Positions 1 to 64,000 of a stretch of 64,000 nucleotides of DNA are shown here, piece after piece. The notes under the pieces are model-generated. The model was not told the DNA's origin and ran no database searches. It was given only the letters and a program-made list of their open reading frames with translations. How positions within the stretch are numbered: the first letter of the stretch is position 1; each line of letters starts with the position of its first letter. The stretch lies in assembly GCF_020524285.1 (NCBI RefSeq), contig NZ_JAIVKX010000018.1:1-64000 (forward strand), given 5' to 3'. The position numbers and the translations under genes were made by a program. This stretch comes from Alloyangia pacifica. Lineage in GTDB: Bacteria; Pseudomonadota; Alphaproteobacteria; Rhodobacterales; Rhodobacteraceae.

Positions 1-41
1 TAACCTGAAGGTCGCAGGTTCAAATCCTGCTCCCGCAACCA
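1..41 (+). tRNA. tRNA-fMet (CAU), 3' portion
   Basis: The first base is the last base of the anticodon. It is followed by the 3' half of the anticodon arm, the variable loop, a T arm with stem GCAGG/CCTGC around TTCAAAT, the acceptor strand TCCCGCA, discriminator A and an encoded CCA. The sequence matches the alphaproteobacterial initiator tRNA as I remember it, in which base 72 is A and forms the C1:A72 mismatch; base 1 is outside the window. The 5' half is cut off by the window edge. Confidence 0.85.
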
Positions 42-62
42 AATCTACAAAACACCACATGC

Positions 63-86
63 AAGCGCCCCAACGGGCGCTTTTTG
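63..86 (+). terminator. Rho-independent terminator of tRNA-fMet
   Basis: AAGCGCCC (63-70) pairs with GGGCGCTT (75-82) around a CAAC loop and runs into a T-rich tract. It lies 22 bases after the tRNA CCA end. Confidence 0.85.
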
Positions 87-183
87 CTTTTGCGGCGCAA
101 AGAGTGGGCCGGTCAGCCGAGTCACGGCGGACCCGCAGTCCGCGGCCGGACGAACCCCACCATGACAATGATCGTGCCGGCGC

Positions 184-1242
184 TCAGCGGGCACTCTCGA
201 GCAGACCGACGTTCAGGGCCTCGGCGGCCTCGGTCAGCGCGGCCAAAACCGGCGCGGTGACCGGGACGCCCTCGGCCAGGGCCCGGGCGCGCTTCGCCGC
301 GGCGGCGTCGCCGGGCACCCGCACCGGCCCCCGGGCGCCGGCGGCGGGCGGGTTGCTCCGGCAGGCCTCGGCAAGGTGCTCGGACTGGTCGAGGAACGGG
401 TCGAGCCCGGCAAAGGCACCGGGGTCCATCACCTGCAGGAAGACGCTCTGCGCCAGCGGACCCGGGGCGGCGGTGTTGGCGCGCCCCTTTCCGGACAGGC
501 CCTGCGTCAGCAGTTCTTCGGCGAGGGCGAGGCCGTAGCCCTTGTGACCCTTCAGCGCGCCGCCGAGCGGCAGCAACGCGCCGCCGCGCTCGGTGACCTC
601 GCGCGGGTCGTCCGTCGGCGTGCCGTCCGCGGTCTGCGCCCAGGCCTCGGGGAAGCGCGCGCCGCTGCGGGCCAGGGTCTGCGTCATGGTCGTGGTGGTG
701 ATCGAGCAGGAGACATCCACGACGATCGGCGTGCCGCGGGTCGGGAAGCCGTAGGCGATGGGGTTGGGCGTCAGCAGCGGCCGGGTGCCGCCGTAGGGCG
801 CCATGCGGTTGGCCGCCGGGTTCGAGCAACTGAGCCGGGCGATGTAGCCGCGCTCGGTGACCGGGCGCATGAAGGCCGCGAGCGCGCAGGTGTGATGCGA
901 GGCGCGGATTGCCGCGGTGACCACGCCATGGGTGGCGAGCCGGTCGCAGGCCTGCTCCAGCGCGCGGGTCACCAGCCAGGCGCCGGGCAGGAGCCTTCCA
1001 TCCCAGACGAAGCTCGCGCCGCGGTCGGAGACGACCTCGGGATCGCCGCCGCCGGTCATCTCGCCCTTCGCGAGGGCCGAGAGGTACATGGGGATCAGCG
1101 CGACACCATGGGTCTCATGGCCGATCATGTCGCCCTCGAGAAGCACGGTGGCGGTGGTTTCGGCCTTGTCCGTCTGCATCCCCGCGGCAGCAAGAAGATC
1201 TGCGGCGAAGGCCCAGAGGTGGTCATGAGGGATCAGGGGCAT
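184..1242 (-). CDS. Ldh2-family malate/L-lactate dehydrogenase-like oxidoreductase
   Basis: A 352-residue protein of the Ldh_2 (MDH2) fold, a family of NAD(P)H-dependent reductases of 2-keto or cyclic imino acids that includes malate, ureidoglycolate and delta1-piperideine-2-carboxylate/pyrroline-2-carboxylate reductases. Family signs are the N-terminal GHETHGVALIPMYL segment (about residues 41-54), the SNPAANRMAPYGG stretch, and the C-terminal LKGHKGYGLALAEELL segment. The length is normal. It is the last gene of the leftward peptide-importer operon, 100 bases after the DUF475 gene, so it probably reduces a metabolite of the imported substrate. The exact substrate cannot be read from sequence. 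Confidence 0.8.
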   Translation of the reverse strand: MPLIPHDHLWAFAADLLAAAGMQTDKAETTATVLLEGDMIGHETHGVALIPMYLSALAKGEMTGGGDPEVVSDRGASFVWDGRLLPGAWLVTRALEQACDRLATHGVVTAAIRASHHTCALAAFMRPVTERGYIARLSCSNPAANRMAPYGGTRPLLTPNPIAYGFPTRGTPIVVDVSCSITTTTMTQTLARSGARFPEAWAQTADGTPTDDPREVTERGGALLPLGGALKGHKGYGLALAEELLTQGLSGKGRANTAAPGPLAQSVFLQVMDPGAFAGLDPFLDQSEHLAEACRSNPPAAGARGPVRVPGDAAAAKRARALAEGVPVTAPVLAALTEAAEALNVGLLESAR

Positions 1243-1342
1243 GGGGGTCCTTCCGTGGGACTGTGCGATCCGGGCCTCCTCGCGCAGGGGCGGTCGGGGA
1301 GGCCGGTGTCATCGGAGGTGGCGCGGCGGCAGGGCAGGGCCG

Positions 1343-2383
1343 TCAGCCCTGCGCCTCGAGCCGGTTGTGTCGGATCGAGGACCAGAGCGCGAGGCCGATG
1401 AGCACCGCGCCGATCAGGCCGGTCAGCAGCTCGGGCACATGCAGCAGCGACTGCGTGTACATGATCACCGACAGCACGAGGATCGAGTAGAAGGCGCCGT
1501 GCTCGAGGTAGCGGAACTCGGCGAGGGTGCCCTTCTCGACCAGCATGATGGTCATCGCTCTGACGTAGAACGCCCCGATGCCGAGGCCGATGGCGATCAG
1601 GAACAGGTTCTGGGTCAGCGCGAAGGCCCCGATCACCCCGTCGAAGCTGAACGACGCATCCAGCACTTCGAGATACATGAAGGCGCCGAAGCCCCCCCCG
1701 GCGGCAAGGTTGCGCGTGTCCTCCGCCCGGTCGAGCACCTGTCCGAGCAGGTCGACGCCGACGAAGGTGACCATGCCGCAGACGGCGGCGAAGAGGAACT
1801 CCGCGCTCTTGCCCTGCGGCAGCGCCGCGGAGAAGACCAGCGCCAGCAGCAGGACGGCGGCGATCTCGAGGCCGCGGATGGTGCCGCAGGCGCGCAGCCG
1901 GGTCTCCAGAGAGCGCACCCAGTCGATCTCCTTGTCCTGGTCGATGAAGTAGCTCAGCGCGACCAGCATCAGGAAGGTGCCGCCGAAGGCCGCGATCGAG
2001 ATGTGCGCCTCGTGCATGACATGGGCGTATTGCTCGGGTTCGGCGGCGGCGAGCTTCAGGGCGGACCACGGGTCGATGCGCGCCGCGACCGACACCACGG
2101 CCAGCGGGAAGACGATGCGCATGCCGAAGACGGCGATCAGGATGCCCCAGGTGAGGAAGCGCTGCCGCCAGACCGGGGTCATGTCCTTGAGCTTGTTAGC
2201 GTTGACGATGGCGTTGTCGAAGCTGAGCGAGATCTCCAGCACTGCCAGCACCGCGCCGACGGTCAGGAAGGTCAGCGCGCCCGAGAGGGTGCCGGTGCTG
2301 GCCTGCCCCAGCCAGAACGACAGGGCCAGGCCGGCGCCGGTAAACACCAGCGGCCAGCGGAGGTAGCTGAGGGTCGGTTTCAT
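1343..2383 (-). CDS. DUF475 / TerC-like integral membrane protein
   Basis: A 346-residue polytopic membrane protein with about eight to nine hydrophobic segments. It carries two acidic intramembrane motifs typical of the DUF475/TerC group: EISLSFDNAIVNAN near residue 50, and its C-terminal counterpart EVLDASFSFDGVIGAF. The paired SFDN/SFDG motifs are thought to bind metal ions in TerC-type transporters. The ATG overlaps the stop codon of the upstream dehydrogenase gene in an ATGA, which fixes the start and shows translational coupling. Its presence inside a peptide ABC importer operon is unexpected. A metal-export or stress role is family inference only. Confidence 0.8.
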   Translation of the reverse strand: MKPTLSYLRWPLVFTGAGLALSFWLGQASTGTLSGALTFLTVGAVLAVLEISLSFDNAIVNANKLKDMTPVWRQRFLTWGILIAVFGMRIVFPLAVVSVAARIDPWSALKLAAAEPEQYAHVMHEAHISIAAFGGTFLMLVALSYFIDQDKEIDWVRSLETRLRACGTIRGLEIAAVLLLALVFSAALPQGKSAEFLFAAVCGMVTFVGVDLLGQVLDRAEDTRNLAAGGGFGAFMYLEVLDASFSFDGVIGAFALTQNLFLIAIGLGIGAFYVRAMTIMLVEKGTLAEFRYLEHGAFYSILVLSVIMYTQSLLHVPELLTGLIGAVLIGLALWSSIRHNRLEAQG

Positions 2384-3348
2384 AGGCTCACCGCGGTTTC
2401 TGGCAGGTCGAAGACGGGGGTCAGCAGCGGCTTTCCGGCGAAATAGGCGGCAAGGTTGTCGACCACGGTCTGGGCCATGGCGTCGCGCGTCTCGACGGTG
2501 CCGCTGGCGTGGTGCGGGTAGAGCGTGACGTTCGGCAATTGCGTCAGCGCCGGATCGGGGTTGGGCTCGTTGAGGTAGACGTCGAGCCCGGCGCTGCCGA
2601 GCCTGCCGGTGGCGAGCGCCTCGATCAGCGCGGGCTCGTCGACCACGCTGCCGCGCGCCACGTTGATGAAACTGCCGGTGGGGCCGAGCGCCTCGAAAAC
2701 GGTCTTGTCGAACATGCCTTCGGTCGATGCGCCGCCGGGCACGATGGCCACGAGGATGTCGGCCCAGTTGGCCAGCGCCTGAACATCGCCGAAATAGCTC
2801 CACGGCAGGTCGCGGGGGCTGCGGGCGGTGTAGCCGATCTCGAGTCCCAGCGGCTCGAAGCGGCGGGCGATGGCCTGGCCGATGGTGCCGATGCCCGCGA
2901 TGCCGGCGCGCTTGCCGTTCATCGAGGAGAGCAGCGGGTACATTCCCTTGCGCCCCCAGTCGCCGGAGCGCACGTAGTCATGCGCCGCCACCAGCTGCCG
3001 CCGGGTCGCCAGCGTCAGCAGCAGCGCCATGTCGGCCACGTCATCGTAGAGCGCCGCCGAGCTGTTGGTCAGCCAGACGCCGTGCTCCTTCAGCGCCTCG
3101 ACGTCGATGGGCTCGAAGCCGGCGGAGGAACAGCAGACGATCTTCAGCCGCGGAAGATGCTGCAGGAAGCCGCGCGGCAGCGCGACATGGCCATTGGTCA
3201 CGATCGCCTCGCAGCGGGGACCGTATTCGGCGAGGAAGCGCGCCTTGTCGGCGGCTTCGTCATAGCGGTGCAGGGTGTAGCTCTCGGCGAGCTGGGCCAT
3301 GGCCTTCGGCCGGGCCGGATACATCACCAGTAGGTCGCGCTTCGTCAT
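2380..3348 (-). CDS. D-2-hydroxyacid dehydrogenase (NAD(P)-binding)
   Basis: A 322-residue D-isomer-specific 2-hydroxyacid dehydrogenase, the family that reduces glyoxylate, hydroxypyruvate or other 2-oxoacids. The Rossmann motif is AGIGTIGQAIARRF. The three catalytic residues are visible: Arg in NVARGSVVDE, Glu in LDVYLNEPNPDP, and His in YPHHASGTVE. The ATG at 3348 follows a GGAGGA ribosome-binding site and overlaps the ABC ATPase stop by four bases. Its own stop overlaps the DUF475 start the same way. It is likely co-expressed with the importer and reduces an oxoacid derived from the imported solute. Confidence 0.88.
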   Translation of the reverse strand: MTKRDLLVMYPARPKAMAQLAESYTLHRYDEAADKARFLAEYGPRCEAIVTNGHVALPRGFLQHLPRLKIVCCSSAGFEPIDVEALKEHGVWLTNSSAALYDDVADMALLLTLATRRQLVAAHDYVRSGDWGRKGMYPLLSSMNGKRAGIAGIGTIGQAIARRFEPLGLEIGYTARSPRDLPWSYFGDVQALANWADILVAIVPGGASTEGMFDKTVFEALGPTGSFINVARGSVVDEPALIEALATGRLGSAGLDVYLNEPNPDPALTQLPNVTLYPHHASGTVETRDAMAQTVVDNLAAYFAGKPLLTPVFDLPETAVSL

Positions 3349-4976
3349 GCATATTCCTCCTGCGCTTGCTGCCTCGCGGCGCGACGTTCGGCCTGGATCT
3401 CCGGATCGGGATGCAGGCTCGCGGCCATGAGGTTGCGGGTATAATCCTGTTGCGGGGCGTCGAAGATCTGCGCCACGGGTCCTTGTTCGACGATCCGTCC
3501 GCCCTGCATCACCACGACGCGATGGGCGAAGTCGCGCACCAGCGGCAGGTCGTGGGCAATGAAGAGGTAGGACAGGCCGAAGTCTCGTTGCAGCTGTTCC
3601 AGCAGGTGGATCACCTGCGCCTGGATCGACACGTCGAGCGCCGAGACCGCCTCGTCGCAGATGATCAGTTTCGGCTCCAGCGCCAGCGCGCGGGCGATGG
3701 CGATCCGCTGTCTTTGTCCGCCCGAGAACTGGTGCGGGTAGCGGTCCATATGTGTCGCGTTCAGCCCCACGTGTTCCAGCAGCTCGCGCACCCGGCCGCG
3801 CCATTGCGGCTTGGGCAGAATGCCGGGGTGGATGGCAAAGGCTTCGGCGATGATCTGGAAGACCGACATGCGCGGATTGAGCGACTGGGTCGGATCCTGG
3901 AAGATCATCTGCACCTCGCGGCGGATGTCGAAGAGCTCGCGCCGGGGCATGGTGAGCAGGTCGCGGCCCTTGTAGAGCGCCTCGCCGCCGGTGGCCTCCT
4001 CCAGCCGGAGCAGCGTCTTGGCCAGCGTCGACTTGCCCGAGCCGCTTTCGCCGACGATGGCGACGGTCTCGCCCGGCAGGACCGTCAGGCTGGCATCCTC
4101 GAGCGCGACGAAGGCACCGTAATGCTTCGAGACATGGTTCACCTCGAGGATCGGCTTGATCCCGGTGGCAAGCGGCTCGGCCATTGCGCCGGTGCCGGGC
4201 ACCGCGGCGATCAGCGTCTTGGTGTAGGGGTGCACCGGCTGGCGGTAGACCTGTGCGGCGCTGCCGCTCTCGACGATCTCGCCGGCATTCATCACCACCA
4301 CGCGGTCGGCCACCTCGGCCACGACCCCAAGGTCGTGGGTGATCAGCAGCAGGCCCATGCCGGTTTCGCGCTGCAGATCCTCAAGCAGCGCGAGGATCTG
4401 CGCCTGCACCGTCACGTCGAGCGCCGTGGTCGGCTCGTCGGCGATCAGGATGTCGGGCTTCACCGCAAGTGCCATGGCGATCATCAGACGTTGGCGCTGC
4501 CCGCCCGAGAACTGATGCGGGTAGGCGTCGATCTTCTCCTCGGCGTTCGGGATGCCGACGCGCTTCATCAGATCGAGCGTGGTGCGGCGCGCCTCGTCCT
4601 TGGAGATGCCGTGGGTGGTCATCGCCTCGGCGATCTGGAAGCCCACGGTATAGACCGGGTTCAGGTGGCTCAGCGGATCCTGGAAGATCATCGCGATCCG
4701 GCGGCCGTTGATCTCGCGGCGCTGGTCCTGGGTCATGGCGAAGAGGTTCTCGCCGTTGAACAGGATCTCGCCCGAGACGATCTCGCCGGGGGGGATGTCG
4801 ATCAGGTCCATGATGGCCGAGGCCGAGACCGACTTGCCCGAGCCGGACTCGCCGAGGATGGCAAGCGTCTCACCCTTGTCGAGGTGCCAGCTGACGTTGC
4901 GCACCGCATGGACCGTGCCGCCTGCCGTGTGGAAGTCGACGGAGAGGTTGCGGACTTCGAGAAGGTGATCGGTCAT
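3345..4976 (-). CDS. Peptide-type ABC importer, fused double ATPase (DppD-DppF type)
   Basis: A 543-residue protein with two complete nucleotide-binding domains in tandem, as in YejF and GsiA. Each half has Walker A GESGSGKS, a signature ([15 protein letters not shown] and [15 protein letters not shown]) and a Walker B with DEP or DEA. Both halves also carry the oligopeptide-type C-terminal extension with the QPVHPYTK / [10 protein letters not shown] segment. It powers import by the two permeases encoded upstream. It overlaps neighbours on both sides by four bases, so the importer is strongly coupled. Confidence 0.93.
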
Positions 4977-5896
4977 TGCTTCTTCCTTGCGATTTCGAGC
5001 CGCCAGCGCTGCACCGGGTCAAGCGCGGTGCGCATCCAGTTCGAGAGCAGGTTGAGGGACAGGGTGGTGAGGATGATCACCAGGCCGGGCCAGAAGCTGA
5101 GCCACCAGGCGGAGGTCAGGTAAGGGCGGCCCTGGCTGACCATCAGGCCCCAGGTGATCTCGGGCGGCTGGATGCCGATGCCGAGGAAGCTGAGCGAGCT
5201 TTCCACCAGCACCACCAGCGCGAAGTCGAGCGTGGCGATGGTAACCAGCGTCGGCAGGATCACCGGCAGGATGTGGCGGAAGACGATCCGCGGCGTCGAG
5301 GCGCCCATGACGGTAGCCGCCTGCACGAACATCCGGCCGCGGACCTCCAGCACCTCGGCGCGCGCGGTGCGCAGGTAGACCGGGATGCGGGTGATGGTCA
5401 GCACGACGATCAGGTTCCCGACCGAGGGCGGCAGCATGTAGAGCACGATCACCGCCAGCAGCAGCGAGGGGAAGGCCATGATCACGTCGGCCAGACGCAT
5501 GATGATCTGCGAGGTCACCTTGCGCGAGTAACCGGCGATCATCCCCAGCGTGGTGCCGATGGTCAGCGAGCAGATCACCGCGCCGGTGGCGACGAAGAGC
5601 GTGTTCTGCGCGGCGACGATGATCCGCGCCAGCAGCGGGCGGCCAAGGGCGTCGCCGCCCAGCCAGTAGACCCAGGCCTTCGAGAAATCGAACGGCGGGG
5701 CGTTGCGGCCGCGCAGGTTCTGCTTGGTGGCGATGTCCTCGAGGAACGTCGGGCCGCAGAGCGCGCAGAGCACCATGAGGATCAGGAAGAGGGCGGAGAA
5801 GAAGGCGAACTTGTCCCGCCAGAGCATCCGCCCCATGGTCAGCGCAGGGTGGGTGGACTTGGTCATTTTCGGAGTGTCGGTTTCTGCAAGGGCCAT
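4973..5896 (-). CDS. Peptide-type ABC importer permease (DppC type)
   Basis: A 307-residue inner-membrane permease with an N-terminal transmembrane segment, a periplasmic stretch containing WLGGDALGRPLLARII (the usual GTDxxGRD-like region), and the five-helix BPD_transp_1 core. The EAA coupling loop reads QAATVMGASTPRIVFRHILP. It pairs with the DppB-type subunit encoded three bases upstream and overlaps the ATPase gene by four bases. The substrate class is peptides, opines or similar small nitrogenous solutes. Confidence 0.92.
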   Translation of the reverse strand: MALAETDTPKMTKSTHPALTMGRMLWRDKFAFFSALFLILMVLCALCGPTFLEDIATKQNLRGRNAPPFDFSKAWVYWLGGDALGRPLLARIIVAAQNTLFVATGAVICSLTIGTTLGMIAGYSRKVTSQIIMRLADVIMAFPSLLLAVIVLYMLPPSVGNLIVVLTITRIPVYLRTARAEVLEVRGRMFVQAATVMGASTPRIVFRHILPVILPTLVTIATLDFALVVLVESSLSFLGIGIQPPEITWGLMVSQGRPYLTSAWWLSFWPGLVIILTTLSLNLLSNWMRTALDPVQRWRLEIARKKQ

Positions 5897-5899
5897 GGG

Positions 5900-6814
5900 T
5901 CAGTACCGGATCCGGGGATCGAGCACCGCGTAGAGGATGTCGATCAGCAGGTTCAGAAGGAAGATGGCGAAGGCGGTGACCATGATCGCGGCGAGGATCA
6001 CGTTGAAGTCGCGCTGCAGGATCGAGTCGATCATCAGCTTGCCGATGCCCGGAAAGCCGAAGATGGTCTCGACCACCACCGCGCCGTTGAGGATCGCCGT
6101 GGTCTGATCGCCGATCACCGTGATGACCGGCAGCAATGCGTTGCGCAGCGCGTGCACGAAGATGATCGGCCGGTTGCGCACGCCCTTGGCGCGGGCGGTC
6201 TTCACGTAAGGGGCGTGCAGGGCGGTGATCATCGCGCCGCGCACCACCTGCAGGATCAAGCCGAAGGGCCGGATGAACAGCACCGCCACCGGCAGCACCC
6301 AGTGCCACGGCGTGCCGGTGCCGGAGGTCGGCAACCAGCCCAGACCCACCGAGAAGATCACGATGGCGACGATGGCGACCCAGAAGTCCGGCGCGCTGGC
6401 GCCGATGAGCGAGAAGAAGGTGGCGATCCGGTCGAAGATGCCGCCGACGTGGAAGGCGGCCAGCGAGCCCAGGACGATGGCGCTGACGGTGACCAGAGAC
6501 ATGGTGATCACGGCCAGTTGCAGCGTCCAGCCAAAGCCGCGCAGCACGGCCTCGAGTGCCGGTTCCGAGCGGCGGATGGAGTCGCCGAAGTCGAAGCGCA
6601 GCAGATCGCCCATGTAGTGGACGAACTGGATCAGCAGCGGATCGTTGAGCCCGTTGATCTCGCGGAATCGCTCACGGCTCTCCAGCGATGCGTCGACGGG
6701 GAGGTAGAGGTCGGTGGGGTCGCCGGTCAGGCGCGACAGGAAGAATACCAGGATGATCAGGCCGACCAGCGAGATCGCACTGGCGACGGCGCGTTTGCCA
6801 AGGAAAGATTGCAT
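5900..6814 (-). CDS. Peptide-type ABC importer permease (DppB type)
   Basis: A 304-residue permease of the DppB/OppB class. It has one N-terminal membrane helix (about 13-31), the periplasmic domain with the DPTDLYLPVDAS and GLNDPLLIQFVHYM segments typical of this family, then the membrane core. The EAA loop reads KTARAKGVRNRPIIFVHALRN (the motif centre is ARAKG). The C-terminal LYAVLDPRIRY ending is characteristic of DppB proteins. It heads the permease pair, 68 bases after the binding-protein stop. Confidence 0.93.
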   Translation of the reverse strand: MQSFLGKRAVASAISLVGLIILVFFLSRLTGDPTDLYLPVDASLESRERFREINGLNDPLLIQFVHYMGDLLRFDFGDSIRRSEPALEAVLRGFGWTLQLAVITMSLVTVSAIVLGSLAAFHVGGIFDRIATFFSLIGASAPDFWVAIVAIVIFSVGLGWLPTSGTGTPWHWVLPVAVLFIRPFGLILQVVRGAMITALHAPYVKTARAKGVRNRPIIFVHALRNALLPVITVIGDQTTAILNGAVVVETIFGFPGIGKLMIDSILQRDFNVILAAIMVTAFAIFLLNLLIDILYAVLDPRIRY

Positions 6815-6882
6815 GTCTGCCTCGATTGTCCGGTGGCGACAGAGCCGTGCCGGGGGCGGCGCACCGCCCCCGGACGGATGCC

Positions 6883-8382
6883 TTACTTGAAGCTGATCTG
6901 CGAAAGCTGCAGTTCAGAGTTCGTGCGGATCGACGGGGTGAAGTCGAGCCGCTCGTTCACCCGGCTCATGCCCACCATGTGCCAGAGGAACACATCCGCC
7001 ACGAGGTCGTCGTGGACGTAGGCGAAGACCTCCTCCCACAGCGCCTCGCGCGCGTCTCCCGAGGCCCCGGTGGCCTTGGTGATCATCTCGTCGAGCTGCG
7101 GATCCGCGGTGCCCGACTGCACGCCATCCGAGGCGTACTTGTTGAACATCGAGAAGACCGGATCGCCGTTGGCGTTGTCGTGCATGGCCTGGACCATGGT
7201 CGGGCCGATGTCCTCGGGGAAGGGCTTGGAGTAGTACTTGTTCCACTCCGCCACCTCGACCATCTGCAGTTTGACGTTGAAGCCGACGTCCTGCCACATG
7301 GAGGTCAGCGCCTCCATCGTCTCGACCACGTTGGCGAAATTCTCGAGCCGGCCGATCACGGTGATCTCGGCGCCCACGTCGACACCGTCGCTCTGCGCGG
7401 CTTCGAGCAGGCCCTTGGCCTTGTCGGGGTCGAAGGGGTAGGGGTCGAGATCGTGGTTGTAGCCGATGGTCGAGGGCGGGGTCATGCCGGTCGACAGCAG
7501 CGTGCCATCGGCGAGGATCGTGCCGACGAAGGCTTCCTTGTCGACCGCGTAGTTCAGTGCCTGGCGCACCCGCACGTCGTTCAGCGGGGCGGCCGAGAGG
7601 TCCAGCCGCATGTAGACGGTTTCCGAGTTCGGGTAGGCGTAGTCGGTGCCCTTGTCGGTGGCGTCCTGCAGCGCGATGTTCGGCGCGATGTCGGCCTCGC
7701 CCGCCGCGACCATGGCCGCGCGGACGGCGCTTTCGGAGCGGAACACATAGGTCGCCGAGGTGACCTCGGGCGCCTCGCCCCAGTAGTCGTCGCGGGCGGA
7801 GAGCTTGATGTGCTGGCCGCGGGCGTATTCGTCGAATGTGTAGGGGCCGGTCCCGACCGGCGCGTCGGTGAAGGCGTCGGGGTCGGTCTCGGACGGCAGC
7901 ACCGCCAGCGTGGACATCAGGAGCGGCAGGATCGGCTGCGCCGGGTCGCTGGTGATCTCGATGGTGTTCTCGTCGACCACGTTGGTGGTCAGCGTCATCC
8001 CGCCGTAGTATTTCGCACCAGTCTCGCAGACGAACTTGTCCGAAAGGTTGCGCTCGAGCGAGAACTTGACGTCCTCTGCGTCGAAGGCGGTGCCGTCGGA
8101 GAAGCTCACCCCCTCGCGCAGGTGGAAGCGCCAGGTGCCGTTGCCCATGTCCTCCCAATCCGTCGCCAGCCGCGGCTGCAGCCCTTCGCCGGGCACCAGC
8201 TCGGTCAGGGTCTCGGAAATGTTCTGAAGCAGCACGCGGCCGACGTTCGACTGCGTTGCCATGCAGGGTTCGACGGTGTTGAGCTCCTCCGACAGGACGA
8301 CGGTGACGTCCTGCGCAAATGCCTGCCCGGCAATGGTGGATGCGAGCAGGGCCGCGACGAGGCGGCCGGTCCGATAGGTCAT
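6883..8382 (-). CDS. Peptide-type ABC importer substrate-binding protein (SBP_bac_5)
   Basis: A 499-residue periplasmic binding protein with a Sec signal peptide of about 23 residues (hydrophobic core LVAALLASTIAGQ, cleavage after AFA). The mature part has the SBP_bac_5 hallmarks: a NTVEPCMATQS opening, WRFHLREGVSFSDGTAFDAEDV, and a NYAVDKEAF segment. It is the first gene of the leftward operon, so it captures the solute in the periplasm. No cysteine lipobox is present. The divergent LysR gene and its operator lie immediately upstream. Confidence 0.93.
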   Translation of the reverse strand: MTYRTGRLVAALLASTIAGQAFAQDVTVVLSEELNTVEPCMATQSNVGRVLLQNISETLTELVPGEGLQPRLATDWEDMGNGTWRFHLREGVSFSDGTAFDAEDVKFSLERNLSDKFVCETGAKYYGGMTLTTNVVDENTIEITSDPAQPILPLLMSTLAVLPSETDPDAFTDAPVGTGPYTFDEYARGQHIKLSARDDYWGEAPEVTSATYVFRSESAVRAAMVAAGEADIAPNIALQDATDKGTDYAYPNSETVYMRLDLSAAPLNDVRVRQALNYAVDKEAFVGTILADGTLLSTGMTPPSTIGYNHDLDPYPFDPDKAKGLLEAAQSDGVDVGAEITVIGRLENFANVVETMEALTSMWQDVGFNVKLQMVEVAEWNKYYSKPFPEDIGPTMVQAMHDNANGDPVFSMFNKYASDGVQSGTADPQLDEMITKATGASGDAREALWEEVFAYVHDDLVADVFLWHMVGMSRVNERLDFTPSIRTNSELQLSQISFK

Positions 8383-8521
8383 GGTTCTCCTCCCAAATTA
8401 CCATGTCTGGCCAGTGCCCGGCACCGGCTGGAACTGTCCCGCAGCCGCCGCTCGGACGGCCTGTAGGTCAGAAAACCATACGCCTGAGAGGGCAATTGTA
8501 TATTCCATAGTTGGATTGAAA

Positions 8522-8540
8522 TGATACACTTCCTGTATCA
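8522..8540. promoter_or_regulatory. LysR-type operator between divergent genes
   Basis: A perfect inverted repeat, TGATACA-N5-TGTATCA, containing the LysR consensus ATAC-N7-GTAT (T-N11-A). It lies 33 bases upstream of the LysR start and about 140 bases from the importer operon, where LysR proteins usually bind to repress themselves and activate the divergent operon. Confidence 0.75.
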
Positions 8541-8573
8541 AGCGTCGCCGCGGCATTCTCGGGAGGGCGGTCT

Positions 8574-9485
8574 ATGGCACAGGTCTCGTACGATTTTTTC
8601 CAGCTGAGGTTCTTCATCGCGGTCGCGGAGGAGCTGAACTTTCGCCGTGCCGCGGCTCGGCTGAACATGACGCAGCCGCCGCTGTCCCGGCAGATCAAGC
8701 TGCTCGAGGATCGAATCGGGCTGACGCTCTTCGACCGCTCCAACCGCTCGGTCCGGCTGACCCCGGCGGGCGAGAGCTTTCTCAAGAGCGCGACGGACCT
8801 GATGCAGCGCGCCGAATACGCCGTGCTGACCGCCCGCCAGGCCGAGCGCGGCGAGGTCGGCAACGTGGTGATGGGCTTCGTGCCCTCCGCCAGCCTGCAC
8901 TTCGTGCCGCAGATCGCCTCGGCCCTGAAGCGCAGCATGCCGGGGGTCAAGTTCGAGCCCATCGAGATGATGAGCTACGAGATCGCCGAAGGGTTGCAGT
9001 CGGGCAAGCTCGACCTCGGTCTGACTCGCTCGGCGACGCATGCGCAGGAGGTGGAGAACATCCTGCTCGTCCGCGAGCCCTTCGTGCTGGTGCTGCCCCG
9101 CGATCACGCGCTCTGCGCGGTGGCGAACCTCCGCGTCGAAGACCTGCACGGGGTGGATTTCGTCGGCTATTCCTCTGAGCGGGGCGGCTTCCTGAAGGAC
9201 ATCCACCGGGCGCTCTTCGCCACGGTGGGCGTCACCCCCGACACGGTGCAGGAAGTCAGCCAGACCCAGACCATCGTGTCGCTGGTGAACGCCGGGCTCG
9301 GCGTCGGGCTGGTGCCGCGGTCGGCCTCGGCGATGCAGATGGAGAATGTGCTCTTCCGGCCCGTCGCGGCGCCGAAGGAATTCAACTCGACGCTCTACCT
9401 CAACATCGCGCCGAACCGGGGCACGCCGCTGAACGAGAAGGTGCGCGCGACGATCCTGGGGGCGCTGCAGCCGCGGTCGGCCTAG
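8574..9485 (+). CDS. LysR-family transcriptional regulator
   Basis: A 303-residue LysR protein. The winged HTH covers roughly residues 5-65, with the classic FFIAVAEELNFRRAAARLN and MTQPPLSRQIKLLE helices. The co-inducer domain follows (GFVPSASLHFVPQIASALK, then GLGVGLVPRSAS). A GGGAGG ribosome-binding site precedes the ATG. Being divergent from the peptide-type importer operon, with a canonical binding palindrome in between, it very probably controls that operon in response to its solute or a metabolite. Confidence 0.92.
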   Translation: MAQVSYDFFQLRFFIAVAEELNFRRAAARLNMTQPPLSRQIKLLEDRIGLTLFDRSNRSVRLTPAGESFLKSATDLMQRAEYAVLTARQAERGEVGNVVMGFVPSASLHFVPQIASALKRSMPGVKFEPIEMMSYEIAEGLQSGKLDLGLTRSATHAQEVENILLVREPFVLVLPRDHALCAVANLRVEDLHGVDFVGYSSERGGFLKDIHRALFATVGVTPDTVQEVSQTQTIVSLVNAGLGVGLVPRSASAMQMENVLFRPVAAPKEFNSTLYLNIAPNRGTPLNEKVRATILGALQPRSA

Positions 9486-9506
9486 GCGGCGCTAGCGCGC
9501 GCCGCC
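9485..9506. terminator. Hairpin between convergent genes
   Basis: GGCGGCGC (9485-9492) pairs with GCGCCGCC (9499-9506) around TAGCGC. It overlaps the stop codons of the LysR and DMT genes, which converge here. There is no T tract, so termination is inferred from position. Confidence 0.45.
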
Positions 9507-10385
9507 CATGCGCCGCGCGCTGTTCACCATGACCAGCGTCGCGACGAAGATCGCGATTCCGCCCGCCCATGTGGTTGCGGTGACGACCTGTCCGAAGAAA
9601 ACGTATCCCAGCGCCGCCACGAAGGGCAGCCGGAGGAAATCGAAGGGCACGATCAGCGAGGCGTCGGCCAGCGCGAAGGCCCGCGTCGCCAGCGTCATCG
9701 CGAAGGCGCCGAGCGCCCCCTGCAGCGCCAGCAGCAGCCATTCCGCAGCCGTCGGCGTCTGCCAGACGAGCGCCGCCGGGATCGCCGCCAGCGGCACCGT
9801 GAGAATGAGGTTCCAGGCCACCAGCGTCTCGGTCCGGTCACGCGCCACCATGCCCTTCAGGATGAGCTGGATCACCGCGACGAGCACCGCCCCGATCAGC
9901 GCGTAGGCAAGGCCGATGGGGATGTCGCCCGCGTCTGGCCGGAGCACGATCAGCACGCCGGCGAAGCCCAGAGTCACGGCCAGGATCCGCACCGGCCGCG
10001 GGCGCTCCCGCAGGAACACCCAGGCCCCCAGCGTGACAAAGATCGGCGAGGCGAAGGCGATGGCGGTCACATCCGCAAGCGGGGCGGCGGCGAAGGCGAA
10101 GAAGAAGGCGAGTACCGAGGCCAGCTTCAGCGCCGCCCGCAGCAGGTGAAGAAACCTGTATTCGGTGCGCAGCATCCCGCGCCGCGAGAGGATCCAGGGC
10201 AGCACCGCGAGCAGCCCGAAGAGGGCGCGTGTGAAGCCCATGACGAAGGGGTGCACCGCGCCCGACAAGTGCCGCACGAGGGCGGAATCGATCGCGGCGA
10301 AGCCCGACACCAGCAGCATGAGCATGATGGCGATCAGCGGCTGGTTGCGCTGCGCGAAGTTTCTCCAGCGTGATGTCATCCTCAC
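9492..10385 (-). CDS. DMT-family (EamA) transporter
   Basis: A 297-residue membrane protein with ten predicted helices arranged as two EamA repeats. Each repeat has the family pattern, for example VMGFTRALFGLLAVLP in the first, and DASLIVPFDFLRLPFVAALGYVFFG in the second. Members export amino acids or other small metabolites. Translation may start at the GTG at 10385 or at an ATG two codons later. It is monocistronic. Upstream lies about 190 bases without a gene, then the dead IS5 element. Confidence 0.85.
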   Translation of the reverse strand: MRMTSRWRNFAQRNQPLIAIMLMLLVSGFAAIDSALVRHLSGAVHPFVMGFTRALFGLLAVLPWILSRRGMLRTEYRFLHLLRAALKLASVLAFFFAFAAAPLADVTAIAFASPIFVTLGAWVFLRERPRPVRILAVTLGFAGVLIVLRPDAGDIPIGLAYALIGAVLVAVIQLILKGMVARDRTETLVAWNLILTVPLAAIPAALVWQTPTAAEWLLLALQGALGAFAMTLATRAFALADASLIVPFDFLRLPFVAALGYVFFGQVVTATTWAGGIAIFVATLVMVNSARRMGGAR

Positions 10386-10998
10386 CGCGACGCCGTGATC
10401 CGGCGCTCCCCCATTCCGGAGCGCGACCCTCGGACGGGACAGGCGGAGTTGTCAAGCGGACCATAAGCCCCCCTGTTCCGGGCGAAATCCGAGTCGGTCT
10501 GTCATCGCGGGACAGGCGAGAGGGACGGCTGGGCCGGGTCCATGGCCTGCCGCGGCCTGCGGTTCCGGTCTCCGAGGGCTCTGTTGCACAAATCCATTGA
10601 AGGATTCATCACATGAATCCAGAGGGATAACTGGGATGCATGAGCCGACCGATACCACCGACCTACAAGACCAGGAACTGGCCCGCCTACAACGAAGCGC
10701 TGAAGCGCCGTGGCTCGCTGACGATCTGGTTTGACCCCGAGATGAACTGGGATGCCTTGCCGACGGGCAGGCGTGGCCGCCAGCAGACTTACAGCGATAC
10801 TGCCATTCAAACCTGCTGACGATGAAAGTGCTTTTTGGCATGGCGCTCAGGCAGAGGACCGGGTTCGTCGAGAGCCTACTGCGGCTGGTCGGCCTCGATT
10901 GGACGGTGCCTGACTTCAGCACACTGTCCCGCCGACAGAAGACCCTCGCTGTCAACATCCCCTACCGCGGGTCGAAGGGGCCGCTGCACCTGCTGCTC

Positions 10999-11039
10999 CC
11001 CTCTCGGGACATTGCTCCGCAATGCCCTGCCGGACAGTG
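10999..11039 (-). repeat. Short palindromic element, copy 1 (inside IS5 transposase)
   Basis: A 41-bp insertion that splits the transposase codons for the LLxDSTGIK motif. On the minus strand it starts CACTGTCCGGCAGG and ends CCGAGAGGG. Its centre forms a hairpin GGGCATTGC / GCAATGTCCC with a GGA loop and one bulge. The same element is found in opposite orientation at 36122-36161, with 34 of 42 aligned positions identical. Confidence 0.75.
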
Positions 11040-11373
11040 GACAGTACTGGCATCAAGGTCGAGGGCGAAGGCGAGTGGCACGCCCGCAAGCATGGCGGCC
11101 CGAAACGGCGCGTCTGGCGGAAGATCCATCTGGGGGTTGATGAGGAAACGCTGGAGGTTCGGGCCGTGGAGATCACGGGAAGCCACATCGGCGATGCGCC
11201 GGTATTACCCGACCTGCTCAAACACATCCCGGCGCACGAGCAGATCGGCAGCGTCACCGCCGGCGGTGCCTACGATACCCGCAATTGCCACGATGCCATC
11301 GCTGACCGCGGCGCCCATGCGGTCATTCCGCCCCGCAAGAACGCCAAACTGTGGAAGACAGTCACCGCCGGCG

Positions 11374-11453
11374 CGCTCGCCGTCGCCAGCGGCGCTCGGA
11401 CCGGTGGCGCATCCGCTGGCAACTCCTCGGACCAATGGCGGACAAAGGCTCGC
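11374..11453. repeat. Second, unrelated insertion in the IS5 transposase
   Basis: About 75 bp absent from the normal family reading frame (VTAGA...RNEALRA). It contains an inverted pair GCCAGCGG (11385-11392) and CCGCTGGC (11413-11420), and a direct repeat of the type CTCGGACC-N2-TGGCG. The limits are approximate because they are inferred from the interrupted protein frame. Confidence 0.45.
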
Positions 11454-11739
11454 CGCGAAACGAAGCACTGAGGGCATCGAAATACCTCGGTCGTTCCCTC
11501 TGGCGACGATGGACGGATACCACCGCCGAAGCCGCGTCGAAACGAAGATGCACTGTGTGAAACTGCTGGGGCAGCGCCTCATGGCACGGGACTTCGACCG
11601 ACAGGTCGCGGAGCTTCAGGTCCGTATCGCCGTTCTGAACGGCTACACCGCGCTCGGCATCCCTGTCACAGAACCCGTGGGATAAGTCTGTCCGGGGAAA
11701 GGGGAAACACGGCCATTAGCCGATTTGTGCAACAGAGCC

Positions 11740-11995
11740 CCGAACCACTCGCCGGGGTCAGCTCAGTCCGAGCTTTTTCATCAGGAATAGACAAAAACCG
11801 TAGAAATGTTCAAGACGCGCGCGCTGCCGCTTGCTAGTCGGCGCTGCAACGGAGGGCGCCGCCGCCTGCATGTCCGTCCCCTCATGCGGGTGATGCCAGG
11901 CACCGGCTTCCCTCCTCGCCGCCATCCGTACCCTTCGGACAGCCGACACGCCGGGTCTTCCCGGCTCCAGACCCCTTCAGGGAGCACGCACGCTC
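11740..11995. other. Leader region upstream of the TonB receptor
   Basis: 256 bases between the IS5 right end and the receptor start. A GGGAG ribosome-binding site lies just before the GTG. I searched for a Fur-type box and saw no convincing match. The IS may have replaced the original upstream sequence. Confidence 0.4.
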
Positions 11996-14092
11996 GTGAA
12001 CGCATTTCTCGCGGCGCCTACGCGCCATACCATCCTTCTGTCCGGCTGCGCCGTCCTGGCGCTGCTCTCGGCCCCGGTCCACGCGCTAGAGGGGGCCTCG
12101 GTCTCGCTTGGCACGATCTTCATCGACACCGCCCGCGACGGCTCCGACGACGACGAGACCATCGTCGCCGACCAGGTGACCAGCGGCAGCGGGCTCCCCA
12201 GTGACATCATGGACAGCTCGGCCAGCATCTCGGTCATCACCTCGAAGGAGATCGCGCAGCGCGGCGCGCAGACTACCGAGCAGATTCTGCAGTACAGCGC
12301 CGGTATCTCGACCGACTACTACGGCCGCGACGATCGCTACGACTACTTCAAGATCCGCGGCTATGACGCCACCACCTATCGCGACGGGATGCTGATCGGC
12401 GATGCCTTCGGCGGCGTGCGCGAAGAGCCTTTCGCCTTCGACCGGGTAGAGGTCCTGAAGGGCGCCAACTCCACGTCCTTCGGGGTCGGCGATCCGGGCG
12501 GCGCGGTCAACTTCATCACCAAGTCGCCCACCGGCGAGCGCCTGCGCCAAATTTACGGCACCGTGGGCAGCTTCAACCACAAGGAACTGGGCTTCGACCT
12601 GGGCGACACCTTCGCCGGGAACAGCGACCTGTCCTGGCGACTGACCGGCAAGATGCAGGATTCCGAGGCCGAAACCGACGAGTCCACCGACGACGAGACT
12701 TTCATCATGGGCGGGCTTGCCTGGCGTCCGAGCGACCGCACGACGGTGAGCCTCGTCTATGACTATCTCTACCGCGACGGCTATCCCAACAGCTCGGGCT
12801 ACCCGGCGACCGGCGATGACTTCGACCGCGACCTGTTCCTCGGCGAGCCCGACTTCAACTATCTCGACACCGACCGTCACACGCTGACCTTCAAGCTCGA
12901 GCATGATTTCGGCAACGGGCTCGAGTTTGGCTCGACCGCCCGCTATACCAAGGGCACCGGCGGCTTCGGCTACGTGTTCCTGGGAGCCGTGACCTCGGAA
13001 GAGGATGAGACCGTCTCGCGTTACTACTTCGCCAATGACGCCGATTTCGAGAACTTCGTCGTCGATGCGCACCTGCTCTACGAGACCACCTTCGGCACGC
13101 TCTCGAGCCGCACCATGGGCGGGGTCGAATACCGCGACAACCACCGCGAGAACACGCTGTGGTACACCCGCGCCGCGGACATCAGATGGTCTGATCCGGT
13201 GTACACCGGCGGGCTCGATCTCGATGCCACCGCGCCCTACCAGGACACCACGACCGACACCCAGGTCGCCTCGTTCTACCTGCAGCAGGAGTTTGCCTGG
13301 GACAGGCTGATCGTGCAGGGCGGGCTGCGCCGCGACTGGATCGACAATTCGATCACCGACAATCTCACCGATGTAACGACCGAGGCCGATGACGTCGAGG
13401 ACACGCTGCGCCTCGGGCTGACCTATCGCATCAACCCCAACCTCTCGCTCTTCGGCAGCTACGCGGAATCGGTGGTGCCCGCCAGCCTCGGCGAGGAGCC
13501 CGAGCGCGGCAAGCAGTACGAGGTGGGCGTCAAGTACCGCCCCGACGGCTTCCGCGGCCTGCTCACCGCGTCGGTCTACGATTTGACCAAGTACAACGAG
13601 ACGGTGACCAATGCCGACACGCTGCTCGACGAGGTGCGCGGCGAGTCGCGGGTGCGGGGCATCGACCTCGAAGCCAAGGCCGAGCTGACCGAGCAATTCT
13701 CGTTCACTGCTGCCTACACCTACCTCGAGAGCGAGATCCTCGAATCCGACAACGGCAGTAACAACGGCAACGAGTTGGGTTCGACGCCGCAGCACTCGGG
13801 CTCGATCTGGACGAACTACGTCATGCCGGGGCAGGGCAGCCTCGGTGATCTGAACCTCGGGCTCGGGGTGCGCTACACCGGCGAGTATTGGCGCTCGGAC
13901 GCCAACACCGGCAAGACGGACGCGGCCTGGCTCTGGGACGCGGCAATCGGCTACGACATCGCCGAGAACACCCAGATGCGGCTCAATGTGACCAACCTGC
14001 TGGATGAAAAGCACATCGCCCAGGGCGGGTACTCGACCGACTACTACAACGCAGGTCGCGAGATCAGCCTGACGCTGAACCACAGCTGGTGA
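11996..14092 (+). CDS. TonB-dependent siderophore receptor (FhuA/FoxA type)
   Basis: A 698-residue outer-membrane receptor. It has a signal peptide (hydrophobic core ILLSGCAVLALLSAPV, cleavage near VHA), and a TonB-box-like stretch DETIVADQV. The plug domain (about 65-170) includes ISVITSKEIAQRGAQTTEQI and DRVEVLKGANSTSFG, followed by a 22-strand barrel ending in LTLNHSW with the terminal aromatic residue. The motif RYDYFKIRGYD is typical of ferric-siderophore receptors. It imports an iron-siderophore complex using TonB energy. Translation starts at GTG. An AraC regulator converges on it from downstream, a common arrangement for siderophore genes. Confidence 0.9.
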   Translation: MNAFLAAPTRHTILLSGCAVLALLSAPVHALEGASVSLGTIFIDTARDGSDDDETIVADQVTSGSGLPSDIMDSSASISVITSKEIAQRGAQTTEQILQYSAGISTDYYGRDDRYDYFKIRGYDATTYRDGMLIGDAFGGVREEPFAFDRVEVLKGANSTSFGVGDPGGAVNFITKSPTGERLRQIYGTVGSFNHKELGFDLGDTFAGNSDLSWRLTGKMQDSEAETDESTDDETFIMGGLAWRPSDRTTVSLVYDYLYRDGYPNSSGYPATGDDFDRDLFLGEPDFNYLDTDRHTLTFKLEHDFGNGLEFGSTARYTKGTGGFGYVFLGAVTSEEDETVSRYYFANDADFENFVVDAHLLYETTFGTLSSRTMGGVEYRDNHRENTLWYTRAADIRWSDPVYTGGLDLDATAPYQDTTTDTQVASFYLQQEFAWDRLIVQGGLRRDWIDNSITDNLTDVTTEADDVEDTLRLGLTYRINPNLSLFGSYAESVVPASLGEEPERGKQYEVGVKYRPDGFRGLLTASVYDLTKYNETVTNADTLLDEVRGESRVRGIDLEAKAELTEQFSFTAAYTYLESEILESDNGSNNGNELGSTPQHSGSIWTNYVMPGQGSLGDLNLGLGVRYTGEYWRSDANTGKTDAAWLWDAAIGYDIAENTQMRLNVTNLLDEKHIAQGGYSTDYYNAGREISLTLNHSW

Positions 14093-14100
14093 CCGAATGG

Positions 14101-14123
14101 CCCGTCCGCCTTTTGCGGGCGGG
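14101..14123. terminator. Terminator between receptor and AraC gene
   Basis: CCCGTCCGC (14101-14109) pairs with GCGGGCGGG (14115-14123), with one G-T pair and a CTTTT loop. It lies between two convergent genes. Confidence 0.6.
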
Positions 14124-14125
14124 TC

Positions 14126-15013
14126 CTACCGCGCCCGGGCTTCGCGGCGCCAAGCCGAGGGGGTGATGCCCGCGTGACGCCGGAACACCCGCGTCAGATG
14201 CCCTTGGTCGGAGAATTCGAAGCGCAACGCGATCTCGGCGATGGTCAGGTCCTCGTGCAGCAGGCATTCCTTCACCGCCGAGATGCGCTGTTCCTGCTGC
14301 CATTGCAGCGGCGTCTTGCCGGTGGTGCGCTTGAAGGCATGGCTGAACCAGCCTTCCGACAGGCCGACCTCACGCGCCAGCTCGGCGTTGCTGGCCCGGC
14401 CGCCGCGCTTGGCGAGAAAGCCGCGCAGCCGCCGCATTTGCCAGGCGGAGAGCCCGCCCTGCGCGCCGGCGGTTTCGTCGGCGTCGGGTTTCGGGGCAAC
14501 AAGGCCCGTCACCAGCGCGACGGCAAGGCTCTCGGCAAATGCCGGGGCGCGGCTGGGGCGGTCGATCTCGTCGGCGAGGGTCTGGGCCAGCGCCGCCAGT
14601 GCACCGACATCCTGCACTTCCGCCGGCTGGCGCAGTGCGGCTCTTGCAGTCTCATCGCCGAGCATCGGCGCGATGCGTTCACGCAGCCAGTGCGCGTCGA
14701 TATGCAGGTCGAGGTGGGAAAACCGGTGCGGCGTGCGGAAGCTGGTCCACATCGGTAGCCCAGACGGCACGTAGAGCGCCCTCAGCATCGGGCGCCATTC
14801 CGTGCGCGGCGCGCCATTCTGCCCGGCAAAGAGGATGCTGTCCGAAACGTCGTTGAAGAATAGCATGACCCGCGGGTCCGGCGAGCGGTAGTAGCCCGTG
14901 GCGCCGGCCCTGCCCTGCGCTTCCCAATAGACGGTACACATGCTCTCGAACGAACGCCAGCGCACCGGGGCGGTGCTCTGGATGCCTTCGGTCCGGCAGG
15001 TCATGGAGTGCAT
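14126..15013 (-). CDS. AraC-family transcriptional regulator (siderophore-receptor linked)
   Basis: About 295 residues from the chosen ATG at 15013; another in-frame ATG at 15121 would give 331. The start is uncertain because neither has a strong ribosome-binding site. The C-terminal ~100 residues hold the two AraC helix-turn-helix motifs: ASNAELAREVGLSEGWFSHAFK and TIAEIALRFEFSDQGHLTRVFR, then HAGITPSAWR. The N-terminal part has the WEAQGRAGATGYYRSPDPR region seen in PchR-like siderophore regulators. It converges on the TonB receptor gene and is likely to control it when its siderophore is available. The in-frame extension upstream of 15121 is not part of this gene but IS3-family debris. Confidence 0.82.
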   Translation of the reverse strand: MHSMTCRTEGIQSTAPVRWRSFESMCTVYWEAQGRAGATGYYRSPDPRVMLFFNDVSDSILFAGQNGAPRTEWRPMLRALYVPSGLPMWTSFRTPHRFSHLDLHIDAHWLRERIAPMLGDETARAALRQPAEVQDVGALAALAQTLADEIDRPSRAPAFAESLAVALVTGLVAPKPDADETAGAQGGLSAWQMRRLRGFLAKRGGRASNAELAREVGLSEGWFSHAFKRTTGKTPLQWQQEQRISAVKECLLHEDLTIAEIALRFEFSDQGHLTRVFRRHAGITPSAWRREARAR

Positions 15014-15199
15014 GAAGCCCAAGGAGACGATGCCTGTTTCTCGTGATGGCTCTGCTAGCTGCGCAACCGGTGCAATCGCGTGGCTCTGGTGGCCAGACGC
15101 TATCCCGCTTGGCGGGACCATGACAACCTGACGCGGATTGGTGCTGCGGCGACGTGACCTGAACGCTTCAGAGAGCACCACTCCGATGAATGGCGCGCA

Positions 15200-15394
15200 A
15201 TTGCATATTTCGATCTTACGCGTGCCATCTTGACCTTGATTTCCCATCCCTCCTGGCCAAGCAGCACATGAAGACGCCGGTAGAAAATGTCGAACGCGCG
15301 TCTCGTAGTTCTCCCGGACCCGCCTCTCGACGGCAGCGTGATCCGCCTGCAGACGACGCATCCAAACCGGCCGCGGGCCGACAAACTTCTTCAT
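15200..15394 (-). pseudogene. IS3-family transposase OrfB fragment
   Basis: Two short frames join by a shift near 15283. The first reads RLQADHAAVERRVREN then YETRVRHF; the second reads FYRRLHVLLGQEGWEI. Together they resemble the IS3-family OrfB segment with the pattern RVRYGYRRIHVLLRREGW. No ends or catalytic DDE region remain. The call rests on about 40 residues of similarity recalled from family knowledge. Confidence 0.5.
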
Positions 15395-15673
15395 ACATTT
15401 GAGAAACCCTGCTTGACCACCAAAGGCCTTGCAGAAAATCTCCGCGACCGGCGTGCTTTACGCGTCCTTGTTTAGGAAAAGCGTCTTCAGCGCCTCTAAG
15501 AGTTTCATGCCTTCATGTGGGTCCGCTCGCAGCCCAGCCGGGCAAGACTAACCAAAAAACCCAGCTTCAAATGGTGCATCTTGCAGGGGTCTGGAGCTCT
15601 CTAGAAACGGCACCTACCTGACCACCGGCCGCGACCTGAACATGCGCCAGCACGTCTGGCGCGCTGCTTGGCG
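15395..15673. other. Gene-free stretch
   Basis: 279 bases with no credible coding frame, tRNA or hairpin that I can defend. It is probably degraded DNA continuing from the IS3 fragment. Confidence 0.4.
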
Positions 15674-17089
15674 TCAGCTCGGTAGCTGCGGCGCGGCCGC
15701 GTATTCGTCGCCTGAAAGTTCCGGTGTGTCGTAGGCCTGCAGCTTGTCGAACTGCGCCTCGATGTCCTCGCGGAAAAAGGCGGCGGCGATGGCGCGCCCG
15801 AGCCGTTTGGCCCCCACGCTGACCGCCGGGATATCGCCCGACACCTTGCCGTGGCTGAGCATCGCCGCATCGTTGAAGCAATGGATGCGCTGCAGCGCGG
15901 GGCAGGCGCCGGGGCTGCGCTCGAGGAAGGTGAAATCCTCGGCGAGATAGGGCGACTGCCCCATCGGTCCATCGCTGGGCAGATGATCGGGAAAATCGTC
16001 GCGTTCCCCCCAGGAGAGCACATGCGGCGCGATGGCGCTCAGTTCAGCGCGCTCGGCGAAATCGTTGCGAAAGCCCGTGCCCGCGATCAGGAAATCGGTG
16101 CTGAAGCTCCCGCGCGAGGTTTCGATGCGCAGCCGCCCGTCCTGCACCGCAGCGCCGGTGAGCGCGCAGCCGAGGTGGAAATGCGCGTTGGGGTGATCCG
16201 ACACGCGGCGCACCGAATGGCTGGGCGGCGGCACCTGTTGCTGCGCGGCATAGCCGTGAATTTTCAGCTTCCAATCATCCGGCAGGCTGCCGAGGCCCAG
16301 TTCCGTGCCGGGGCTGCCGATGCCGGTGAGCTTGTTCACCGCCGGAATGGTCTCGCGACGGATCAGCAGATCGACCCGCGCCGCCCCGGCCTCGAGCGCG
16401 GTGGCGGCATTGTCCACCGCCGAGGCGCCCGCGCCAACGACCACCACGTCGCGGCCGCGCAGCGCCGCGAAGTCGATCTCGTCGGCGCTATGGGCCCAGA
16501 ATTTGCGGTCGACCCCTCTTAGCGCTGCGGGCACCGCGCCGCCGCCGAGCCCGGAGCGCCCGGTGGCCAGCACCACGCGGCGCGCCAGCAGGCGCTCTTC
16601 ACCCTCGGGCGTGTCCAGTGTGACGGCAAGCAGGTCTCCGTCGCCACGCAGGTCTGTGAGCCGGGTCTCATTGCGGATCGGCAGCGCCAGCACCCGGCGG
16701 TACCAGCGCAGGTAGTCCATCCATTGCCCTTTGGGGATCTTACCAAGCGCCTCCCAGCCCTCCGCGCCCCATTGCGCGGTGAACCACGCGCGGAAGGTCA
16801 GGGCAGGCAGGCCGAGCGCCGGGCCGGTCAGGGTTTTCGGCGAGCGCAGGGTGCGCATCCGCGCGAAGGTTTCCCACGGGCCCTCATAGCCCTCGGGCGC
16901 GCTGTCGATGGCAAGGCTGTTGTCGATGCCCAGAAAGCGCAGCTCGGCCAGCGCCGCCAGGCCGCACATGCCCGCGCCGACCACCAGCACATCGAGCACA
17001 CCCTCGCGCGCGGGCACCCAGGGCGCTGCGGGCAGGTTGAGCAGGCTCAGGTCCTCGGCGAGGCGGGCTTCGAGATCGGCAAGGCTCAT
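15674..17089 (-). CDS. FAD/NAD(P)-binding monooxygenase-like oxidoreductase
   Basis: A 471-residue class-B flavoprotein-like oxidoreductase (CzcO/FMO-related). The FAD Rossmann motif is VLVVGAGMCGLAAL (about residues 34-47), the NAD(P) motif is VVVVGAGASAVDNAA near 215, and FLIAGTGFRNDF near 345 is the ATG-type motif. It is the last gene of the hydantoinase/polyamine-type operon, 48 bases after the permease. It probably oxidises a nitrogenous ring or amine taken up by that importer. The FxGxxxHxxxW fingerprint of true FMOs is not evident, so substrate oxygenation is not certain. Confidence 0.75.
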   Translation of the reverse strand: MSLADLEARLAEDLSLLNLPAAPWVPAREGVLDVLVVGAGMCGLAALAELRFLGIDNSLAIDSAPEGYEGPWETFARMRTLRSPKTLTGPALGLPALTFRAWFTAQWGAEGWEALGKIPKGQWMDYLRWYRRVLALPIRNETRLTDLRGDGDLLAVTLDTPEGEERLLARRVVLATGRSGLGGGAVPAALRGVDRKFWAHSADEIDFAALRGRDVVVVGAGASAVDNAATALEAGAARVDLLIRRETIPAVNKLTGIGSPGTELGLGSLPDDWKLKIHGYAAQQQVPPPSHSVRRVSDHPNAHFHLGCALTGAAVQDGRLRIETSRGSFSTDFLIAGTGFRNDFAERAELSAIAPHVLSWGERDDFPDHLPSDGPMGQSPYLAEDFTFLERSPGACPALQRIHCFNDAAMLSHGKVSGDIPAVSVGAKRLGRAIAAAFFREDIEAQFDKLQAYDTPELSGDEYAAAPQLPS

Positions 17090-17137
17090 GCGGCAGGGCT
17101 CCGGCGCGGCGGGCAGGGGAGGGGCGAAAGATCGGGA

Positions 17138-17929
17138 TCAGGTGGCGACGGTCATCTTCTCGATGCCATAGAGCCGGTCGGCCACCACAAGCGCGACGAT
17201 GGCCAGCAGCAGCTGGAGCGTCGAAAGTGCGGCGATCGAGGGATCGAACTGGTGCTCCATATAGGCCAGCATCACCACCGGCAGCGTGGTGGTCTGCGCC
17301 GAGCCGAAGAAATAGCTCACCGGCAGGTTGTCGAAGGACGTCAGGAACGAAAACAGCGAGCCCGCAGCGATGCCCGGACGGATGAGCGGCAGCGTCACCT
17401 CGCGGAAGGTGGTGAGCCGCGAGGCGCCAAGGATCTGGGCCGCCTCCTCATAGGCTGGCGGCACGGCGCGGTAGACGGCGGTGACGGTGCGGATCACATA
17501 GGGCAGGCAGATCACCGTGTGCACGATGGCAAGACTGAGGAACGACACGCCGAAGCCGAGCGCCGAAAGGAAGAACAGCGAGGCAAAGCCGATGACGATC
17601 ATCGGCATGCTGAGCGGCGACAGCAGGAAGGTGGTGATCGCCGTCGCCCAGCCCGAGCGCGCCCGGCTTAGGTAGAGCGCCGCAGGCACGCCCAGCACGC
17701 AGGAGGCGACGGTGGCCACCACGCCCAGTTGCAGGCTGACCCAGAGGCTGTCAATGAACGGGCGGTATTCGAAGATCCGCGCGAACCATTTCAGCGACCA
17801 GCCAGGGATCGGGAAGGCGGCATAACCGGCGGAGGTGAAGGAGATCACCACCACCACCGCGATCGGCAGGATCATGAAGACGAAAAAGGCGATGGTGAAC
17901 GCCCAAAGGGCGATGTCCGAGAAGCGCAT
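17138..17929 (-). CDS. Polyamine-type ABC importer permease (PotC type)
   Basis: A 263-residue permease with six membrane helices. The EAA loop is EEAAQILGASRLTTFREVTLP, in the position expected for PotC/PotI-type subunits. Its start lies one base after the stop of the PotB-type gene, so the two are translated together. It forms the membrane channel with the other permease and the PotA-type ATPase. Confidence 0.9.
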   Translation of the reverse strand: MRFSDIALWAFTIAFFVFMILPIAVVVVISFTSAGYAAFPIPGWSLKWFARIFEYRPFIDSLWVSLQLGVVATVASCVLGVPAALYLSRARSGWATAITTFLLSPLSMPMIVIGFASLFFLSALGFGVSFLSLAIVHTVICLPYVIRTVTAVYRAVPPAYEEAAQILGASRLTTFREVTLPLIRPGIAAGSLFSFLTSFDNLPVSYFFGSAQTTTLPVVMLAYMEHQFDPSIAALSTLQLLLAIVALVVADRLYGIEKMTVAT

Positions 17930-17930
17930 C

Positions 17931-18773
17931 TTATACCCCCTGTCTGCGCAGCAGGCGCAGTTGCAGCCACAGGCAGGCCAGCGCGATGACCAGAAGAATG
18001 GTGCTCATGGTCGAGGCCAGCGCGAAATCGCGGGTGGTGTTGAACTGCTGGTAGATCAGCAGCGGCAGGGTCTGGAAGCCGCCGCCGAGCAGCACCAGCG
18101 TGACGAACGAGCCATTGGCGATCATGAAGACGAGGATCGCGCCGGTGCCGATGCCATCGGTGGTCAGCGGCAGCGTCACCTCGAAGAAGGTGCGCAGCTT
18201 GGAGGCGCCGAGCATCTGCGCGCCCTCTTCAAGCCGTCGGTCGACGCCCTGCAGCACCGAGGCGATGGACAGCACCGCAAAGGGCACCAGCACATGCACC
18301 AGCGCGGCGATGGCGAGCCCCGGTGTATTGAGCCAGCGCAGCGGCGCATCCAAAAGGCCTAGGTCGGTCACCAGCCATTGGTTGATCAGCCCGCGCCGGG
18401 CGAAGAGCACCTGCCAGCCGAAGGTCCGCATGATGATCGAGGTCAGCAGCGGCGCGATCAGCAGAAAGACGATCAGCCCCGAGAACCGTCCGGCCTTGCG
18501 CACCAGCACATAGGCGACGGGATAGGCGATCACCACCGAGATCAGCGTCACCACCGCCGACAGGATCACCGTCTCCGCGATCACGCCCAGGTAGAAGCGG
18601 TCGGTCAGGAAATCGGCGTAGCGCGACAGGGTGAAGCCGCCGTCCTCCGCAAGGAAGGAGCGCGCCGAATTGTCCGCCAGCGGCATCACGAAGAACACCG
18701 CGAGGAAGATCAACGCCGGGGCGAGCAGCAATGCGCGCCGGGCTCCGGCGGAGAGGTGAACAAGGTTGGGCAT
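17931..18773 (-). CDS. Polyamine-type ABC importer permease (PotB type)
   Basis: A 280-residue permease with six helices and the EAA loop EEGAQMLGASKLRTFFEVTLP, as in PotB/PotH subunits. The long first periplasmic loop (FLAEDGGFTLSRYADFLTD) is typical of the family. It sits 61 bases after the binding-protein gene. Confidence 0.9.
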   Translation of the reverse strand: MPNLVHLSAGARRALLLAPALIFLAVFFVMPLADNSARSFLAEDGGFTLSRYADFLTDRFYLGVIAETVILSAVVTLISVVIAYPVAYVLVRKAGRFSGLIVFLLIAPLLTSIIMRTFGWQVLFARRGLINQWLVTDLGLLDAPLRWLNTPGLAIAALVHVLVPFAVLSIASVLQGVDRRLEEGAQMLGASKLRTFFEVTLPLTTDGIGTGAILVFMIANGSFVTLVLLGGGFQTLPLLIYQQFNTTRDFALASTMSTILLVIALACLWLQLRLLRRQGV

Positions 18774-18834
18774 GACGCCTCTTCGGTCTTGGGCAGTGGA
18801 GTCTCCCGCCGGCGCACCGGCGGGAGCGGAGGGC

Positions 18835-19875
18835 TTACATACCGATTTCGCGGTTCCAGCGGTCCACCCAGTCGTTGCGGACGCGGGCGATCTCGGCGTA
18901 GGGCGGCAGGTTCGCTTCGGACAGCGGGGTCACGCGCGAGGCCAGCTTTTCGCTGTATTCGACCTGCGTGTTGGTGACGCCGTAGTTGAGGATCTCGGCG
19001 AACTTGGCTTGGTTTCCGGCGTCGAGCACCTCGTTGAGGTAGTCCCATGCCAGATCCGAGGCGTTCTTGGGTTTCTGGATCGCCACGGCGGTCATCGCGC
19101 CGCCTTCCTCGGGGTTGATGAAGTCGATCCAGTCCACGCCCTCGTCGACGTGGTTCCAGGTGCGGCCGTCGAAGTAGATCCCCAGATCCGCCTCGCCCGA
19201 GGCAAGGTGGTTGAAGAAATCATTCGGGCCGGCCCAGAACACGAGGTTGTCCTTCATCTTGGCCATCGCCTCGAAGAACGGATCGGTGTTGTCGACGTCG
19301 CCGCCAAGCGCGTTGTTCAGCGCCCAGAGGAAGAACACCGTGGTCGGCCCGTAGCTGATCGAGGGCACCGAGGCGATGAACTCGCCCGACGCCACGCGCT
19401 CGACGAAATCGGCAAAGCTGCGCGGCGGTTCGGAAACGATCTGCTTGTTGTAGGTGATGCCGCCGACGCCGTAGTCGAAATAGGTGCCCTTGCCGAGGCA
19501 GGCGTCGGTGAACTCCTGCGGGATATTGGCGAGGTTGGGCAGCTTCTCGACGGTGAACTCGTCCATCAGATCACCCTCGGCGGCCAGCACCGCGAGGTCG
19601 GGCGACATGATCAGCACGTCGAGCGGCGGGTTTTCGGGGCTCGCCTCGACCTGCGCCAGCCATTGCGCCGGACCGCCGAGCGAGACGGTGGCGGTGGCGC
19701 CGGTCTTGGCCTCGAAGGGGGCGACGAAACAATCGCGGATGGCCTGTTCCCAGACGCCGCCATAGGCGGTCACGTTGATCGTGCTGCCCTGCGCGCGCAG
19801 GGGCAGGCCGCTGAGGCCCACGAGGCCCGTTGCCGCAGCGCCGGTGCCGAGGAAGGTACGTCTGTTCAGTCTCAT
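18835..19875 (-). CDS. Polyamine-type ABC importer substrate-binding protein (PotD type)
   Basis: A 346-residue extracellular solute-binding protein with a twin-arginine signal: NRRTFLGTGAAATG then a short hydrophobic stretch. The mature part has the PotD/PotF-like start (TINVTAYGGVWEQAIRDCFV) and the FDYGVGGITYNKQ and EADLGIYFDGRTW segments. Such proteins bind polyamines or other small organic solutes. In this operon the ligand is more likely a hydantoin-like or cyclic amide compound. Confidence 0.88.
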   Translation of the reverse strand: MRLNRRTFLGTGAAATGLVGLSGLPLRAQGSTINVTAYGGVWEQAIRDCFVAPFEAKTGATATVSLGGPAQWLAQVEASPENPPLDVLIMSPDLAVLAAEGDLMDEFTVEKLPNLANIPQEFTDACLGKGTYFDYGVGGITYNKQIVSEPPRSFADFVERVASGEFIASVPSISYGPTTVFFLWALNNALGGDVDNTDPFFEAMAKMKDNLVFWAGPNDFFNHLASGEADLGIYFDGRTWNHVDEGVDWIDFINPEEGGAMTAVAIQKPKNASDLAWDYLNEVLDAGNQAKFAEILNYGVTNTQVEYSEKLASRVTPLSEANLPPYAEIARVRNDWVDRWNREIGM

Positions 19876-19916
19876 GAGTTCTCTCCGTTGGGGTGGGGCC
19901 GGTTTCCGGTTCTGGT

Positions 19917-21908
19917 TCAGATGGTGTTCAAACAGGTCTCGAGGCGCCGCGCGGCGGCCTCGCGCTGAGTGTCGCTGACCGGGCTGCGCGGGAAATTTGT
20001 CGGCAGGTCGGCCAGCACGGTTTCAAAGATCTCGCGGCGGCGGCTCTGGCGGCGCGACAGCGGCAGGGCTAGCAGCGCGGCGTTGAGCCGGTCCATCAGC
20101 GCGGGGGCAAAGACGCCATCCCATGTGTCGCGCTCGGGTCCGAAGACGGTGCCCGCGTTCGTGCCTGCCGCGCTGCGCAGCGCGGCGGTGGCTTCGGTGT
20201 CGATCCGCCCCCCGGTCAGCGCAACGCCATAGTCGCGCCGCGCCCGCTCTGCGGTGACGAAACCGGCTTCGACGTCGGCGAGCACGGCCTCGGGCGCGCG
20301 CTGCATGGGATCGCCCCAGCCGCCAGCGCCGGGCGTGCGGAAGGTGACGATGTCGCCGGCCTGCACCTCCAGAACGTCGATCTTGCCCAGCCGACGCTCG
20401 CGCGGGTGGCCCTCGTTGATCACCAGCGAGCCGGGCTGGCCGGGCTGGCCGCCCGCTTGTCCCCAAGGCCGGAACAGCAGCCGCTCCATGCCGCGGCCCA
20501 GCACGTGGCTGCCGTCGGTCAGCACACGAAACGAGAGTTCCATGCCGCAGCCGCCACGCCATTGTCCGGCGCCGCCGCTGTCGCTGCGCAGCGCATAGTG
20601 CAGCACCTCGACGCCGAGCTCGGCCTCGACCGTCTCGACCGGGTTGTTGGCGAGGTTGGAGATACCGCTGTCGCGCCCGTCCACGCCGTCATGCCCGCGG
20701 CGCGCGCCGGTGCCGCCGATGAGCGGCTCGATCACCTGCACCATGCGCCCGCCGGTGGGTTTGGGCTCGCTCATCACGATGGGGATCACCGTGCCGGAGG
20801 CGGCGGCGGGCAGCACGTCGGGCAGCGCAATGCCGAAGGCGCCGTTGAGGATATCGTTGACCCGGATCGCCGCGGCATGGCGCACGCCGGTGGCGGCGGG
20901 CTCTTCAGGGTTGACCAGCGAGCCGAGCGGCGTGGTGATCGACAGCGGCCGCAGCAGGCCCGCGTTGAGCGGTGCCGAGCGGTCCAGCGTCTGCACCAGC
21001 GCCAGCATGCGCAGCGTCAGCCAGGCGTGGGGGCGACCGCAGGAAGGGATGTTCATCGCCGTCGCGACCTGCGGGTCGGTGCCGGTGAAATCCAGGTGCA
21101 CCTTGCCGTCCTTGATCTCGATGGTGACCGCCACCCGCACCGGCAGACGGCTGGCCGCATCGTCGTCAAGGTAGTCGGCAAAGCTGTAGCGCCCTTCGGG
21201 CATCTGCCGCAACACCGCCTCGGCCTTGCCAGCGGCGTAGCTCATCAGCGCTTCCTGCGCGGCGGTCAGCTCGAACGCCCCGTGTTGGCCGAGCATCTGC
21301 GCAACGCGGCGGCGGCCGGTGGCCAGCGAGGCGAGCATGGCGCGGATGTCGCCCATATTGGCCTCGGGGGTGCGCGAGTTGGCGTCGAGGAAGAGCTTCA
21401 CCTCAGGCGACATCTCGCCCCGGCGCATCAGCTTCACCGGCGGGATGCGAAGCCCTTCCTGAAAGATCTCGGTGTTCACCGGCGAGATCGACGAGGCGAC
21501 GCGCCCGCCCACGTCCGAGCAATGCACGAAGCACCAGCCATAGGCGACGATCTCGCCGTCGTGGAAATAGGGCTCGATCATATGCAGGTCGGGCAGGTGG
21601 GTCGCAAGCCCGGTGGAGCGGTAGGGATCATTGGTGAGGATCACATCGCCCGGCTCGAGCGCGCCCTGCGTGGCGATCACTGCCTCGATAGCGGGCAGGC
21701 ATTCCAGCCCGACGAAGCCCGACACGCCGATCGAGCGCGGGTAGGCGAAGAAGCGGCCATCGAGACCCGCGAGCGCGCAGGCGAAATCGGCGGTCTCTTT
21801 CACGTAGAGCGTGCGCCCGGTGCGCTGCAGCGTCAGGCACATCTCTTCGGTGACGGAGGCGAACTTATTGCCGAGGATTTCCAGCAGAACGGGATCGAGG
21901 CTGCTCAT
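19917..21908 (-). CDS. hyuB: Hydantoinase B / oxoprolinase beta-type subunit
   Basis: A 663-residue HyuB-family protein. It partners with HyuA in ATP-dependent opening of cyclic amides (N-methylhydantoin, 5-oxoproline) or related carboxylation. Recognisable parts are DPVLLEILGNKFASVTEEM at the start, PGDVILTNDPYRSTGLATHLPD near 100, and GGAGQWRGGCGMEL near 480. The ATG at 21908 overlaps the hyuA stop in an ATGA, which identifies the true start; the longer in-frame extension upstream runs antiparallel to nothing functional and lies within hyuA. Confidence 0.88.
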   Translation of the reverse strand: MSSLDPVLLEILGNKFASVTEEMCLTLQRTGRTLYVKETADFACALAGLDGRFFAYPRSIGVSGFVGLECLPAIEAVIATQGALEPGDVILTNDPYRSTGLATHLPDLHMIEPYFHDGEIVAYGWCFVHCSDVGGRVASSISPVNTEIFQEGLRIPPVKLMRRGEMSPEVKLFLDANSRTPEANMGDIRAMLASLATGRRRVAQMLGQHGAFELTAAQEALMSYAAGKAEAVLRQMPEGRYSFADYLDDDAASRLPVRVAVTIEIKDGKVHLDFTGTDPQVATAMNIPSCGRPHAWLTLRMLALVQTLDRSAPLNAGLLRPLSITTPLGSLVNPEEPAATGVRHAAAIRVNDILNGAFGIALPDVLPAAASGTVIPIVMSEPKPTGGRMVQVIEPLIGGTGARRGHDGVDGRDSGISNLANNPVETVEAELGVEVLHYALRSDSGGAGQWRGGCGMELSFRVLTDGSHVLGRGMERLLFRPWGQAGGQPGQPGSLVINEGHPRERRLGKIDVLEVQAGDIVTFRTPGAGGWGDPMQRAPEAVLADVEAGFVTAERARRDYGVALTGGRIDTEATAALRSAAGTNAGTVFGPERDTWDGVFAPALMDRLNAALLALPLSRRQSRRREIFETVLADLPTNFPRSPVSDTQREAAARRLETCLNTI

Positions 21909-23980
21909 GCCGGGGTCCTTTCGATGATCAGATTGCCCTGCTCGTCGACGCGGGCGGCCCAGCCGGGCAGGATGACGGTGGTGGTCTCGGGCTGCTCGAC
22001 CACGGCGGGGCCGGTGATCTTCGCGCCCTCGCCAAGGCCCGCGCGGTCGTAGACCGAAGCCTCGACCCATGCGCCTTTGTAGTAGAGCGGGCGTCGGGTG
22101 CGGACTGGCGCGCCCGTCCCGGTGGCGGTGGAGGGGGCGAGCGGCTGGCCCGCGCCGATCATCGCCAGACGGATGGTGCCGATCTCGACCGGCGCGCCCG
22201 CGTCGCGGAAGCCGTAGATGCGCTCGTGCTCGCGGTGGAAGGCCTCGGCATAGGCCGCTGCATCGTCGCCCGGACGCAGGTCCACGCGCAGCTCATACGC
22301 CTGACCGGCGTAGCGCATGTCGGCGGAACGTTCGGCGCGGCGCTCGGCGATCTCGGGCAGTTCGTCATCGAGCCAGGCCTCGCCCTCGGCCTGCAGCGCG
22401 GCAAAGGTGGCCTCGGCATCGGCGGCGGACGCTTCGGTCAGCCCGGCGCGCAGCGAGCGGACGAAGTCGCGGCGCAGATCGGCCCCGGCAGCGCCCATGG
22501 CGCAATAGGCGCCTGCGGCCTGCGGAACGAGGATGCGGGCGATGCCGATCTCTTCGGCCAGCAGGTTGGCATGGGTCGGACCGGCGCCGCCGAAGGGCAG
22601 CAGCACGAAGTCGCGCGGGTCAAGCCCGCGCTCGGCCATGGTGCGGAAGAGAGATCCGGCCATGCCCGCCGAGGCCACGGCCAGCGCGCCCTCGGCCAGC
22701 CGCGCCGCGCGGTCCTCGCCGCTCATGCCGATGCGCTCTGCCACCGCCTCGAGCGCGGCCCGGGCGGCATCCCCGTCGAGCGGCATGGAGCCACCGCCGA
22801 AATTGGCCGGGTCGATGAAGCCGCTGGCGATGAAGCAATCGGTGACCGCGGGTTCGGTGCCGCCGCGGCCATAGGAGACAGGGCCGGGGTGGGCCCCGGC
22901 GCTCTGCGGGCCGACCTTCAGGACGCCCTGGGCATCGGCCCAGATGATCGAGCCGCCGCCCGCGCCGATGGCGTTGACGTCGACCACCGGCAGCACCAGC
23001 GGCAGCCCGCCGATGTCGGTGCGCGTGGCGATGCCCGCGGTGCCCTCGGTGGCCACGGCCATATCCGACGAGGTGCCGCCCATGTCGAAGGTGATGATAT
23101 TGTCCATGCCCGACTGGCCGGCCTGCCGCACGGCGGCCATGACGCCCGAGGCGGGGCCCGACAGGATCGTCTCCACCGGGCGCGCCACCGCCGAGCCAAC
23201 CGACAGCGATCCGCCGTTGGAGGCGGTGACCAGCAAGGGTGCGGTGACGCCGATCCGCGCGAGCCCTTCGGTCAGGCGGGCGAAATAGGCATCCATCAGC
23301 GGCTGGATATAGGCGTTGAGGCAGGCCACCAGCGTGCGCTCGTATTCGCGGATCTCGGGCCAGATCGCCGCCGCCGAAGAGATCGACAGCGCCTCGATAC
23401 GGTCCGAGAGCGCCTTGGCGATGCCCGCCTCGGTCTCGGGATCGGCATAGCCGTTGATCAGCATCAGCGCGGCGGCATCGAGCCCCAGCGCCGAAACCTC
23501 GCGCGCCACGCGGTCAAGCTCGGCCTCCGAGGGCGCGCGGGTCAGCTTGCCGTCGCGATCGAAGCGGGCGTCGATCTCCACCACGCGGGCGCGGGGCACC
23601 AACGGCACCTCTTTTTGCGCGTGCAGGTCGAAGGACGATGGCATCCGGCAGCGGGCGATCTCGAGAATGTCGCGGTAGCCCTTGGTGACGATCAGGCCGA
23701 TCTTGGCGCCGCGGCGCATGATGATCGCGTTGAGCCCGATGGTGGTGCCATGCATCAGCCCGCCCACATCCGAGGCGGCCATGCCTTCACGGGCGAGGAA
23801 CTTGTCCAGCCCTTCGATCAGCGCGCGCGAGGGATCATCGGGGGTCGAGGGCTCCTTGTAGAGCGCGACGCGCCCGGTCTCGGCGTCGGCCATGACGAAA
23901 TCGGTGAAGGTGCCGCCGACGTCGATGCCGATGCGCAGCCGCCCGGTCGTCCCGGTTGCCCCGATTGCAAGGTCTTTCAT
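21905..23980 (-). CDS. hyuA: Hydantoinase A / oxoprolinase alpha-type subunit
   Basis: A 691-residue HyuA-family protein of the sugar-kinase/Hsp70/actin fold. The phosphate-binding motif GIDVGGTFTDFVMAD lies near residue 18 and a second, IITFDMGGTSSDMAVA, near 290. VLLPFGGAGPTHANLLAEEIG follows near 470. It is expected to bind ATP and act with HyuB on a cyclic amide. It starts three bases after the PotA-type gene stop. Nothing indicates which ring compound is used. Confidence 0.88.
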   Translation of the reverse strand: MKDLAIGATGTTGRLRIGIDVGGTFTDFVMADAETGRVALYKEPSTPDDPSRALIEGLDKFLAREGMAASDVGGLMHGTTIGLNAIIMRRGAKIGLIVTKGYRDILEIARCRMPSSFDLHAQKEVPLVPRARVVEIDARFDRDGKLTRAPSEAELDRVAREVSALGLDAAALMLINGYADPETEAGIAKALSDRIEALSISSAAAIWPEIREYERTLVACLNAYIQPLMDAYFARLTEGLARIGVTAPLLVTASNGGSLSVGSAVARPVETILSGPASGVMAAVRQAGQSGMDNIITFDMGGTSSDMAVATEGTAGIATRTDIGGLPLVLPVVDVNAIGAGGGSIIWADAQGVLKVGPQSAGAHPGPVSYGRGGTEPAVTDCFIASGFIDPANFGGGSMPLDGDAARAALEAVAERIGMSGEDRAARLAEGALAVASAGMAGSLFRTMAERGLDPRDFVLLPFGGAGPTHANLLAEEIGIARILVPQAAGAYCAMGAAGADLRRDFVRSLRAGLTEASAADAEATFAALQAEGEAWLDDELPEIAERRAERSADMRYAGQAYELRVDLRPGDDAAAYAEAFHREHERIYGFRDAGAPVEIGTIRLAMIGAGQPLAPSTATGTGAPVRTRRPLYYKGAWVEASVYDRAGLGEGAKITGPAVVEQPETTTVILPGWAARVDEQGNLIIERTPA

Positions 23981-23983
23981 GTC

Positions 23984-25066
23984 TTACTCCTTCGGCGCGT
24001 TGCCGGTGACGAGGACGCCGTGTTCGACCGGCCAGCCCACGGGCACTTCGGTGCCGACGGCGAGACTGGTCTGCCCAAGGGCCGTGTCGGCCTGCCGGTA
24101 GGCCGTGACCTCGACCCCCGAGCCTTCGAGCGTGACGTGATAGGCGGCATAGGCCCCGCGAAAGCTGGCGGCGGTGATGCGCCCGCGCAGTTGCTGCGGC
24201 AGTCCGCTTGCGGCCTCGCCGAGCACAACGCGCTCGGGCCGCACCGACAGCGTGGCGCTGTCGCCAGCCGGTCGCGCCGGAAGCGGCAGGGCGCCTGCGC
24301 GCGTCTGCAGCCGGTCGCCCTGCACCTGACCCTCGAACAGGTTCGACGTGCCGAGGAAGGTGGCGACAAAGGCGGTCTCGGGGCGGTCGTAGATATCGTT
24401 CGGCGCGCCCAGCTGCAGGATGCGCCCGCCGTGCATCACGGCGATCTGGTCGGACATCGACATCGCCTCTTCCTGATCGTGCGTCACCAGAAGCGCGGTG
24501 ATCTCGAGCCGCTGCTGCATCTCGCGGATCTCGAACTGCATCGACTCGCGCAGCGCCTTGTCGAGCGCGCCCAGCGGTTCATCCAGAAGCAGCACGCGTG
24601 GGTTGACCACGAGGGCACGGGCCAACGCCACGCGTTGCTGCTGGCCGCCGGAGAGTTGGGAGGGATACATCTCCTCGCGGCCTGTCAGGTGAACCATGTC
24701 CAGCATGCGCCGAACCTCGTCCGCCTGTGTCTGTTTCGACGCGCCCGCCATGCGCAGGCCGAAGGCGACATTCTCGGCCACGGTGCGATGCGGAAACAGC
24801 GAATAGCTCTGGAACACCATGCCAAGCCCGCGCTTGTTCGGCGCCTGCCGGGTGACGTCCTCGCCGCCGATGGTGATCTGCCCGCTGTCGGGGCTTTCGA
24901 AGCCCGCCACCATGCGCAACGTGGTCGTCTTGCCGCAGCCCGACGGGCCGAGCAGCGAGACCAGCGCGCCGGGCTGCACGGCGAGGTCGAGATTGTCCAC
25001 GGCCATCAACGAGCCGAATTTCTTGCGGATCGCAGAGAGCGTGAGGGCGGAGGGGGCGTCGTTCAT
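23984..25066 (-). CDS. Polyamine-type ABC importer ATPase (PotA type)
   Basis: A 360-residue ATPase with Walker [11 protein letters not shown] (about residues 38-47), signature [15 protein letters not shown], Walker [13 protein letters not shown], the H-loop VTHDQEEA, and a C-terminal TOBE regulatory domain. It is the first gene of the seven-gene leftward operon, next to the LacI operator, and energises the two permeases encoded further downstream. Confidence 0.92.
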
Positions 25067-25095
25067 GCGGACTCCAGTCGGATTTGAGGGTACGA

Positions 25096-25109
25096 TTGTA
25101 GCGCTACAA
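25096..25109. promoter_or_regulatory. LacI-type operator
   Basis: A perfect 14-bp palindrome, TTGTAGCGCTACAA, with the central CG typical of LacI-family sites. It lies 30 bases upstream of the PotA-type gene and 91 bases upstream of the lacI-family gene, so one repressor dimer could control both directions. Confidence 0.75.
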
Positions 25110-25199
25110 AATTTTGTAAAGGGCTAATTCGTGACAATCGCCTGCGGCTTGCCAATCCGGCGAAAGCAGAGCAGTTTTTCAGCAAACCAGAGAGGCACC

Positions 25200-26207
25200 A
25201 TGTCGGACAGGCCACCGCTCGCCCATAAAAAGCTGACGATGCAGGACATTGCCGATGCCGCTGGAGTGTCGCCGATGACCGTCTCGAACTGCTTTCGCTA
25301 CCCCGACCGCGTGCGTGAGAAGACCCGCGTTGCGGTGATGAAAGTCGCGGCAGAACTTGGCTATGTGCCCAATATGTCCGCCGGTCTGCTGGCTGCGGGC
25401 AGCAGCCGGGTGATCGGCGCTGTGCTGCCCTCGATGCGCAACTCCTCGTTCTACATGTATACCAGCGGCCTGCGGCGGGCGGCGGAAGACCACGGGCTGA
25501 AGCTGATCACCATGATCGCCGAAACCGAGGAAGAGGAACTCTCGGCGGTGCAGACCCTGCTGGGTCTGCGCGTGGCGGGGATCGCGCTGGTGGCGGCCCC
25601 ACATGCGCCGGAGCTGCGTCAGCTCTTGGCCCGCTCTGGCACGCCGGTGGTCGAAAGCTGGGGCGGCGAGGGCGCCATCGGGCGCGGCGTCAGCTATGAC
25701 GTGGGCGCCGCCAGCCGTGATCTCACCCGGCATCTGATCGCGCAGGGACGGCGCCGCATCGGCTTTGTGCAAGTGTCGGGCGGTGGCGGCCAGCGCTACG
25801 CCATGCGGCTGCCCGCCTTCCGGCGCGAGATGTTTGCCGCGGGGCTGCCCGACTCGCTGGTGCTGACCATTCGCGCCGCCGACGGTTTCGGATCGGGCGC
25901 GCGGATCCTCGATGAGTTCCTCGCCCGCGACGCAAGGCTCGACGCCTTGCTCTGCCCGAGTGATGTGGTGGCCGCCGGCGCGGTCTTCGAATGCCAGCGG
26001 CGCGGCCTGTCGGTGCCCGGCGACATCGCCGTGGCGGGCTGGGGGGACTACGACATCGGTCGCCAGCTTTCGCCCTCGCTGACCACCATCGCGCCCTTTT
26101 CCGAAGAGATCGGCAAATCGGCGGTCTCCGTCCTGCTTCAGGGCCATGAAAACAATGCTGCGCCATTGATGACGCCCTATGCGCTGCAGGTGCGGGAGAG
26201 CACTTAG
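25200..26207 (+). CDS. LacI-family transcriptional regulator
   Basis: A 335-residue repressor. The N-terminal HTH and hinge read LTMQDIADAAGVSPMTVSN then VRVREKTR-like and AAELGYVPNMSAGLLAAG. The periplasmic-binding-protein-like effector domain follows (RVIGAVLPSMRNSSF, later GDIAVAGWGDYDIGRQLSPSLTTI). The ATG at 25200 is preferred because the protein then begins just before the HTH and is preceded by an AGAGAGG site. It is divergent from the hydantoinase/importer operon with a perfect operator between them, so it is the likely local repressor. Confidence 0.9.
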   Translation: MSDRPPLAHKKLTMQDIADAAGVSPMTVSNCFRYPDRVREKTRVAVMKVAAELGYVPNMSAGLLAAGSSRVIGAVLPSMRNSSFYMYTSGLRRAAEDHGLKLITMIAETEEEELSAVQTLLGLRVAGIALVAAPHAPELRQLLARSGTPVVESWGGEGAIGRGVSYDVGAASRDLTRHLIAQGRRRIGFVQVSGGGGQRYAMRLPAFRREMFAAGLPDSLVLTIRAADGFGSGARILDEFLARDARLDALLCPSDVVAAGAVFECQRRGLSVPGDIAVAGWGDYDIGRQLSPSLTTIAPFSEEIGKSAVSVLLQGHENNAAPLMTPYALQVREST

Positions 26208-26588
26208 TCGCCTGGTGAACGACCAAAGGCGGGTCATGACCCATATTGGCCAGGGCGTCCCGCATCGTGCGGAGCAACAGCGAGACGGCACGTGCCGATG
26301 ACTTCGGCTCGGTTGCGGCTGATGTGGCCTGGCATCGAGTGCCGCGCCCGTAAGCACAGCACGCTTTGGCAGGGCAGGGGACAGGTTGCGGGATTGCCGG
26401 GTTCGCGGAGGTGAACCTGCTCAACGCACAGCCGCCGCTGCAGAAAATCGGCCCGAGCAGCGCGATCTTCTACATCGTCACCAGCGGCAACCGGATGGGC
26501 TCCGACACGTGGTCGTTGATCCCTCCTCGTGCGCAACCTGCCCTCACGACAAATGGTGAGGGCAGGCATTTGAAAATGATCAGCGGGA
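26208..26588. other. Gene-free stretch between convergent genes
   Basis: 381 bases between the LacI and UgpC-type genes. Both strands have short open frames without recognisable domains; one on the plus strand (LLNAQPPLQKIGPSSAIF) has codon bias like a gene fragment, but I cannot identify it. The region ends with a strong hairpin at 26537-26566. Confidence 0.35.
26537..26566. terminator. Strong hairpin downstream of the UgpC-type gene
   Basis: CCTGCCCTCAC (26537-26547) pairs perfectly with GTGAGGGCAGG (26556-26566) around an eight-base loop. It lies 22 bases beyond the stop of the leftward ATPase gene. There is no clear T tract, so factor-assisted termination or mRNA protection is possible. 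Confidence 0.6.
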
Positions 26589-27653
<1,065 letters not shown>

Positions 27654-27693
27654 GTGAGTGATCTTCTTTTTCGTGGGAGGAGGAAGGGGCGGA

Positions 27694-28851
27694 TCACCAG
27701 GGCGGTGCGTCCTGCCCGTCAAGCGAGGAAAAGCCCTCGAGGGCCAGCGCGACGCCGCCAGCGGGGATCTCCGCAAGCGAGAGATCCGAGATCAGGATCT
27801 CGGTGTCGGCAAAGGAGGCCGACATGGCGTTTTCTTCGAAAACCTGCCGGGTCTGGGCTTCGAGATAGGGCCAGAGCCGGGCGAGATGGCCCGCGAGAAC
27901 CACCGCGGCGGGGTTCAGGACGTTGGTGATGTCCGAGAGCGCGAGACCCAAGTAGCGGCCGGAATTGTTGAGAATACGGAGGACGTTGCGGTTTCCAGAA
28001 GCGGCCAGAGACAGGACGTCGCCGATGCTGTCGACGGGCTCGAACTTGCGGATCTTCTGGATCAGCGCGCGCTGGCTGAGGTAGGCCGACAGGCAGCCCG
28101 AAGCGCCGCAGCCGCAGGTGCGCCCGTCCGGAACCACCTTGAGGTGGCCGATCTCGCCTGCAAAGCCTTTGCGCCCGCGATAGGGGTGACCATCCATGAA
28201 GATGCCGCCGCCGAGGCCGACCACGGAATCGAGGTAGACGAAATCCTCGAGATGGGCGCATTCCCCGAAGAGGTGTTCGGCCAGCATCGCGGCATTGGTG
28301 TCATTGTCGATGTGGATCGGGGCGCCGATCATCTCGCGCAGCAGGCCCTTCGCGTCGACGTCGTACCAGTCGAGGCTGGAGGAATGTGCCAACGCGCCAT
28401 CGGTCTGGACGAGTCCCGGGAGGGTGATGCCGACGCAGCGGATCTCGGAGATGTCGCGGTCGAGCGAGGCGCAGAGCGAGAAGATCGCGTTGCGCAGATC
28501 GGTGGCGAAATCCTCGGGGCGGCGGGGCAGGGGCATATCGACCCGCGCCAGGCGCTGTCCGTCGATTCCCGCGGCGACGATCACCGCCTGGTCGAACTCC
28601 AGGTGGGTCCCGATCAGCAGGCCATTCTTCTGCGAAAGGGCAAAGACCTCCGACGGTCGCCCCCGGCCGCGCGATTCTGCCATCTCGCGCCGGACCAGGC
28701 CGAGTTCTTCGAAGCGCTTGAGGATTGCCGAAACTGTGGTCTTGTCGCAGCCCACGGCCTCGCTGATCTCGCGCTTGCTCATCTGCGGGGTTTGCCGCAA
28801 CGCGTGGAAGATCTCTGTGGCGTGGTGCTGTCGCACGTAGGACGGGTGCAT
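27694..28851 (-). CDS. ROK-family transcriptional regulator (NagC/XylR type)
   Basis: A 385-residue regulator with an N-terminal winged HTH (MSKREISEAVGCDKTTVSAI, about 24-43) joined to a ROK sugar-kinase-like domain. The ROK zinc motif reads CGCGASGCLSAY and the GEIGHLKV motif precedes it. ROK regulators usually sense a sugar or derivative. It is divergent from the binding-protein operon and upstream of the ATPase gene, so it probably controls both transcripts. Confidence 0.9.
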   Translation of the reverse strand: MHPSYVRQHHATEIFHALRQTPQMSKREISEAVGCDKTTVSAILKRFEELGLVRREMAESRGRGRPSEVFALSQKNGLLIGTHLEFDQAVIVAAGIDGQRLARVDMPLPRRPEDFATDLRNAIFSLCASLDRDISEIRCVGITLPGLVQTDGALAHSSSLDWYDVDAKGLLREMIGAPIHIDNDTNAAMLAEHLFGECAHLEDFVYLDSVVGLGGGIFMDGHPYRGRKGFAGEIGHLKVVPDGRTCGCGASGCLSAYLSQRALIQKIRKFEPVDSIGDVLSLAASGNRNVLRILNNSGRYLGLALSDITNVLNPAAVVLAGHLARLWPYLEAQTRQVFEENAMSASFADTEILISDLSLAEIPAGGVALALEGFSSLDGQDAPPW

Positions 28852-29094
28852 GGTGGTGTCGTCTCCTTCTCGGCTACAAAACCTATTTGCGGAGACCCCT
28901 TCAATATTTTTCCCGAAATTTGCGGTATGTGCTTCAAAAAACGGCGCGTAAGCCCCGCCTCCTGCCTAAATTCCGGTCAATCACATGCGATTCTTGGAGA
29001 GTTTTGGCTTTTTTAAGGGGGTCATCGTCGAATCTCTTGAAACATTATGAGAGGGGGTCTCAGAAATTGCGCATCACACCAACAGGAGACTCAC
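28852..29094. promoter_or_regulatory. Divergent control region of the ROK/ABC/peptidase locus
   Basis: 243 bases, notably richer in A and T than its surroundings, between the divergent ROK and binding-protein genes. It must hold both promoters. I could not pick a defensible -35/-10 pair or a clean palindrome. A CAGGAGAC ribosome-binding site precedes the ATG at 29095. Confidence 0.5.
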
Positions 29095-30372
29095 ATGAAA
29101 ATCGACAAGCTTCTTACCGCGGGCGCCCTCTCTGCGGGCCTGATGCCGCTGCAGGCCGCCGCGCAGGACGCACAGATCTGGAGCTACTGGGGCACCGGAG
29201 CCGAAGCCGCCGCCCTGGAGGCGCTGGTCGACGTGAACAACAGCGAAAACGCGGACACTCCGATCGGCACCCGGACCATCTCGGGCAACTCCTCCGAAAT
29301 GCGCCGCGCCATGCAGGTGTCCTTCCTCGGCGGCACGCCGCCGGCGGTCTACCAATCGGGCTTCGGCATGGACCTGAAATCCTTCCTCGACGCCGAGCGC
29401 ATCGCCAACATCGACAGCGTCATCGCCGATGTGCCGGGCGTCGCCGAGATGTCCTCGGGCATCAAGCGCGTGGTCAGCTTCGATGGTGACATGTACGCCG
29501 TGCCGCTGAACCTGCACATCATCTCGAACGTGTTCTACAACACCGCGATCTTCGACGAACTGGGCATCGAGCCGCCGAAGACCGCCGAAGAGTTCCGCGC
29601 CGCCGCCGAGAAGATCGACGCAGCGGGCTACGAGGTGCTGGGCAACGCGGGTGGCGGCAGCTGGACCTTCTACACGGCCTTCCCCTTCCTGATCGAAGAA
29701 CTCGGTCAGGATGACCTCTTCGCCTTCACCTCGGGCGAGATCCCCTTCACCGACGAGCGTGTCGTGACCGCGTTCCAGGAATGGACCGACACCTACGTCG
29801 ACAACTACATGGAAAACTGGAGCGGCTACAGCTGGGCGGACACCGCCGCCCAATTCGCACAGGGCAAGGTGGCGATGTACCAGATGGGCGACTGGCTGTC
29901 GGCCTACCTCGCCGACGCGGGCTGGACCGCGGGCGAGCAATACGACTTCTTCTCGGCCCCGGGCCTCGACGGAGCGGTCGTCGTGCAGATGGACGTTCTG
30001 GCCAAGCCGTCGGGACTGGATGAAGCCACCTCGGCAGTGGCCGACGCCTTCCTGAAGACCGCCTCCGGCGCCGAGGGTCAGCTTGCCTTCAACGTCAAGA
30101 AAGGCTCGGTCGCGGCCAACCCTGAATCCACTGACGAAGGCTACAGCGCCTATGGCGAGCTGGCCTACCAGCAGATCCAAGAGGCCACCGCCGCCGACAA
30201 GGTGATCCCGAACCCGAAGTTCCTGTTCCCGACCAAGCTGGACGAGGAAATCAAGAACGACACCATCGCCTACGCTCAGGACCCGTCCGAAGAAGCGCTG
30301 ATGGAGATGCTCGAGAAGCTCGACGCGATGCGGGTCGAGCTGGAGGACGCCGGCGAATTCATCAAGTGGTGA
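29095..30372 (+). CDS. Sugar-type ABC importer substrate-binding protein (SBP family 1)
   Basis: A 425-residue extracellular solute-binding protein with a Sec signal (LTAGALSAGLMPLQAAA, cleavage near AAAQDA). The mature chain has the family-1 pattern: IWSYWGTGAEAAALEALVD, the MYAVPLNLHIISNVFYN loop, and QGKVAMYQMGDWLSAYL. These proteins usually bind oligosaccharides or polyols, but the operon context with M81 and M24-like proteins makes another ligand possible. The ATG at 29095 was chosen because it follows an AGGAG site and starts directly at the signal peptide. Confidence 0.9.
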   Translation: MKIDKLLTAGALSAGLMPLQAAAQDAQIWSYWGTGAEAAALEALVDVNNSENADTPIGTRTISGNSSEMRRAMQVSFLGGTPPAVYQSGFGMDLKSFLDAERIANIDSVIADVPGVAEMSSGIKRVVSFDGDMYAVPLNLHIISNVFYNTAIFDELGIEPPKTAEEFRAAAEKIDAAGYEVLGNAGGGSWTFYTAFPFLIEELGQDDLFAFTSGEIPFTDERVVTAFQEWTDTYVDNYMENWSGYSWADTAAQFAQGKVAMYQMGDWLSAYLADAGWTAGEQYDFFSAPGLDGAVVVQMDVLAKPSGLDEATSAVADAFLKTASGAEGQLAFNVKKGSVAANPESTDEGYSAYGELAYQQIQEATAADKVIPNPKFLFPTKLDEEIKNDTIAYAQDPSEEALMEMLEKLDAMRVELEDAGEFIKW

Positions 30373-30390
30373 GCCACGCGCTCTGACATC

Positions 30391-30419
30391 CGGGGCGGCG
30401 TGCCGCGCATGCCGCCCCG
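30391..30419 (+). terminator. Intercistronic hairpin after the binding-protein gene
   Basis: CGGGGCGGC (30391-30399) pairs with GCCGCCCCG (30411-30419). It lies between the binding-protein and permease genes, where such hairpins commonly stabilise the upstream mRNA or reduce downstream expression. Confidence 0.6.
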
Positions 30420-30450
30420 TCCCCTACACCCCGAGACCATCGAGGCAGGC

Positions 30451-31359
30451 ATGACGACCAATTCACGTGGCAGCCTGAAACGCGAGAAGACCGTGACCTT
30501 TGCGATCTTCCTTGCGCTGCCGCTCATCTTCTTCTTGACCGCCTATGTCTACGCGGTCGGCTATACCGGATGGCTGTCGCTGCACAGCTGGGACGGCCTC
30601 TCGCCCCACTGGGACTGGGTCGGCATGGACAACTACCAGGATCTCATGGGCAGTTCCCGGTTCTGGCACTCGCTGGTCAACAACCTGCAATGGCTGGTGT
30701 TCTACCTCATCTGCCCGACGGTGCTGGGCCTTGCGCTCGCGGTGCTGGTCGACGGCAAGCTGAAGGGGGAGGGGATCATGAAGACGCTGATCTTCCTGCC
30801 CTACATCATCACCCCCGTGGCCGTCGCCGCGGTCTGGCGCTGGATTTACATGCCCGCCGACGGGCTGCTGACCTCGGCTCTCGAAGGTGTGGGTCTCGGC
30901 GGGCTTGCGCAGAACTGGCTCGGCGATGCGGGCATCGTCAACGGCGCACTGATGTTCGCCGCACTCTGGAGCGCGACGGGTTTTGCGTTTCTCGTGTTTT
31001 TCTCGGGGCTGCGCTCGGTACCGGTCGAGACGATCGAGGCAGCGCGCATCGACGGCGCGTCGTCCTGGGTCATCTTCTGGCGCGTGGTGCTGCCGCAGCT
31101 CTGGCCCTCGACGGTGCTTGTGCTGGGCCTCTTCGGCATCGAGGCAATGCGGATTTTCGATCTCATCTGGTCGATGACGAATGGCGGTCCTGCCCGCGCC
31201 TCCGAAGTGCTGGCGACGCAGCTCTACGACGTGGCCTTCACCACCTTCCAGATGGGCGAGGCTTCGGCCATCGGCATCGTGCAGCTGCTGCTCGCGGCAG
31301 CGCTGATCCTTCCCTACATCATCTACATCACCAGCCACGTCGAGGAGCAGTCCGAATGA
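30451..31359 (+). CDS. Sugar-type ABC importer permease (UgpA/MalF type)
   Basis: A 302-residue permease with six helices. The EAA loop is IEAARIDGASSWVIFWRVVLP, and the ending is LPYIIYITSHVEEQSE. The ATG at 30451 is preferred to an upstream frame start at 30400 because the latter falls within the intercistronic hairpin. It pairs with the next permease, whose ATG overlaps its stop. Confidence 0.9.
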   Translation: MTTNSRGSLKREKTVTFAIFLALPLIFFLTAYVYAVGYTGWLSLHSWDGLSPHWDWVGMDNYQDLMGSSRFWHSLVNNLQWLVFYLICPTVLGLALAVLVDGKLKGEGIMKTLIFLPYIITPVAVAAVWRWIYMPADGLLTSALEGVGLGGLAQNWLGDAGIVNGALMFAALWSATGFAFLVFFSGLRSVPVETIEAARIDGASSWVIFWRVVLPQLWPSTVLVLGLFGIEAMRIFDLIWSMTNGGPARASEVLATQLYDVAFTTFQMGEASAIGIVQLLLAAALILPYIIYITSHVEEQSE

Positions 31360-32180
31360 GCGTTGCGACCTCTCTCTCCCCGGCGCGCACCCTGCGCTAT
31401 GCGCTGGCCATTCTCGTTTGCGCGCTCTTCGCCGTACCGCTCCTGCTGGCGCTGAACACTTCCTTCAAGGCGCCCGACGAGATCTACCGGGTGTTCTCGC
31501 TGCCGGACAACCCGACGCTGGAGAACTACCGCATCGGCCTTTCGCAGGTCGGGCGGTCGGTGCTGAACAGCCTGATGATCACCATTCCGGCGGTCGCTCT
31601 GTCGGTGTTCATCGGGTCGATGGCGGCCTATCCGCTGTCGATGATGCGCGGTCGGGCCGGGCGGGTGATCTATTTCGTGCTGCTGACGGGGATGTTCGTG
31701 CCCTTCCAGATCGTGCAGATCCCGACCTTCTACATCGCCCGGGCGCTCGGCATCTACAACACCATCCCGGGGCTCTGGCTGGTCCACGTGGCCTATGGCG
31801 TGCCGATCTGCACCTTCTTCATGCGCAACTTCTTCGCCACCGTTCCGCGCTCGATGTACGAGGCGGCACAGGTCGATGGCTGCGGCACCGCCGGGTACTT
31901 CTTCAAGATTCTGATGCCCGCCTCCTTCTCGGGGATCGCGGCGTTGGCGATCGTGCAGAGCCGGTCGGTCTGGAATGACCTGCTGTTCGCGATGACCCTC
32001 TCCAATTCCGACGCAACCATGCCCGTTACAGCCAAGCTGAACGGCTTCGTCGGCGCGATCCAGGTGCAGTACGGCCCGCTGATGGCCTCGGCGGTGATCT
32101 CCGTCGTGCCGGTGCTCGTCGCGTTCCTGCTGTTCCAGAAGGCCTTCGTGCGCGGCCTGCTCGGCGGCAGCTCCAAGTAA
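31356..32180 (+). CDS. Sugar-type ABC importer permease (UgpE/MalG type)
   Basis: A 274-residue permease of the MalG class with six helices. The EAA loop is YEAAQVDGCGTAGYFFKILMP; the MalG-type ending FQKAFVRGLLGGSSK (compare the family QRYFVxGLTxGAVK) is clear. It overlaps the previous gene by four bases. Both permeases should use the UgpC-type ATPase encoded at 26589-27653. Confidence 0.92.
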   Translation: MSVATSLSPARTLRYALAILVCALFAVPLLLALNTSFKAPDEIYRVFSLPDNPTLENYRIGLSQVGRSVLNSLMITIPAVALSVFIGSMAAYPLSMMRGRAGRVIYFVLLTGMFVPFQIVQIPTFYIARALGIYNTIPGLWLVHVAYGVPICTFFMRNFFATVPRSMYEAAQVDGCGTAGYFFKILMPASFSGIAALAIVQSRSVWNDLLFAMTLSNSDATMPVTAKLNGFVGAIQVQYGPLMASAVISVVPVLVAFLLFQKAFVRGLLGGSSK

Positions 32181-32294
32181 ACTCCGCCGGGGCGTGACGC
32201 GGCCCGGCAGCCTCCCATTTCCGCCCCCGCGCCTGCGCCGGCGGACAGATAGCCGGTTCCCACCGGGGAGCCGTTTCAACGAAAGGAAAGAACC

Positions 32295-33797
32295 ATGCGC
32301 ATCGCCGTTACCGGCATGTCCTTCGAGGCCCTGCTGCGATCGCCCGTGTCCACCGACCACATGGAGTGGCAATCCCCCGAGGTCATGCTGGGCAAGGAGC
32401 TCTGGATGGTGCGCGGCGTCGAGGAACGCTGTGCCGAGGACGAGAGCATCGAAATCGTTCCGCTGGGCTGGGCCACCGCGCTGCCCGGCGGCGGGCTGAC
32501 CCGCCGTGTCTACGAAGAATACCGCGACCTGATCATGAAGAACCTCGCCGAGGCCGGTCCGATCGACGGCATCGTCCTGTGCAACCACGGCGCGATGGAG
32601 GTGCATGACCTTGACGCGCATCCCGACAGCGATTTCATCGAGCACGTGGCGCGCATCGTGGGGCGCGAGGTTCCGATCGCGCTGAGCCTCGACCTGCATG
32701 GGCACGTCACGCAGGGCATGCTCGATCACATCAGCGCGCTGTCGGTGCTGCGCACCGCGCCGCACCGCGATGACCAGTCCACCGGATATCGCGCCACCGA
32801 TCAGCTGATCGACATCCTCAAGGGCGCGCCGCGCCAGCATATCTCGCGTATGCATCTGCCGGCGCTCTTTCCGGGCGAGTTTGCAATCACCCCCGAGGAG
32901 CCGGCGAAATCGCTCTACGCCAGCCTCGAGGACTACGACGCGATCGACGGCATGGTCGAGGCGAACCTGATGGTCGGCTTCGCCTGGAACGACCGTCCCT
33001 GGGTCGGCATGAGCTGCATTGCCCAATCCTCGAAATCCGCCGAGCAGGCGCGAGAAGTTGCCACCGATCTCGCGCGGAAGGTCTGGGCCGAGCGCAAGAA
33101 CTTCCGTCTGAACATGGAGCACGCCACGCTTGCAGCGGGTCTCGACCTGGCCGCCGAGGCCACCGAGGCGCCGCTCATCCTGACAGACTCCGGCGACAAC
33201 ACCACCGCCGGTGCGCCGGGACGTTCGACACTCGTGCTTCAGGCGATGCTCGACCATCCCGGGATCGACAGTGCCGTCGTTGCGGGCATCCTTGCGCCGC
33301 GCGCTGTCGCCGCCTGCATGGCCGCCGGGAAGGGCGCCAAGATCGAGCTGGAGCTGGGGGCCGAGCATCTTCCCGAGGACGGGCTCACCCGCAAGGTCAC
33401 CGCGATTGTCGAGGATTTCGACGACAAGCTCGATCCCACGGGCTTCCAGCCCTACCAGCGTTCCGGTGCCGCCTGGGCGCGGGTCAACATCGACGGGATC
33501 ATCGCGACCCTCCACGCCGATGCCGTGGGCGTCACGACGCCGCATCACTTCCGGCAGATGCGCATGACCTATGAGGATCACAAGCTCTTCGTGGTCAAGC
33601 TCGGCTACCTGCACCCCCAGCTCGAGGATGCCTGCGCACGCTACATCATGCTGCTGACGCCCGGCGCCTCGGACATCAATGTGGCGCGCCTCGACTACCA
33701 GCACCTGCCGGCGCCCTCGTTTCCCAAGGATCCGGATGCGGAATGGGCGCCCGAAGACCGTTTCCTTGCCCAGACCCCCGAAAGGAGCCTCGTCTGA
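32295..33797 (+). CDS. M81-family metallopeptidase (MlrC-like)
   Basis: A 500-residue protein of the M81 family, whose type member MlrC (microcystinase C) hydrolyses linearised microcystin peptides. Likely zinc-binding segments are present: SLDLHGHVTQGM near 133, APHRDDQSTGYRATD near 155, and DSGDNTTAGAPG near 297. The C-terminal DUF/MlrC domain includes HHFRQMRMTYEDHKLFVVK. It is co-directional with the importer (114 bases after the permease) and its stop overlaps the next start as TGATG. Most M81 proteins act on unknown substrates, so hydrolysis of an imported amide or peptide is inference. Confidence 0.85.
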   Translation: MRIAVTGMSFEALLRSPVSTDHMEWQSPEVMLGKELWMVRGVEERCAEDESIEIVPLGWATALPGGGLTRRVYEEYRDLIMKNLAEAGPIDGIVLCNHGAMEVHDLDAHPDSDFIEHVARIVGREVPIALSLDLHGHVTQGMLDHISALSVLRTAPHRDDQSTGYRATDQLIDILKGAPRQHISRMHLPALFPGEFAITPEEPAKSLYASLEDYDAIDGMVEANLMVGFAWNDRPWVGMSCIAQSSKSAEQAREVATDLARKVWAERKNFRLNMEHATLAAGLDLAAEATEAPLILTDSGDNTTAGAPGRSTLVLQAMLDHPGIDSAVVAGILAPRAVAACMAAGKGAKIELELGAEHLPEDGLTRKVTAIVEDFDDKLDPTGFQPYQRSGAAWARVNIDGIIATLHADAVGVTTPHHFRQMRMTYEDHKLFVVKLGYLHPQLEDACARYIMLLTPGASDINVARLDYQHLPAPSFPKDPDAEWAPEDRFLAQTPERSLV

Positions 33798-35149
33798 TGG
33801 CCATCACGCTCAAATCCATCAATATTCCGGACTTCGGCGTGCCGGACGCGATGCCGCAGATCCCGGCGGACGTTTATTCGGCGCGCTGCGATGCGCTGCT
33901 TGAGCGGGCCGGGACCGACTGGGTCGTGGTTTATGCCGACCGCGAGCACCTCGCGAACATGGCCTTCCTCACCGGGGTCGAGCCGCGGTTCGAGGAGGCG
34001 CTGTTCGTCCTCGGCCGGGACGGAACGCGCGTGGCCGTTGTCGGCAACGAGACCATGGACTACCTGCCGCTGGCCCGGCTCGAGGGTCTGCAGGCGCGGC
34101 TTTGCCAGAGTTTCTCGCTGATGGCGCAGCCGCGCGGTACCGCTGCGGCGCTCGAGCCGGTGCTGCGCGACATCGGCCTGGCAGCGGGCGAGTCCATCGG
34201 TATCGTCGGCTGGAAGTATCTCGAGGCGGACGAGTTCGACGGGCTCACCTTCCAGGTCTCCGCCTATGTGGCCGACGTGCTGCGGCGGATCTCGGATGAG
34301 CTGTCGGACGTCACGCCGATCATGATGAACCCCGCCGACGGTCTTCGGGCCGTCGTGGACGTGCACCAGATCGCGCAGGGCGAATGGGGCGCGGCGCGCG
34401 CATCCACCGCGGTCTGGCGCATGGTGCAGGGGCTGACCCCCGGCGAGAGCGAATTCGCAGGCGCCGCGCGCATGGGTTATGCGGCCGAGGAACTTTCGGC
34501 CCACGTGATGTTCGCGACCGCGCCTGCGGGAGAGCCGATCGTCGGCCTCAAAAGCCCGCGCGGCCGGGTCTACAACGAGGGCGAGGGGCTGTCCTGCGCG
34601 GTCAGCTACTGGGGTGGCCTGTCGTCGCGCGCGGCGATGATCTCGCGCGACGATGCCGAATTCGTCGAGTTGGCCAAGGGCTACTTCGCGGGTCTGCTGG
34701 CCTGGTATGAGGCGGTCGACATCGGCGTCGAAGGCGGCACGATCGATGCCCGCGTGCGCGAAGTGCTGGGTGAGTCCGGCCTCGACTCCGTGCTGAACCC
34801 CGGACACCTCGTGGGGCATGACGAATGGATGCACTCGCCCGTCGCGCCGGGCAGCACCGTGCCGCTGGCCTCAGGCATGCCTTTCCAGGTGGACATCATC
34901 CCGGCACCGGTGCCGCAGGGCAAGGCGCTGAACTGCGAGGATGCGGTGACGCTTGCCGATGCCGACCTCCGGGCGGAACTGGCGGCGCTCTATCCGCAGG
35001 TCTGGGCGCGTATCGAGGCGCGGCGCGCATTTATCGCCGAAAGCCTCGGCGTGACGCTAAAGGAGTGCATCCTGCCGCTGTCGAACACGCCGCTGTGCCT
35101 GGCGCCGCTGCTGCTGGAAAGCGGCATGCTCCTGGCTGTCGAGGTCTGA
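33797..35149 (+). CDS. M24-family (Xaa-Pro aminopeptidase/creatinase-like) protein, metal site altered
   Basis: A 450-residue protein with an aminopeptidase P/creatinase N-terminal domain (REHLANMAFLTGVEPRFEEA) and a pita-bread C-terminal domain. The usual metal-binding motifs of M24 peptidases are not seen: the HGxGHGIGL-type segment is replaced by NPGHLVGHDEWMHSPV, and the EPGxY segment by PFQVDIIPAP. It may therefore be a metal-independent, creatinase-like C-N hydrolase or a non-catalytic homologue. It is translationally coupled to the M81 gene and closes the importer operon. Confidence 0.78.
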   Translation: MAITLKSINIPDFGVPDAMPQIPADVYSARCDALLERAGTDWVVVYADREHLANMAFLTGVEPRFEEALFVLGRDGTRVAVVGNETMDYLPLARLEGLQARLCQSFSLMAQPRGTAAALEPVLRDIGLAAGESIGIVGWKYLEADEFDGLTFQVSAYVADVLRRISDELSDVTPIMMNPADGLRAVVDVHQIAQGEWGAARASTAVWRMVQGLTPGESEFAGAARMGYAAEELSAHVMFATAPAGEPIVGLKSPRGRVYNEGEGLSCAVSYWGGLSSRAAMISRDDAEFVELAKGYFAGLLAWYEAVDIGVEGGTIDARVREVLGESGLDSVLNPGHLVGHDEWMHSPVAPGSTVPLASGMPFQVDIIPAPVPQGKALNCEDAVTLADADLRAELAALYPQVWARIEARRAFIAESLGVTLKECILPLSNTPLCLAPLLLESGMLLAVEV

Positions 35150-35168
35150 TCCTTTCATCACGACGCGC

Positions 35169-35195
35169 AACCCGGGCGAGGACCTCGTCCGGGTT
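35169..35195 (+). terminator. Terminator after the M24-like gene
   Basis: AACCCGGGCGAG (35169-35180) pairs with CTCGTCCGGGTT (35184-35195) with one G-T pair and a three-base loop, 20 bases past the stop codon. Confidence 0.7.
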
Positions 35196-35459
35196 GTGCG
35201 TTGGGCGGTGGCCGCAGGTTCAGCGGCGCTATTCTTGTCTGAAGCCATTGCAGGCCATTTCTTGCATGCCGCAATATTACTGCTGCACGCGTGAACACCC
35301 CGACAGGTGGCCACGACCTCAGGACAAAATCCGCATTTGGCTCGCCTCAGGCGTCACATAATGTCCCTTATACGTATAATAAGAAATGATGGGTGCGCGC
35401 TACCCTCAAGTGCAACTCCCATTAGAAAACAGATGGTTATCTAATGGAGAGAGTCTGCC

Positions 35460-36521
35460 ATGGGAGCGGTTTACGCGCAACTGAGCGTCAAGGAACGTGT
35501 CCAGATCGAACGCTGGAAGCTGGCAAAGGTCCCTGTTCGGGAGATGGCCCGCGTGCTGCAGCGCTCGAAAGCCACCATTTACCGCGAGATCAAGCGGAAC
35601 TGGTTCAGCGATGAGTGCCTGCCGGGCTATGATGGCTACTACGGCGCCGCTGCGCATCGGCAGGCCACCGATCGGCGCGCCCGCCAGCGCAAGCTGATCC
35701 GGCATCTGCAGCTTCGAAATCAGGTCGTTGAGCGCATCAAGAACGGCTGGACCCCCGAGCAGATCGGCAACCGGTTGATCCACGAAGGTGCGACGCTCCG
35801 GGTCTGCCAGGAGACGATCTACCGTTACATCTACTCGAAGGAAGGTATGGCGCAGGAGCTCTGGTGGTACCTGCCCGAGCACCGCAGGGCTCGCCTCCAC
35901 GCCGAGCCCGCAAGCGCCGCGCGCCAAAATTCGACCGTGATGTCAGTATCCTGTTCCGCCCGGACGACGTCGCACACCGCAGGGAATTCGGACACTGGGA
36001 AGGCGATTTGATGCTGTTCAAACAATCGCTTGGCCAGACCAACGTCACCTCTCTCGTCGAACGCGTCAGCCGCTTCACGGTGCTGCTGAAGAACGTGAAC
36101 AAGCGCACGAAACCGGTCATGCACTGCCCGGCAGGCGATTGCCAAGCAATCTGCCGAGAGGGACAAGATCGTGAAGGCGGTGCGGGATCTGCCCGTGGCG
36201 GGCCGCAGGTCAATCACCTTCGACCGCGGCACGGAGTTCGTGTCATGGCCGCACCTGCAGGCTCAGCTCGGAACCCAAACGTGGTTCTGCGACCCCTCCT
36301 CGCCCTAGCAGAAAGGCACTGTCGAGAACACAAACCGGCGGCTCCGCCGCTGGCTTCCAAGGCAGCGTGACATCGCTGCCATGACAGAGCTCGAACTGAA
36401 GCAACTCTGCGACCAGCTCAACAACACGCCCCGCAAATGCCTCGGATGGAGGACCCCGGCCGAAGTCTTCCGCGAAAAGATGATGGAGAAAATGGGCGGG
36501 CGCCCCTACCGTCGCAGGTAA
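35460..36521 (+). pseudogene. IS30-family transposase, broken
   Basis: The N-terminal HTH (LSVKERVQIERWKLAKVPVR, EMARVLQRSKATIYREIKRN) is intact. A frameshift near 35893 moves translation to APKFDRDVSILFRPDDVAHR and FGHWEGDLMLF, which carries the first catalytic acid. A 40-bp palindromic insertion at 36122-36161 shifts the frame again. It resumes as DKIVKAVRDLPVAGRRSITF and DRGTEFVSWPHLQ. A TGG-to-TAG change at 36306-36308 interrupts DPSSPWQKGTVE. The tail (RKCLGWRTPAEVFREKM) runs to the stop at 36519-36521. Confidence 0.88.
36122..36161 (+). repeat. Short palindromic element, copy 2 (inside IS30 transposase)
   Basis: A 40-bp insertion between the codons for KPVM and DKIVKAV. It starts CACTGCCCGGCAGG and ends CCGAGAGG. 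The centre folds as GGCGATTGC / GCAATCTGCC with a CAA loop and one bulge. Compared with the copy at 10999-11039 (other strand), both sides of one stem pair are exchanged (C and G swap with G and C), so pairing is kept despite divergence. Confidence 0.75.
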
Positions 36522-36560
36522 TGGGAGTCGCGCGTCAAGTAGCGCACACAACACACACAC

Positions 36561-36728
36561 CTGAAATACGAGTGCCTCCACCTCCACGCCTTCGAAACCG
36601 GGTCTGCGGCCCGGGCAGGCGCCGGCAAGTGGATCACCTTCTACAACACCGAGCGCCCGCATTCCGCACTCGGCGGCAGGCCACCGGTCGAGGCACATCA
36701 GGGCCCTGACCTACAGGCGGCAGCATGA
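36561..36728 (+). pseudogene. IS3-family transposase OrfB, C-terminal remnant
   Basis: An open frame of 55 codons reading LKYECLHLHAFETGSAARAG then WITFYNTERPHSALGGRPPV. This is the conserved end of the IS3-family integrase core, with the third catalytic acid region missing upstream. It directly abuts the IS30 right end. The sequence at about 36759-36780 (CTGTCCGGGAAATGGGGTCCA) looks like the right terminal repeat of such an element. The 5' part is not present on the other side of the IS30, so it was lost by deletion. Confidence 0.8.
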
Positions 36729-36791
36729 TCAACAGGCAAGCTTGGCAGCGCCGCAAACCTGTCCGGGAAATGGGGTCCACCTCTTACCGGA

Positions 36792-37265
36792 TCACGTCGA
36801 ACTGGTCAAAGGCCCGTCGCACTCCGAGATGAAGGCGTCGAGCAGCGCGATCAGTTGCTGGTAACGCTCGGGGCCGAAGCGCGCGGCGAAGGTGTCGGTG
36901 ATGTCGCGCGAGACCGGGGTGAAGCGCGCCACCAGCGCCCGGCCCTCGTCGGTCACCGAGACCACCTGACGGCGACGGTTCTCGCTGTCCTGCACCCGTT
37001 CGACCAGTGCCCGCTCGACCATCGACTGCAGGATGCGCGAGACCGAGGCGGGCTGCAGGCAGGCCGCCTCCGCCAGCCCCTGCACCGAGCAGGGGCCGCT
37101 CTCGATGAGCACCCGCAGGATACGCCATTGCGGCTCGCTCACCCCGGCTTCGGCCAGCATCGGGCGCAGCTCGCGCAGCAGCGTCTCCCGCGCGCGGATG
37201 AGCGCGATGGGGAGAGACTGGGTCGTCGGAGCGAGTGTCGTCGGATCGCTGATGCTGTCGGTCAT
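36792..37265 (-). CDS. MarR-family regulator (HpaR-like)
   Basis: A 157-residue MarR protein resembling HpaR, the repressor of homoprotocatechuate operons. The wHTH covers VSEPQWRILRVLIESGPCSV, LAEAACLQPASVSRILQSMV and the wing RVQDSENRRRQVVSVTDEG. It is the last gene of the leftward aromatic-catabolism/TRAP operon, 20 bases after dctM. Its stop codon is about 10 bases from the IS3 terminal repeat, so the insertion just missed truncating it. It may sense the aromatic acid carried by the TRAP importer. Confidence 0.82.
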   Translation of the reverse strand: MTDSISDPTTLAPTTQSLPIALIRARETLLRELRPMLAEAGVSEPQWRILRVLIESGPCSVQGLAEAACLQPASVSRILQSMVERALVERVQDSENRRRQVVSVTDEGRALVARFTPVSRDITDTFAARFGPERYQQLIALLDAFISECDGPLTSST

Positions 37266-37285
37266 GGAACCCCCGGTGTCCTTCG

Positions 37286-38593
37286 TCACAGAAGACATAG
37301 CGAAATCCACGGCACCAGCACCAGCAGCGCCAGCCTCACGAGGTCGGCGAGCCAGAACGGGATGATGCCCTTGAAGATTGTCGAGAGCGCGATGTCCGGC
37401 ATGACCGAGCGCAGCACGAAGACGTTCATCCCCACCGGCGGGGTGATCAGGCTGACCTCGGTGACCACCACCACGACCACGGCGAACCAGATCAGCAGCG
37501 CCTCGGGGTCGGCCAGCGGGCCCGAGCCGAAATCGAGCTGCGCGACGATCGGGTAGAACACCGGGACGGTCAGCAGGATCATCGACAGGCTCTCGAAGAC
37601 GCAGCCCATCAGCAGGTAGATGCCCACCATGATCCAGATCACCGTCCAGGGGCTGATCTCGGCACCATAGATCATGTCGACCAGCGCGTCGGGCAGCCCC
37701 GCGAAGTTGACGAAGGCCGAGAAGATCTCGGCGCCGATGATGATCGCGAAGATCATCGCCGAGGCCAGCACCGTCTCGCGGCAGGCCGAGACGAAGCCTC
37801 TCCAGTCGAGCGCCCGCATCGCAAGCGCCAGCCCGAGCGAGGCGATGGCGCCCATGCCGGCAGCCTCGATCGGGGTGAAGAAGCCGCCGTAGATGCCGAC
37901 CATGATGAAGAGGAACAGCCCCAGCGTCCCCGCGACCCCCAGCTTGTCGCGGCGGGTCATCGGCTGCGAGCTGCCGGCTTCCGGCGCCAGCGAAGGATCG
38001 AGGCGCACCGCGACCATCACCGCGATCAGGTAGAAGACGATGCCGATGGCTCCGGGCAGCAGACCCGCGATGAAGAGCTTGCCAATGTCGCTCTCGGTCA
38101 GCAGCCCGTAGATGATCATGATCACCGAGGGCGGAATGAGGATGCCCAGCGTGCCGCCCGCGGCGATCGAGCCCGCGGCGAGGCTGTCGGCATAGCCTAA
38201 GCGGCGCATGGGGGGCATGGCGACACGGCTCATGGTGGCGGCGGTGGCGAGCGACGAGCCCGAGACCGCCGAGAAGCCGCCGCAGGAGAGCACCGCGGCC
38301 AGTGCCAGACCGCCGCGCATCCGGCCGAACACCCGGTCGGCCCCGGCAAACAGCCCCTGCGCGATGCCCGATCCGGCCAGCACGTTGCCCATGAAGATGA
38401 ACAGCGGCACCACCGAGAGCGAGTAGCTCAGCCCGGTCTCGAAGACCGCGGCACCGACCATCGACCCGGCGGGTTGCCAGCCGCGCAGCCATGCGAAGCC
38501 GACGCCGCCGACCAGCGCCATGGCAAAGGCGATGGGCACGCGGGCGAAGACCAGCGCCAGCAGGATGACGATGGCGATGATCGATTCAGTCAT
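37286..38593 (-). CDS. dctM: TRAP transporter large permease (DctM)
   Basis: A 435-residue integral membrane protein with about twelve helices. Typical DctM segments are FIFMGNVLAGSGIAQGLFAGA, SCGGFSAVSGSSLATAATMS and GILIPPSVIMIIYGLLTESD. The ATG at 38593 overlaps the dctQ stop by eight bases. With DctQ and DctP it forms a sodium-driven secondary importer of organic acids. In this cluster the likely cargo is a (halogenated) hydroxyaromatic acid. Confidence 0.93.
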   Translation of the reverse strand: MTESIIAIVILLALVFARVPIAFAMALVGGVGFAWLRGWQPAGSMVGAAVFETGLSYSLSVVPLFIFMGNVLAGSGIAQGLFAGADRVFGRMRGGLALAAVLSCGGFSAVSGSSLATAATMSRVAMPPMRRLGYADSLAAGSIAAGGTLGILIPPSVIMIIYGLLTESDIGKLFIAGLLPGAIGIVFYLIAVMVAVRLDPSLAPEAGSSQPMTRRDKLGVAGTLGLFLFIMVGIYGGFFTPIEAAGMGAIASLGLALAMRALDWRGFVSACRETVLASAMIFAIIIGAEIFSAFVNFAGLPDALVDMIYGAEISPWTVIWIMVGIYLLMGCVFESLSMILLTVPVFYPIVAQLDFGSGPLADPEALLIWFAVVVVVVTEVSLITPPVGMNVFVLRSVMPDIALSTIFKGIIPFWLADLVRLALLVLVPWISLCLL

Positions 38594-39041
38594 GGGAGAG
38601 TTCTCGCAGCAGTCCGAAAAGCGCCGAGGCAAGGCAGGCGATGCCCCCCAGCGCGGCAAAGGGGGCCAGCGGCACGCCGAGGGAGACCGAGCGCGCGCCC
38701 TCGTGCCACTGATCCAGCATCAGGCCGAACAGCGTCCAGGCGAACCAGCACAGCACCAGCGCCGAGACCGTGGCAGCGAAGAGGCCGAGCGCCTTCTGCA
38801 CCGGGCGCGGGAGCGCGCCGACCAGCAGGTCGACCTCGACATGCGCCCCGGCGCGGCTGACCAGTGGCAGCGCCACGAAGACCAGCGCCCCCAGCATCAG
38901 TTCGGTCATCTCGAAGGCGCCCGAAAGCGGCGCGTTGAGCAGGTAGCGCCCGACCACGTCGATCCCGGTCACCGCCATCAGGGCCAGCAGCAAGGTTGCC
39001 GCCAGCCCCAGGAGGATCGTTTCGAACCGCTTGGCGATCAT
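38586..39041 (-). CDS. dctQ: TRAP transporter small permease (DctQ)
   Basis: A 151-residue protein with four hydrophobic segments and the DctQ features DVVGRYLLNAPLSGAFEMTE and the HVEVDLLVGALPR segment. The ATG overlaps the dctP stop as ATGA, and its stop lies within the first codons of dctM. The three TRAP genes are thus fully coupled. Confidence 0.9.
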   Translation of the reverse strand: MIAKRFETILLGLAATLLLALMAVTGIDVVGRYLLNAPLSGAFEMTELMLGALVFVALPLVSRAGAHVEVDLLVGALPRPVQKALGLFAATVSALVLCWFAWTLFGLMLDQWHEGARSVSLGVPLAPFAALGGIACLASALFGLLRELSHD

Positions 39042-40078
39042 TGCGCCGCCGACATGTCGACGCCGGTCATCTCGCGGAACCGCGCGAGCGCCGCGGTGCC
39101 GTCCTCGCCCTCGGGCAGGCTTTCCGCCCAGGCCTTTTCATGCTGCGCGGCGGCGGTTTTCACCGCCTCCAGCACCGGCGCGGAGGCGGCGTAAAGCTCG
39201 ATCCCCGCCGCGTCGATCTTCTCCTTCGCGGCCACATCCGCGTCGTTCCACGCCTGGCCGACCAGTTCGGCGAAGGCCTCGCCGGAGATCGCGTCGATCG
39301 CCTGCTGGTCCTCGGGCGAGATCTCGTCCCACTTGTCCTCGTCCATCACCAGGAACCAGCTTGTGTTGTAGAGCCCGCCGGGCACGGTCATCGAATACTT
39401 GATGTCGCCCGTGAGCTTGAACGCGGTGAGCGCCTCGTAGGTGAAGGCCACCCCGTCGATCACCCCGCGCGAGAGCTTCTCGTAGACCTCGGGCGAGGAC
39501 ATGAAGAGCGGTGTGGCGCCCAGATCCTCGGTCAGCCCGGCGATGTAGCCACCGGGCACGCGGATCTTCAGCCCCTCCAGATCGGTGGGGGTCTCGATCT
39601 TGCGCTGGTTGTTGTGCAGCAGGCCCGGCCCGTGCATGAAGAGGCCCAGCAGATGGGTACCGGCGTGTTCCTCGCGCGCGTTCAGGTCCTCGGTGTAGAC
39701 GCTCCAGAACGCCTTGGAGGCGGCCACGGCATCATCTCCGAGGAAGGAGAACTGCCCGAGCTGCGAGCCGGCGAAGCGGTCGTCCTGGGTGAAGCTGTGC
39801 AGACCGTAGGTGATGTCGGCCACCCCGTCGCGGGCCATGTCGAAATGCGCCGGCGGGCTGCCCAGCGGCTTGCCCAGCACGCGCACCGAGACGCGCCCCT
39901 CGGTCACCTCCTCGACCTTCTCGGCCCAGGGCTTGATCGCATTGACCACGATCGGGTGGCGTGGCGGCAACCAGCTCGACAGCGCCAGCTGCACGTCCTT
40001 GGCCTGCGCCACGCCGGTCAGCGCCAGCAGGGCGAGGGTCGCAAGACCCGTCTTCTTGATCGTCGTGTGGAACGTCAT
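39038..40078 (-). CDS. dctP: TRAP transporter substrate-binding protein (DctP)
   Basis: A 346-residue periplasmic protein with a Sec signal (hydrophobic core GLATLALLALTGVAQA, cleavage after AQA). The DctP-type ligand region contains LEGLKIRVPGG with the conserved Arg that normally binds a carboxylate, and EVYEKLSRGVIDGVAFTYEA. It supplies a carboxylic acid to DctQM. It is encoded 54 bases after maiA, within the homogentisate operon. Confidence 0.92.
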   Translation of the reverse strand: MTFHTTIKKTGLATLALLALTGVAQAKDVQLALSSWLPPRHPIVVNAIKPWAEKVEEVTEGRVSVRVLGKPLGSPPAHFDMARDGVADITYGLHSFTQDDRFAGSQLGQFSFLGDDAVAASKAFWSVYTEDLNAREEHAGTHLLGLFMHGPGLLHNNQRKIETPTDLEGLKIRVPGGYIAGLTEDLGATPLFMSSPEVYEKLSRGVIDGVAFTYEALTAFKLTGDIKYSMTVPGGLYNTSWFLVMDEDKWDEISPEDQQAIDAISGEAFAELVGQAWNDADVAAKEKIDAAGIELYAASAPVLEAVKTAAAQHEKAWAESLPEGEDGTAALARFREMTGVDMSAAQ

Positions 40079-40132
40079 GGGGGATCCTCCCTTGTGGGGC
40101 CGCGGGCTCCTCCGCCCCGACCCGGTGAACTC

Positions 40133-40768
40133 TCAGATGGGTGCGGGTTGCATCGCCTCGGGGTCGGCCTTGCGGAAGGCATCGAGCCCGGCACAGGCCC
40201 GCGCGACACGTGTGATGCGCGTCAGGTCATCGGTGGGCACGCCCCAGCGCGCCGCATTGTAGAGCTGCGGGATCAGGCACAGATCGGCCTGGGTAAGCTC
40301 GGCGCCCATGCAATAAGGGCCGGTCTCGTCGAGCAGCGCCTCGACCGCCTCGAGCCCGGGACGGATAAAGTGCCGCATCCAGTCGCCGCGGGTGTCCTCG
40401 CGCCCCGTCAGCGCGGCGGCATGGGCCGCGACGCGCAGGTTGCAGACCGGGTGCAGGTCGCAGGCGACGGCCTGCGAGACCGCGCGCATACGCGCCGCCT
40501 CGGCCGGGTCCTTCGGGCGCAGCGAGAGCCGCCCGGTGTCCTCGAGGTAGTCGAGGATGGCGAGGCTCTGGGTCAGGCGCAGCCCGTCGATCTCGAGCAC
40601 CGGCACGAGCCCCTGCGGGTTGCGCTGCAGGTGCGCGGTGCCGCGCTGGTCCCCGGCGACGAGATCGACCGGGCGGCTTTCCCAGTCGATCCCCGCGAGG
40701 TTGAGCGCGATGCGCACCCGCCAGCTCGCGGTCGAGCGCCAGTAGTCGTAAAGCACCGCTTCAGTCAT
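40133..40768 (-). CDS. maiA: Maleylacetoacetate isomerase (zeta-class GST)
   Basis: A 211-residue GST-fold enzyme that converts 4-maleylacetoacetate to 4-fumarylacetoacetate with glutathione. The zeta-class N-terminal motif is STASWRVRIALNLAGIDWE (compare SSCSWRVRIAL). The C-terminal LTQADLCLIPQLYNAARWGV is typical of MaiA. The ATG at 40768 overlaps the end of the DUF2783 gene by eight bases. A GTG two codons earlier is also possible. It supplies the middle step between HmgA and FahA. Confidence 0.9.
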   Translation of the reverse strand: MTEAVLYDYWRSTASWRVRIALNLAGIDWESRPVDLVAGDQRGTAHLQRNPQGLVPVLEIDGLRLTQSLAILDYLEDTGRLSLRPKDPAEAARMRAVSQAVACDLHPVCNLRVAAHAAALTGREDTRGDWMRHFIRPGLEAVEALLDETGPYCMGAELTQADLCLIPQLYNAARWGVPTDDLTRITRVARACAGLDAFRKADPEAMQPAPI

Positions 40769-40958
40769 AGGCACGGGCCGTCTCGAAGATCTTCTTCAGC
40801 TCGTCCACGTCACCGAAGCGGTTGGCCAGCAGCAGCAAGATCCGTACATTTAGCGCGTGGCTCTGCGCCTCGCTGAGTCCTTCGTGTGCGGCCATCAGCG
40901 CCTCGTAGGCCTCGTCACCGCGGGCACCGAGCCCCATCTCGTAGGTTTCGCGCATCAT
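40761..40958 (-). CDS. DUF2783-family small protein
   Basis: 65 residues, acidic and helical, beginning MMRETYEMGLGARGDEAYEA and including SHALNVRILLLLANRFGDVD. It matches the DUF2783 family, which is characteristically encoded beside FAD monooxygenases and homogentisate genes in alphaproteobacteria. The start overlaps the monooxygenase stop (ATGATG/TGA) and its stop lies inside the maiA start region. It may stabilise or assist the monooxygenase, but no function is established that I know of. Confidence 0.8.
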   Translation of the reverse strand: MMRETYEMGLGARGDEAYEALMAAHEGLSEAQSHALNVRILLLLANRFGDVDELKKIFETARAYD

Positions 40959-42565
40959 GCCATCTCCCTTTCGCAGCTGCGGCCCATGGCGCGGGCCAGC
41001 GCCTCTTTCAGCGCCGCTTCGGGCACTTTGCCGTGGAACACAGCGGCCGCATGACCATCCGGGCGCACCAGGTAGGCCACCGCGGCGCCGTAGCGCTGAA
41101 GCGCGTAGCCATTGCGGTCGTCATGTGTCTCGTAGCCGCGCCCTGACTGGCCAATGCCGACCCGTCGGATGCCCGCGTCGGGCAGATCGATCTCGCCGAA
41201 GCCGACCAGCGTGAAGTCGCCCTGCAGCAGCGGCAGCAGCCAGCCATTGCCCACCGGCGCGTCGATCATCGGCTGGCCGGGCCGCACCTGCCCCTCGCCC
41301 GGGGTCTGCAGCGCGAAGCCCTCCAGCGAGCAGGGCAGCGACAGGCGGCCGGAGTTGATCAGCCGCCGCGCGAAGGGCTGGTCATGGGCCATGCGCAGCG
41401 TCTCGTGGCGGAACAGCGCCTCGATCTCGGTCTTCGGCGTCATGAAGTTGGTCGAGCGTGAGGAATTGAGAATGTTCTCCGCCGAGCCGTGCGAGCGCTC
41501 CTCGTGGTAGCTCTCGATCAGCGCCTCATCGGCCGCGCCGGTCAGCACCGCCGCCAGCTTCCAGCCGAGGTTGTCCACGTCCTGGATGCCGCCATTGCCG
41601 CCACGCGCGCCGAAGGGGCTGACCACGTGGGCGCTGTCGCCAACGAAGACGACGCGACCATGCACGAAGCGGTCGAGCTTGATGCAGCGGAACTTGTAGA
41701 CCGACAGCCAGTCGAGCCGGAACGGCCGGTCACCGACGATCGCCTTGATCCGCGGGGTGACCTTTTCTTCGCTGGCCTCGAGCTTGGCATCGGCGCCGAG
41801 GTCGAGCTGCAGGTCGATGCGGTAGATATTGTCGGGCTGCTCGTGAAGCAGCGCCGACTTGCCGGGATGGAAGGTCGGGTCGAACCAGAACCAGCGCTCT
41901 GCGGTGCCCTGCTCGAAGGGGCTCTGCTCCATCTCGATATCGGCGATTAGGAACTGTTCCTCGAAGGTCTGGCCGGTGAAATCGAGCCCCATTCGCTCGC
42001 GGGTCGGCGACCGCGCACCGTCGCAGGCCAGCAGCCGCTCTGCCGCCAGGTCGTAACTGCCCTCGGGGGTCTCGACGGTCAGCGTCACGCCATCGGGGCC
42101 GGCGCTGTGGTCCATCACCTTCGACAGGAAGCGCACGTCGATGAGCTCGGGGAATTCGCGGGCGCGGTCGAGCAGGTACTCCTCGACGTAATATTGCTGG
42201 AGGTTGATGAAGGCCGGGTATTTGTGGCCATCCTCTGGCAGCAGGTCGAAGCTGTAGACCTCCTCGTCGCCGTGGAACAGCCGGCCGACCTTCCAGGTCA
42301 CGCCCTTCTCGAGCATGCGCTCTCCAACTCCGAGCCGGTCGAAGATCTCGAGCGTGCGCTTGGCCCAGCAGATGGCCCGGCTGCCGACCGAGACGACGTT
42401 GTTGTCGTCGAGCACCACCGAGCGGATGCCGTGCAGTGCCAGGTCGATGGCCATGGCCAGACCGATGGGGCCGGCGCCGACGATGGCGACCGGGGCTCCG
42501 GTGGCGGCACCGTCAAGCTCGGGCGGGCGCACGAAGGGCTGCGGGGCGTAGCTGTATGCGGGCAT
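40955..42565 (-). CDS. FAD-dependent aromatic monooxygenase (MhpA-like)
   Basis: A 536-residue class-A flavoprotein hydroxylase. The GxGxxG motif is VAIVGAGPIGLAMAIDLALHG (core GAGPIG, about 29-34), the DG motif is LLACDGARSPTRERMG near 180, and the GD motif is VVFVGDSAHVVSPFGARGGN near 305. A C-terminal thioredoxin-like domain follows. The ATG at 42565 comes after a GGGAGGAG site. Such enzymes hydroxylate phenolic acids using NAD(P)H and O2. In this operon it probably makes homogentisate from a hydroxyphenylacetate or similar acid; the exact substrate is inferred. Confidence 0.85.
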   Translation of the reverse strand: MPAYSYAPQPFVRPPELDGAATGAPVAIVGAGPIGLAMAIDLALHGIRSVVLDDNNVVSVGSRAICWAKRTLEIFDRLGVGERMLEKGVTWKVGRLFHGDEEVYSFDLLPEDGHKYPAFINLQQYYVEEYLLDRAREFPELIDVRFLSKVMDHSAGPDGVTLTVETPEGSYDLAAERLLACDGARSPTRERMGLDFTGQTFEEQFLIADIEMEQSPFEQGTAERWFWFDPTFHPGKSALLHEQPDNIYRIDLQLDLGADAKLEASEEKVTPRIKAIVGDRPFRLDWLSVYKFRCIKLDRFVHGRVVFVGDSAHVVSPFGARGGNGGIQDVDNLGWKLAAVLTGAADEALIESYHEERSHGSAENILNSSRSTNFMTPKTEIEALFRHETLRMAHDQPFARRLINSGRLSLPCSLEGFALQTPGEGQVRPGQPMIDAPVGNGWLLPLLQGDFTLVGFGEIDLPDAGIRRVGIGQSGRGYETHDDRNGYALQRYGAAVAYLVRPDGHAAAVFHGKVPEAALKEALARAMGRSCEREMA

Positions 42566-42693
42566 TCTCTCTCCTCCCTGATGCGTGCGGTCCGGCTCCT
42601 CCACCGGGCCGCGCGCGGGTCTTGTCTGGTGTGCCGTCCGGCGCGGAAGCCACGCCGGGGGCTGGTCCGGGGCTCTGCCCGGGCCTCAGCCGC

Positions 42694-43644
42694 TCACCCC
42701 TGCAGGTCGGCCCACATCTGCTGGTCGCGCTCGGCGGTCCAGACGCGCGGGGTGTCGATGCCGCGGGCCTCGTCGTAGGCGCGGCCGACGTTGAACGGCA
42801 GGCAGTGCTCGTAGATGGCGTAATCGGCGAACTTCGGATCGCACTCGGCGCGCACCGCGTCCCAGGCTTCCTTGAGCGAGCCGCCGCGGGCCACGACGCG
42901 GGCCACCGGCTTGTAGGTCGAGCGCACGAAATCAGCGGTGCTCTCCAGCGCCTCGGCAACCTGCGCCTCGCCCACCAGCGCGTCACCCCGGCCCGGCGCG
43001 ATGGCCTTGGGCTCGTAGAACGCGATATTGGCCAGCGTCTCGGGCCAGTCGGCGAAATGGCCGTCACCGCAGTAGCAGGCCGAGTGGAACTCGACGATGT
43101 CGCCGGTGAACATCACCTCCTGGTCGGGCACCCAGATCACCGCGTCGCCGGCGGTATGCGCGCGGCCCAGGTGCATGATGTCGACCCGGCGCTTGCCGAG
43201 GTAGACGGTCATGCGGTCGCTGAATGTGGTCGTGGGGCGGGTCAGGCCGGGGATTTCCTCATGCCCCTGGAAGAGCCGCGGGAAGCGGCCGAACTCGCTG
43301 TCCCAATCCTCCTGTCCGCGCTCTTCCACCATGGCCGCGGCGGTGTCGGACATGATGATCTCCCGCGCGCCATAGGCCGATGCGCCGAGCACGCGCACGG
43401 CGTGGTAATGCGTCAGCACGAGGTGGCTGATCGGCTTGTCGGTGACCGAGCGCACGCATTCTATCACCTTGCGCGCGAGCCGCGGGGTGGCCTGCGCCTC
43501 AACGATCATCACGCTCTCGTCGCCGATGATGACGCCGGTGTTGGGATCGCCCTCGGCGGTGAAGGCATAGAGCCCCTCGCCCACCTGCGTGAAGCTGATT
43601 TTCTTTTCTTCCATGTCGCCTTGCGACGCGAATGCCTTGGCCAT
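42694..43644 (-). CDS. MBL-fold protein with altered zinc motif
   Basis: A 316-residue metallo-beta-lactamase-fold protein. Where catalytic members have HxHxDH it reads HYHAVR (residues 79-84), so the Asp and third His are missing. His163 (GRAHTAGD) and Asp182 (FTGDIVE) remain. It starts with MAKAFASQGDMEEKKISFTQ, 11 bases after the fumarylacetoacetase stop. It is embedded in the homogentisate operon, so a thioester- or lactone-hydrolase-like function is possible, but with at most one metal ion or none. Function is not established. Confidence 0.8.
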   Translation of the reverse strand: MAKAFASQGDMEEKKISFTQVGEGLYAFTAEGDPNTGVIIGDESVMIVEAQATPRLARKVIECVRSVTDKPISHLVLTHYHAVRVLGASAYGAREIIMSDTAAAMVEERGQEDWDSEFGRFPRLFQGHEEIPGLTRPTTTFSDRMTVYLGKRRVDIMHLGRAHTAGDAVIWVPDQEVMFTGDIVEFHSACYCGDGHFADWPETLANIAFYEPKAIAPGRGDALVGEAQVAEALESTADFVRSTYKPVARVVARGGSLKEAWDAVRAECDPKFADYAIYEHCLPFNVGRAYDEARGIDTPRVWTAERDQQMWADLQG

Positions 43645-43655
43645 GAGTGCCTCCT

Positions 43656-44897
43656 TCAATCCTTGGTCCAGTCGGGCTGCGGCACGGCGGGCAGAACCTT
43701 GCCCGCGCAGGCGCCGAAGCCGATGCGGTAGCCATCGCCCTGGGCGGCGCCGCGCAGTGTGAGCGTGTCGCCATCCTCCAGGAAGCTGCGGGTGGCGCCG
43801 CCGGGCAGTTCCAACGGCTCCTTGCCGCCCCAGCTCAGCTCCAGCAGCGAGCCGCGGCTTTCGGGGGTGGTCCCCGAGATGGTGCCCGAGCCGAGCAGGT
43901 CGCCGGTGCGCATGGCGCAGCCGCTGCTGGTGTGGTGGCAAAGCTGCTGCGCCGCCGAGTAGTACATCTCGCGGTAGTTGGTGCGGGCGATCACCTCTTC
44001 CTCACCTCCCTCCGGGACCAGCGCCACCTCGAGGTCGATATCGTAGAGCATCGGTCCCGGCTCGCGCAGGTAGGGCAGCAGCTCGCGCTCGCGCTCCGGC
44101 GTCGAGGTGCGGAACGGCGCCAGCGCCGCGGCGGTGACGATCCACGGGCTGATCGTGGTGGCGGTGGCCTTGGACTGGAACGGGCCGAGCGGCTGGTACT
44201 CCCAGGCCTGGATGTCGCGCGCCGACCAGTCGTTGAGCAGCACGTAGCCGAAGATCATCTCGTCCGCCTGCGCCACCGAGACCATGCCCTGCGACGGCGT
44301 GCCGACGATGGCCCCCATCTCCAGCTCGAGATCGAAACGCGCGCAGGGCGCGAAGCGCGGCAGATCGTCCTGCGGGCCCTTCAGCTGGCCCCAGGGGCGG
44401 GTGACATCGGTGCCCGACACCACCACCGAGGAGGCCCGGCCGTTGTAGCCGATGGGGATTGACAGCCAGTTCGGCGGCAGCGCGTTCTCCGGCCCGCGGA
44501 ACATGGTGCCGACATTGAACGCGTGGTTCTTGGCGGCGTAGAAATCGGTGTACTCGCTGACCGTGAAGGGCATCAGCAGCGACACGCTCTCCAGCGGCAC
44601 CAGGTGCGGCTCGACGGCGGCGCGATGCGCCTCGTCGCCAAGCAGCTCGGTCAGCCGCGCGCGCAGCGCCGTCCAGACCTCGGGGCCGGCCGCCATCACC
44701 GCGTTCCACGACGGCGCAGCGAAGAGCGCCGCATCCTGGCCGTGGTCCACCGCGCCGACGTCGAGCACCGAGGTTCCGATCGCCACGCCCATGCGGGCGC
44801 CGCGGCCATCGTCGAAGACCCCGTAGGGCAGGTTGTTCAGAGGGAAATCGCAGCCGGGCTCGTTCGCCCCGCCGACCCAGCTCTGCATCAAGCTCAT
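43656..44897 (-). CDS. fahA: Fumarylacetoacetase
   Basis: A 413-residue enzyme that hydrolyses 4-fumarylacetoacetate to fumarate and acetoacetate. The N-terminal SH3-like domain (NEPGCDFPLNNLPYGVF) is followed by the FAH fold with the catalytic YTDFYAAKNHAFNVGTMFRG region (Asp and His), metal residues in FDLELEMGAIVG, and LLNDWSARDIQAWEYQPLGP. It ends the homogentisate route. It lies 111 bases after hmgA, separated by a stacked-hairpin repeat. Confidence 0.95.
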   Translation of the reverse strand: MSLMQSWVGGANEPGCDFPLNNLPYGVFDDGRGARMGVAIGTSVLDVGAVDHGQDAALFAAPSWNAVMAAGPEVWTALRARLTELLGDEAHRAAVEPHLVPLESVSLLMPFTVSEYTDFYAAKNHAFNVGTMFRGPENALPPNWLSIPIGYNGRASSVVVSGTDVTRPWGQLKGPQDDLPRFAPCARFDLELEMGAIVGTPSQGMVSVAQADEMIFGYVLLNDWSARDIQAWEYQPLGPFQSKATATTISPWIVTAAALAPFRTSTPERERELLPYLREPGPMLYDIDLEVALVPEGGEEEVIARTNYREMYYSAAQQLCHHTSSGCAMRTGDLLGSGTISGTTPESRGSLLELSWGGKEPLELPGGATRSFLEDGDTLTLRGAAQGDGYRIGFGACAGKVLPAVPQPDWTKD

Positions 44898-44934
44898 TGC
44901 AGTCCTTCCGGGGGCATCCCGCCCCTTCTTCTCT

Positions 44935-44998
44935 TTCCAAATACGCCGGGGGTGAATTGGCCGTAGGCCAAGAGGGGGCAGCGCCCCCTCCCCCTTTC
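44935..44998. repeat. Stacked-hairpin intergenic repeat
   Basis: It begins TTCCAAATACGCCGGGGG and contains two adjacent hairpins: TTGGCC-GTA-GGCCAA (44957-44971) and GAGGGGGC-AGC-GCCCCCTC (44972-44990), followed by a T-containing tail. Very similar intergenic sequences are, to my recollection, common in Rhodobacterales genomes. It may act as a terminator/attenuator or transcript stabiliser between hmgA and fahA. Confidence 0.65.
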
Positions 44999-45008
44999 AA
45001 GCGGCGAC

Positions 45009-46376
45009 TCAGTCCCAGTTGCCCTCGGGCGTGCCGTCGAAGCGCTTCTTCAGGCTGTCCCAGCAGTCGATGTAATCGTCCTGCAGCGGCGCTTCCTGCG
45101 CGGCAAACCGGGTCAGGTGCTGCGGGAAACGGGTCTCGAACATGAAGCTCATCGTGTTGTCGAGCTTGCCCGGCTTCAGCTCGCCGAAGCTGGCCTTCTC
45201 GAAGGCCTCGTTGTCCGGCCCGTGCGGCAGCATCATGTTGTGGAGGCTCATCCCGCCCGGCACGAAACCCTGCGGCTTGGCGTCATACTCGCCGTAGATA
45301 TTACCCATCATCTCGGACATGACGTTCTTGTGGTACCACGGCGGGCGGAAGGTGTTCTCGGCCACCATCCAGCGCTCGCGGAACAGCACGAAGTCGATAT
45401 TGGCGGTGCCCTCGACGCCCGAGGGCGCGGTCAGCACGGTGAAGATCGACGGGTCGGGATGATCGAAGAGGATCGCGCCCACCGGGCAGTAGGTGCGCAG
45501 GTCGTATTTCACCGGCGCGTAATTGCCGTGCCAGGCCACAACGTCGAGCGGCGAGTGGCCGATCCAGGTCTCGTGGAACTGCCCCTGCCACTTGATCACC
45601 ACGCGGCTCTTGGCATCGCGATCCTCGAAGGCGGCAACCGGCGTCTTGAAGTCGCGGCGGTTGGCCATGCAGTTGGCGCCGATCGGGCCGCGGCCCGGCA
45701 GGTCGAACTTCTGGCCGTAGTTCTCGCAGACGAAGCCGCGCGCCGGCCCGTCGATCAGCTCGACCCGGTACACGAGACCGCGCGGCAGGATGGCGATTTC
45801 CTTGGGCTCGAGGTCGATCACCCCGAGCTCGGTGCAAAATCGCAGCCGCCCCTCCTGCGGGACCACCAGCAGCTCACTGTCGGCGGAATAGAAATACTCG
45901 TCCTGCATCGAGGCGGTGACCAGGTAGATGTGGCTCGCCATGCCGACCTGCGTGAAGACGTCGCCCGCCGTGGTCATCGTGCGCATGCCGGTGAGCCAGG
46001 TCAGGCTCTCCTGCGAATGCGGCACCGGATCCCAGCGGTACTGGCCAAGGCTGATCACGTCCGGATCGACGTAGGGCGCGCTCTGCCAATAGGGCACGTC
46101 GATCTTCGCAAAGCGGCCGGTGTGCTTCACCGCCGGACGGATGCGGTAGCACCAGGTGCGCTCGTTCTGATGGCTCGGCGCGGTGAAGGCGGTGCCCGAG
46201 AGCTGCTCGCCGTAGAGCCCGTAGGCGCAACGCTGGGGCGAGTTCATCCCGTCGGGCAGCGCGCCCGGCAGCGCCTCGGTCTCGAAGTCATTGCCGAAGC
46301 CCGGCATGTAGCCCTCGTGCAGGGCGCTGATGCCAGCGGCGCGCGTCAGACCGGAAATTTTGCTCAGGTCATTCAT
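45009..46376 (-). CDS. hmgA: Homogentisate 1,2-dioxygenase
   Basis: A 455-residue iron(II) ring-cleavage dioxygenase that converts homogentisate to 4-maleylacetoacetate. The start [10 protein letters not shown] precedes the hallmark [19 protein letters not shown] and [20 protein letters not shown]. Iron ligands are visible as His in [12 protein letters not shown], Glu in the same segment, and His in [11 protein letters not shown]. It is the first gene of the leftward operon, directly next to the perfect MarR operator. Confidence 0.97.
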
Positions 46377-46410
46377 CTCCGAAGTCCTCCCTCGACGTAT
46401 TGATGACATG

Positions 46411-46436
46411 TTGTTAGTTACTTTTGTAACTAACAA
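46411..46436. promoter_or_regulatory. MarR-type operator of the homogentisate operon
   Basis: A perfect inverted repeat: TTGTTAGTTAC (46411-46421), a TTTT spacer, then GTAACTAACAA (46426-46436). It lies 35 bases upstream of hmgA and 15 bases upstream of the divergent marR gene, which it should repress from both sides. Confidence 0.85.
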
Positions 46437-46450
46437 GAGGGATTCTTGAG

Positions 46451-46909
46451 GTGATCAAGAAATTGGCACAAACCCGCGAAAGCGATGACATTTTCGAGCT
46501 TTCCAGTTTCACGCCCTACCTTCTCAACCAGGCGGCTGAAGCGCAGAGTGACGTGTTTTCAAGAAATTACCGCGACCGCTACGGGATGCTTCGGACCGAG
46601 TGGCGGGTGCTGTTCCACCTGGGCCGCCACGGCGACATGAGCGCCAAGGAGATCTCGGAAAGCGCCTCGATCCACAAGACCAAGGTCTCCCGCGCGGTCC
46701 GCGCGCTGGAGGAAAAGCGATTCCTCTCGCGGGTCACCAGCCCGGACGACCGGCGCAGCGAACGGCTCTCGCTGCGCCCGCCGGGACAGGAGGCGTTTCG
46801 GCACCTGTCGCGGGCGGCGCAGGACTACGAGGCCGCGCTCGAGCAGCGCCTCGGGAAACGCGACGCGTGCAAATTGCGGGAGTTGCTCAAGCGGTTGGAC
46901 GGCACCTGA
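46451..46909 (+). CDS. MarR-family regulator of homogentisate genes
   Basis: A 152-residue MarR protein starting at GTG. The wHTH includes [40 protein letters not shown] and the wing [15 protein letters not shown]. The divergent position, 75 bases from hmgA with a perfect palindrome in between, indicates that it represses hmgA and itself, probably relieved by homogentisate, as known for HmgR-type regulators in other bacteria. Confidence 0.9.
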
Positions 46910-46958
46910 CCTGCCGGACGGCGCGGCCCGCTGGGGCACCCCGCGGCCCGGCCCGCGT

Positions 46959-49900
46959 TCACAGGTCCAGCTCGATCACCCCGCCCGGTGTCGCGGCGCG
47001 ACTCTGGCAGGTGATCATCGCGCCCTCCCGCTGCGCCTTCGACAGAACGAAGTCGCGGTGCTCGACCTCCCCCGCCCGCACCCCGCACTTGCACACCCCG
47101 CAGATGCCGTCGTCGCATTTGAGGTCGATCGGAATCCCCGCCGCCTGCAGGACCTCCGCCGCGCTGCGGTCCTCGGCCACCTGCAGCACGCGCCCGTCCT
47201 TCAGCCGCAGGGCAAAGGGGTGGTTCTCGTAGTCGGGCTGCTCGGGCACCGAGAAATACTCCAGGTGCCGCGCCTCCTCGGGGAAGCCGGCGCGCTCTGC
47301 CGCCGCCATGACACCCTGCATGTAGCGGTCGGGCCCGCAGGTGTAGACGTGCCATCCCGGGGCGTAGCCGCCCATGATCGCATCCAGGTCGGCGCGCGTC
47401 CCCTCGTCGGAGACATGCAGATGCACCTTCCCGGCCCAGGGCATCGCCGCCAGATCGTCGAGAAATCCGGCCCCGGCGCGCCGCGAGCAGGAGTAGTGCA
47501 GTGCAAAATCCCGACCCAAGGCGTGCAGGCGGTGGGCGAAGGCGATCATCGGCGTGATGCCGATGCCGCCGCCCATGAGCAGTGACATGGGCGCAGACTC
47601 CTCGAGAGGGAAATGGTTGATCGGCCGCGAGATGAAGATCTTCCGCCCCGGCGTGAAGATGCGGTGCATCAGCTTCGAGCCGCCCCGGCCCGCCTCCTCG
47701 CGTAGCACGGCGATCTGGTAGCGCGTGCGGTCGGCGGGATCGCCGCTCATCGAGTATTGGCGCAGGAATTCCGGCGCGACCAGGATGTCGAGATGCGCCC
47801 CGGCGGTCCATTCCGGCAGGTCCGAACCGTCGAGGCTGCGGAACTCGTATTTCGTCACATCGGCGGTCATGGCATGGGCCTCGGCCACCTCGACCCGGAT
47901 CACCGGCGCATCTTCCGGCACGCTGTAGCCATGCAGGTGATCATCCCTGCCCTGCTCCAATCGCAGCTTGTACTCGCGGGCGGTGAGCATCGCCTGGTAG
48001 GCCTCGATCCCCTTTTCGCGGTCCATCGGGAAGGGATAGGGCCAGGGATGCGGCGCCAGGCGCGCGGGATAGACCGCCAGCGTCTGGTCCTCGTAGCGCA
48101 GGTCCAGCCCGGGCTGCAGATCGCGGCGATTCACCGGATGGCGGCTGGGCCGATAGGCGCCGTCCTCTTCCAATTCGATGTCCCACCACCATTTCTTGAC
48201 GTCGTTCAGCCTGCCGTTGCCGACCGCGTCATCGAGCCGCGCCAGCAGCGGCGCGGCCTTCGGCACATTCATCGCCGCCCAGCGGAAAGGCCGCTCGGCA
48301 AAGAGCCCCTCGAGGTTCCACGGGCAGGTCTTCATGCACCGCCCGCACATTGCGCCGCCCTTGGTGGTGATACGGTAGGTCGCGCATTTCTGGCTGTCGG
48401 ACTTCCAGATCTCGTAGCCATTGAACATCAGCTTCGGCCCGGCGGTGATCGCCCCCGACGGGCATTCCCGCGCGCATTTGTTGCAGCTCTCGCAAAAGCT
48501 CTGCAGGCCGAAGTCGATGGGCCTGTCATGTGCCAGCGGCATGTCGGTGGTCACCACTCCGGACTTGAGCCGCGGCCCGAGATAGGGGTTGAGGATCACC
48601 TCGCCGATGCGGCTCACCTCGCCCAGCCCCGACAGCAGCAGCAGAGGCGGCTGCAGCACCTCGCCATCCAGGACCGTATGCGCCTTGGCCTTGTAGCCGA
48701 GGTTGCGGATCTGCTGCGCGATGACGCCCCCGAGCAGCGAGAAGCGCAGGTAGGCGCGCATCGATTGCGCGACGCTGATCCAGTCGTCGCCGCTGGCGCC
48801 CTCCATGGTCTCGAAGCCCTGGTCGATAATCATGCTGATCGCCTGGTCGTGCGGCGGCTCGATGGGAGTGCCGAGGGCGTCGTGCGAGTACCACGCCCAC
48901 TCGGGGCAGCGCGAGATCCCCACCGCGTCCGCGCCCAGGAAATAGCTCGCCGCCTTGATGTTCGCGGCATTGCGCGCGGCGTCCGCGGGCCGTGCGCCGC
49001 CCGGATCCGGCGTCCCGTCCTGGTTCAGAACGAAGGCCCCGAGCGCCCGCCGCTGCGCGGAGGAGGGCGCCGCCTTGCGCGCGTAATGGCCGCCCTTGGC
49101 CCCCTCCTGCAGCGCCTTGCCCATGTCGCCGAACTGCGCGCGGGCGAACATGTCGGCGCGCTTCGGCACCCGGGCGACCCGCGCCTCGTCGATATAGGTG
49201 GTGGGCGCGTCGACCCGCTTCAGCCGCTCGAAAGGATGCGCCCCGTCGACAAAGCGGCGGCGGTCGTAGGGGTTGCCGTTCAGCGCGGACCGCTGGACGC
49301 CACGGCCGAGCCGCCATGCCAGACCGCCCGAGCCGGGCTGCGCCGCGAGCGGCTGGTCGCAGGCCAGATCCAGACGGCAGGTGACCACGCCGACGCCGAA
49401 GCGCGTCCCGAGGAACGGCGCCTCGAGCCGCCCCTCCCGCACCATGGCCAGCCCCGCCGCCACCGTCAGCCGATTGAGATCGACGTCCGAGGCCGCCCCC
49501 GAATGCGCCTTTGCATCGTGCCCCAGCAGGCGGATGTAATTCGCGATGACATTGGCGGTCTCCGAGGCGCGCAGGCAGGCGCGCTGCGCCAGCGCATCCT
49601 TCAGCCAGTCGCAGCCGGGCTCATCCTCGCCCGGCTCGCGCGGGTTCTCGTAGAGGTAGACGATGGCATGGCTGTGCCCGCTGATTGGTGCGGGCGGTGC
49701 GGCGATGCTGTCCTTCAGGTCCGCCATGATGACATCGATCCCAGAGGCCAGGGTCTTGGTCTGGCGCGTCTGGATGTCCCTGGCCAGACGGTCGATGTCG
49801 GGATTGAGAAAGGGCGTCTCCAGCAGCGCGGCCGCGTCCAACCGGCAGATCCCGACCATGGCCGCGTCGTTGAAATAGCCGAAAGCCTTGAGGTGGTTGG

Positions 49901-50150
49901 CGCGCTCGACCGGATCGCCGGGAATCTCCGAGACCTCCGGGTTTGTCAGACCGCCGCGGATCGTGTCGAGGATCGCCTGATACTCGCGCATCGCGTTGAC
50001 GATGCTTTCCGGCGCGTCGGGACGGTCGAAGCGGACCTGCTGCATCGGCGGCACGTCGGCAAGGTCGGGTGTTTCCCCGCGCGCAAGGGTTTCGAGCGGA
50101 AACGGCCCCATATGGACCGGGCGGTTGCGGTCGGAGAACAGTCGAGTCAC
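46959..50150 (-). CDS. Self-sufficient reductive dehalogenase (RdhA fused to ferredoxin reductase)
   Basis: A 1063-residue fusion. Residues 80-270 form a degenerate repeat of the cobalamin-binding core, and 390-550 the core itself (compare HLKAFGYFNDAAMVGICRL with NIKAASYFLGADAVGISRC). Two [4Fe-4S] clusters follow: C553/C556/C559/C563 and C589/C602/C605/C609. From 740 a flavin/NAD(P)H reductase (RQYSMSGDP, MGGGIGITPM, YTCGPDRYM) ends in a plant-type [2Fe-2S] domain (C1012/C1017/C1020/C1048). There is no Tat signal, so it is cytoplasmic. This matches catabolic, oxygen-tolerant enzymes such as BhbA and relatives of NpRdhA, which remove halogens from halogenated hydroxybenzoates using B12. GTG start after GGAGGTG. 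Confidence 0.88.
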   Translation of the reverse strand: MTRLFSDRNRPVHMGPFPLETLARGETPDLADVPPMQQVRFDRPDAPESIVNAMREYQAILDTIRGGLTNPEVSEIPGDPVERANHLKAFGYFNDAAMVGICRLDAAALLETPFLNPDIDRLARDIQTRQTKTLASGIDVIMADLKDSIAAPPAPISGHSHAIVYLYENPREPGEDEPGCDWLKDALAQRACLRASETANVIANYIRLLGHDAKAHSGAASDVDLNRLTVAAGLAMVREGRLEAPFLGTRFGVGVVTCRLDLACDQPLAAQPGSGGLAWRLGRGVQRSALNGNPYDRRRFVDGAHPFERLKRVDAPTTYIDEARVARVPKRADMFARAQFGDMGKALQEGAKGGHYARKAAPSSAQRRALGAFVLNQDGTPDPGGARPADAARNAANIKAASYFLGADAVGISRCPEWAWYSHDALGTPIEPPHDQAISMIIDQGFETMEGASGDDWISVAQSMRAYLRFSLLGGVIAQQIRNLGYKAKAHTVLDGEVLQPPLLLLSGLGEVSRIGEVILNPYLGPRLKSGVVTTDMPLAHDRPIDFGLQSFCESCNKCARECPSGAITAGPKLMFNGYEIWKSDSQKCATYRITTKGGAMCGRCMKTCPWNLEGLFAERPFRWAAMNVPKAAPLLARLDDAVGNGRLNDVKKWWWDIELEEDGAYRPSRHPVNRRDLQPGLDLRYEDQTLAVYPARLAPHPWPYPFPMDREKGIEAYQAMLTAREYKLRLEQGRDDHLHGYSVPEDAPVIRVEVAEAHAMTADVTKYEFRSLDGSDLPEWTAGAHLDILVAPEFLRQYSMSGDPADRTRYQIAVLREEAGRGGSKLMHRIFTPGRKIFISRPINHFPLEESAPMSLLMGGGIGITPMIAFAHRLHALGRDFALHYSCSRRAGAGFLDDLAAMPWAGKVHLHVSDEGTRADLDAIMGGYAPGWHVYTCGPDRYMQGVMAAAERAGFPEEARHLEYFSVPEQPDYENHPFALRLKDGRVLQVAEDRSAAEVLQAAGIPIDLKCDDGICGVCKCGVRAGEVEHRDFVLSKAQREGAMITCQSRAATPGGVIELDL

Positions 50151-50221
50151 GGCACCTCCCCATGCGTGTGGTTCGAACTTTCTTGATCTAGCCGGAGCGC
50201 GGCGCCTATTCTGTAACCCGA

Positions 50222-51004
50222 ATGGATGACACCGCTTTCTCTCCCCTGCCCCGCGACCGCAGCGCGACGCTCGCCGCGCTGGTGCCGGAGCCGGGGTTCG
50301 GCGCGGCGCTGCTGGCTTATATTCGCGAGGCTGCGGACATCGTGAATTTCGGCGCCTTCTACGTGTCCGACCTGAAGCGTCCGGAGCCGGTCCTGTCGAT
50401 CTGGTCCGGCGAGATGAGCGACTACTGGTTCCGCCGCAACGCCCGCACGATCGCCTCGCACGACAGCCTGCGGCAGGACTTCTCGGACCGCATCCGCCGC
50501 GCGCCGCAGGGCGCGCTGGTCATCGACCGCTGGCATCCCCCGGCGGACGATCCGCGCGCGGCGATCTATGCCCGCGACCAGGTGGTCGAGCGGGTTTCGG
50601 TCGCCTCGCGGATCGGGCGCGGCGGGCTTGTGTCCTTCTACCTGCGCGGGGTGCAGGCGGGATGGCTGTCGGACGCGGATCTCTCGCGGCTTCGCGGCGT
50701 CCTGCCGCTGGCGCACGAGTTGATCGGCCTGCGGCACCGCATCGCCGGGCACCAGCCGGGGTTGCCGGCGGACCGGTCCTTCGCGGCGCTGCGGGCAGAC
50801 AATGTCGGCGCCTTCGCGGGGCTGACAGTGCGCGAGGCCGAGGTCTGCGATCTCGCCGCCCGCGGTGTCTCGGTCGAGGGCACCGCACTGGATCTGGGCA
50901 TCTCCGAGAACACCGTCCGAACGCTGCGCCGGCGGGCCTACCGCCGGCTGCAGGTCGCGACGACGACGCAATTGACGCGATTGCTGTTCAGCGACCGCCG
51001 CTGA
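50222..51004 (+). CDS. LuxR-type (GerE) transcriptional regulator
   Basis: A 260-residue protein with a C-terminal LuxR HTH (FAGLTVREAEVCDLAARGVS, GTALDLGISENTVRTLRRRA) at about 198-250. The N-terminal ~180 residues show no obvious sensor motif but contain FGAFYVSDLKRPEPVLSIW, reminiscent of PAS/GAF-like folds. It is divergent from the dehalogenase gene with only 71 bases between the starts, so it is the prime candidate to regulate it. I see no autoinducer-binding signature. Confidence 0.85.
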   Translation: MDDTAFSPLPRDRSATLAALVPEPGFGAALLAYIREAADIVNFGAFYVSDLKRPEPVLSIWSGEMSDYWFRRNARTIASHDSLRQDFSDRIRRAPQGALVIDRWHPPADDPRAAIYARDQVVERVSVASRIGRGGLVSFYLRGVQAGWLSDADLSRLRGVLPLAHELIGLRHRIAGHQPGLPADRSFAALRADNVGAFAGLTVREAEVCDLAARGVSVEGTALDLGISENTVRTLRRRAYRRLQVATTTQLTRLLFSDRR

Positions 51005-51137
51005 AGGCCAGGAAACGCCGTTGAAGAGCGATTGCTTCAGGGCACCGCCTTTTCACCGAAAACCGAGGTCGTCTTTTCACTCGGACTTGCGATCCAGGAA
51101 GGCTCCGCTGTTGCGTTCCGCACGACTTCGGGGCGAC

Positions 51138-52229
51138 CTACCGCTTTTGGGCGTAATAGGCCGCGAGATCGGCGATGTCTGTATCTGTCAGGTTGCGTAC
51201 CGCTGCCTGCATGAGATGCGCGCGCGGCGTCTCGGGGATCGGCCCGTCGCGGTAGAGGTGCAGCCAGTTGACCAGCCAGTAGCCGTCCTGCCCGGCGATG
51301 CGCGGCGTGTCGGCGCGTTTCGGCATGAGCCCGCCGCCGGTCCCCTCATGGCAGGAGGCGCAGCTCGCGATGTCCTCGTGCTCGTCGCCCTGCCATGCCA
51401 GCGCGCGGCCCCGCTCGGCATCGCCGAAGGGCAGCGACCGGCCTTGCCATGTGCCCCCCATACCGGCGTAGCGTTCGGCGATCGCGGAGCGGGTCTCGGT
51501 GCTCAGCGGCGCGGCGAGCGGTTCCATGAAACCGCTTTCGCGATGTCCGGTCGCATAGGCTTCGAGCACAGTTTCGAGCCAGCCCTGCGACTGCCCGGCC
51601 AGCTTCGGCGCGGTCCCGTCCCGGCCCAGCCCATCCTCGCCGTGGCACCGCGCGCAGGCCAGCTCCTGCGGGATGGCGCCCGGCAGACCGCCAAAACGCA
51701 CCCCGGCGCTCTGGTATCCACCCGCACGGCCAAAGGCGGCCTCCGCGTAGGCCGCGCGGTCGAAGTCGTCGTAGTGCGACAGGAAGGCGGCCATGGCCCA
51801 GGGCTCATCGTCGCGACCCTCGCCGGGCCAACTCGGCATGCCGGTGTACTTGAAGCCGTGGCGGGCGATCCACCAGAACTCCTCCGGCTCGAAGTCGTCC
51901 GAGGTCAGCATCGGCGGCTCGGGACGCATGCCCTCGACGGCGGGGTTTCGGGGAAGGCCCGGCGCACCGTGGCAGGTCTGGCAGCCGGTGGCGAAATGCC
52001 CTGCGCCGAGGCGGATGAGCCCCGGATCGTCCAGGTCCACGTGGTCCGGCACCTCCACCCGGTTCGCCCGCACCCGCACCGCGTTGCGCAGGTACTGGTG
52101 CAGCACCTCGCCCACGCCGGGCAGATGCGGCACCGAGGCGGCGATATTGTAGGGCGCAAACCAGAAGAAGGCCGCCCCGGTGACGGCCACGGCGCCCATG
52201 CCGCCGATGATCCAGCGTTTCAGCCTCAT
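51138..52229 (-). CDS. Triheme cytochrome c
   Basis: A 363-residue secreted or membrane-anchored c-type cytochrome with an N-terminal hydrophobic segment (IIGGMGAVAVTGAAFFWF). Three CxxCH sites are visible: C83-C86-H87 (CQTCH), C192-C195-H196 (CARCH) and C290-C293-H294 (CASCH). The C-terminal NLTDTDIADLAAYYAQKR is a typical cytochrome c ending. It is the last gene of the leftward oxidase operon; its ATG overlaps the ctaG-like stop. It likely delivers electrons to the caa3-type oxidase encoded upstream. Confidence 0.85.
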   Translation of the reverse strand: MRLKRWIIGGMGAVAVTGAAFFWFAPYNIAASVPHLPGVGEVLHQYLRNAVRVRANRVEVPDHVDLDDPGLIRLGAGHFATGCQTCHGAPGLPRNPAVEGMRPEPPMLTSDDFEPEEFWWIARHGFKYTGMPSWPGEGRDDEPWAMAAFLSHYDDFDRAAYAEAAFGRAGGYQSAGVRFGGLPGAIPQELACARCHGEDGLGRDGTAPKLAGQSQGWLETVLEAYATGHRESGFMEPLAAPLSTETRSAIAERYAGMGGTWQGRSLPFGDAERGRALAWQGDEHEDIASCASCHEGTGGGLMPKRADTPRIAGQDGYWLVNWLHLYRDGPIPETPRAHLMQAAVRNLTDTDIADLAAYYAQKR

Positions 52230-52804
52230 GCCTGCGCCTCCTTGAGTTCCAGCGCCTGACCCAGCCGGCGCAGCGCCGCGACGAGGTAGATCGCGCCTCC
52301 GGCCCCGGCCATCAGCGCGCCTGCCACCTGCTGTTCCTGCAGCGCCGAAAGACCGAGGTGCCCGGCGCAGATGTCTCCGTAGAGCGTGCGCGGCGCGAGG
52401 CCGATCAGCGCGCCGAGCAGGGTCATGTGCATCGTCGTCGCCAGCAGCACCACGGCACCGCCGAAGCCGCCGGCGGCGCGCACCGTGGCCCAGAGCATCA
52501 TCCCGACGATAAGAAAACTTCCCTGCTCGAGCACAAGGCCGGTGGGGCTCAGCCGTGCCCAGAGGTGCATCGCCGGCAGGTGCCAGACCCAGACCACCAG
52601 CATCTCGGCCACCGCGCCCAGCACTAGCGCCATGGCGCCCGAGGGCAGCCGCAGGGTTGGGGCCCAGAGCGCGGGCACCACCGCCGTCACGCCCAGGTGC
52701 AGCACCATGTGCAGCACCATCGAGCCCGCCGCCAGCCCGGGCAATGGACCCAGCCAGAGCGCCGCCAGCAGCGCCAGCGCGAGGAGACGGCGCGCACTCA
52801 GCAT
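52226..52804 (-). CDS. CtaG-family (caa3-type) oxidase assembly membrane protein
   Basis: A 192-residue polytopic protein with the histidine-rich SMVLHMVLHLGVTAVVPALW segment, WVWHLPAMH and TTMHMTLLGALIGLAPRTLY, matching the CtaG_Cox_caa3 family that assists copper-site assembly. It is shorter than full-length family members. The ATG at 52804 overlaps the upstream gene by seven bases (ATGCTGA). Confidence 0.78.
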   Translation of the reverse strand: MLSARRLLALALLAALWLGPLPGLAAGSMVLHMVLHLGVTAVVPALWAPTLRLPSGAMALVLGAVAEMLVVWVWHLPAMHLWARLSPTGLVLEQGSFLIVGMMLWATVRAAGGFGGAVVLLATTMHMTLLGALIGLAPRTLYGDICAGHLGLSALQEQQVAGALMAGAGGAIYLVAALRRLGQALELKEAQA

Positions 52805-53211
52805 TCGCCCAGCACCATGCCGGGGATCACCGTGAAGAGGATCGCGACCGCCGAGAGCACGCAGAGCAGCAGCGCCAAGTGACCGACGAAGCGGTCGCGT
52901 GCCCGCTCCGAGCTTTCGGTGATTTCCTCGAAGATCACGAAGACGCCGCCGTAGCGGCGGATCGCAAGCACCGCCAGCCCGATGATCGCGGCGATGCAGA
53001 GCCCGCCCAGCCCGGCGATGATCCAGCGCGGCTCGGCCAGCGACGTGCCGCGCCCGAGCTTGGCGCACCAGATCGCCGCGACCCAGTAGCTGAGCAGGAA
53101 ATGCGCCGCCCAGATCGAGGGGGCCGCGACAAGGATCCAGACCGAGCCCTGGTCGATGACGCGCGGCGCGTCACCGGGTGGGACGGTCTTCCTGTCTCGG
53201 GACCGGGCCAT
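52798..53211 (-). CDS. Membrane protein of the cox operon, function unknown
   Basis: 137 residues with three hydrophobic stretches (VWILVAAPSIWAAHFLLSYW, IIAGLGGLCIAAIIGLAVLA and LALLLCVLSAVAILFTVIPG). No domain that I recognise. It is coupled on both sides: the start overlaps the CoxI-III stop as TGATG, and the end overlaps ctaG. It could be a small oxidase subunit, equivalent in position to CoxP of alternative oxidase operons. Confidence 0.7.
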   Translation of the reverse strand: MARSRDRKTVPPGDAPRVIDQGSVWILVAAPSIWAAHFLLSYWVAAIWCAKLGRGTSLAEPRWIIAGLGGLCIAAIIGLAVLAIRRYGGVFVIFEEITESSERARDRFVGHLALLLCVLSAVAILFTVIPGMVLGEC

Positions 53212-55766
53212 CACGCCACCCCCATGAGCATCGGGAAGAGTGCCAGCAGCGCGAAGATCACCACCGCCGTCAGCGCGAGGAAATGGGTGAAGAGCGTCAG
53301 GTTCACGCAGTCGGCGCGGTAGCGCGGCGTGCAGCGTCCGCGCCAGATGCGCGCCGCCACGTAGAGCCGCATCACCGCGTCGAGCAGCAGGTGCAGTCCC
53401 AGCCACAGGATCAGCACCCAGACGGTCGCGTCGAAGGAGGTCTCGGTGGCGTCGAGCCCGGCGCGCCAGGCGGCCCAGCACCACGCCCCGACCCCCGCTG
53501 CACCGAGCGGAACGCCCACGAGCAGCAGCGCCATCGCCTGCGCCGGGCCACCCCGCGCGAGCCGTTCTCGAGCGAGAAGCCCGGTCGCCCAGCCCGCCAG
53601 CAAGAGCGCCAGCCCGAGGAGCAGCCAGCCGAAGCCCGGCAACTTGGCGGCGCCCGGCAGGAAATCCGGCAGCGCCGTCCAGTAGAAGAAATAGCTGAAC
53701 ACCAGCCCCATGAAGGCGGTCATGTCACCGGTCATGGTGATGAACACCGCCCACCAGCCGGGCGAGCTATTGCCCTGCGCATAGGTCGGTAGCACCAGCC
53801 CTCGCCCCGCCTCTTTCTCGGACTTTTCGGGGATCTCCGCGGTCCCGGTCCACAGCCACCAGAGCGTGAAGCCGGCGAAGCCCGCGCCGAAGAGCAGCGT
53901 CAGCGTCCAGAGGTGGAAGGTCGCGAGGATGAACACCGCGCCGAGGCAGAAGGCCGCGCCGATGGTCAGGTAGCTCGGCCCACCGACGCGCTGCACGTAG
54001 AGCGGACGCGCGTCGAGGATGTCGGTGATGATCAACTCGCGCTTGCCCTCCTCCGCGTCGGGCAGGAACCATTCGCCGCGGTCCATCTCGCCGAGCAGCC
54101 CCTTCTGCTCCCAGAGCGGATAGCGGGTGTGGATATAGGGGATCGAACGCACGCCCCAGGGCTTGTCGGGAACCTCGGCGCTCCATTCCATCGTGCCGGC
54201 GTTCCAGAGGTTGCGCTCCACCAGCGGCGCCTTGCCGCGCGGCCAGAGCACGTTGACCGCCAGCACCACGAAGCCCGCCGCGAAGATGAAGGCGCCAACG
54301 GTCGAGACCATGTTGAGCACCGCCCAGCCATCGGTGACGTCATAGGTCCAGACCCGCCGCGGCATGCCCATCACACCCGTCCAATGCATCGGCAGGAACG
54401 TGAGGTTGAAGCCGCCGAACATCAGCCAGAAGCTCCAGCGCCCCAGCTTGTCGGACATCTTCTTCTGAGTGACGAAGGGGTACCAGTAGTGCACGCCCGC
54501 GAAGAGTGGGAAGAGCATGCCGCCGATCAGCGTGTAATGCAGGTGCGCCACCACGAAGTAGCTGTCATGCGCCTGCCAGTCGAAGGGCACCAGCGCCACC
54601 ATCACCCCGGTCAGCCCGCCGAAGACGAAAATCGCCAGCGCGCCCCCGGCAAACAGCATCGGCACCGAGCGGCGCACCTTGCTGACCAGCATGGTCGCGA
54701 TAAAGCAGAAGATCTGGATGCCCGTGGGCACCGACACCGCCTCGGAAGCGGCCGAGAAGAAGCTCAGCGAGATCTCCGGCAGGCCGGTGGTGAACATGTG
54801 GTGCACCCACAAACCGAACGACAGGAAGGCCACGCCCACCGCCGACAGCACGATCCACGAATGCCCGACCATGGGCCGCCCGGCGAAGGTCGGCAGGATG
54901 GTCGCGATGAGCGCGATCGAGGGCAGGAAGATAATGTAGACCTCGGGGTGGCCGAAAATCCAGAAGAGGTGCTGCCAGAGCAGCGGATCGCCGCCCCGGT
55001 CGGGATCGAAGAAGGCCCAGTCGAAGGCGCGCTCCATTTCCAGCAGCAGGTCCCCGGCGATCAGCGGCGGGAAGGCGAAGAGGATCATCCCCGCCACCAC
55101 CAGCACGTACCAGCAGTAGAGCGGGATCAAGTTGAGCCGCATGCCCGGCGGACGCGACTTCAGCACGCCGACGATCAACTCGACCGCGGCGGCGATCGAC
55201 GAGACCTCGATGAACGACAGGCCCAGCAGCCAGATGTCGGCCCCGAGGCCGCTGTAATCGGGATCGGACGAGAGCGGCGCATACATGAACCAGCCACCAT
55301 CCGGCGCCACGCCGAAGAACACCGAGCCGCAGACGAAGATGCCGCCGATCAGGAAGCACCAGTAGCCGAAGGCCGACAGCCGCGGGAACGGCAGGTCGCG
55401 TGCGCCGAGGATCTCGGGCAGGATCAGGATCGCCACCGCCTCGAAGATCGGCACGGCGAAGAGGAACATCATCGCCGTGCCGTGCAGGGTGAAGAGCTGG
55501 TTGTAGAGGCCCTGCGACAGCAGGTCGTTGTTCGGCACCGCCAGCTGCGCGCGGATCAGCAGCGCGAGGAAGCCGGCAAAGGTGAAGAAGGCGAAGGAGG
55601 TCAGCAGGTACCACTTGCCCACCGACGAGTTGTTCACCGCCGAGATGCGCCGCCAGCCGGTCGGCGTCTGCCAGACCTTCATCAGACGCGCGCGCTGCGC
55701 CTCGTCGCGCGCCTTGTCGTAGGGCTCGGCGGGCGGCAGCTTGGAGAGGTCGATCTCTTGGGTCAT
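53211..55766 (-). CDS. Cytochrome c oxidase subunits I and III fused
   Basis: 851 residues: subunit I (about 1-600) joined to a subunit III-like domain (about 600-851). Haem and copper ligands are present: H95 (HGTAM), H273 (GHPEVY), H322/H323 (VHHMF), H408 and H410 (AHLHYT), plus Tyr277. Asp124 (ARDLPFPR) and Glu275 of the D pathway are kept. The K-pathway lysine is absent: the segment reads VPTGIQIF with Gln351. The Asn pair of the D-channel segment (PRMNN in canonical enzymes) is PRLSA. It forms the catalytic core of an aa3/caa3-type oxidase. Confidence 0.92.
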   Translation of the reverse strand: MTQEIDLSKLPPAEPYDKARDEAQRARLMKVWQTPTGWRRISAVNNSSVGKWYLLTSFAFFTFAGFLALLIRAQLAVPNNDLLSQGLYNQLFTLHGTAMMFLFAVPIFEAVAILILPEILGARDLPFPRLSAFGYWCFLIGGIFVCGSVFFGVAPDGGWFMYAPLSSDPDYSGLGADIWLLGLSFIEVSSIAAAVELIVGVLKSRPPGMRLNLIPLYCWYVLVVAGMILFAFPPLIAGDLLLEMERAFDWAFFDPDRGGDPLLWQHLFWIFGHPEVYIIFLPSIALIATILPTFAGRPMVGHSWIVLSAVGVAFLSFGLWVHHMFTTGLPEISLSFFSAASEAVSVPTGIQIFCFIATMLVSKVRRSVPMLFAGGALAIFVFGGLTGVMVALVPFDWQAHDSYFVVAHLHYTLIGGMLFPLFAGVHYWYPFVTQKKMSDKLGRWSFWLMFGGFNLTFLPMHWTGVMGMPRRVWTYDVTDGWAVLNMVSTVGAFIFAAGFVVLAVNVLWPRGKAPLVERNLWNAGTMEWSAEVPDKPWGVRSIPYIHTRYPLWEQKGLLGEMDRGEWFLPDAEEGKRELIITDILDARPLYVQRVGGPSYLTIGAAFCLGAVFILATFHLWTLTLLFGAGFAGFTLWWLWTGTAEIPEKSEKEAGRGLVLPTYAQGNSSPGWWAVFITMTGDMTAFMGLVFSYFFYWTALPDFLPGAAKLPGFGWLLLGLALLLAGWATGLLARERLARGGPAQAMALLLVGVPLGAAGVGAWCWAAWRAGLDATETSFDATVWVLILWLGLHLLLDAVMRLYVAARIWRGRCTPRYRADCVNLTLFTHFLALTAVVIFALLALFPMLMGVA

Positions 55767-55781
55767 GCGCGGCGCGATCCC

Positions 55782-56741
55782 TTACTCGAGGCTCATCAGG
55801 AAGGTCACGAGCGCGTCGAGCCGCGCGCCCTGCAAGTCCGGATAGGCGGGCATGTCGATGTCGGGTTTCATCTCGTGGGTCTCGGTGATCCAGCGCGCCA
55901 TGGTCTCGGGGGTCATCTCGTAGATACCCGCCCCCAGCTTGTCGCGCGCCGCCAGGTGGGTGAGATCCGGGCCGACCGGCCCCTGCGCGTTCGTGCCGCG
56001 AATGGTGTGGCAGGCGCCGCAGCCCTCCTCGTCGAAGACCGCGAAACCCGGATCGCCCTCGTCCACCTGCGCCGGCTGTGCCTCATGCGCCAGCCATGCC
56101 TCAAAATCCTCGGGCTCCATGACGATGGCATCGAAGCGCATCAGCGCGTGCGCCCCGCCGCAGAACTCGGCGCAGAGCCCACCCCAGTTGCCGAGCCGTT
56201 TCGGGGTGAGCGCCAGGGTGGTCTCGCGACCCGGGATCATGTCCATCTTGCCTCCCAGCGCGGGAACCCAGAAGGAATGGATCACGTCGTCGGCGGTGAG
56301 GCGGAACAGCGCACGTTCTCCGAGCGGCAGGCGGATCTCGTTGGCGGTGGTGACCAGCCCCTCCGGCGTGTCGTAGATCACCCGCCACCACCAGCGCTCG
56401 CCGTCGACGCGCACGGTGAGCGCGCCGTCATCGGCGGTGATATCCCGCAGGATCAGCAGGCCCCAGACCAGCAGGCCGCCGACCACCAGCACCGGCAGCG
56501 CAACACCGCCCCAGAGGATGAAGCGCCGCGCTTCCTGCTCGCGTTCGGGCTTGGCCTCGGCACGGTGGGCATAGGTCGCGGCACCGATCACCAGCGACCA
56601 GATCACCGCGGCCCCGGCCAGCAAGACCCAGAAAAGCGTCTCGACCGATCGGGCTTCCTCGCCGGCGGCGGCGAGCCAGTTATGGCGCCCTTCGCAGCCT
56701 GCGAGGAACAGGACGAGAGCAAGCGAGGCAAGACTTTTCAC
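55782..56741 (-). CDS. Cytochrome c oxidase subunit II with haem c domain (CoxM-like)
   Basis: A 319-residue lipoprotein (lipobox LAGC) with two membrane helices. The CuA site reads VIHSFWVP ... CAEFCGGAHALM, with both Cys, two His and Met. A C-terminal cytochrome c domain carries CGACH and the axial-Met segment MPAYPDLQG. This makes the oxidase caa3-type. It is the first gene of the operon, 15 bases before the fused subunit I-III gene, as in coxMNOP-type clusters. Confidence 0.92.
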   Translation of the reverse strand: MKSLASLALVLFLAGCEGRHNWLAAAGEEARSVETLFWVLLAGAAVIWSLVIGAATYAHRAEAKPEREQEARRFILWGGVALPVLVVGGLLVWGLLILRDITADDGALTVRVDGERWWWRVIYDTPEGLVTTANEIRLPLGERALFRLTADDVIHSFWVPALGGKMDMIPGRETTLALTPKRLGNWGGLCAEFCGGAHALMRFDAIVMEPEDFEAWLAHEAQPAQVDEGDPGFAVFDEEGCGACHTIRGTNAQGPVGPDLTHLAARDKLGAGIYEMTPETMARWITETHEMKPDIDMPAYPDLQGARLDALVTFLMSLE

Positions 56742-57312
56742 AAACGGCCCTCAAGGACGAACTGCCCGGAAGCTCTGAGGTATTCCGAACCTCCTACTTG
56801 TCCATATCGAGGGGCGAATGCCTTTCTCGACCGCGACTCCCGACAGCCAGGTCGCAGGCGTGACGGCAATCGCCGGGCTCGCGGACGCGATGACCGAGAG
56901 GCCCTTCGTCAAGCTCGTCCGGGGGCAGCCGCTACGACAGTGTCGCTCGGCTCAACTCGGCTCGCGGTCGGCCGTTTTCTCTGCGCTTGCAGGACGAGGT
57001 GCGCCGGTCGCGTCGTTCAGGGCCGAGCCTTCAGCGGAAATTTCCTCGGTTCACTCGACGGGTGCAGCGCATGGATGCGCGCCGAGGTCCGCAAGCTACT
57101 CCGAGACCCGGGTGTACCAAGCGGGCCGCGGGGGCAACCGGCTACGCTGGCACCAAGCCGCAAGAGGTTTTGGGCGTCGTTGAGCGGTTCTTGGGCCGCC
57201 ATGAGCCGCCCGCATCCGGCGCCGGAAGCCGTCCGCCGCACCAACCTACGAAAGTCTGAGACCTCCCGAAGCGCGCCCTGTGCTACTCTCGGCGCCGAGG
57301 AGAGGGGGAGCG
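56742..57312. other. Gene-free divergent region
   Basis: 571 bases between the divergent oxidase operon and the AcoR-like gene. Open frames here lack domains and look like GC-rich chance frames. No RNA gene, convincing sigma-54 promoter or palindrome was found. A GAGGAGAGGGGG ribosome-binding site ends it. Confidence 0.45.
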
Positions 57313-59043
57313 ATGCGTGACCATAAACATGTCGAGGAAATCGAGCAGGTCTTGGGAGGCTCTCAGACCGGGCGAGACGGGTTCGTTTCGGCCTCGTGGC
57401 GGAGATGCGTCGAACTTTACGGCATGGACCCCATGCGCCGCGACCCTGCCTACATCGTCACCGAGAGCGAGCTGCGGGATCACCGCAAGCAGGCGGAATG
57501 GATGATCGGGGCCGCGCGGTCGAGCCTGCAGAGCCTGTTCAGGCAAGTTGCCGGGCAGAACTACGTGCTGCTGCTCACGGACGCCAAGGGCATCTGCGTC
57601 GACTTCTTCGGCGATGACCTCTTCGTCGACGACCTTCGAAGCGCGGGCCTCTACCTTGGATCCAATTGGTCGGAGGATCTGGCCGGCACCTGCGGCGTCG
57701 GCGCCTGCATCGTCACGCAGGAGCCTGTGACCGTCCATCAGGACGACCACTTCGGCAACGCCCACACCACGCTCAGCTGCACCGCCGCGCCGATCTTCGA
57801 CAGTCTCGGCGGGCTTGCGGCGGTGCTTGACATATCTCTGCTGCGCTCGCCGACCCCCAAGCGCAGCCAGAACCTCGCCATGAGCCTCGTCACCAGCGCG
57901 GCGCGGCGGGTGGAACTGGCCAACCTTATGGCCGAGAGCCGCCGTGACTGGGTTTTGCGCCTGTCGTCCAGTCCCGAGTTCCTCGACGTCGATCCCGAGT
58001 CCGCAGTGCGCCTTGATGGCGCGGGCAGGGTGCTGGGGTACACGCGGGCGGCGCGCCATCTGTTTCCGGAAGGGGATGAGGTCATCGGCCGACGCATCGA
58101 CGACGTCCTCGATCTCTGCGTCGATGATCTGCCCGATCTGATGCGGGACCGGCCCACCGAGGAACGGATCATCGAGATGCGGGACGGAGGCGCTCTCTTC
58201 GGCCACGCCATCGCGCCGCAGGCGCCGCGCACCGCGCTCCGCAGCAGCCTCCGCGGAGGTCCGCTTGGCGGCCTTGCAGGCAAGGACCCGACCATGGGGC
58301 AGCTTCTGGCGCGGGCGGCGAAGCTCGCCCGCACCTCGGTGCCACTGCTGATCACCGGAGAAACCGGTGCGGGCAAGACCAAGCTGGCACATGCAATCCA
58401 CATGGTCGGCAGTGCAAACGGGTTCCTGGCGCTCGACTGCGCGGGGCTCACGTCGCGGTCCCTGGAAGATGCCCTCACCGAGGTCAGCGGTCCCACCACC
58501 CTGCTGCTGCGCCGCATCGAGGACCTGCCGGCCGAGACCGCGCCCGCGCTGTCAGCCGCGCTGGATGGCGGAAGCTGTCTGCGCGCGATCACCACCTGCT
58601 GTACCGGACCCGGCGCGCTCGACCTGTCCCGCCCGCTGTTTCACCGGCTTGCCGGCGCAACGCTGTCCCTGCCCCCGCTGCGGCAACGCAGCGATCTCGG
58701 CTGGTTGCTGGACCGGATGCTGCGCCGACGCGCCCCCGACGACATGCGCCTCTCGCCCTCGGCGCGCGCGGCCCTGCTCGGACGGCCCTGGCCCGGCAAT
58801 TTGCGCGAGATGGAGCAGGTGCTCGACGTGGCGATCGCGCTGTGCGACGGACGGGTGATCGACGTTCCCGACTTGCCGGAGCCGGTGACTGCACCCTCCG
58901 ATCCGCATGATGCCGGGGAGCCGCTGGAACAAGTGATGGAGGCCTGCGGCTGGAACATGTCGCGCGCGGCCCGCCGCCTCGGGGTGAACCGTTCGACCAT
59001 CCTGCGCCGACTCCGCAGGGCTGGCCTGCAACCGCCGAGCTGA
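57313..59043 (+). CDS. AcoR-like regulator with degenerate AAA+ domain
   Basis: A 576-residue protein with the AcoR layout: N-terminal domain (SWRRCVELYGMDP), GAF domain (about 60-200), PAS-like part, AAA+ module (about 315-520) and a Fis-type HTH (MEACGWNMSRAARRLGVNRS). Walker A is GETGAGKT (349-356). The sigma-54 loop GAFTGA is absent, the region between Walker A and B is about 40 residues short, and Walker B reads LLLRRIED without the usual DE. It is therefore unlikely to activate sigma-54 promoters. It may act with another sigma factor, as does Rhodobacter NtrC, which also lacks GAFTGA. It precedes the SnoaL-FMO gene. Confidence 0.85.
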   Translation: MRDHKHVEEIEQVLGGSQTGRDGFVSASWRRCVELYGMDPMRRDPAYIVTESELRDHRKQAEWMIGAARSSLQSLFRQVAGQNYVLLLTDAKGICVDFFGDDLFVDDLRSAGLYLGSNWSEDLAGTCGVGACIVTQEPVTVHQDDHFGNAHTTLSCTAAPIFDSLGGLAAVLDISLLRSPTPKRSQNLAMSLVTSAARRVELANLMAESRRDWVLRLSSSPEFLDVDPESAVRLDGAGRVLGYTRAARHLFPEGDEVIGRRIDDVLDLCVDDLPDLMRDRPTEERIIEMRDGGALFGHAIAPQAPRTALRSSLRGGPLGGLAGKDPTMGQLLARAAKLARTSVPLLITGETGAGKTKLAHAIHMVGSANGFLALDCAGLTSRSLEDALTEVSGPTTLLLRRIEDLPAETAPALSAALDGGSCLRAITTCCTGPGALDLSRPLFHRLAGATLSLPPLRQRSDLGWLLDRMLRRRAPDDMRLSPSARAALLGRPWPGNLREMEQVLDVAIALCDGRVIDVPDLPEPVTAPSDPHDAGEPLEQVMEACGWNMSRAARRLGVNRSTILRRLRRAGLQPPS

Positions 59044-59182
59044 GCCGTTGCGCGCCGTTGCGCGCGCAACATGCCGCGGCGCAGCACCTACTTTTCGGCG
59101 CACCGCCCTCACCCGTTGATGGATTCGCCGCGCCTGAGCTCGCGATACTCCCTGCAGATCAACGCGCAGAGGAGGAGACGCG

Positions 59183-60982
59183 ATGCTCGATTCAACAGTG
59201 GTCAGCCGCACGCAAGAGGTGCTCGACAGGCTCAACGCCGCGCTGGAGGGAGGCGATGCGACGGCCGCGGCGGAACTGTTCGCCACCGACAGCTACTGGC
59301 GCGACCTGATATCGGTAAGCTGGAACGTGAAAACCGTGGAGGGGCCGGGCGGGGTTGCGGACATGCTCGGCGCGCAGCTCGCCCGGACCCGCCCCCGCAA
59401 TTTCCAAATCCAGCAAGGCGAGGTGCCCTCCGAGGAGGGTGGTGTCATCACCGCCTGGATCACCTTCGAGACCGAGGCCGGGCGCGGATGGGGGCTCCTG
59501 CGGCTGAAGGACGACCGTATCTGGACGCTGCTCACCGCGCTGCAGGAGCTCAAGGGTTTCGAGGAGCACCGGGGCACCCGCCGGCCAATGGGCGCCGAGC
59601 ACGGCGCGCAGAAGAACCGCACAAGCTGGAAGGAGCGGCGCGAGGCGGAGGAGGCCACGCTCGGCTACGACACCCAGCCCTACACGGTGATCGTCGGCGG
59701 CGGCCAGGGCGGAATCGCGCTCGGCGCGCGGCTGCGGCAGCTCGGCGTGCCGACCATCGTGCTCGACAAACACGACCGTCCCGGCGACCAGTGGCGCAGC
59801 CGGTACAAGTCGCTCTGCCTGCACGACCCGATCTGGTACGACCACCTGCCCTACATCAAGTTCCCCGACAACTGGCCGATCTTCACCCCCAAGGACAAGG
59901 TCGGTGACTGGCTCGAGATGTACACCAAGGTCATGGAGATCAACTACTGGACCCGCTCCGCGGTCGAGAAGGCCAGCTTCGACGAGGCCTCGGCGACCTG
60001 GACCGTAGAGGTCGACCGCGACGGCGAGAAGGTTGTGCTGAAGCCGACGCAGCTGGTGCTCGCCACCGGCATGTCGGGCAAGCCGAACCTGCCGCAGTTC
60101 CCGGGTATGGACAGCTTCAAAGGCACCATCCAGCACTCTTCGCAGCACGACGGCCCGGATGCCTGGAGCGGCAAGAAGGTGGTCGTGGTGGGCTCGAACA
60201 ACTCCGCCCATGACATCTGCGCTGCGCTCTGGGAGGCGGATGCCGATGTGACGATGGTTCAGCGCTCGTCGACGCATATCGTGCGCTCGGACACGCTGAT
60301 GGAAATCGGGCTCGGCGCGCTCTACTCGGAAGAGGCACTGGCGAACGGCGTGACCACCGAGAAGGCCGACATGATCTTCGCCTCCCTGCCCTACAAGATC
60401 ATGCACGAGTTCCAGATCCCGCTCTACGACCAGATGCGCGAACGCGATGCCGACTTCTATGCCGGGTTGGAAAAAGCCGGGTTCGATCTCGACTGGGGCG
60501 ACGACGGCTCGGGGCTGTTCATGAAGTACCTGCGTCGCGGCTCGGGCTATTACATCGACGTCGGCGCCAGCCAGTTGATCATCGACGGCGAGGTGAAGCT
60601 GGTGAAGGGGCAGGTCGACCACTTCGACGAGACCGCGGTGGTGCTGTCGGACGGCACGCGGCTCGAGGCCGATCTGGTGGTCATGGCCACTGGATACGGC
60701 TCGATGAACGGATGGGCCGCGGATCTCATCAGCCAGGAGGTCGCCGACAAGGTGGGCAAGGTCTGGGGGCTCGGGTCCGACACCACCAAGGATCCCGGTC
60801 CCTGGGAGGGCGAGCAACGCAACATGTGGAAGCCGACCCAGCAGGAAAACCTGTGGTTCCACGGCGGCAACCTGCACCAGTCGCGGCACTATTCCCTCTA
60901 CCTTGCCCTGCAACTGAAGGCCCGGATGGAGGGCTTGGACACCCCCATCTACGGCCTGCAGGAGGTGCATCACCTGGCGTGA
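59183..60982 (+). CDS. SnoaL-like domain fused to flavin-dependent monooxygenase
   Basis: A 599-residue protein. Residues 1-125 resemble a SnoaL/NTF2-like domain (RTQEVLDRLNAALEGGDATA, AELFATDSYWRDL). The rest is a class-B flavin monooxygenase: FAD motif VGGGQGGIALGARL near 171-184, NAD(P) motif VVVVGSNNSAHDICAAL, and ATGYGSMNGWAADL. The GDQWRSRYKSLCLHDPIWYD segment is typical of this subgroup. It is 139 bases after the AcoR-like gene and is probably its target. The substrate is unknown. Confidence 0.85.
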   Translation: MLDSTVVSRTQEVLDRLNAALEGGDATAAAELFATDSYWRDLISVSWNVKTVEGPGGVADMLGAQLARTRPRNFQIQQGEVPSEEGGVITAWITFETEAGRGWGLLRLKDDRIWTLLTALQELKGFEEHRGTRRPMGAEHGAQKNRTSWKERREAEEATLGYDTQPYTVIVGGGQGGIALGARLRQLGVPTIVLDKHDRPGDQWRSRYKSLCLHDPIWYDHLPYIKFPDNWPIFTPKDKVGDWLEMYTKVMEINYWTRSAVEKASFDEASATWTVEVDRDGEKVVLKPTQLVLATGMSGKPNLPQFPGMDSFKGTIQHSSQHDGPDAWSGKKVVVVGSNNSAHDICAALWEADADVTMVQRSSTHIVRSDTLMEIGLGALYSEEALANGVTTEKADMIFASLPYKIMHEFQIPLYDQMRERDADFYAGLEKAGFDLDWGDDGSGLFMKYLRRGSGYYIDVGASQLIIDGEVKLVKGQVDHFDETAVVLSDGTRLEADLVVMATGYGSMNGWAADLISQEVADKVGKVWGLGSDTTKDPGPWEGEQRNMWKPTQQENLWFHGGNLHQSRHYSLYLALQLKARMEGLDTPIYGLQEVHHLA

Positions 60983-60990
60983 TGCATTTC

Positions 60991-61018
60991 GCGCCCGGCT
61001 CCCTCCCGGGCCGGGCGC
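60991..61018 (+). terminator. Hairpin after the monooxygenase gene
   Basis: GCGCCCGGC (60991-60999) pairs perfectly with GCCGGGCGC (61010-61018), eight bases past the stop codon. The following sequence is only weakly T-rich. Confidence 0.65.
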
Positions 61019-61046
61019 AATCCCTAGCAAGGTTTGGATAAAGCCC

Positions 61047-61220
61047 ATGAAAGCAGTACGTTGGTACGGCGTGAAGCATATCCGCCCCGAGGATGTGCCC
61101 GAACCCGTCCCGGGCCTGGCGAGTTGAAGGTGAAGGGCGCCTGGACCGGAATCTGCGGCAGCTAACTGCACGAGTACCTTGCCGGTCCGATCTTCGTGCC
61201 GATGGGTGAGGACCATCCGC
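61047..61220 (+). pseudogene. (R,R)-butanediol dehydrogenase, 5' fragment
   Basis: The frame MKAVRWYGVKHIRPEDVPEP is the canonical start of zinc-dependent 2,3-butanediol dehydrogenases. A frameshift occurs near GLAS/ELKVKGAWTGICGS, then an in-frame TAA replaces the Asp of GSDLHEY, and LHEYLAGPIF continues to VPMGEDHP. Similarity ends there; about 85% of the gene is missing. Its position beside an AcoR-like gene suggests that the locus once handled acetoin or butanediol. Confidence 0.78.
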
Positions 61221-61278
61221 CAGCCTCTCCTGGGGCTTCGCCCGCGACGTCCTACGCCACGCGCCGGGGCGCCATCCG

Positions 61279-62082
61279 CTACCTCGTGCAGACCGTGCCG
61301 GCAGGTGCCCTGGGCTCCGGTCCTGCGGTCAGCACTCGCAGACACTCCGGACATGGTCCACCGAGCCGATCTGCAATGTCATCTTGATCGCTGATCAACG
61401 TGTTCACGCTCCCCAGACCGCAGACCCGCGCGCGACTTTGTCGACCGAGTTTGGCGGCGTGGGCAAGGGCGATGGTGTGTCCCGCATGTTCGACCATCGC
61501 CCGGGCGACCAAAGCCTCGTCCATCGAATAGTTGGTCAGCCCGGCGGCGGCATCCACCGCGACCGGGGCGATGATCGCAAAATCTAGGTGATAGCGCCGG
61601 ATGGCCTCTACCGTGAGCGCGCCGTAAGTGCCCTGCCGGTCCTTGTCGAGCTCGCCGCCCAGAAGCGTGACGCGGTGCGCGCAGGTGAGCGTACGCGCGA
61701 TCGGCAGCGAGTTGGTCACGATGGTCAGGTCGGTGCGGTCTAGCAGCGCCTTGGCGAGGATAGCCGTCGTGCTCCCCGCGTCGATGAAGCAATGGCTCCG
61801 CTGCGGAAGCAGTGCCACGGCGCGTTCGGCAATCCGCTGCTTGGCCTCCGCCGCCTCCATCAGGCGCACGCCGAAGTTGGGTTCGGGTTGCGGCTCGGCC
61901 GCGCCCGGACGTACGGCGCCGCCATGGCAACGGCGCAGCAGCCCGCGCGCCTGAAGTTCCGACAGATCGCGCCGCGCTGTCTCGCGCGAGACGCCGGTCT
62001 GCGCAACGATCTGCGCGATCCCGATCGCGCCCTCGCGGTCGAGGTGGTCAAGGATCATCCGGTGCCGGGCGTCATGCCACAT
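61279..62082 (-). CDS. DeoR-family transcriptional regulator
   Basis: A 267-residue regulator. The N-terminal HTH is MILDHLDREGAIGIAQIVAQ and GVSRETARRDLSELQARGLL, followed by RRCHGGAV. The DeoR sensor domain has CFIDAGSTTAILAKAL and TIVTNSLPIARTL, and the TLLGGELDKDRQGTYG segment. It is divergent from the binding-protein gene and probably represses it, sensing a phosphorylated metabolite as most DeoR proteins do. Confidence 0.9.
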   Translation of the reverse strand: MWHDARHRMILDHLDREGAIGIAQIVAQTGVSRETARRDLSELQARGLLRRCHGGAVRPGAAEPQPEPNFGVRLMEAAEAKQRIAERAVALLPQRSHCFIDAGSTTAILAKALLDRTDLTIVTNSLPIARTLTCAHRVTLLGGELDKDRQGTYGALTVEAIRRYHLDFAIIAPVAVDAAAGLTNYSMDEALVARAMVEHAGHTIALAHAAKLGRQSRARVCGLGSVNTLISDQDDIADRLGGPCPECLRVLTAGPEPRAPAGTVCTR

Positions 62083-62120
62083 GTCTCACTCCTCCTGCGC
62101 TCCCGGAGATAATGCGCGAC

Positions 62121-62138
62121 TTGCCACAGTTTGCCACA
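62121..62138. promoter_or_regulatory. Direct repeats in the DeoR divergent region
   Basis: TTGCCACA occurs twice in tandem (62121-62128 and 62131-62138), and ATGCCACATG motifs recur near 62070 and 62290. Direct repeats are typical DeoR targets. The intergenic region spans 62083-62334. Confidence 0.5.
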
Positions 62139-62334
62139 TGAAAATCCACCGCGTCATCGAAGCTTCATCAAAGGTTTGGATTGCTGACATGGTTCTTGCG
62201 CTAACAGGCGCCTGCAGATGCGCCTGAACGACGGCAAAGGCACAAGAACACACAGGCACCATGCCCCAGCAACGTCTGCCCCAAAATGCCACATGCCGAG
62301 ACCTCCCGATCGGCACATATCCAAGGACCGACCC

Positions 62335-63399
62335 ATGACTCGCGTTTTCGCGTTCGCCGCCCCGCTGCTCGTCGCGGCCACCTCCCTCTCGGCCCAGAGC
62401 TACCCCACCGCAGACACCTCGCCCGAGATCGCCGACCTGATCGCCGCCGCCAAGCAAGAAGGCGCCGTCAGCTCTGTCGGCATGCCCGACAGCTGGGCCA
62501 ACTGGAAGGACAGCTGGGCGCAGATCACCGAGCACTACGGTCTCGGGCATTTCGACCGTGACATGAGCTCGGCGCAGGAACTCGCGGTCTTCGAAAACGA
62601 AGGCACCAACGGCACCGCCGACATCGGCGACGTGGGCGTCGAGTTCGGCCCGATCGCCGTCAGCCGCGATCTTGTGCAGCCCTACAAGCCCACCACATGG
62701 GAGCAGATCCCGGCCTGGGCCAAAGACGCCGACGGCATGTGGGCAATGCCCTACACCGGGACAATGGCCTTCGTCATCTCCAGCGACATCGAGACCCCGC
62801 CGTCGAGCTGGGCCGACCTGCTGGAAGGCGACTACGCCATCTCGTTGAACGCCGTCGGCTCGGGCGCGCAGGACAATGCCGCCGTGCTGGCCGCCGCGAT
62901 CGCCTTCGGCGGCGACGAGACCGACCTGATGCCGGGCGTCGAGTTCTTTGCCAAGCTGGCCGAACAGGGCCGCATCCGTGCCAACGCCGCCAACCCTGCC
63001 ACCATGGAACAGGGCGAGATCGAGGTCGCGCCGCTGTGGGACTTCAACGCGCTGAACTACGCCGCCACCGTCGGCGGGGACCGCTACACCGTGATCATCC
63101 CTTCGGACGGCTCGGTCACCTCGGGCTATGCCAGCGTGATCAACAAGAACGCGCCGCACCCGAACGCCGCGAAGCTGGCGCGCGAGTACATCTTCTCGGA
63201 TCAGGGTCAGATCAACCTCGCCAACGGCTACGCCCGTCCGATCCGCATCGACCACATCGAACTGCCGGAAGAGACCGCCGCCCGCGTGCTGCCCTCCGAG
63301 CAGTACGAAAGCGCCAAGCCGATCGACGCCCAGACCTGGCAGGAGAACGCACCGCGGCTCGGCCAGCTGTGGCAGGAATACGTGCTCTCCGCGATGTAA
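62335..63399 (+). CDS. ABC importer substrate-binding protein (iron/phosphonate-type fold)
   Basis: A 354-residue periplasmic binding protein. The signal peptide core is AFAAPLLVAATSLSAQS. The mature start IADLIAAAKQEGAVSSVGMP is typical of the AfuA/PhnS-like family, with YTGTMAFVISSDIETPPSSW and NPHPNAAKLAREYIFSDQGQ-like segments (here HPNAAKLAREYIFS). The ATG at 62335 begins the signal peptide. Its permeases must lie beyond the window. The neighbouring phosphatase-superfamily gene hints at a phosphorus-containing ligand. Confidence 0.8.
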   Translation: MTRVFAFAAPLLVAATSLSAQSYPTADTSPEIADLIAAAKQEGAVSSVGMPDSWANWKDSWAQITEHYGLGHFDRDMSSAQELAVFENEGTNGTADIGDVGVEFGPIAVSRDLVQPYKPTTWEQIPAWAKDADGMWAMPYTGTMAFVISSDIETPPSSWADLLEGDYAISLNAVGSGAQDNAAVLAAAIAFGGDETDLMPGVEFFAKLAEQGRIRANAANPATMEQGEIEVAPLWDFNALNYAATVGGDRYTVIIPSDGSVTSGYASVINKNAPHPNAAKLAREYIFSDQGQINLANGYARPIRIDHIELPEETAARVLPSEQYESAKPIDAQTWQENAPRLGQLWQEYVLSAM

Positions 63400-63422
63400 T
63401 TTCCGGGCAGACACAGCCCTGC

Positions 63423-63446
63423 GTGCCCCGCCTCGCGGCGGGGCAC
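63423..63446 (+). terminator. Hairpin after the binding-protein gene
   Basis: GTGCCCCGCC (63423-63432) pairs perfectly with GGCGGGGCAC (63437-63446) around TCGC. It lies 24 bases after the stop and 40 bases before the next gene, so it may attenuate downstream expression. Confidence 0.7.
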
Positions 63447-63485
63447 CTCAGTCTTGACCGCTCCGACTTCACGAAAGCCCACCCC

Positions 63486-64000
63486 ATGACCGAGCCCGCA
63501 CCCCGCGTGATCCTCATCGTGCTCGACAGCCTGCGCCACAGCACCGCCCGCGACACCCTCGGCTGGCTCGAAGGACAGGTCCGCGCCGACCGCGCCCATT
63601 GCGCCGCCATAGATGCCGAACTTCCGGCGCAGTCGCGCCCCCTTTACGAGACCATTCTCACCGGCCGCACCCCCGCCGAGCACGGCGTGGCGAGCAACGC
63701 CATCGTCCGCCGCTCGACGGGCGACAATCTCTTTGCCCGCGTGCGTGCCGCGGGACGCCGCAGCGCCGCTGCCGCCTATCACTGGGTGAGCGAGCTCTAC
63801 GTCTCGGCCCCTTTCGATCCGCTCACCGACCGGCTGCTGCTTGATGGCAGCGGAGATATCACCGACGGGCTCTTCTACTGGGACGATGCCTATCCCGACG
63901 CGCATCTCTTTTCCGACGCCCACGCGCTGATCACCCGCAGCGCGCCGGATTTTCTTCTGCTGCACCCGATGAATGTCGATGATGCCGGGCACAAGGCGGG
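63486..64000 (+). CDS. Alkaline-phosphatase-superfamily hydrolase, 5' part
   Basis: An open frame from the ATG at 63486 to the window edge (171 complete codons, no stop). It starts TEPAPRVILIVLDSLRHSTA, with the VLDSLR motif in which the Asp binds metal in nucleotide pyrophosphatase/phosphodiesterase proteins. YETILTGRTPAEHGVASNAI follows, matching the segment after the nucleophile. It reaches HPMNVDDAGHKAG, the second metal site. It probably hydrolyses a phosphate or phosphonate ester brought in by the importer. The C-terminus is not visible. Confidence 0.8.
   Translation, partial: MTEPAPRVILIVLDSLRHSTARDTLGWLEGQVRADRAHCAAIDAELPAQSRPLYETILTGRTPAEHGVASNAIVRRSTGDNLFARVRAAGRRSAAAAYHWVSELYVSAPFDPLTDRLLLDGSGDITDGLFYWDDAYPDAHLFSDAHALITRSAPDFLLLHPMNVDDAGHKA

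Follow-up and report, generated by a model that had tools for sequence, protein, structure and literature searches.

A gene for a predicted self-sufficient catabolic reductive dehalogenase that recurs beside homogentisate clusters in Rhodobacterales

The 64,000-nucleotide stretch of Alloyangia pacifica DNA analysed here (the window) carries a minus-strand open reading frame, rdh (46959..50150), with GGGGAGGTG a short way upstream of its GTG start and a product of 1,063 amino acids. Neighbourhood comparison places a LuxR/GerE-type regulator gene (50222..51004, plus strand) divergent from rdh across a 71-bp gap. On the other side, a MarR-family regulator gene (46451..46909, plus strand) converges with rdh over a 49-bp gap and lies between it and hmgA. 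The minus-strand homogentisate cluster then comprises hmgA, encoding homogentisate 1,2-dioxygenase (ORF as listed 45009..46436, with a likely ATG start near 46376; TIGR01015, 640 bits); fahA, encoding fumarylacetoacetase (43656..44897; TIGR01266, 481 bits); an MBL-fold hydrolase gene that is a usual member of such clusters (42694..43644; 42694–43590 scanned); a PRK08132-type FAD aromatic hydroxylase gene (40955..42604); a 65-amino-acid DUF2783 ORF that shares an ATGA overlap with it (40761..40958); and maiA, encoding maleylacetoacetate isomerase (40133..40774; TIGR01262, 226 bits). Beyond it, also on the minus strand, are genes for the TRAP solute-binding protein DctP (39038..40078), the small permease DctQ (38586..39041) and the large permease DctM (37286..38593; ORF 37286–38659 scanned), with a second MarR-type regulator gene at the far end of the block (36811..37237). 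The nearest solved chain to DctP is 4p56 (E = 1e-73), a structure reported with mandelate bound. The initial annotation of this locus correctly listed a complete hmgA/maiA/fahA set, all three passing NCBIfam equivalog cut-offs, together with the TRAP genes and FAD monooxygenase. Its distance of 50 bases from rdh to this set corresponds to the 49-bp gap, which leads to the convergent MarR gene; hmgA itself starts about 520–580 bp away. The two regulator genes flanking rdh, the MBL-fold gene and the DUF2783 ORF had been omitted.

The rdh product scores 196.5 bits against the TIGR02486 reductive dehalogenase profile (cut-off 160). In phmmer searches it matched NpRdhA of Nitratireductor pacificus (4ras; E = 8e-166) over two stretches, residues 3–106, the vestigial part, and 158–740, and residues 744–1059 resembled phthalate dioxygenase reductase (2pia; E = 8e-52). 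Two [4Fe-4S] motif sets lie at residues 553–563 and 589–609, and the reductase part contains RQYS at 797, GGGIG at 860 and a [2Fe-2S] motif at 1012–1048; a Fer2 domain was also detected in the protein. Profile, phmmer and motif evidence thus agree with the chain of a degenerate and an intact cobalamin domain, two [4Fe-4S] clusters, a flavin reductase and a [2Fe-2S] ferredoxin originally proposed; the cobalamin-domain layout is assigned by homology to NpRdhA. The predicted absence of a Tat signal also held: a motif scan of residues 1–60 detected no pair of adjacent arginines, and the protein is predicted to lack the twin-arginine motif expected of a respiratory reductive dehalogenase. An AlphaFold2 model (17 rows, 68–83% identical to the window protein) had a mean pLDDT of 56.2, a pTM of 0.43 and a poor core, so it was not used to examine the pocket. 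Foldseek with this weak model returned NpRdhA first and PDOR-type reductases next, adding little to the sequence match.

Alignment places the NpRdhA residues S422, M423, Y426, K488 and R552 at S463, M464, Y467, K529 and R593 of the window protein, and NpRdhA F291 at F335. These five catalytic residues and all twelve Fe-S cysteines are kept in 112 of 112 aligned rows, window included, which argues that the features of this ORF are not due to chance. The alignment with BhbA and NpRdhA that had been suggested revealed conserved substrate and catalytic residues. NpRdhA (4ras, 6zxu) shares the two cobalamin-type domains and two [4Fe-4S] clusters but, according to the excerpts of PMC10463259, lacks the reductase module. 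BhbA (Comamonas sp. 7D-2, plasmid pBHB) matches over its full length at 49.5% identity and has the same five catalytic residues; its gene neighbours are ligA, an extradiol dioxygenase gene and a tripartite tricarboxylate transporter binding-protein gene, in contrast to the hmg genes of the window. JtRdhA of Jhaorihella thermophila is described in the same excerpts as an RdhA–PDOR fusion with a vestigial cobalamin domain and no Tat signal, and its named active-site residues match those of the window protein; their description mentions no hmg context, whereas the window rdh adjoins an hmg cluster. Excerpts of PMC7565698 also back this type of architecture and its residues. Collectively, these data support a catabolic, cytoplasmic and self-sufficient enzyme with a predicted intact catalytic site. 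The fusion was already known from BhbA and JtRdhA (PMC10463259, in part).

For the tyrosine-to-homogentisate route, no 4-hydroxyphenylpyruvate dioxygenase (HPD) exceeded the TIGR01263 cut-off in six genomes of the window genus, and HpaB was found in none of 16 genomes tested, making another homogentisate-forming enzyme likely in the window genome. Its best HPD-like match reached 203.8 bits against the cut-off of 277, in a 650-amino-acid frame. QuiC-like fusions can appear as long frames resembling HPD, and some bacteria possess a 4-hydroxyphenylacetate 1-hydroxylase; the sub-cut-off proteins of the genus might still function as HPD. A candidate for the missing step lies within the cluster itself, as the 549-amino-acid FAD_binding_3 hydroxylase looks like MhaA and the DUF2783 protein, a candidate coupling protein, like MhaB. 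MhaAB is a 3-hydroxyphenylacetate 6-hydroxylase that yields homogentisate, with subunits of 560–566 and 60 amino acids (PMC3053370, in part). The likeness to the MhaAB–hmg clusters of Pseudomonas putida U and Paraburkholderia xenovorans LB400 is one of size and gene layout, a FAD hydroxylase and small partner beside hmg; the available portion of that paper describes those clusters without a dehalogenase, in contrast to the window. We rejected the hydroxylase and MBL genes as marks of a special halo-aromatic cluster: both occur in 26 of 31 control hmg regions without rdh nearby (L166–L196; a non-random choice from rdh-positive genomes, mostly on long contigs), and this usual family cluster is thus not dedicated to halogenated substrates. 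Two further regions, where the distance between rdh and hmgA was 19 kb in one and 32 kb in the other, were excluded from the controls; the G578 region has both genes and the G414 region neither.

Joint control of rdh and hmgA by MarR found no support in the window. A probable MarR operator, the 11-bp inverted repeat TTGTTAGTTAC-N4-GTAACTAACAA (46411..46436), occurs once in the whole window, at hmgA/MarR, and is absent from the rdh/LuxR gap, so MarR co-regulation was rejected for now. In G657, an operator-like sequence 5′ of rdh had 5 mismatches of 18, no better than weak matches elsewhere. A LuxR gene likewise adjoins rdh at 11 of the loci of the 80 nearest relatives, as it does in G005 and G011. 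The window rdh, with its own LuxR-divergent promoter region, appears from this arrangement to be LuxR-regulated and not co-regulated with hmg.

To place the locus in a wider context, we surveyed rdh and hmgA across genomes. The family sample comprised 394 genomes, of which 149 carried rdh relatives; hmgA was present in 131 of these 149, missing from 18, and present in 137 of the 245 rdh-negative genomes. An order sample of 390 genomes (186 rdh-positive, some shared with the family sample) contributed 106 new genomes with coordinates that were queried for hmgA, 103 being positive. Comparing distances by eye from coordinates and counting different contigs as unlinked, we found rdh and hmgA no more than 6 kb apart in 10 of 234 double-positive genomes (family sample, 3/131; order sample, 7/103), in five genera and several geometries; in the other 224 the two were not within 6 kb. 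The window genome was picked for its linkage, and G420, around which the order sample was built, had previously been recognised as a linked case; g80 and g290 are the only new linked genera in that sample. G005, of the window genus, is a further linked case beyond these ten. Gaps between rdh and the cluster edge ranged from −56 to 78 bp (longest-start ORFs). Hydroxylase, DUF2783 and rdh follow one another on the same strand in g402 (n = 3 genomes), rdh also abuts the hydroxylase/DUF2783 pair in g80, and MarR precedes rdh on the same strand in g318 (n = 3 genomes); in g402 and g318 the arrangement looks like a shared operon. The rdh tree comprised 115 rows with at least 900 matched residues, minus 4 duplicates, plus the window (112 rows, 107 different), drawn from the 80 nearest relatives of the window, the linked sequences and others. 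Linked rdh of four genera fell in one clade under this biased sampling, so independent linkage events may be fewer than genera, and the choice of rows may explain why linked sequences group together outside the clade of the window.

Most relatives have other surroundings. None of the 80 nearest had hmgA, fahA or maiA in the flanks examined (cut short at 22 loci), and five had another TRAP permease near rdh, 36–42% identical. Other relatives adjoin protocatechuate genes or apparent molybdenum-hydroxylase genes. The co-occurrence of rdh with hmg and TRAP genes anticipated in related genomes therefore fails for most relatives and holds for several other genera as regards hmg. The TRAP genes belong with the hmg genes: of eight other members of the genus examined, four carry the TRAP-containing hmg block, always without an adjacent rdh. 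At locus L037, one of the 80 nearest, which has the same rdh as G026, MBL and FAD hydroxylase genes lie about 8 kb from rdh; it was not scored as linked because hmgA is absent there and that of G026 is on a different contig.

On balance we lean towards a route in which a hydroxyphenylacetate-like acid loses its bromine or iodine through the action of the dehalogenase before an MhaAB-like enzyme converts the product to homogentisate. Suitably loaded with cofactors, the oxygen-tolerant, cytoplasmic, cobalamin-dependent enzyme would pass electrons from NAD(P)H through FMN, [2Fe-2S] and two [4Fe-4S] clusters to cobalamin. By homology, it would remove bromine or iodine ortho to a phenolic hydroxyl, the hydroxyl being held by S463, K529 and R593, with Y467 as proton donor. 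The recurrent docking of rdh suggests that its product may be channelled into the MarR–hmgA–fahA–MBL–FAD hydroxylase–DUF2783(–maiA) cluster. There the hydroxylase and DUF2783 protein would turn 3-hydroxyphenylacetate into homogentisate, and HmgA, MaiA and FahA would yield fumarate and acetoacetate. Since rdh docks at a cluster with an MhaAB-like pair, we infer an ortho-halogenated hydroxyphenylacetate, preferably 2- or 4-bromo-3-hydroxyphenylacetate and next 3-bromo-4-hydroxyphenylacetate. JtRdhA turns over the latter with NADPH at 99% of its best rate and is able to debrominate aerobically (PMC10463259, in part). Of the two substrate classes first suggested, established chemistry connects only hydroxyphenylacetate to homogentisate. 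What endures of the full aerobic route first envisaged is a catabolic RdhA with a recurrent physical link to the hmg cluster. Against the route we count the 224 unlinked genomes, the 80 nearest relatives, the general-use cluster, the protocatechuate or apparent molybdenum-hydroxylase neighbours of other relatives, the possible HPD activity of the sub-cut-off proteins, the convergence of the window rdh with MarR and the MarR operator missing from its promoter region. More tentatively, and with slightly less than even confidence, we propose that Rhodobacterales possess an unrecognised aerobic route in which a catabolic reductive dehalogenase, repeatedly recruited to an mhaAB-like/hmg cluster, strips the halogen from bromo- or iodo-hydroxyphenylacetates ahead of their hydroxylation to homogentisate and mineralisation. 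Earlier publications describe this type of enzyme and its distribution among Roseobacters (excerpts of PMC10463259 and PMC13101508); the docking appears to be new among the open-licence literature matches listed and, if true, would make this the first such enzyme among them linked to homogentisate instead of protocatechuate. As published substrate tests used only commercially available compounds (PMC10463259, in part), the docking offers a concrete hypothesis, open to testing, about which class of compounds these dehalogenases act on in nature, with a bearing on possible recycling of naturally brominated and iodinated aromatic acids in oxygenated sea water.

A less likely explanation is that rdh serves general bromophenol detoxification or scavenging under its own LuxR switch, and met the hmg cluster by chance as two mobile modules on accessory DNA. 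The rdh–LuxR pair and the hmg/TRAP block are indeed separate within the genus, in G011, Nioella loci have rdh–LuxR without hmg, ORFs adjoining rdh vary widely among 20 loci (compared by sequence start), the hmg block is plasmid-borne in Alloyangia and Ponticoccus, and simple bromophenols are substrates of Ros_A3X954 and JtRdhA in the published excerpts. However, rdh abuts an edge of this one type of cluster in five genera, its orientation differs among them and two show apparent operons, whereas about 0.1 next-gene pairs would be expected by chance in 234 genomes, assuming uniform gene placement and with genomes within a genus non-independent. Slightly less probable again is a BhbA-like role to which the neighbouring hmg genes are irrelevant, with 3,5-dibromo-4-hydroxybenzoate turned into 4-hydroxybenzoate for a protocatechuate route encoded at another place in the genome. 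That compound is the best JtRdhA substrate (PMC10463259, in part), BhbA sits beside ligAB, a Nitratireductor relative lies near pobA, and the window genome has protocatechuate 3,4-dioxygenase on another contig. Yet in a control that drew 80 genomes from the 131 double-positives of the family sample, none of the 63 with pcaH had it within 10 kb of rdh, compared with 3 of 80 for hmgA, a difference that is not significant and too weak to establish specificity; by eye, the nearest pcaH was about 12 kb from rdh, in G150. Dehalogenation after hydroxylation, whereby halogenated homogentisate from the FAD hydroxylase would be cleared to keep HmgA unblocked, is highly improbable: a halogen could likewise be ortho to a ring hydroxyl there, and rdh abuts the hydroxylase pair in g402 and g80, but the JtRdhA substrates in the excerpts of PMC10463259 include no hydroquinone, and characterised catabolic enzymes are described there as specific for ortho-halogenated phenols.

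The rdh gene (46959–50150, minus strand) is a 1,063-aa ORF for which the initial annotation proposed a degenerate and an intact cobalamin domain, Fe–S clusters, a fused reductase and no Tat signal. This architecture was borne out: residues 3–106 and 158–740 match the catabolic dehalogenase NpRdhA (4ras, E = 8e-166), and residues 744–1059 align with phthalate dioxygenase reductase (2pia, E = 8e-52). The motifs for [4Fe-4S], [2Fe-2S], flavin and nicotinamide binding are preserved, and a search of the N-terminal region for a twin-arginine pair found none. The protein also scored above the cut-off of the NCBIfam reductive dehalogenase model. The active-site residues could be mapped by alignment with NpRdhA and BhbA, with NpRdhA S422, M423, Y426, K488 and R552 corresponding to S463, M464, Y467, K529 and R593, all five invariant across 112 aligned rows that include the window protein and BhbA; NpRdhA F291 corresponds to F335. 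The quality of an AlphaFold2 model was too low for use. JtRdhA is described with the same architecture, as active in air with NADPH as donor, and as removing bromine and iodine, not chlorine, from ortho-halogenated phenols (PMC10463259). Homologues are already in print as widespread in Roseobacters (PMC13101508), so the enzyme itself belongs to a known kind.

A scan of bacterial and archaeal genomes returned at least 578 confirmed relatives, and the best 80 of these were almost all labelled Rhodobacterales, Hyphomicrobiales or Alphaproteobacteria. In these best 80, hmgA, fahA and maiA were absent from every flank (up to 10 kb; shortened at 22 loci), and only one locus had MBL-fold and FAD hydroxylase genes, about 8 kb away. 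Taken alone, this absence would overturn the proposed linkage to homogentisate genes. A LuxR gene was present at 12 of the same 80 loci, adjacent and divergent at 11. At 24–25 of them (L022 and L024 included; the examples inspected are Ruegeria), three genes 3′ of rdh resemble, from their sequence starts, the FAD, [2Fe-2S] and molybdenum subunits of a xanthine-dehydrogenase-family hydroxylase; at 23 of these loci the start of the gene on the other side of rdh is LysR-like. An Aminobacter plasmid (L148, 6543–13222) carries an rdh relative with MarR directly upstream and a TRAP transporter beyond, a hint that such dehalogenases are paired with acid importers.

Wider sampling recovered the linkage. 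Across 394 genomes of the family (spanning 393 genera), rdh was found in 149 and hmgA in 268; hmgA accompanied rdh in 131 of 149 genomes versus 137 of 245 without rdh (odds ratio 5.7, genome size and lifestyle uncontrolled). The two genes lay less than 6 kb apart in 3 of the 131 (G000, the window genome; G336; G420). In a second sample, the order of G420, 103 of 106 new rdh-positive genomes queried had hmgA, seven of them within 6 kb (G442, G643, G462, G469, G632, G667 and G657). Together, 10 of 234 double-positive genomes in five genera are linked, leaving out G578 (19 kb) and G414 (32 kb); uniform placement predicts about 0.9 pairs within 6 kb and about 0.1 next-gene pairs, a comparison subject to ascertainment and to relatedness among genomes. 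For the control gene pcaH, 0 of 63 genomes had it within 10 kb of rdh, a difference from hmgA that is not significant. The proposed co-occurrence check gave a mixed outcome, with the link missing in most relatives and present in several other genera.

In the regions of the nine linked genomes other than the window genome, and in that of G005 of the window genus, rdh sits directly at an edge of the hmg cluster. The junctions differ. In genus g402 rdh comes after the hydroxylase and DUF2783 genes, in the same orientation (gaps of 61–78 bp). In g318 it comes after MarR, again in the same orientation, with a gap of 16 bp in G336 and an overlap of longest-start ORFs in the two remaining genomes. 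It lies tail to tail with DUF2783 in g80 (0 and −4 bp), with maiA in g290 (9 bp) and with MarR in the window genus (49 bp).

The window block (36811–46909) comprises MarR, the TRAP large, small and binding subunits, maiA, a DUF2783 ORF, an FAD aromatic hydroxylase, an MBL-fold gene, fahA, hmgA and a divergent MarR. Among 20 genomes of the genus, 13 have hmgA and 3 have rdh. Eight hmgA-bearing members besides G005 were examined, and no adjacent rdh was seen beside the full block (G002, G011, G012, G014), the block without TRAP (G009, G010) or a partial block (G016, G019); in G011, rdh and LuxR (window 46913–50999) occupy a separate site about 71 kb off. Block and rdh are joined only in the window genome and G005 within this sample (36811–51004, DNA 90% identical), and the outer flanks fetched share no DNA match except one TRAP-like stretch. 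In Ponticoccus alexandrii the block is plasmid-borne. The tie of rdh to homogentisate catabolism is real but occasional, and no report of it appears among the papers listed from the open-licence literature, judged by titles and abstract starts.

Recruitment of the hydroxylase and MBL-fold genes for halogenated substrates was ruled out, because both are usual in hmg clusters of the family (26 of 31 control regions); recruitment would, if anything, have run the other way, with rdh joining them. DUF2783 occurred in all 10 fetched linked regions (window not counted) and in 26 of 31 controls. The MBL-fold gene (42694–43644, minus strand) is a highly conserved companion of family hmg clusters (76–98% identity where found); it is not known to have a role in homogentisate catabolism. 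Conversion of 3-hydroxyphenylacetate to homogentisate is shown or proposed for MhaAB of LB400 and P. putida U, a 560–566-aa flavoprotein (MhaA) together with a 60-aa protein (MhaB) (PMC3053370); the window hydroxylase/DUF2783 pair, similar in size and likewise placed beside hmg genes, is a candidate counterpart. HpaB was found in 0 of 16 genomes searched. In six genomes of the window genus, the window genome included, no 4-hydroxyphenylpyruvate dioxygenase exceeded the model cut-off; all gave only sub-cut-off matches (about 181–204 bits), located inside frames of 631–703 aa. The ten linked or near-linked genomes from the remaining four genera do have the enzyme, encoded on another contig or at a great distance. 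The recurrence of the link suggests that the rdh product enters the homogentisate pathway, and in that case the chemistry favours an ortho-bromo or ortho-iodo hydroxyphenylacetate as substrate over the hydroxybenzoates used by BhbA.

hmgA and the MarR gene flank an 11-bp inverted repeat. The 22-bp core of this repeat has a single occurrence in the window versus none in shuffles, and it can be recognised, at 5 mismatches of 18 or fewer, at 25 of the 26 further hmg loci compared. It is missing from the 71-bp rdh/LuxR gap, so the window rdh is, judging by sequence, probably under LuxR control. In g318 and g402, strand and position suggest hmg-side control.

Elsewhere in the window, an 851-aa ORF that by its sequence is a putative cytochrome c oxidase (53211–55766, minus strand), apparently subunits I and III joined, adjoins a subunit II-like ORF with CxxCH near its end (55782–56741, minus strand); the product of 51138–52229, beside them, is 363 aa long and has two cytochrome c domains. 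A sigma-54-type GAF/AAA/Fis activator (57280–59043, plus strand) adjoins a 599-aa flavin monooxygenase gene (59183–60982, plus strand) whose ArsO-like matches are partial and below cut-off.
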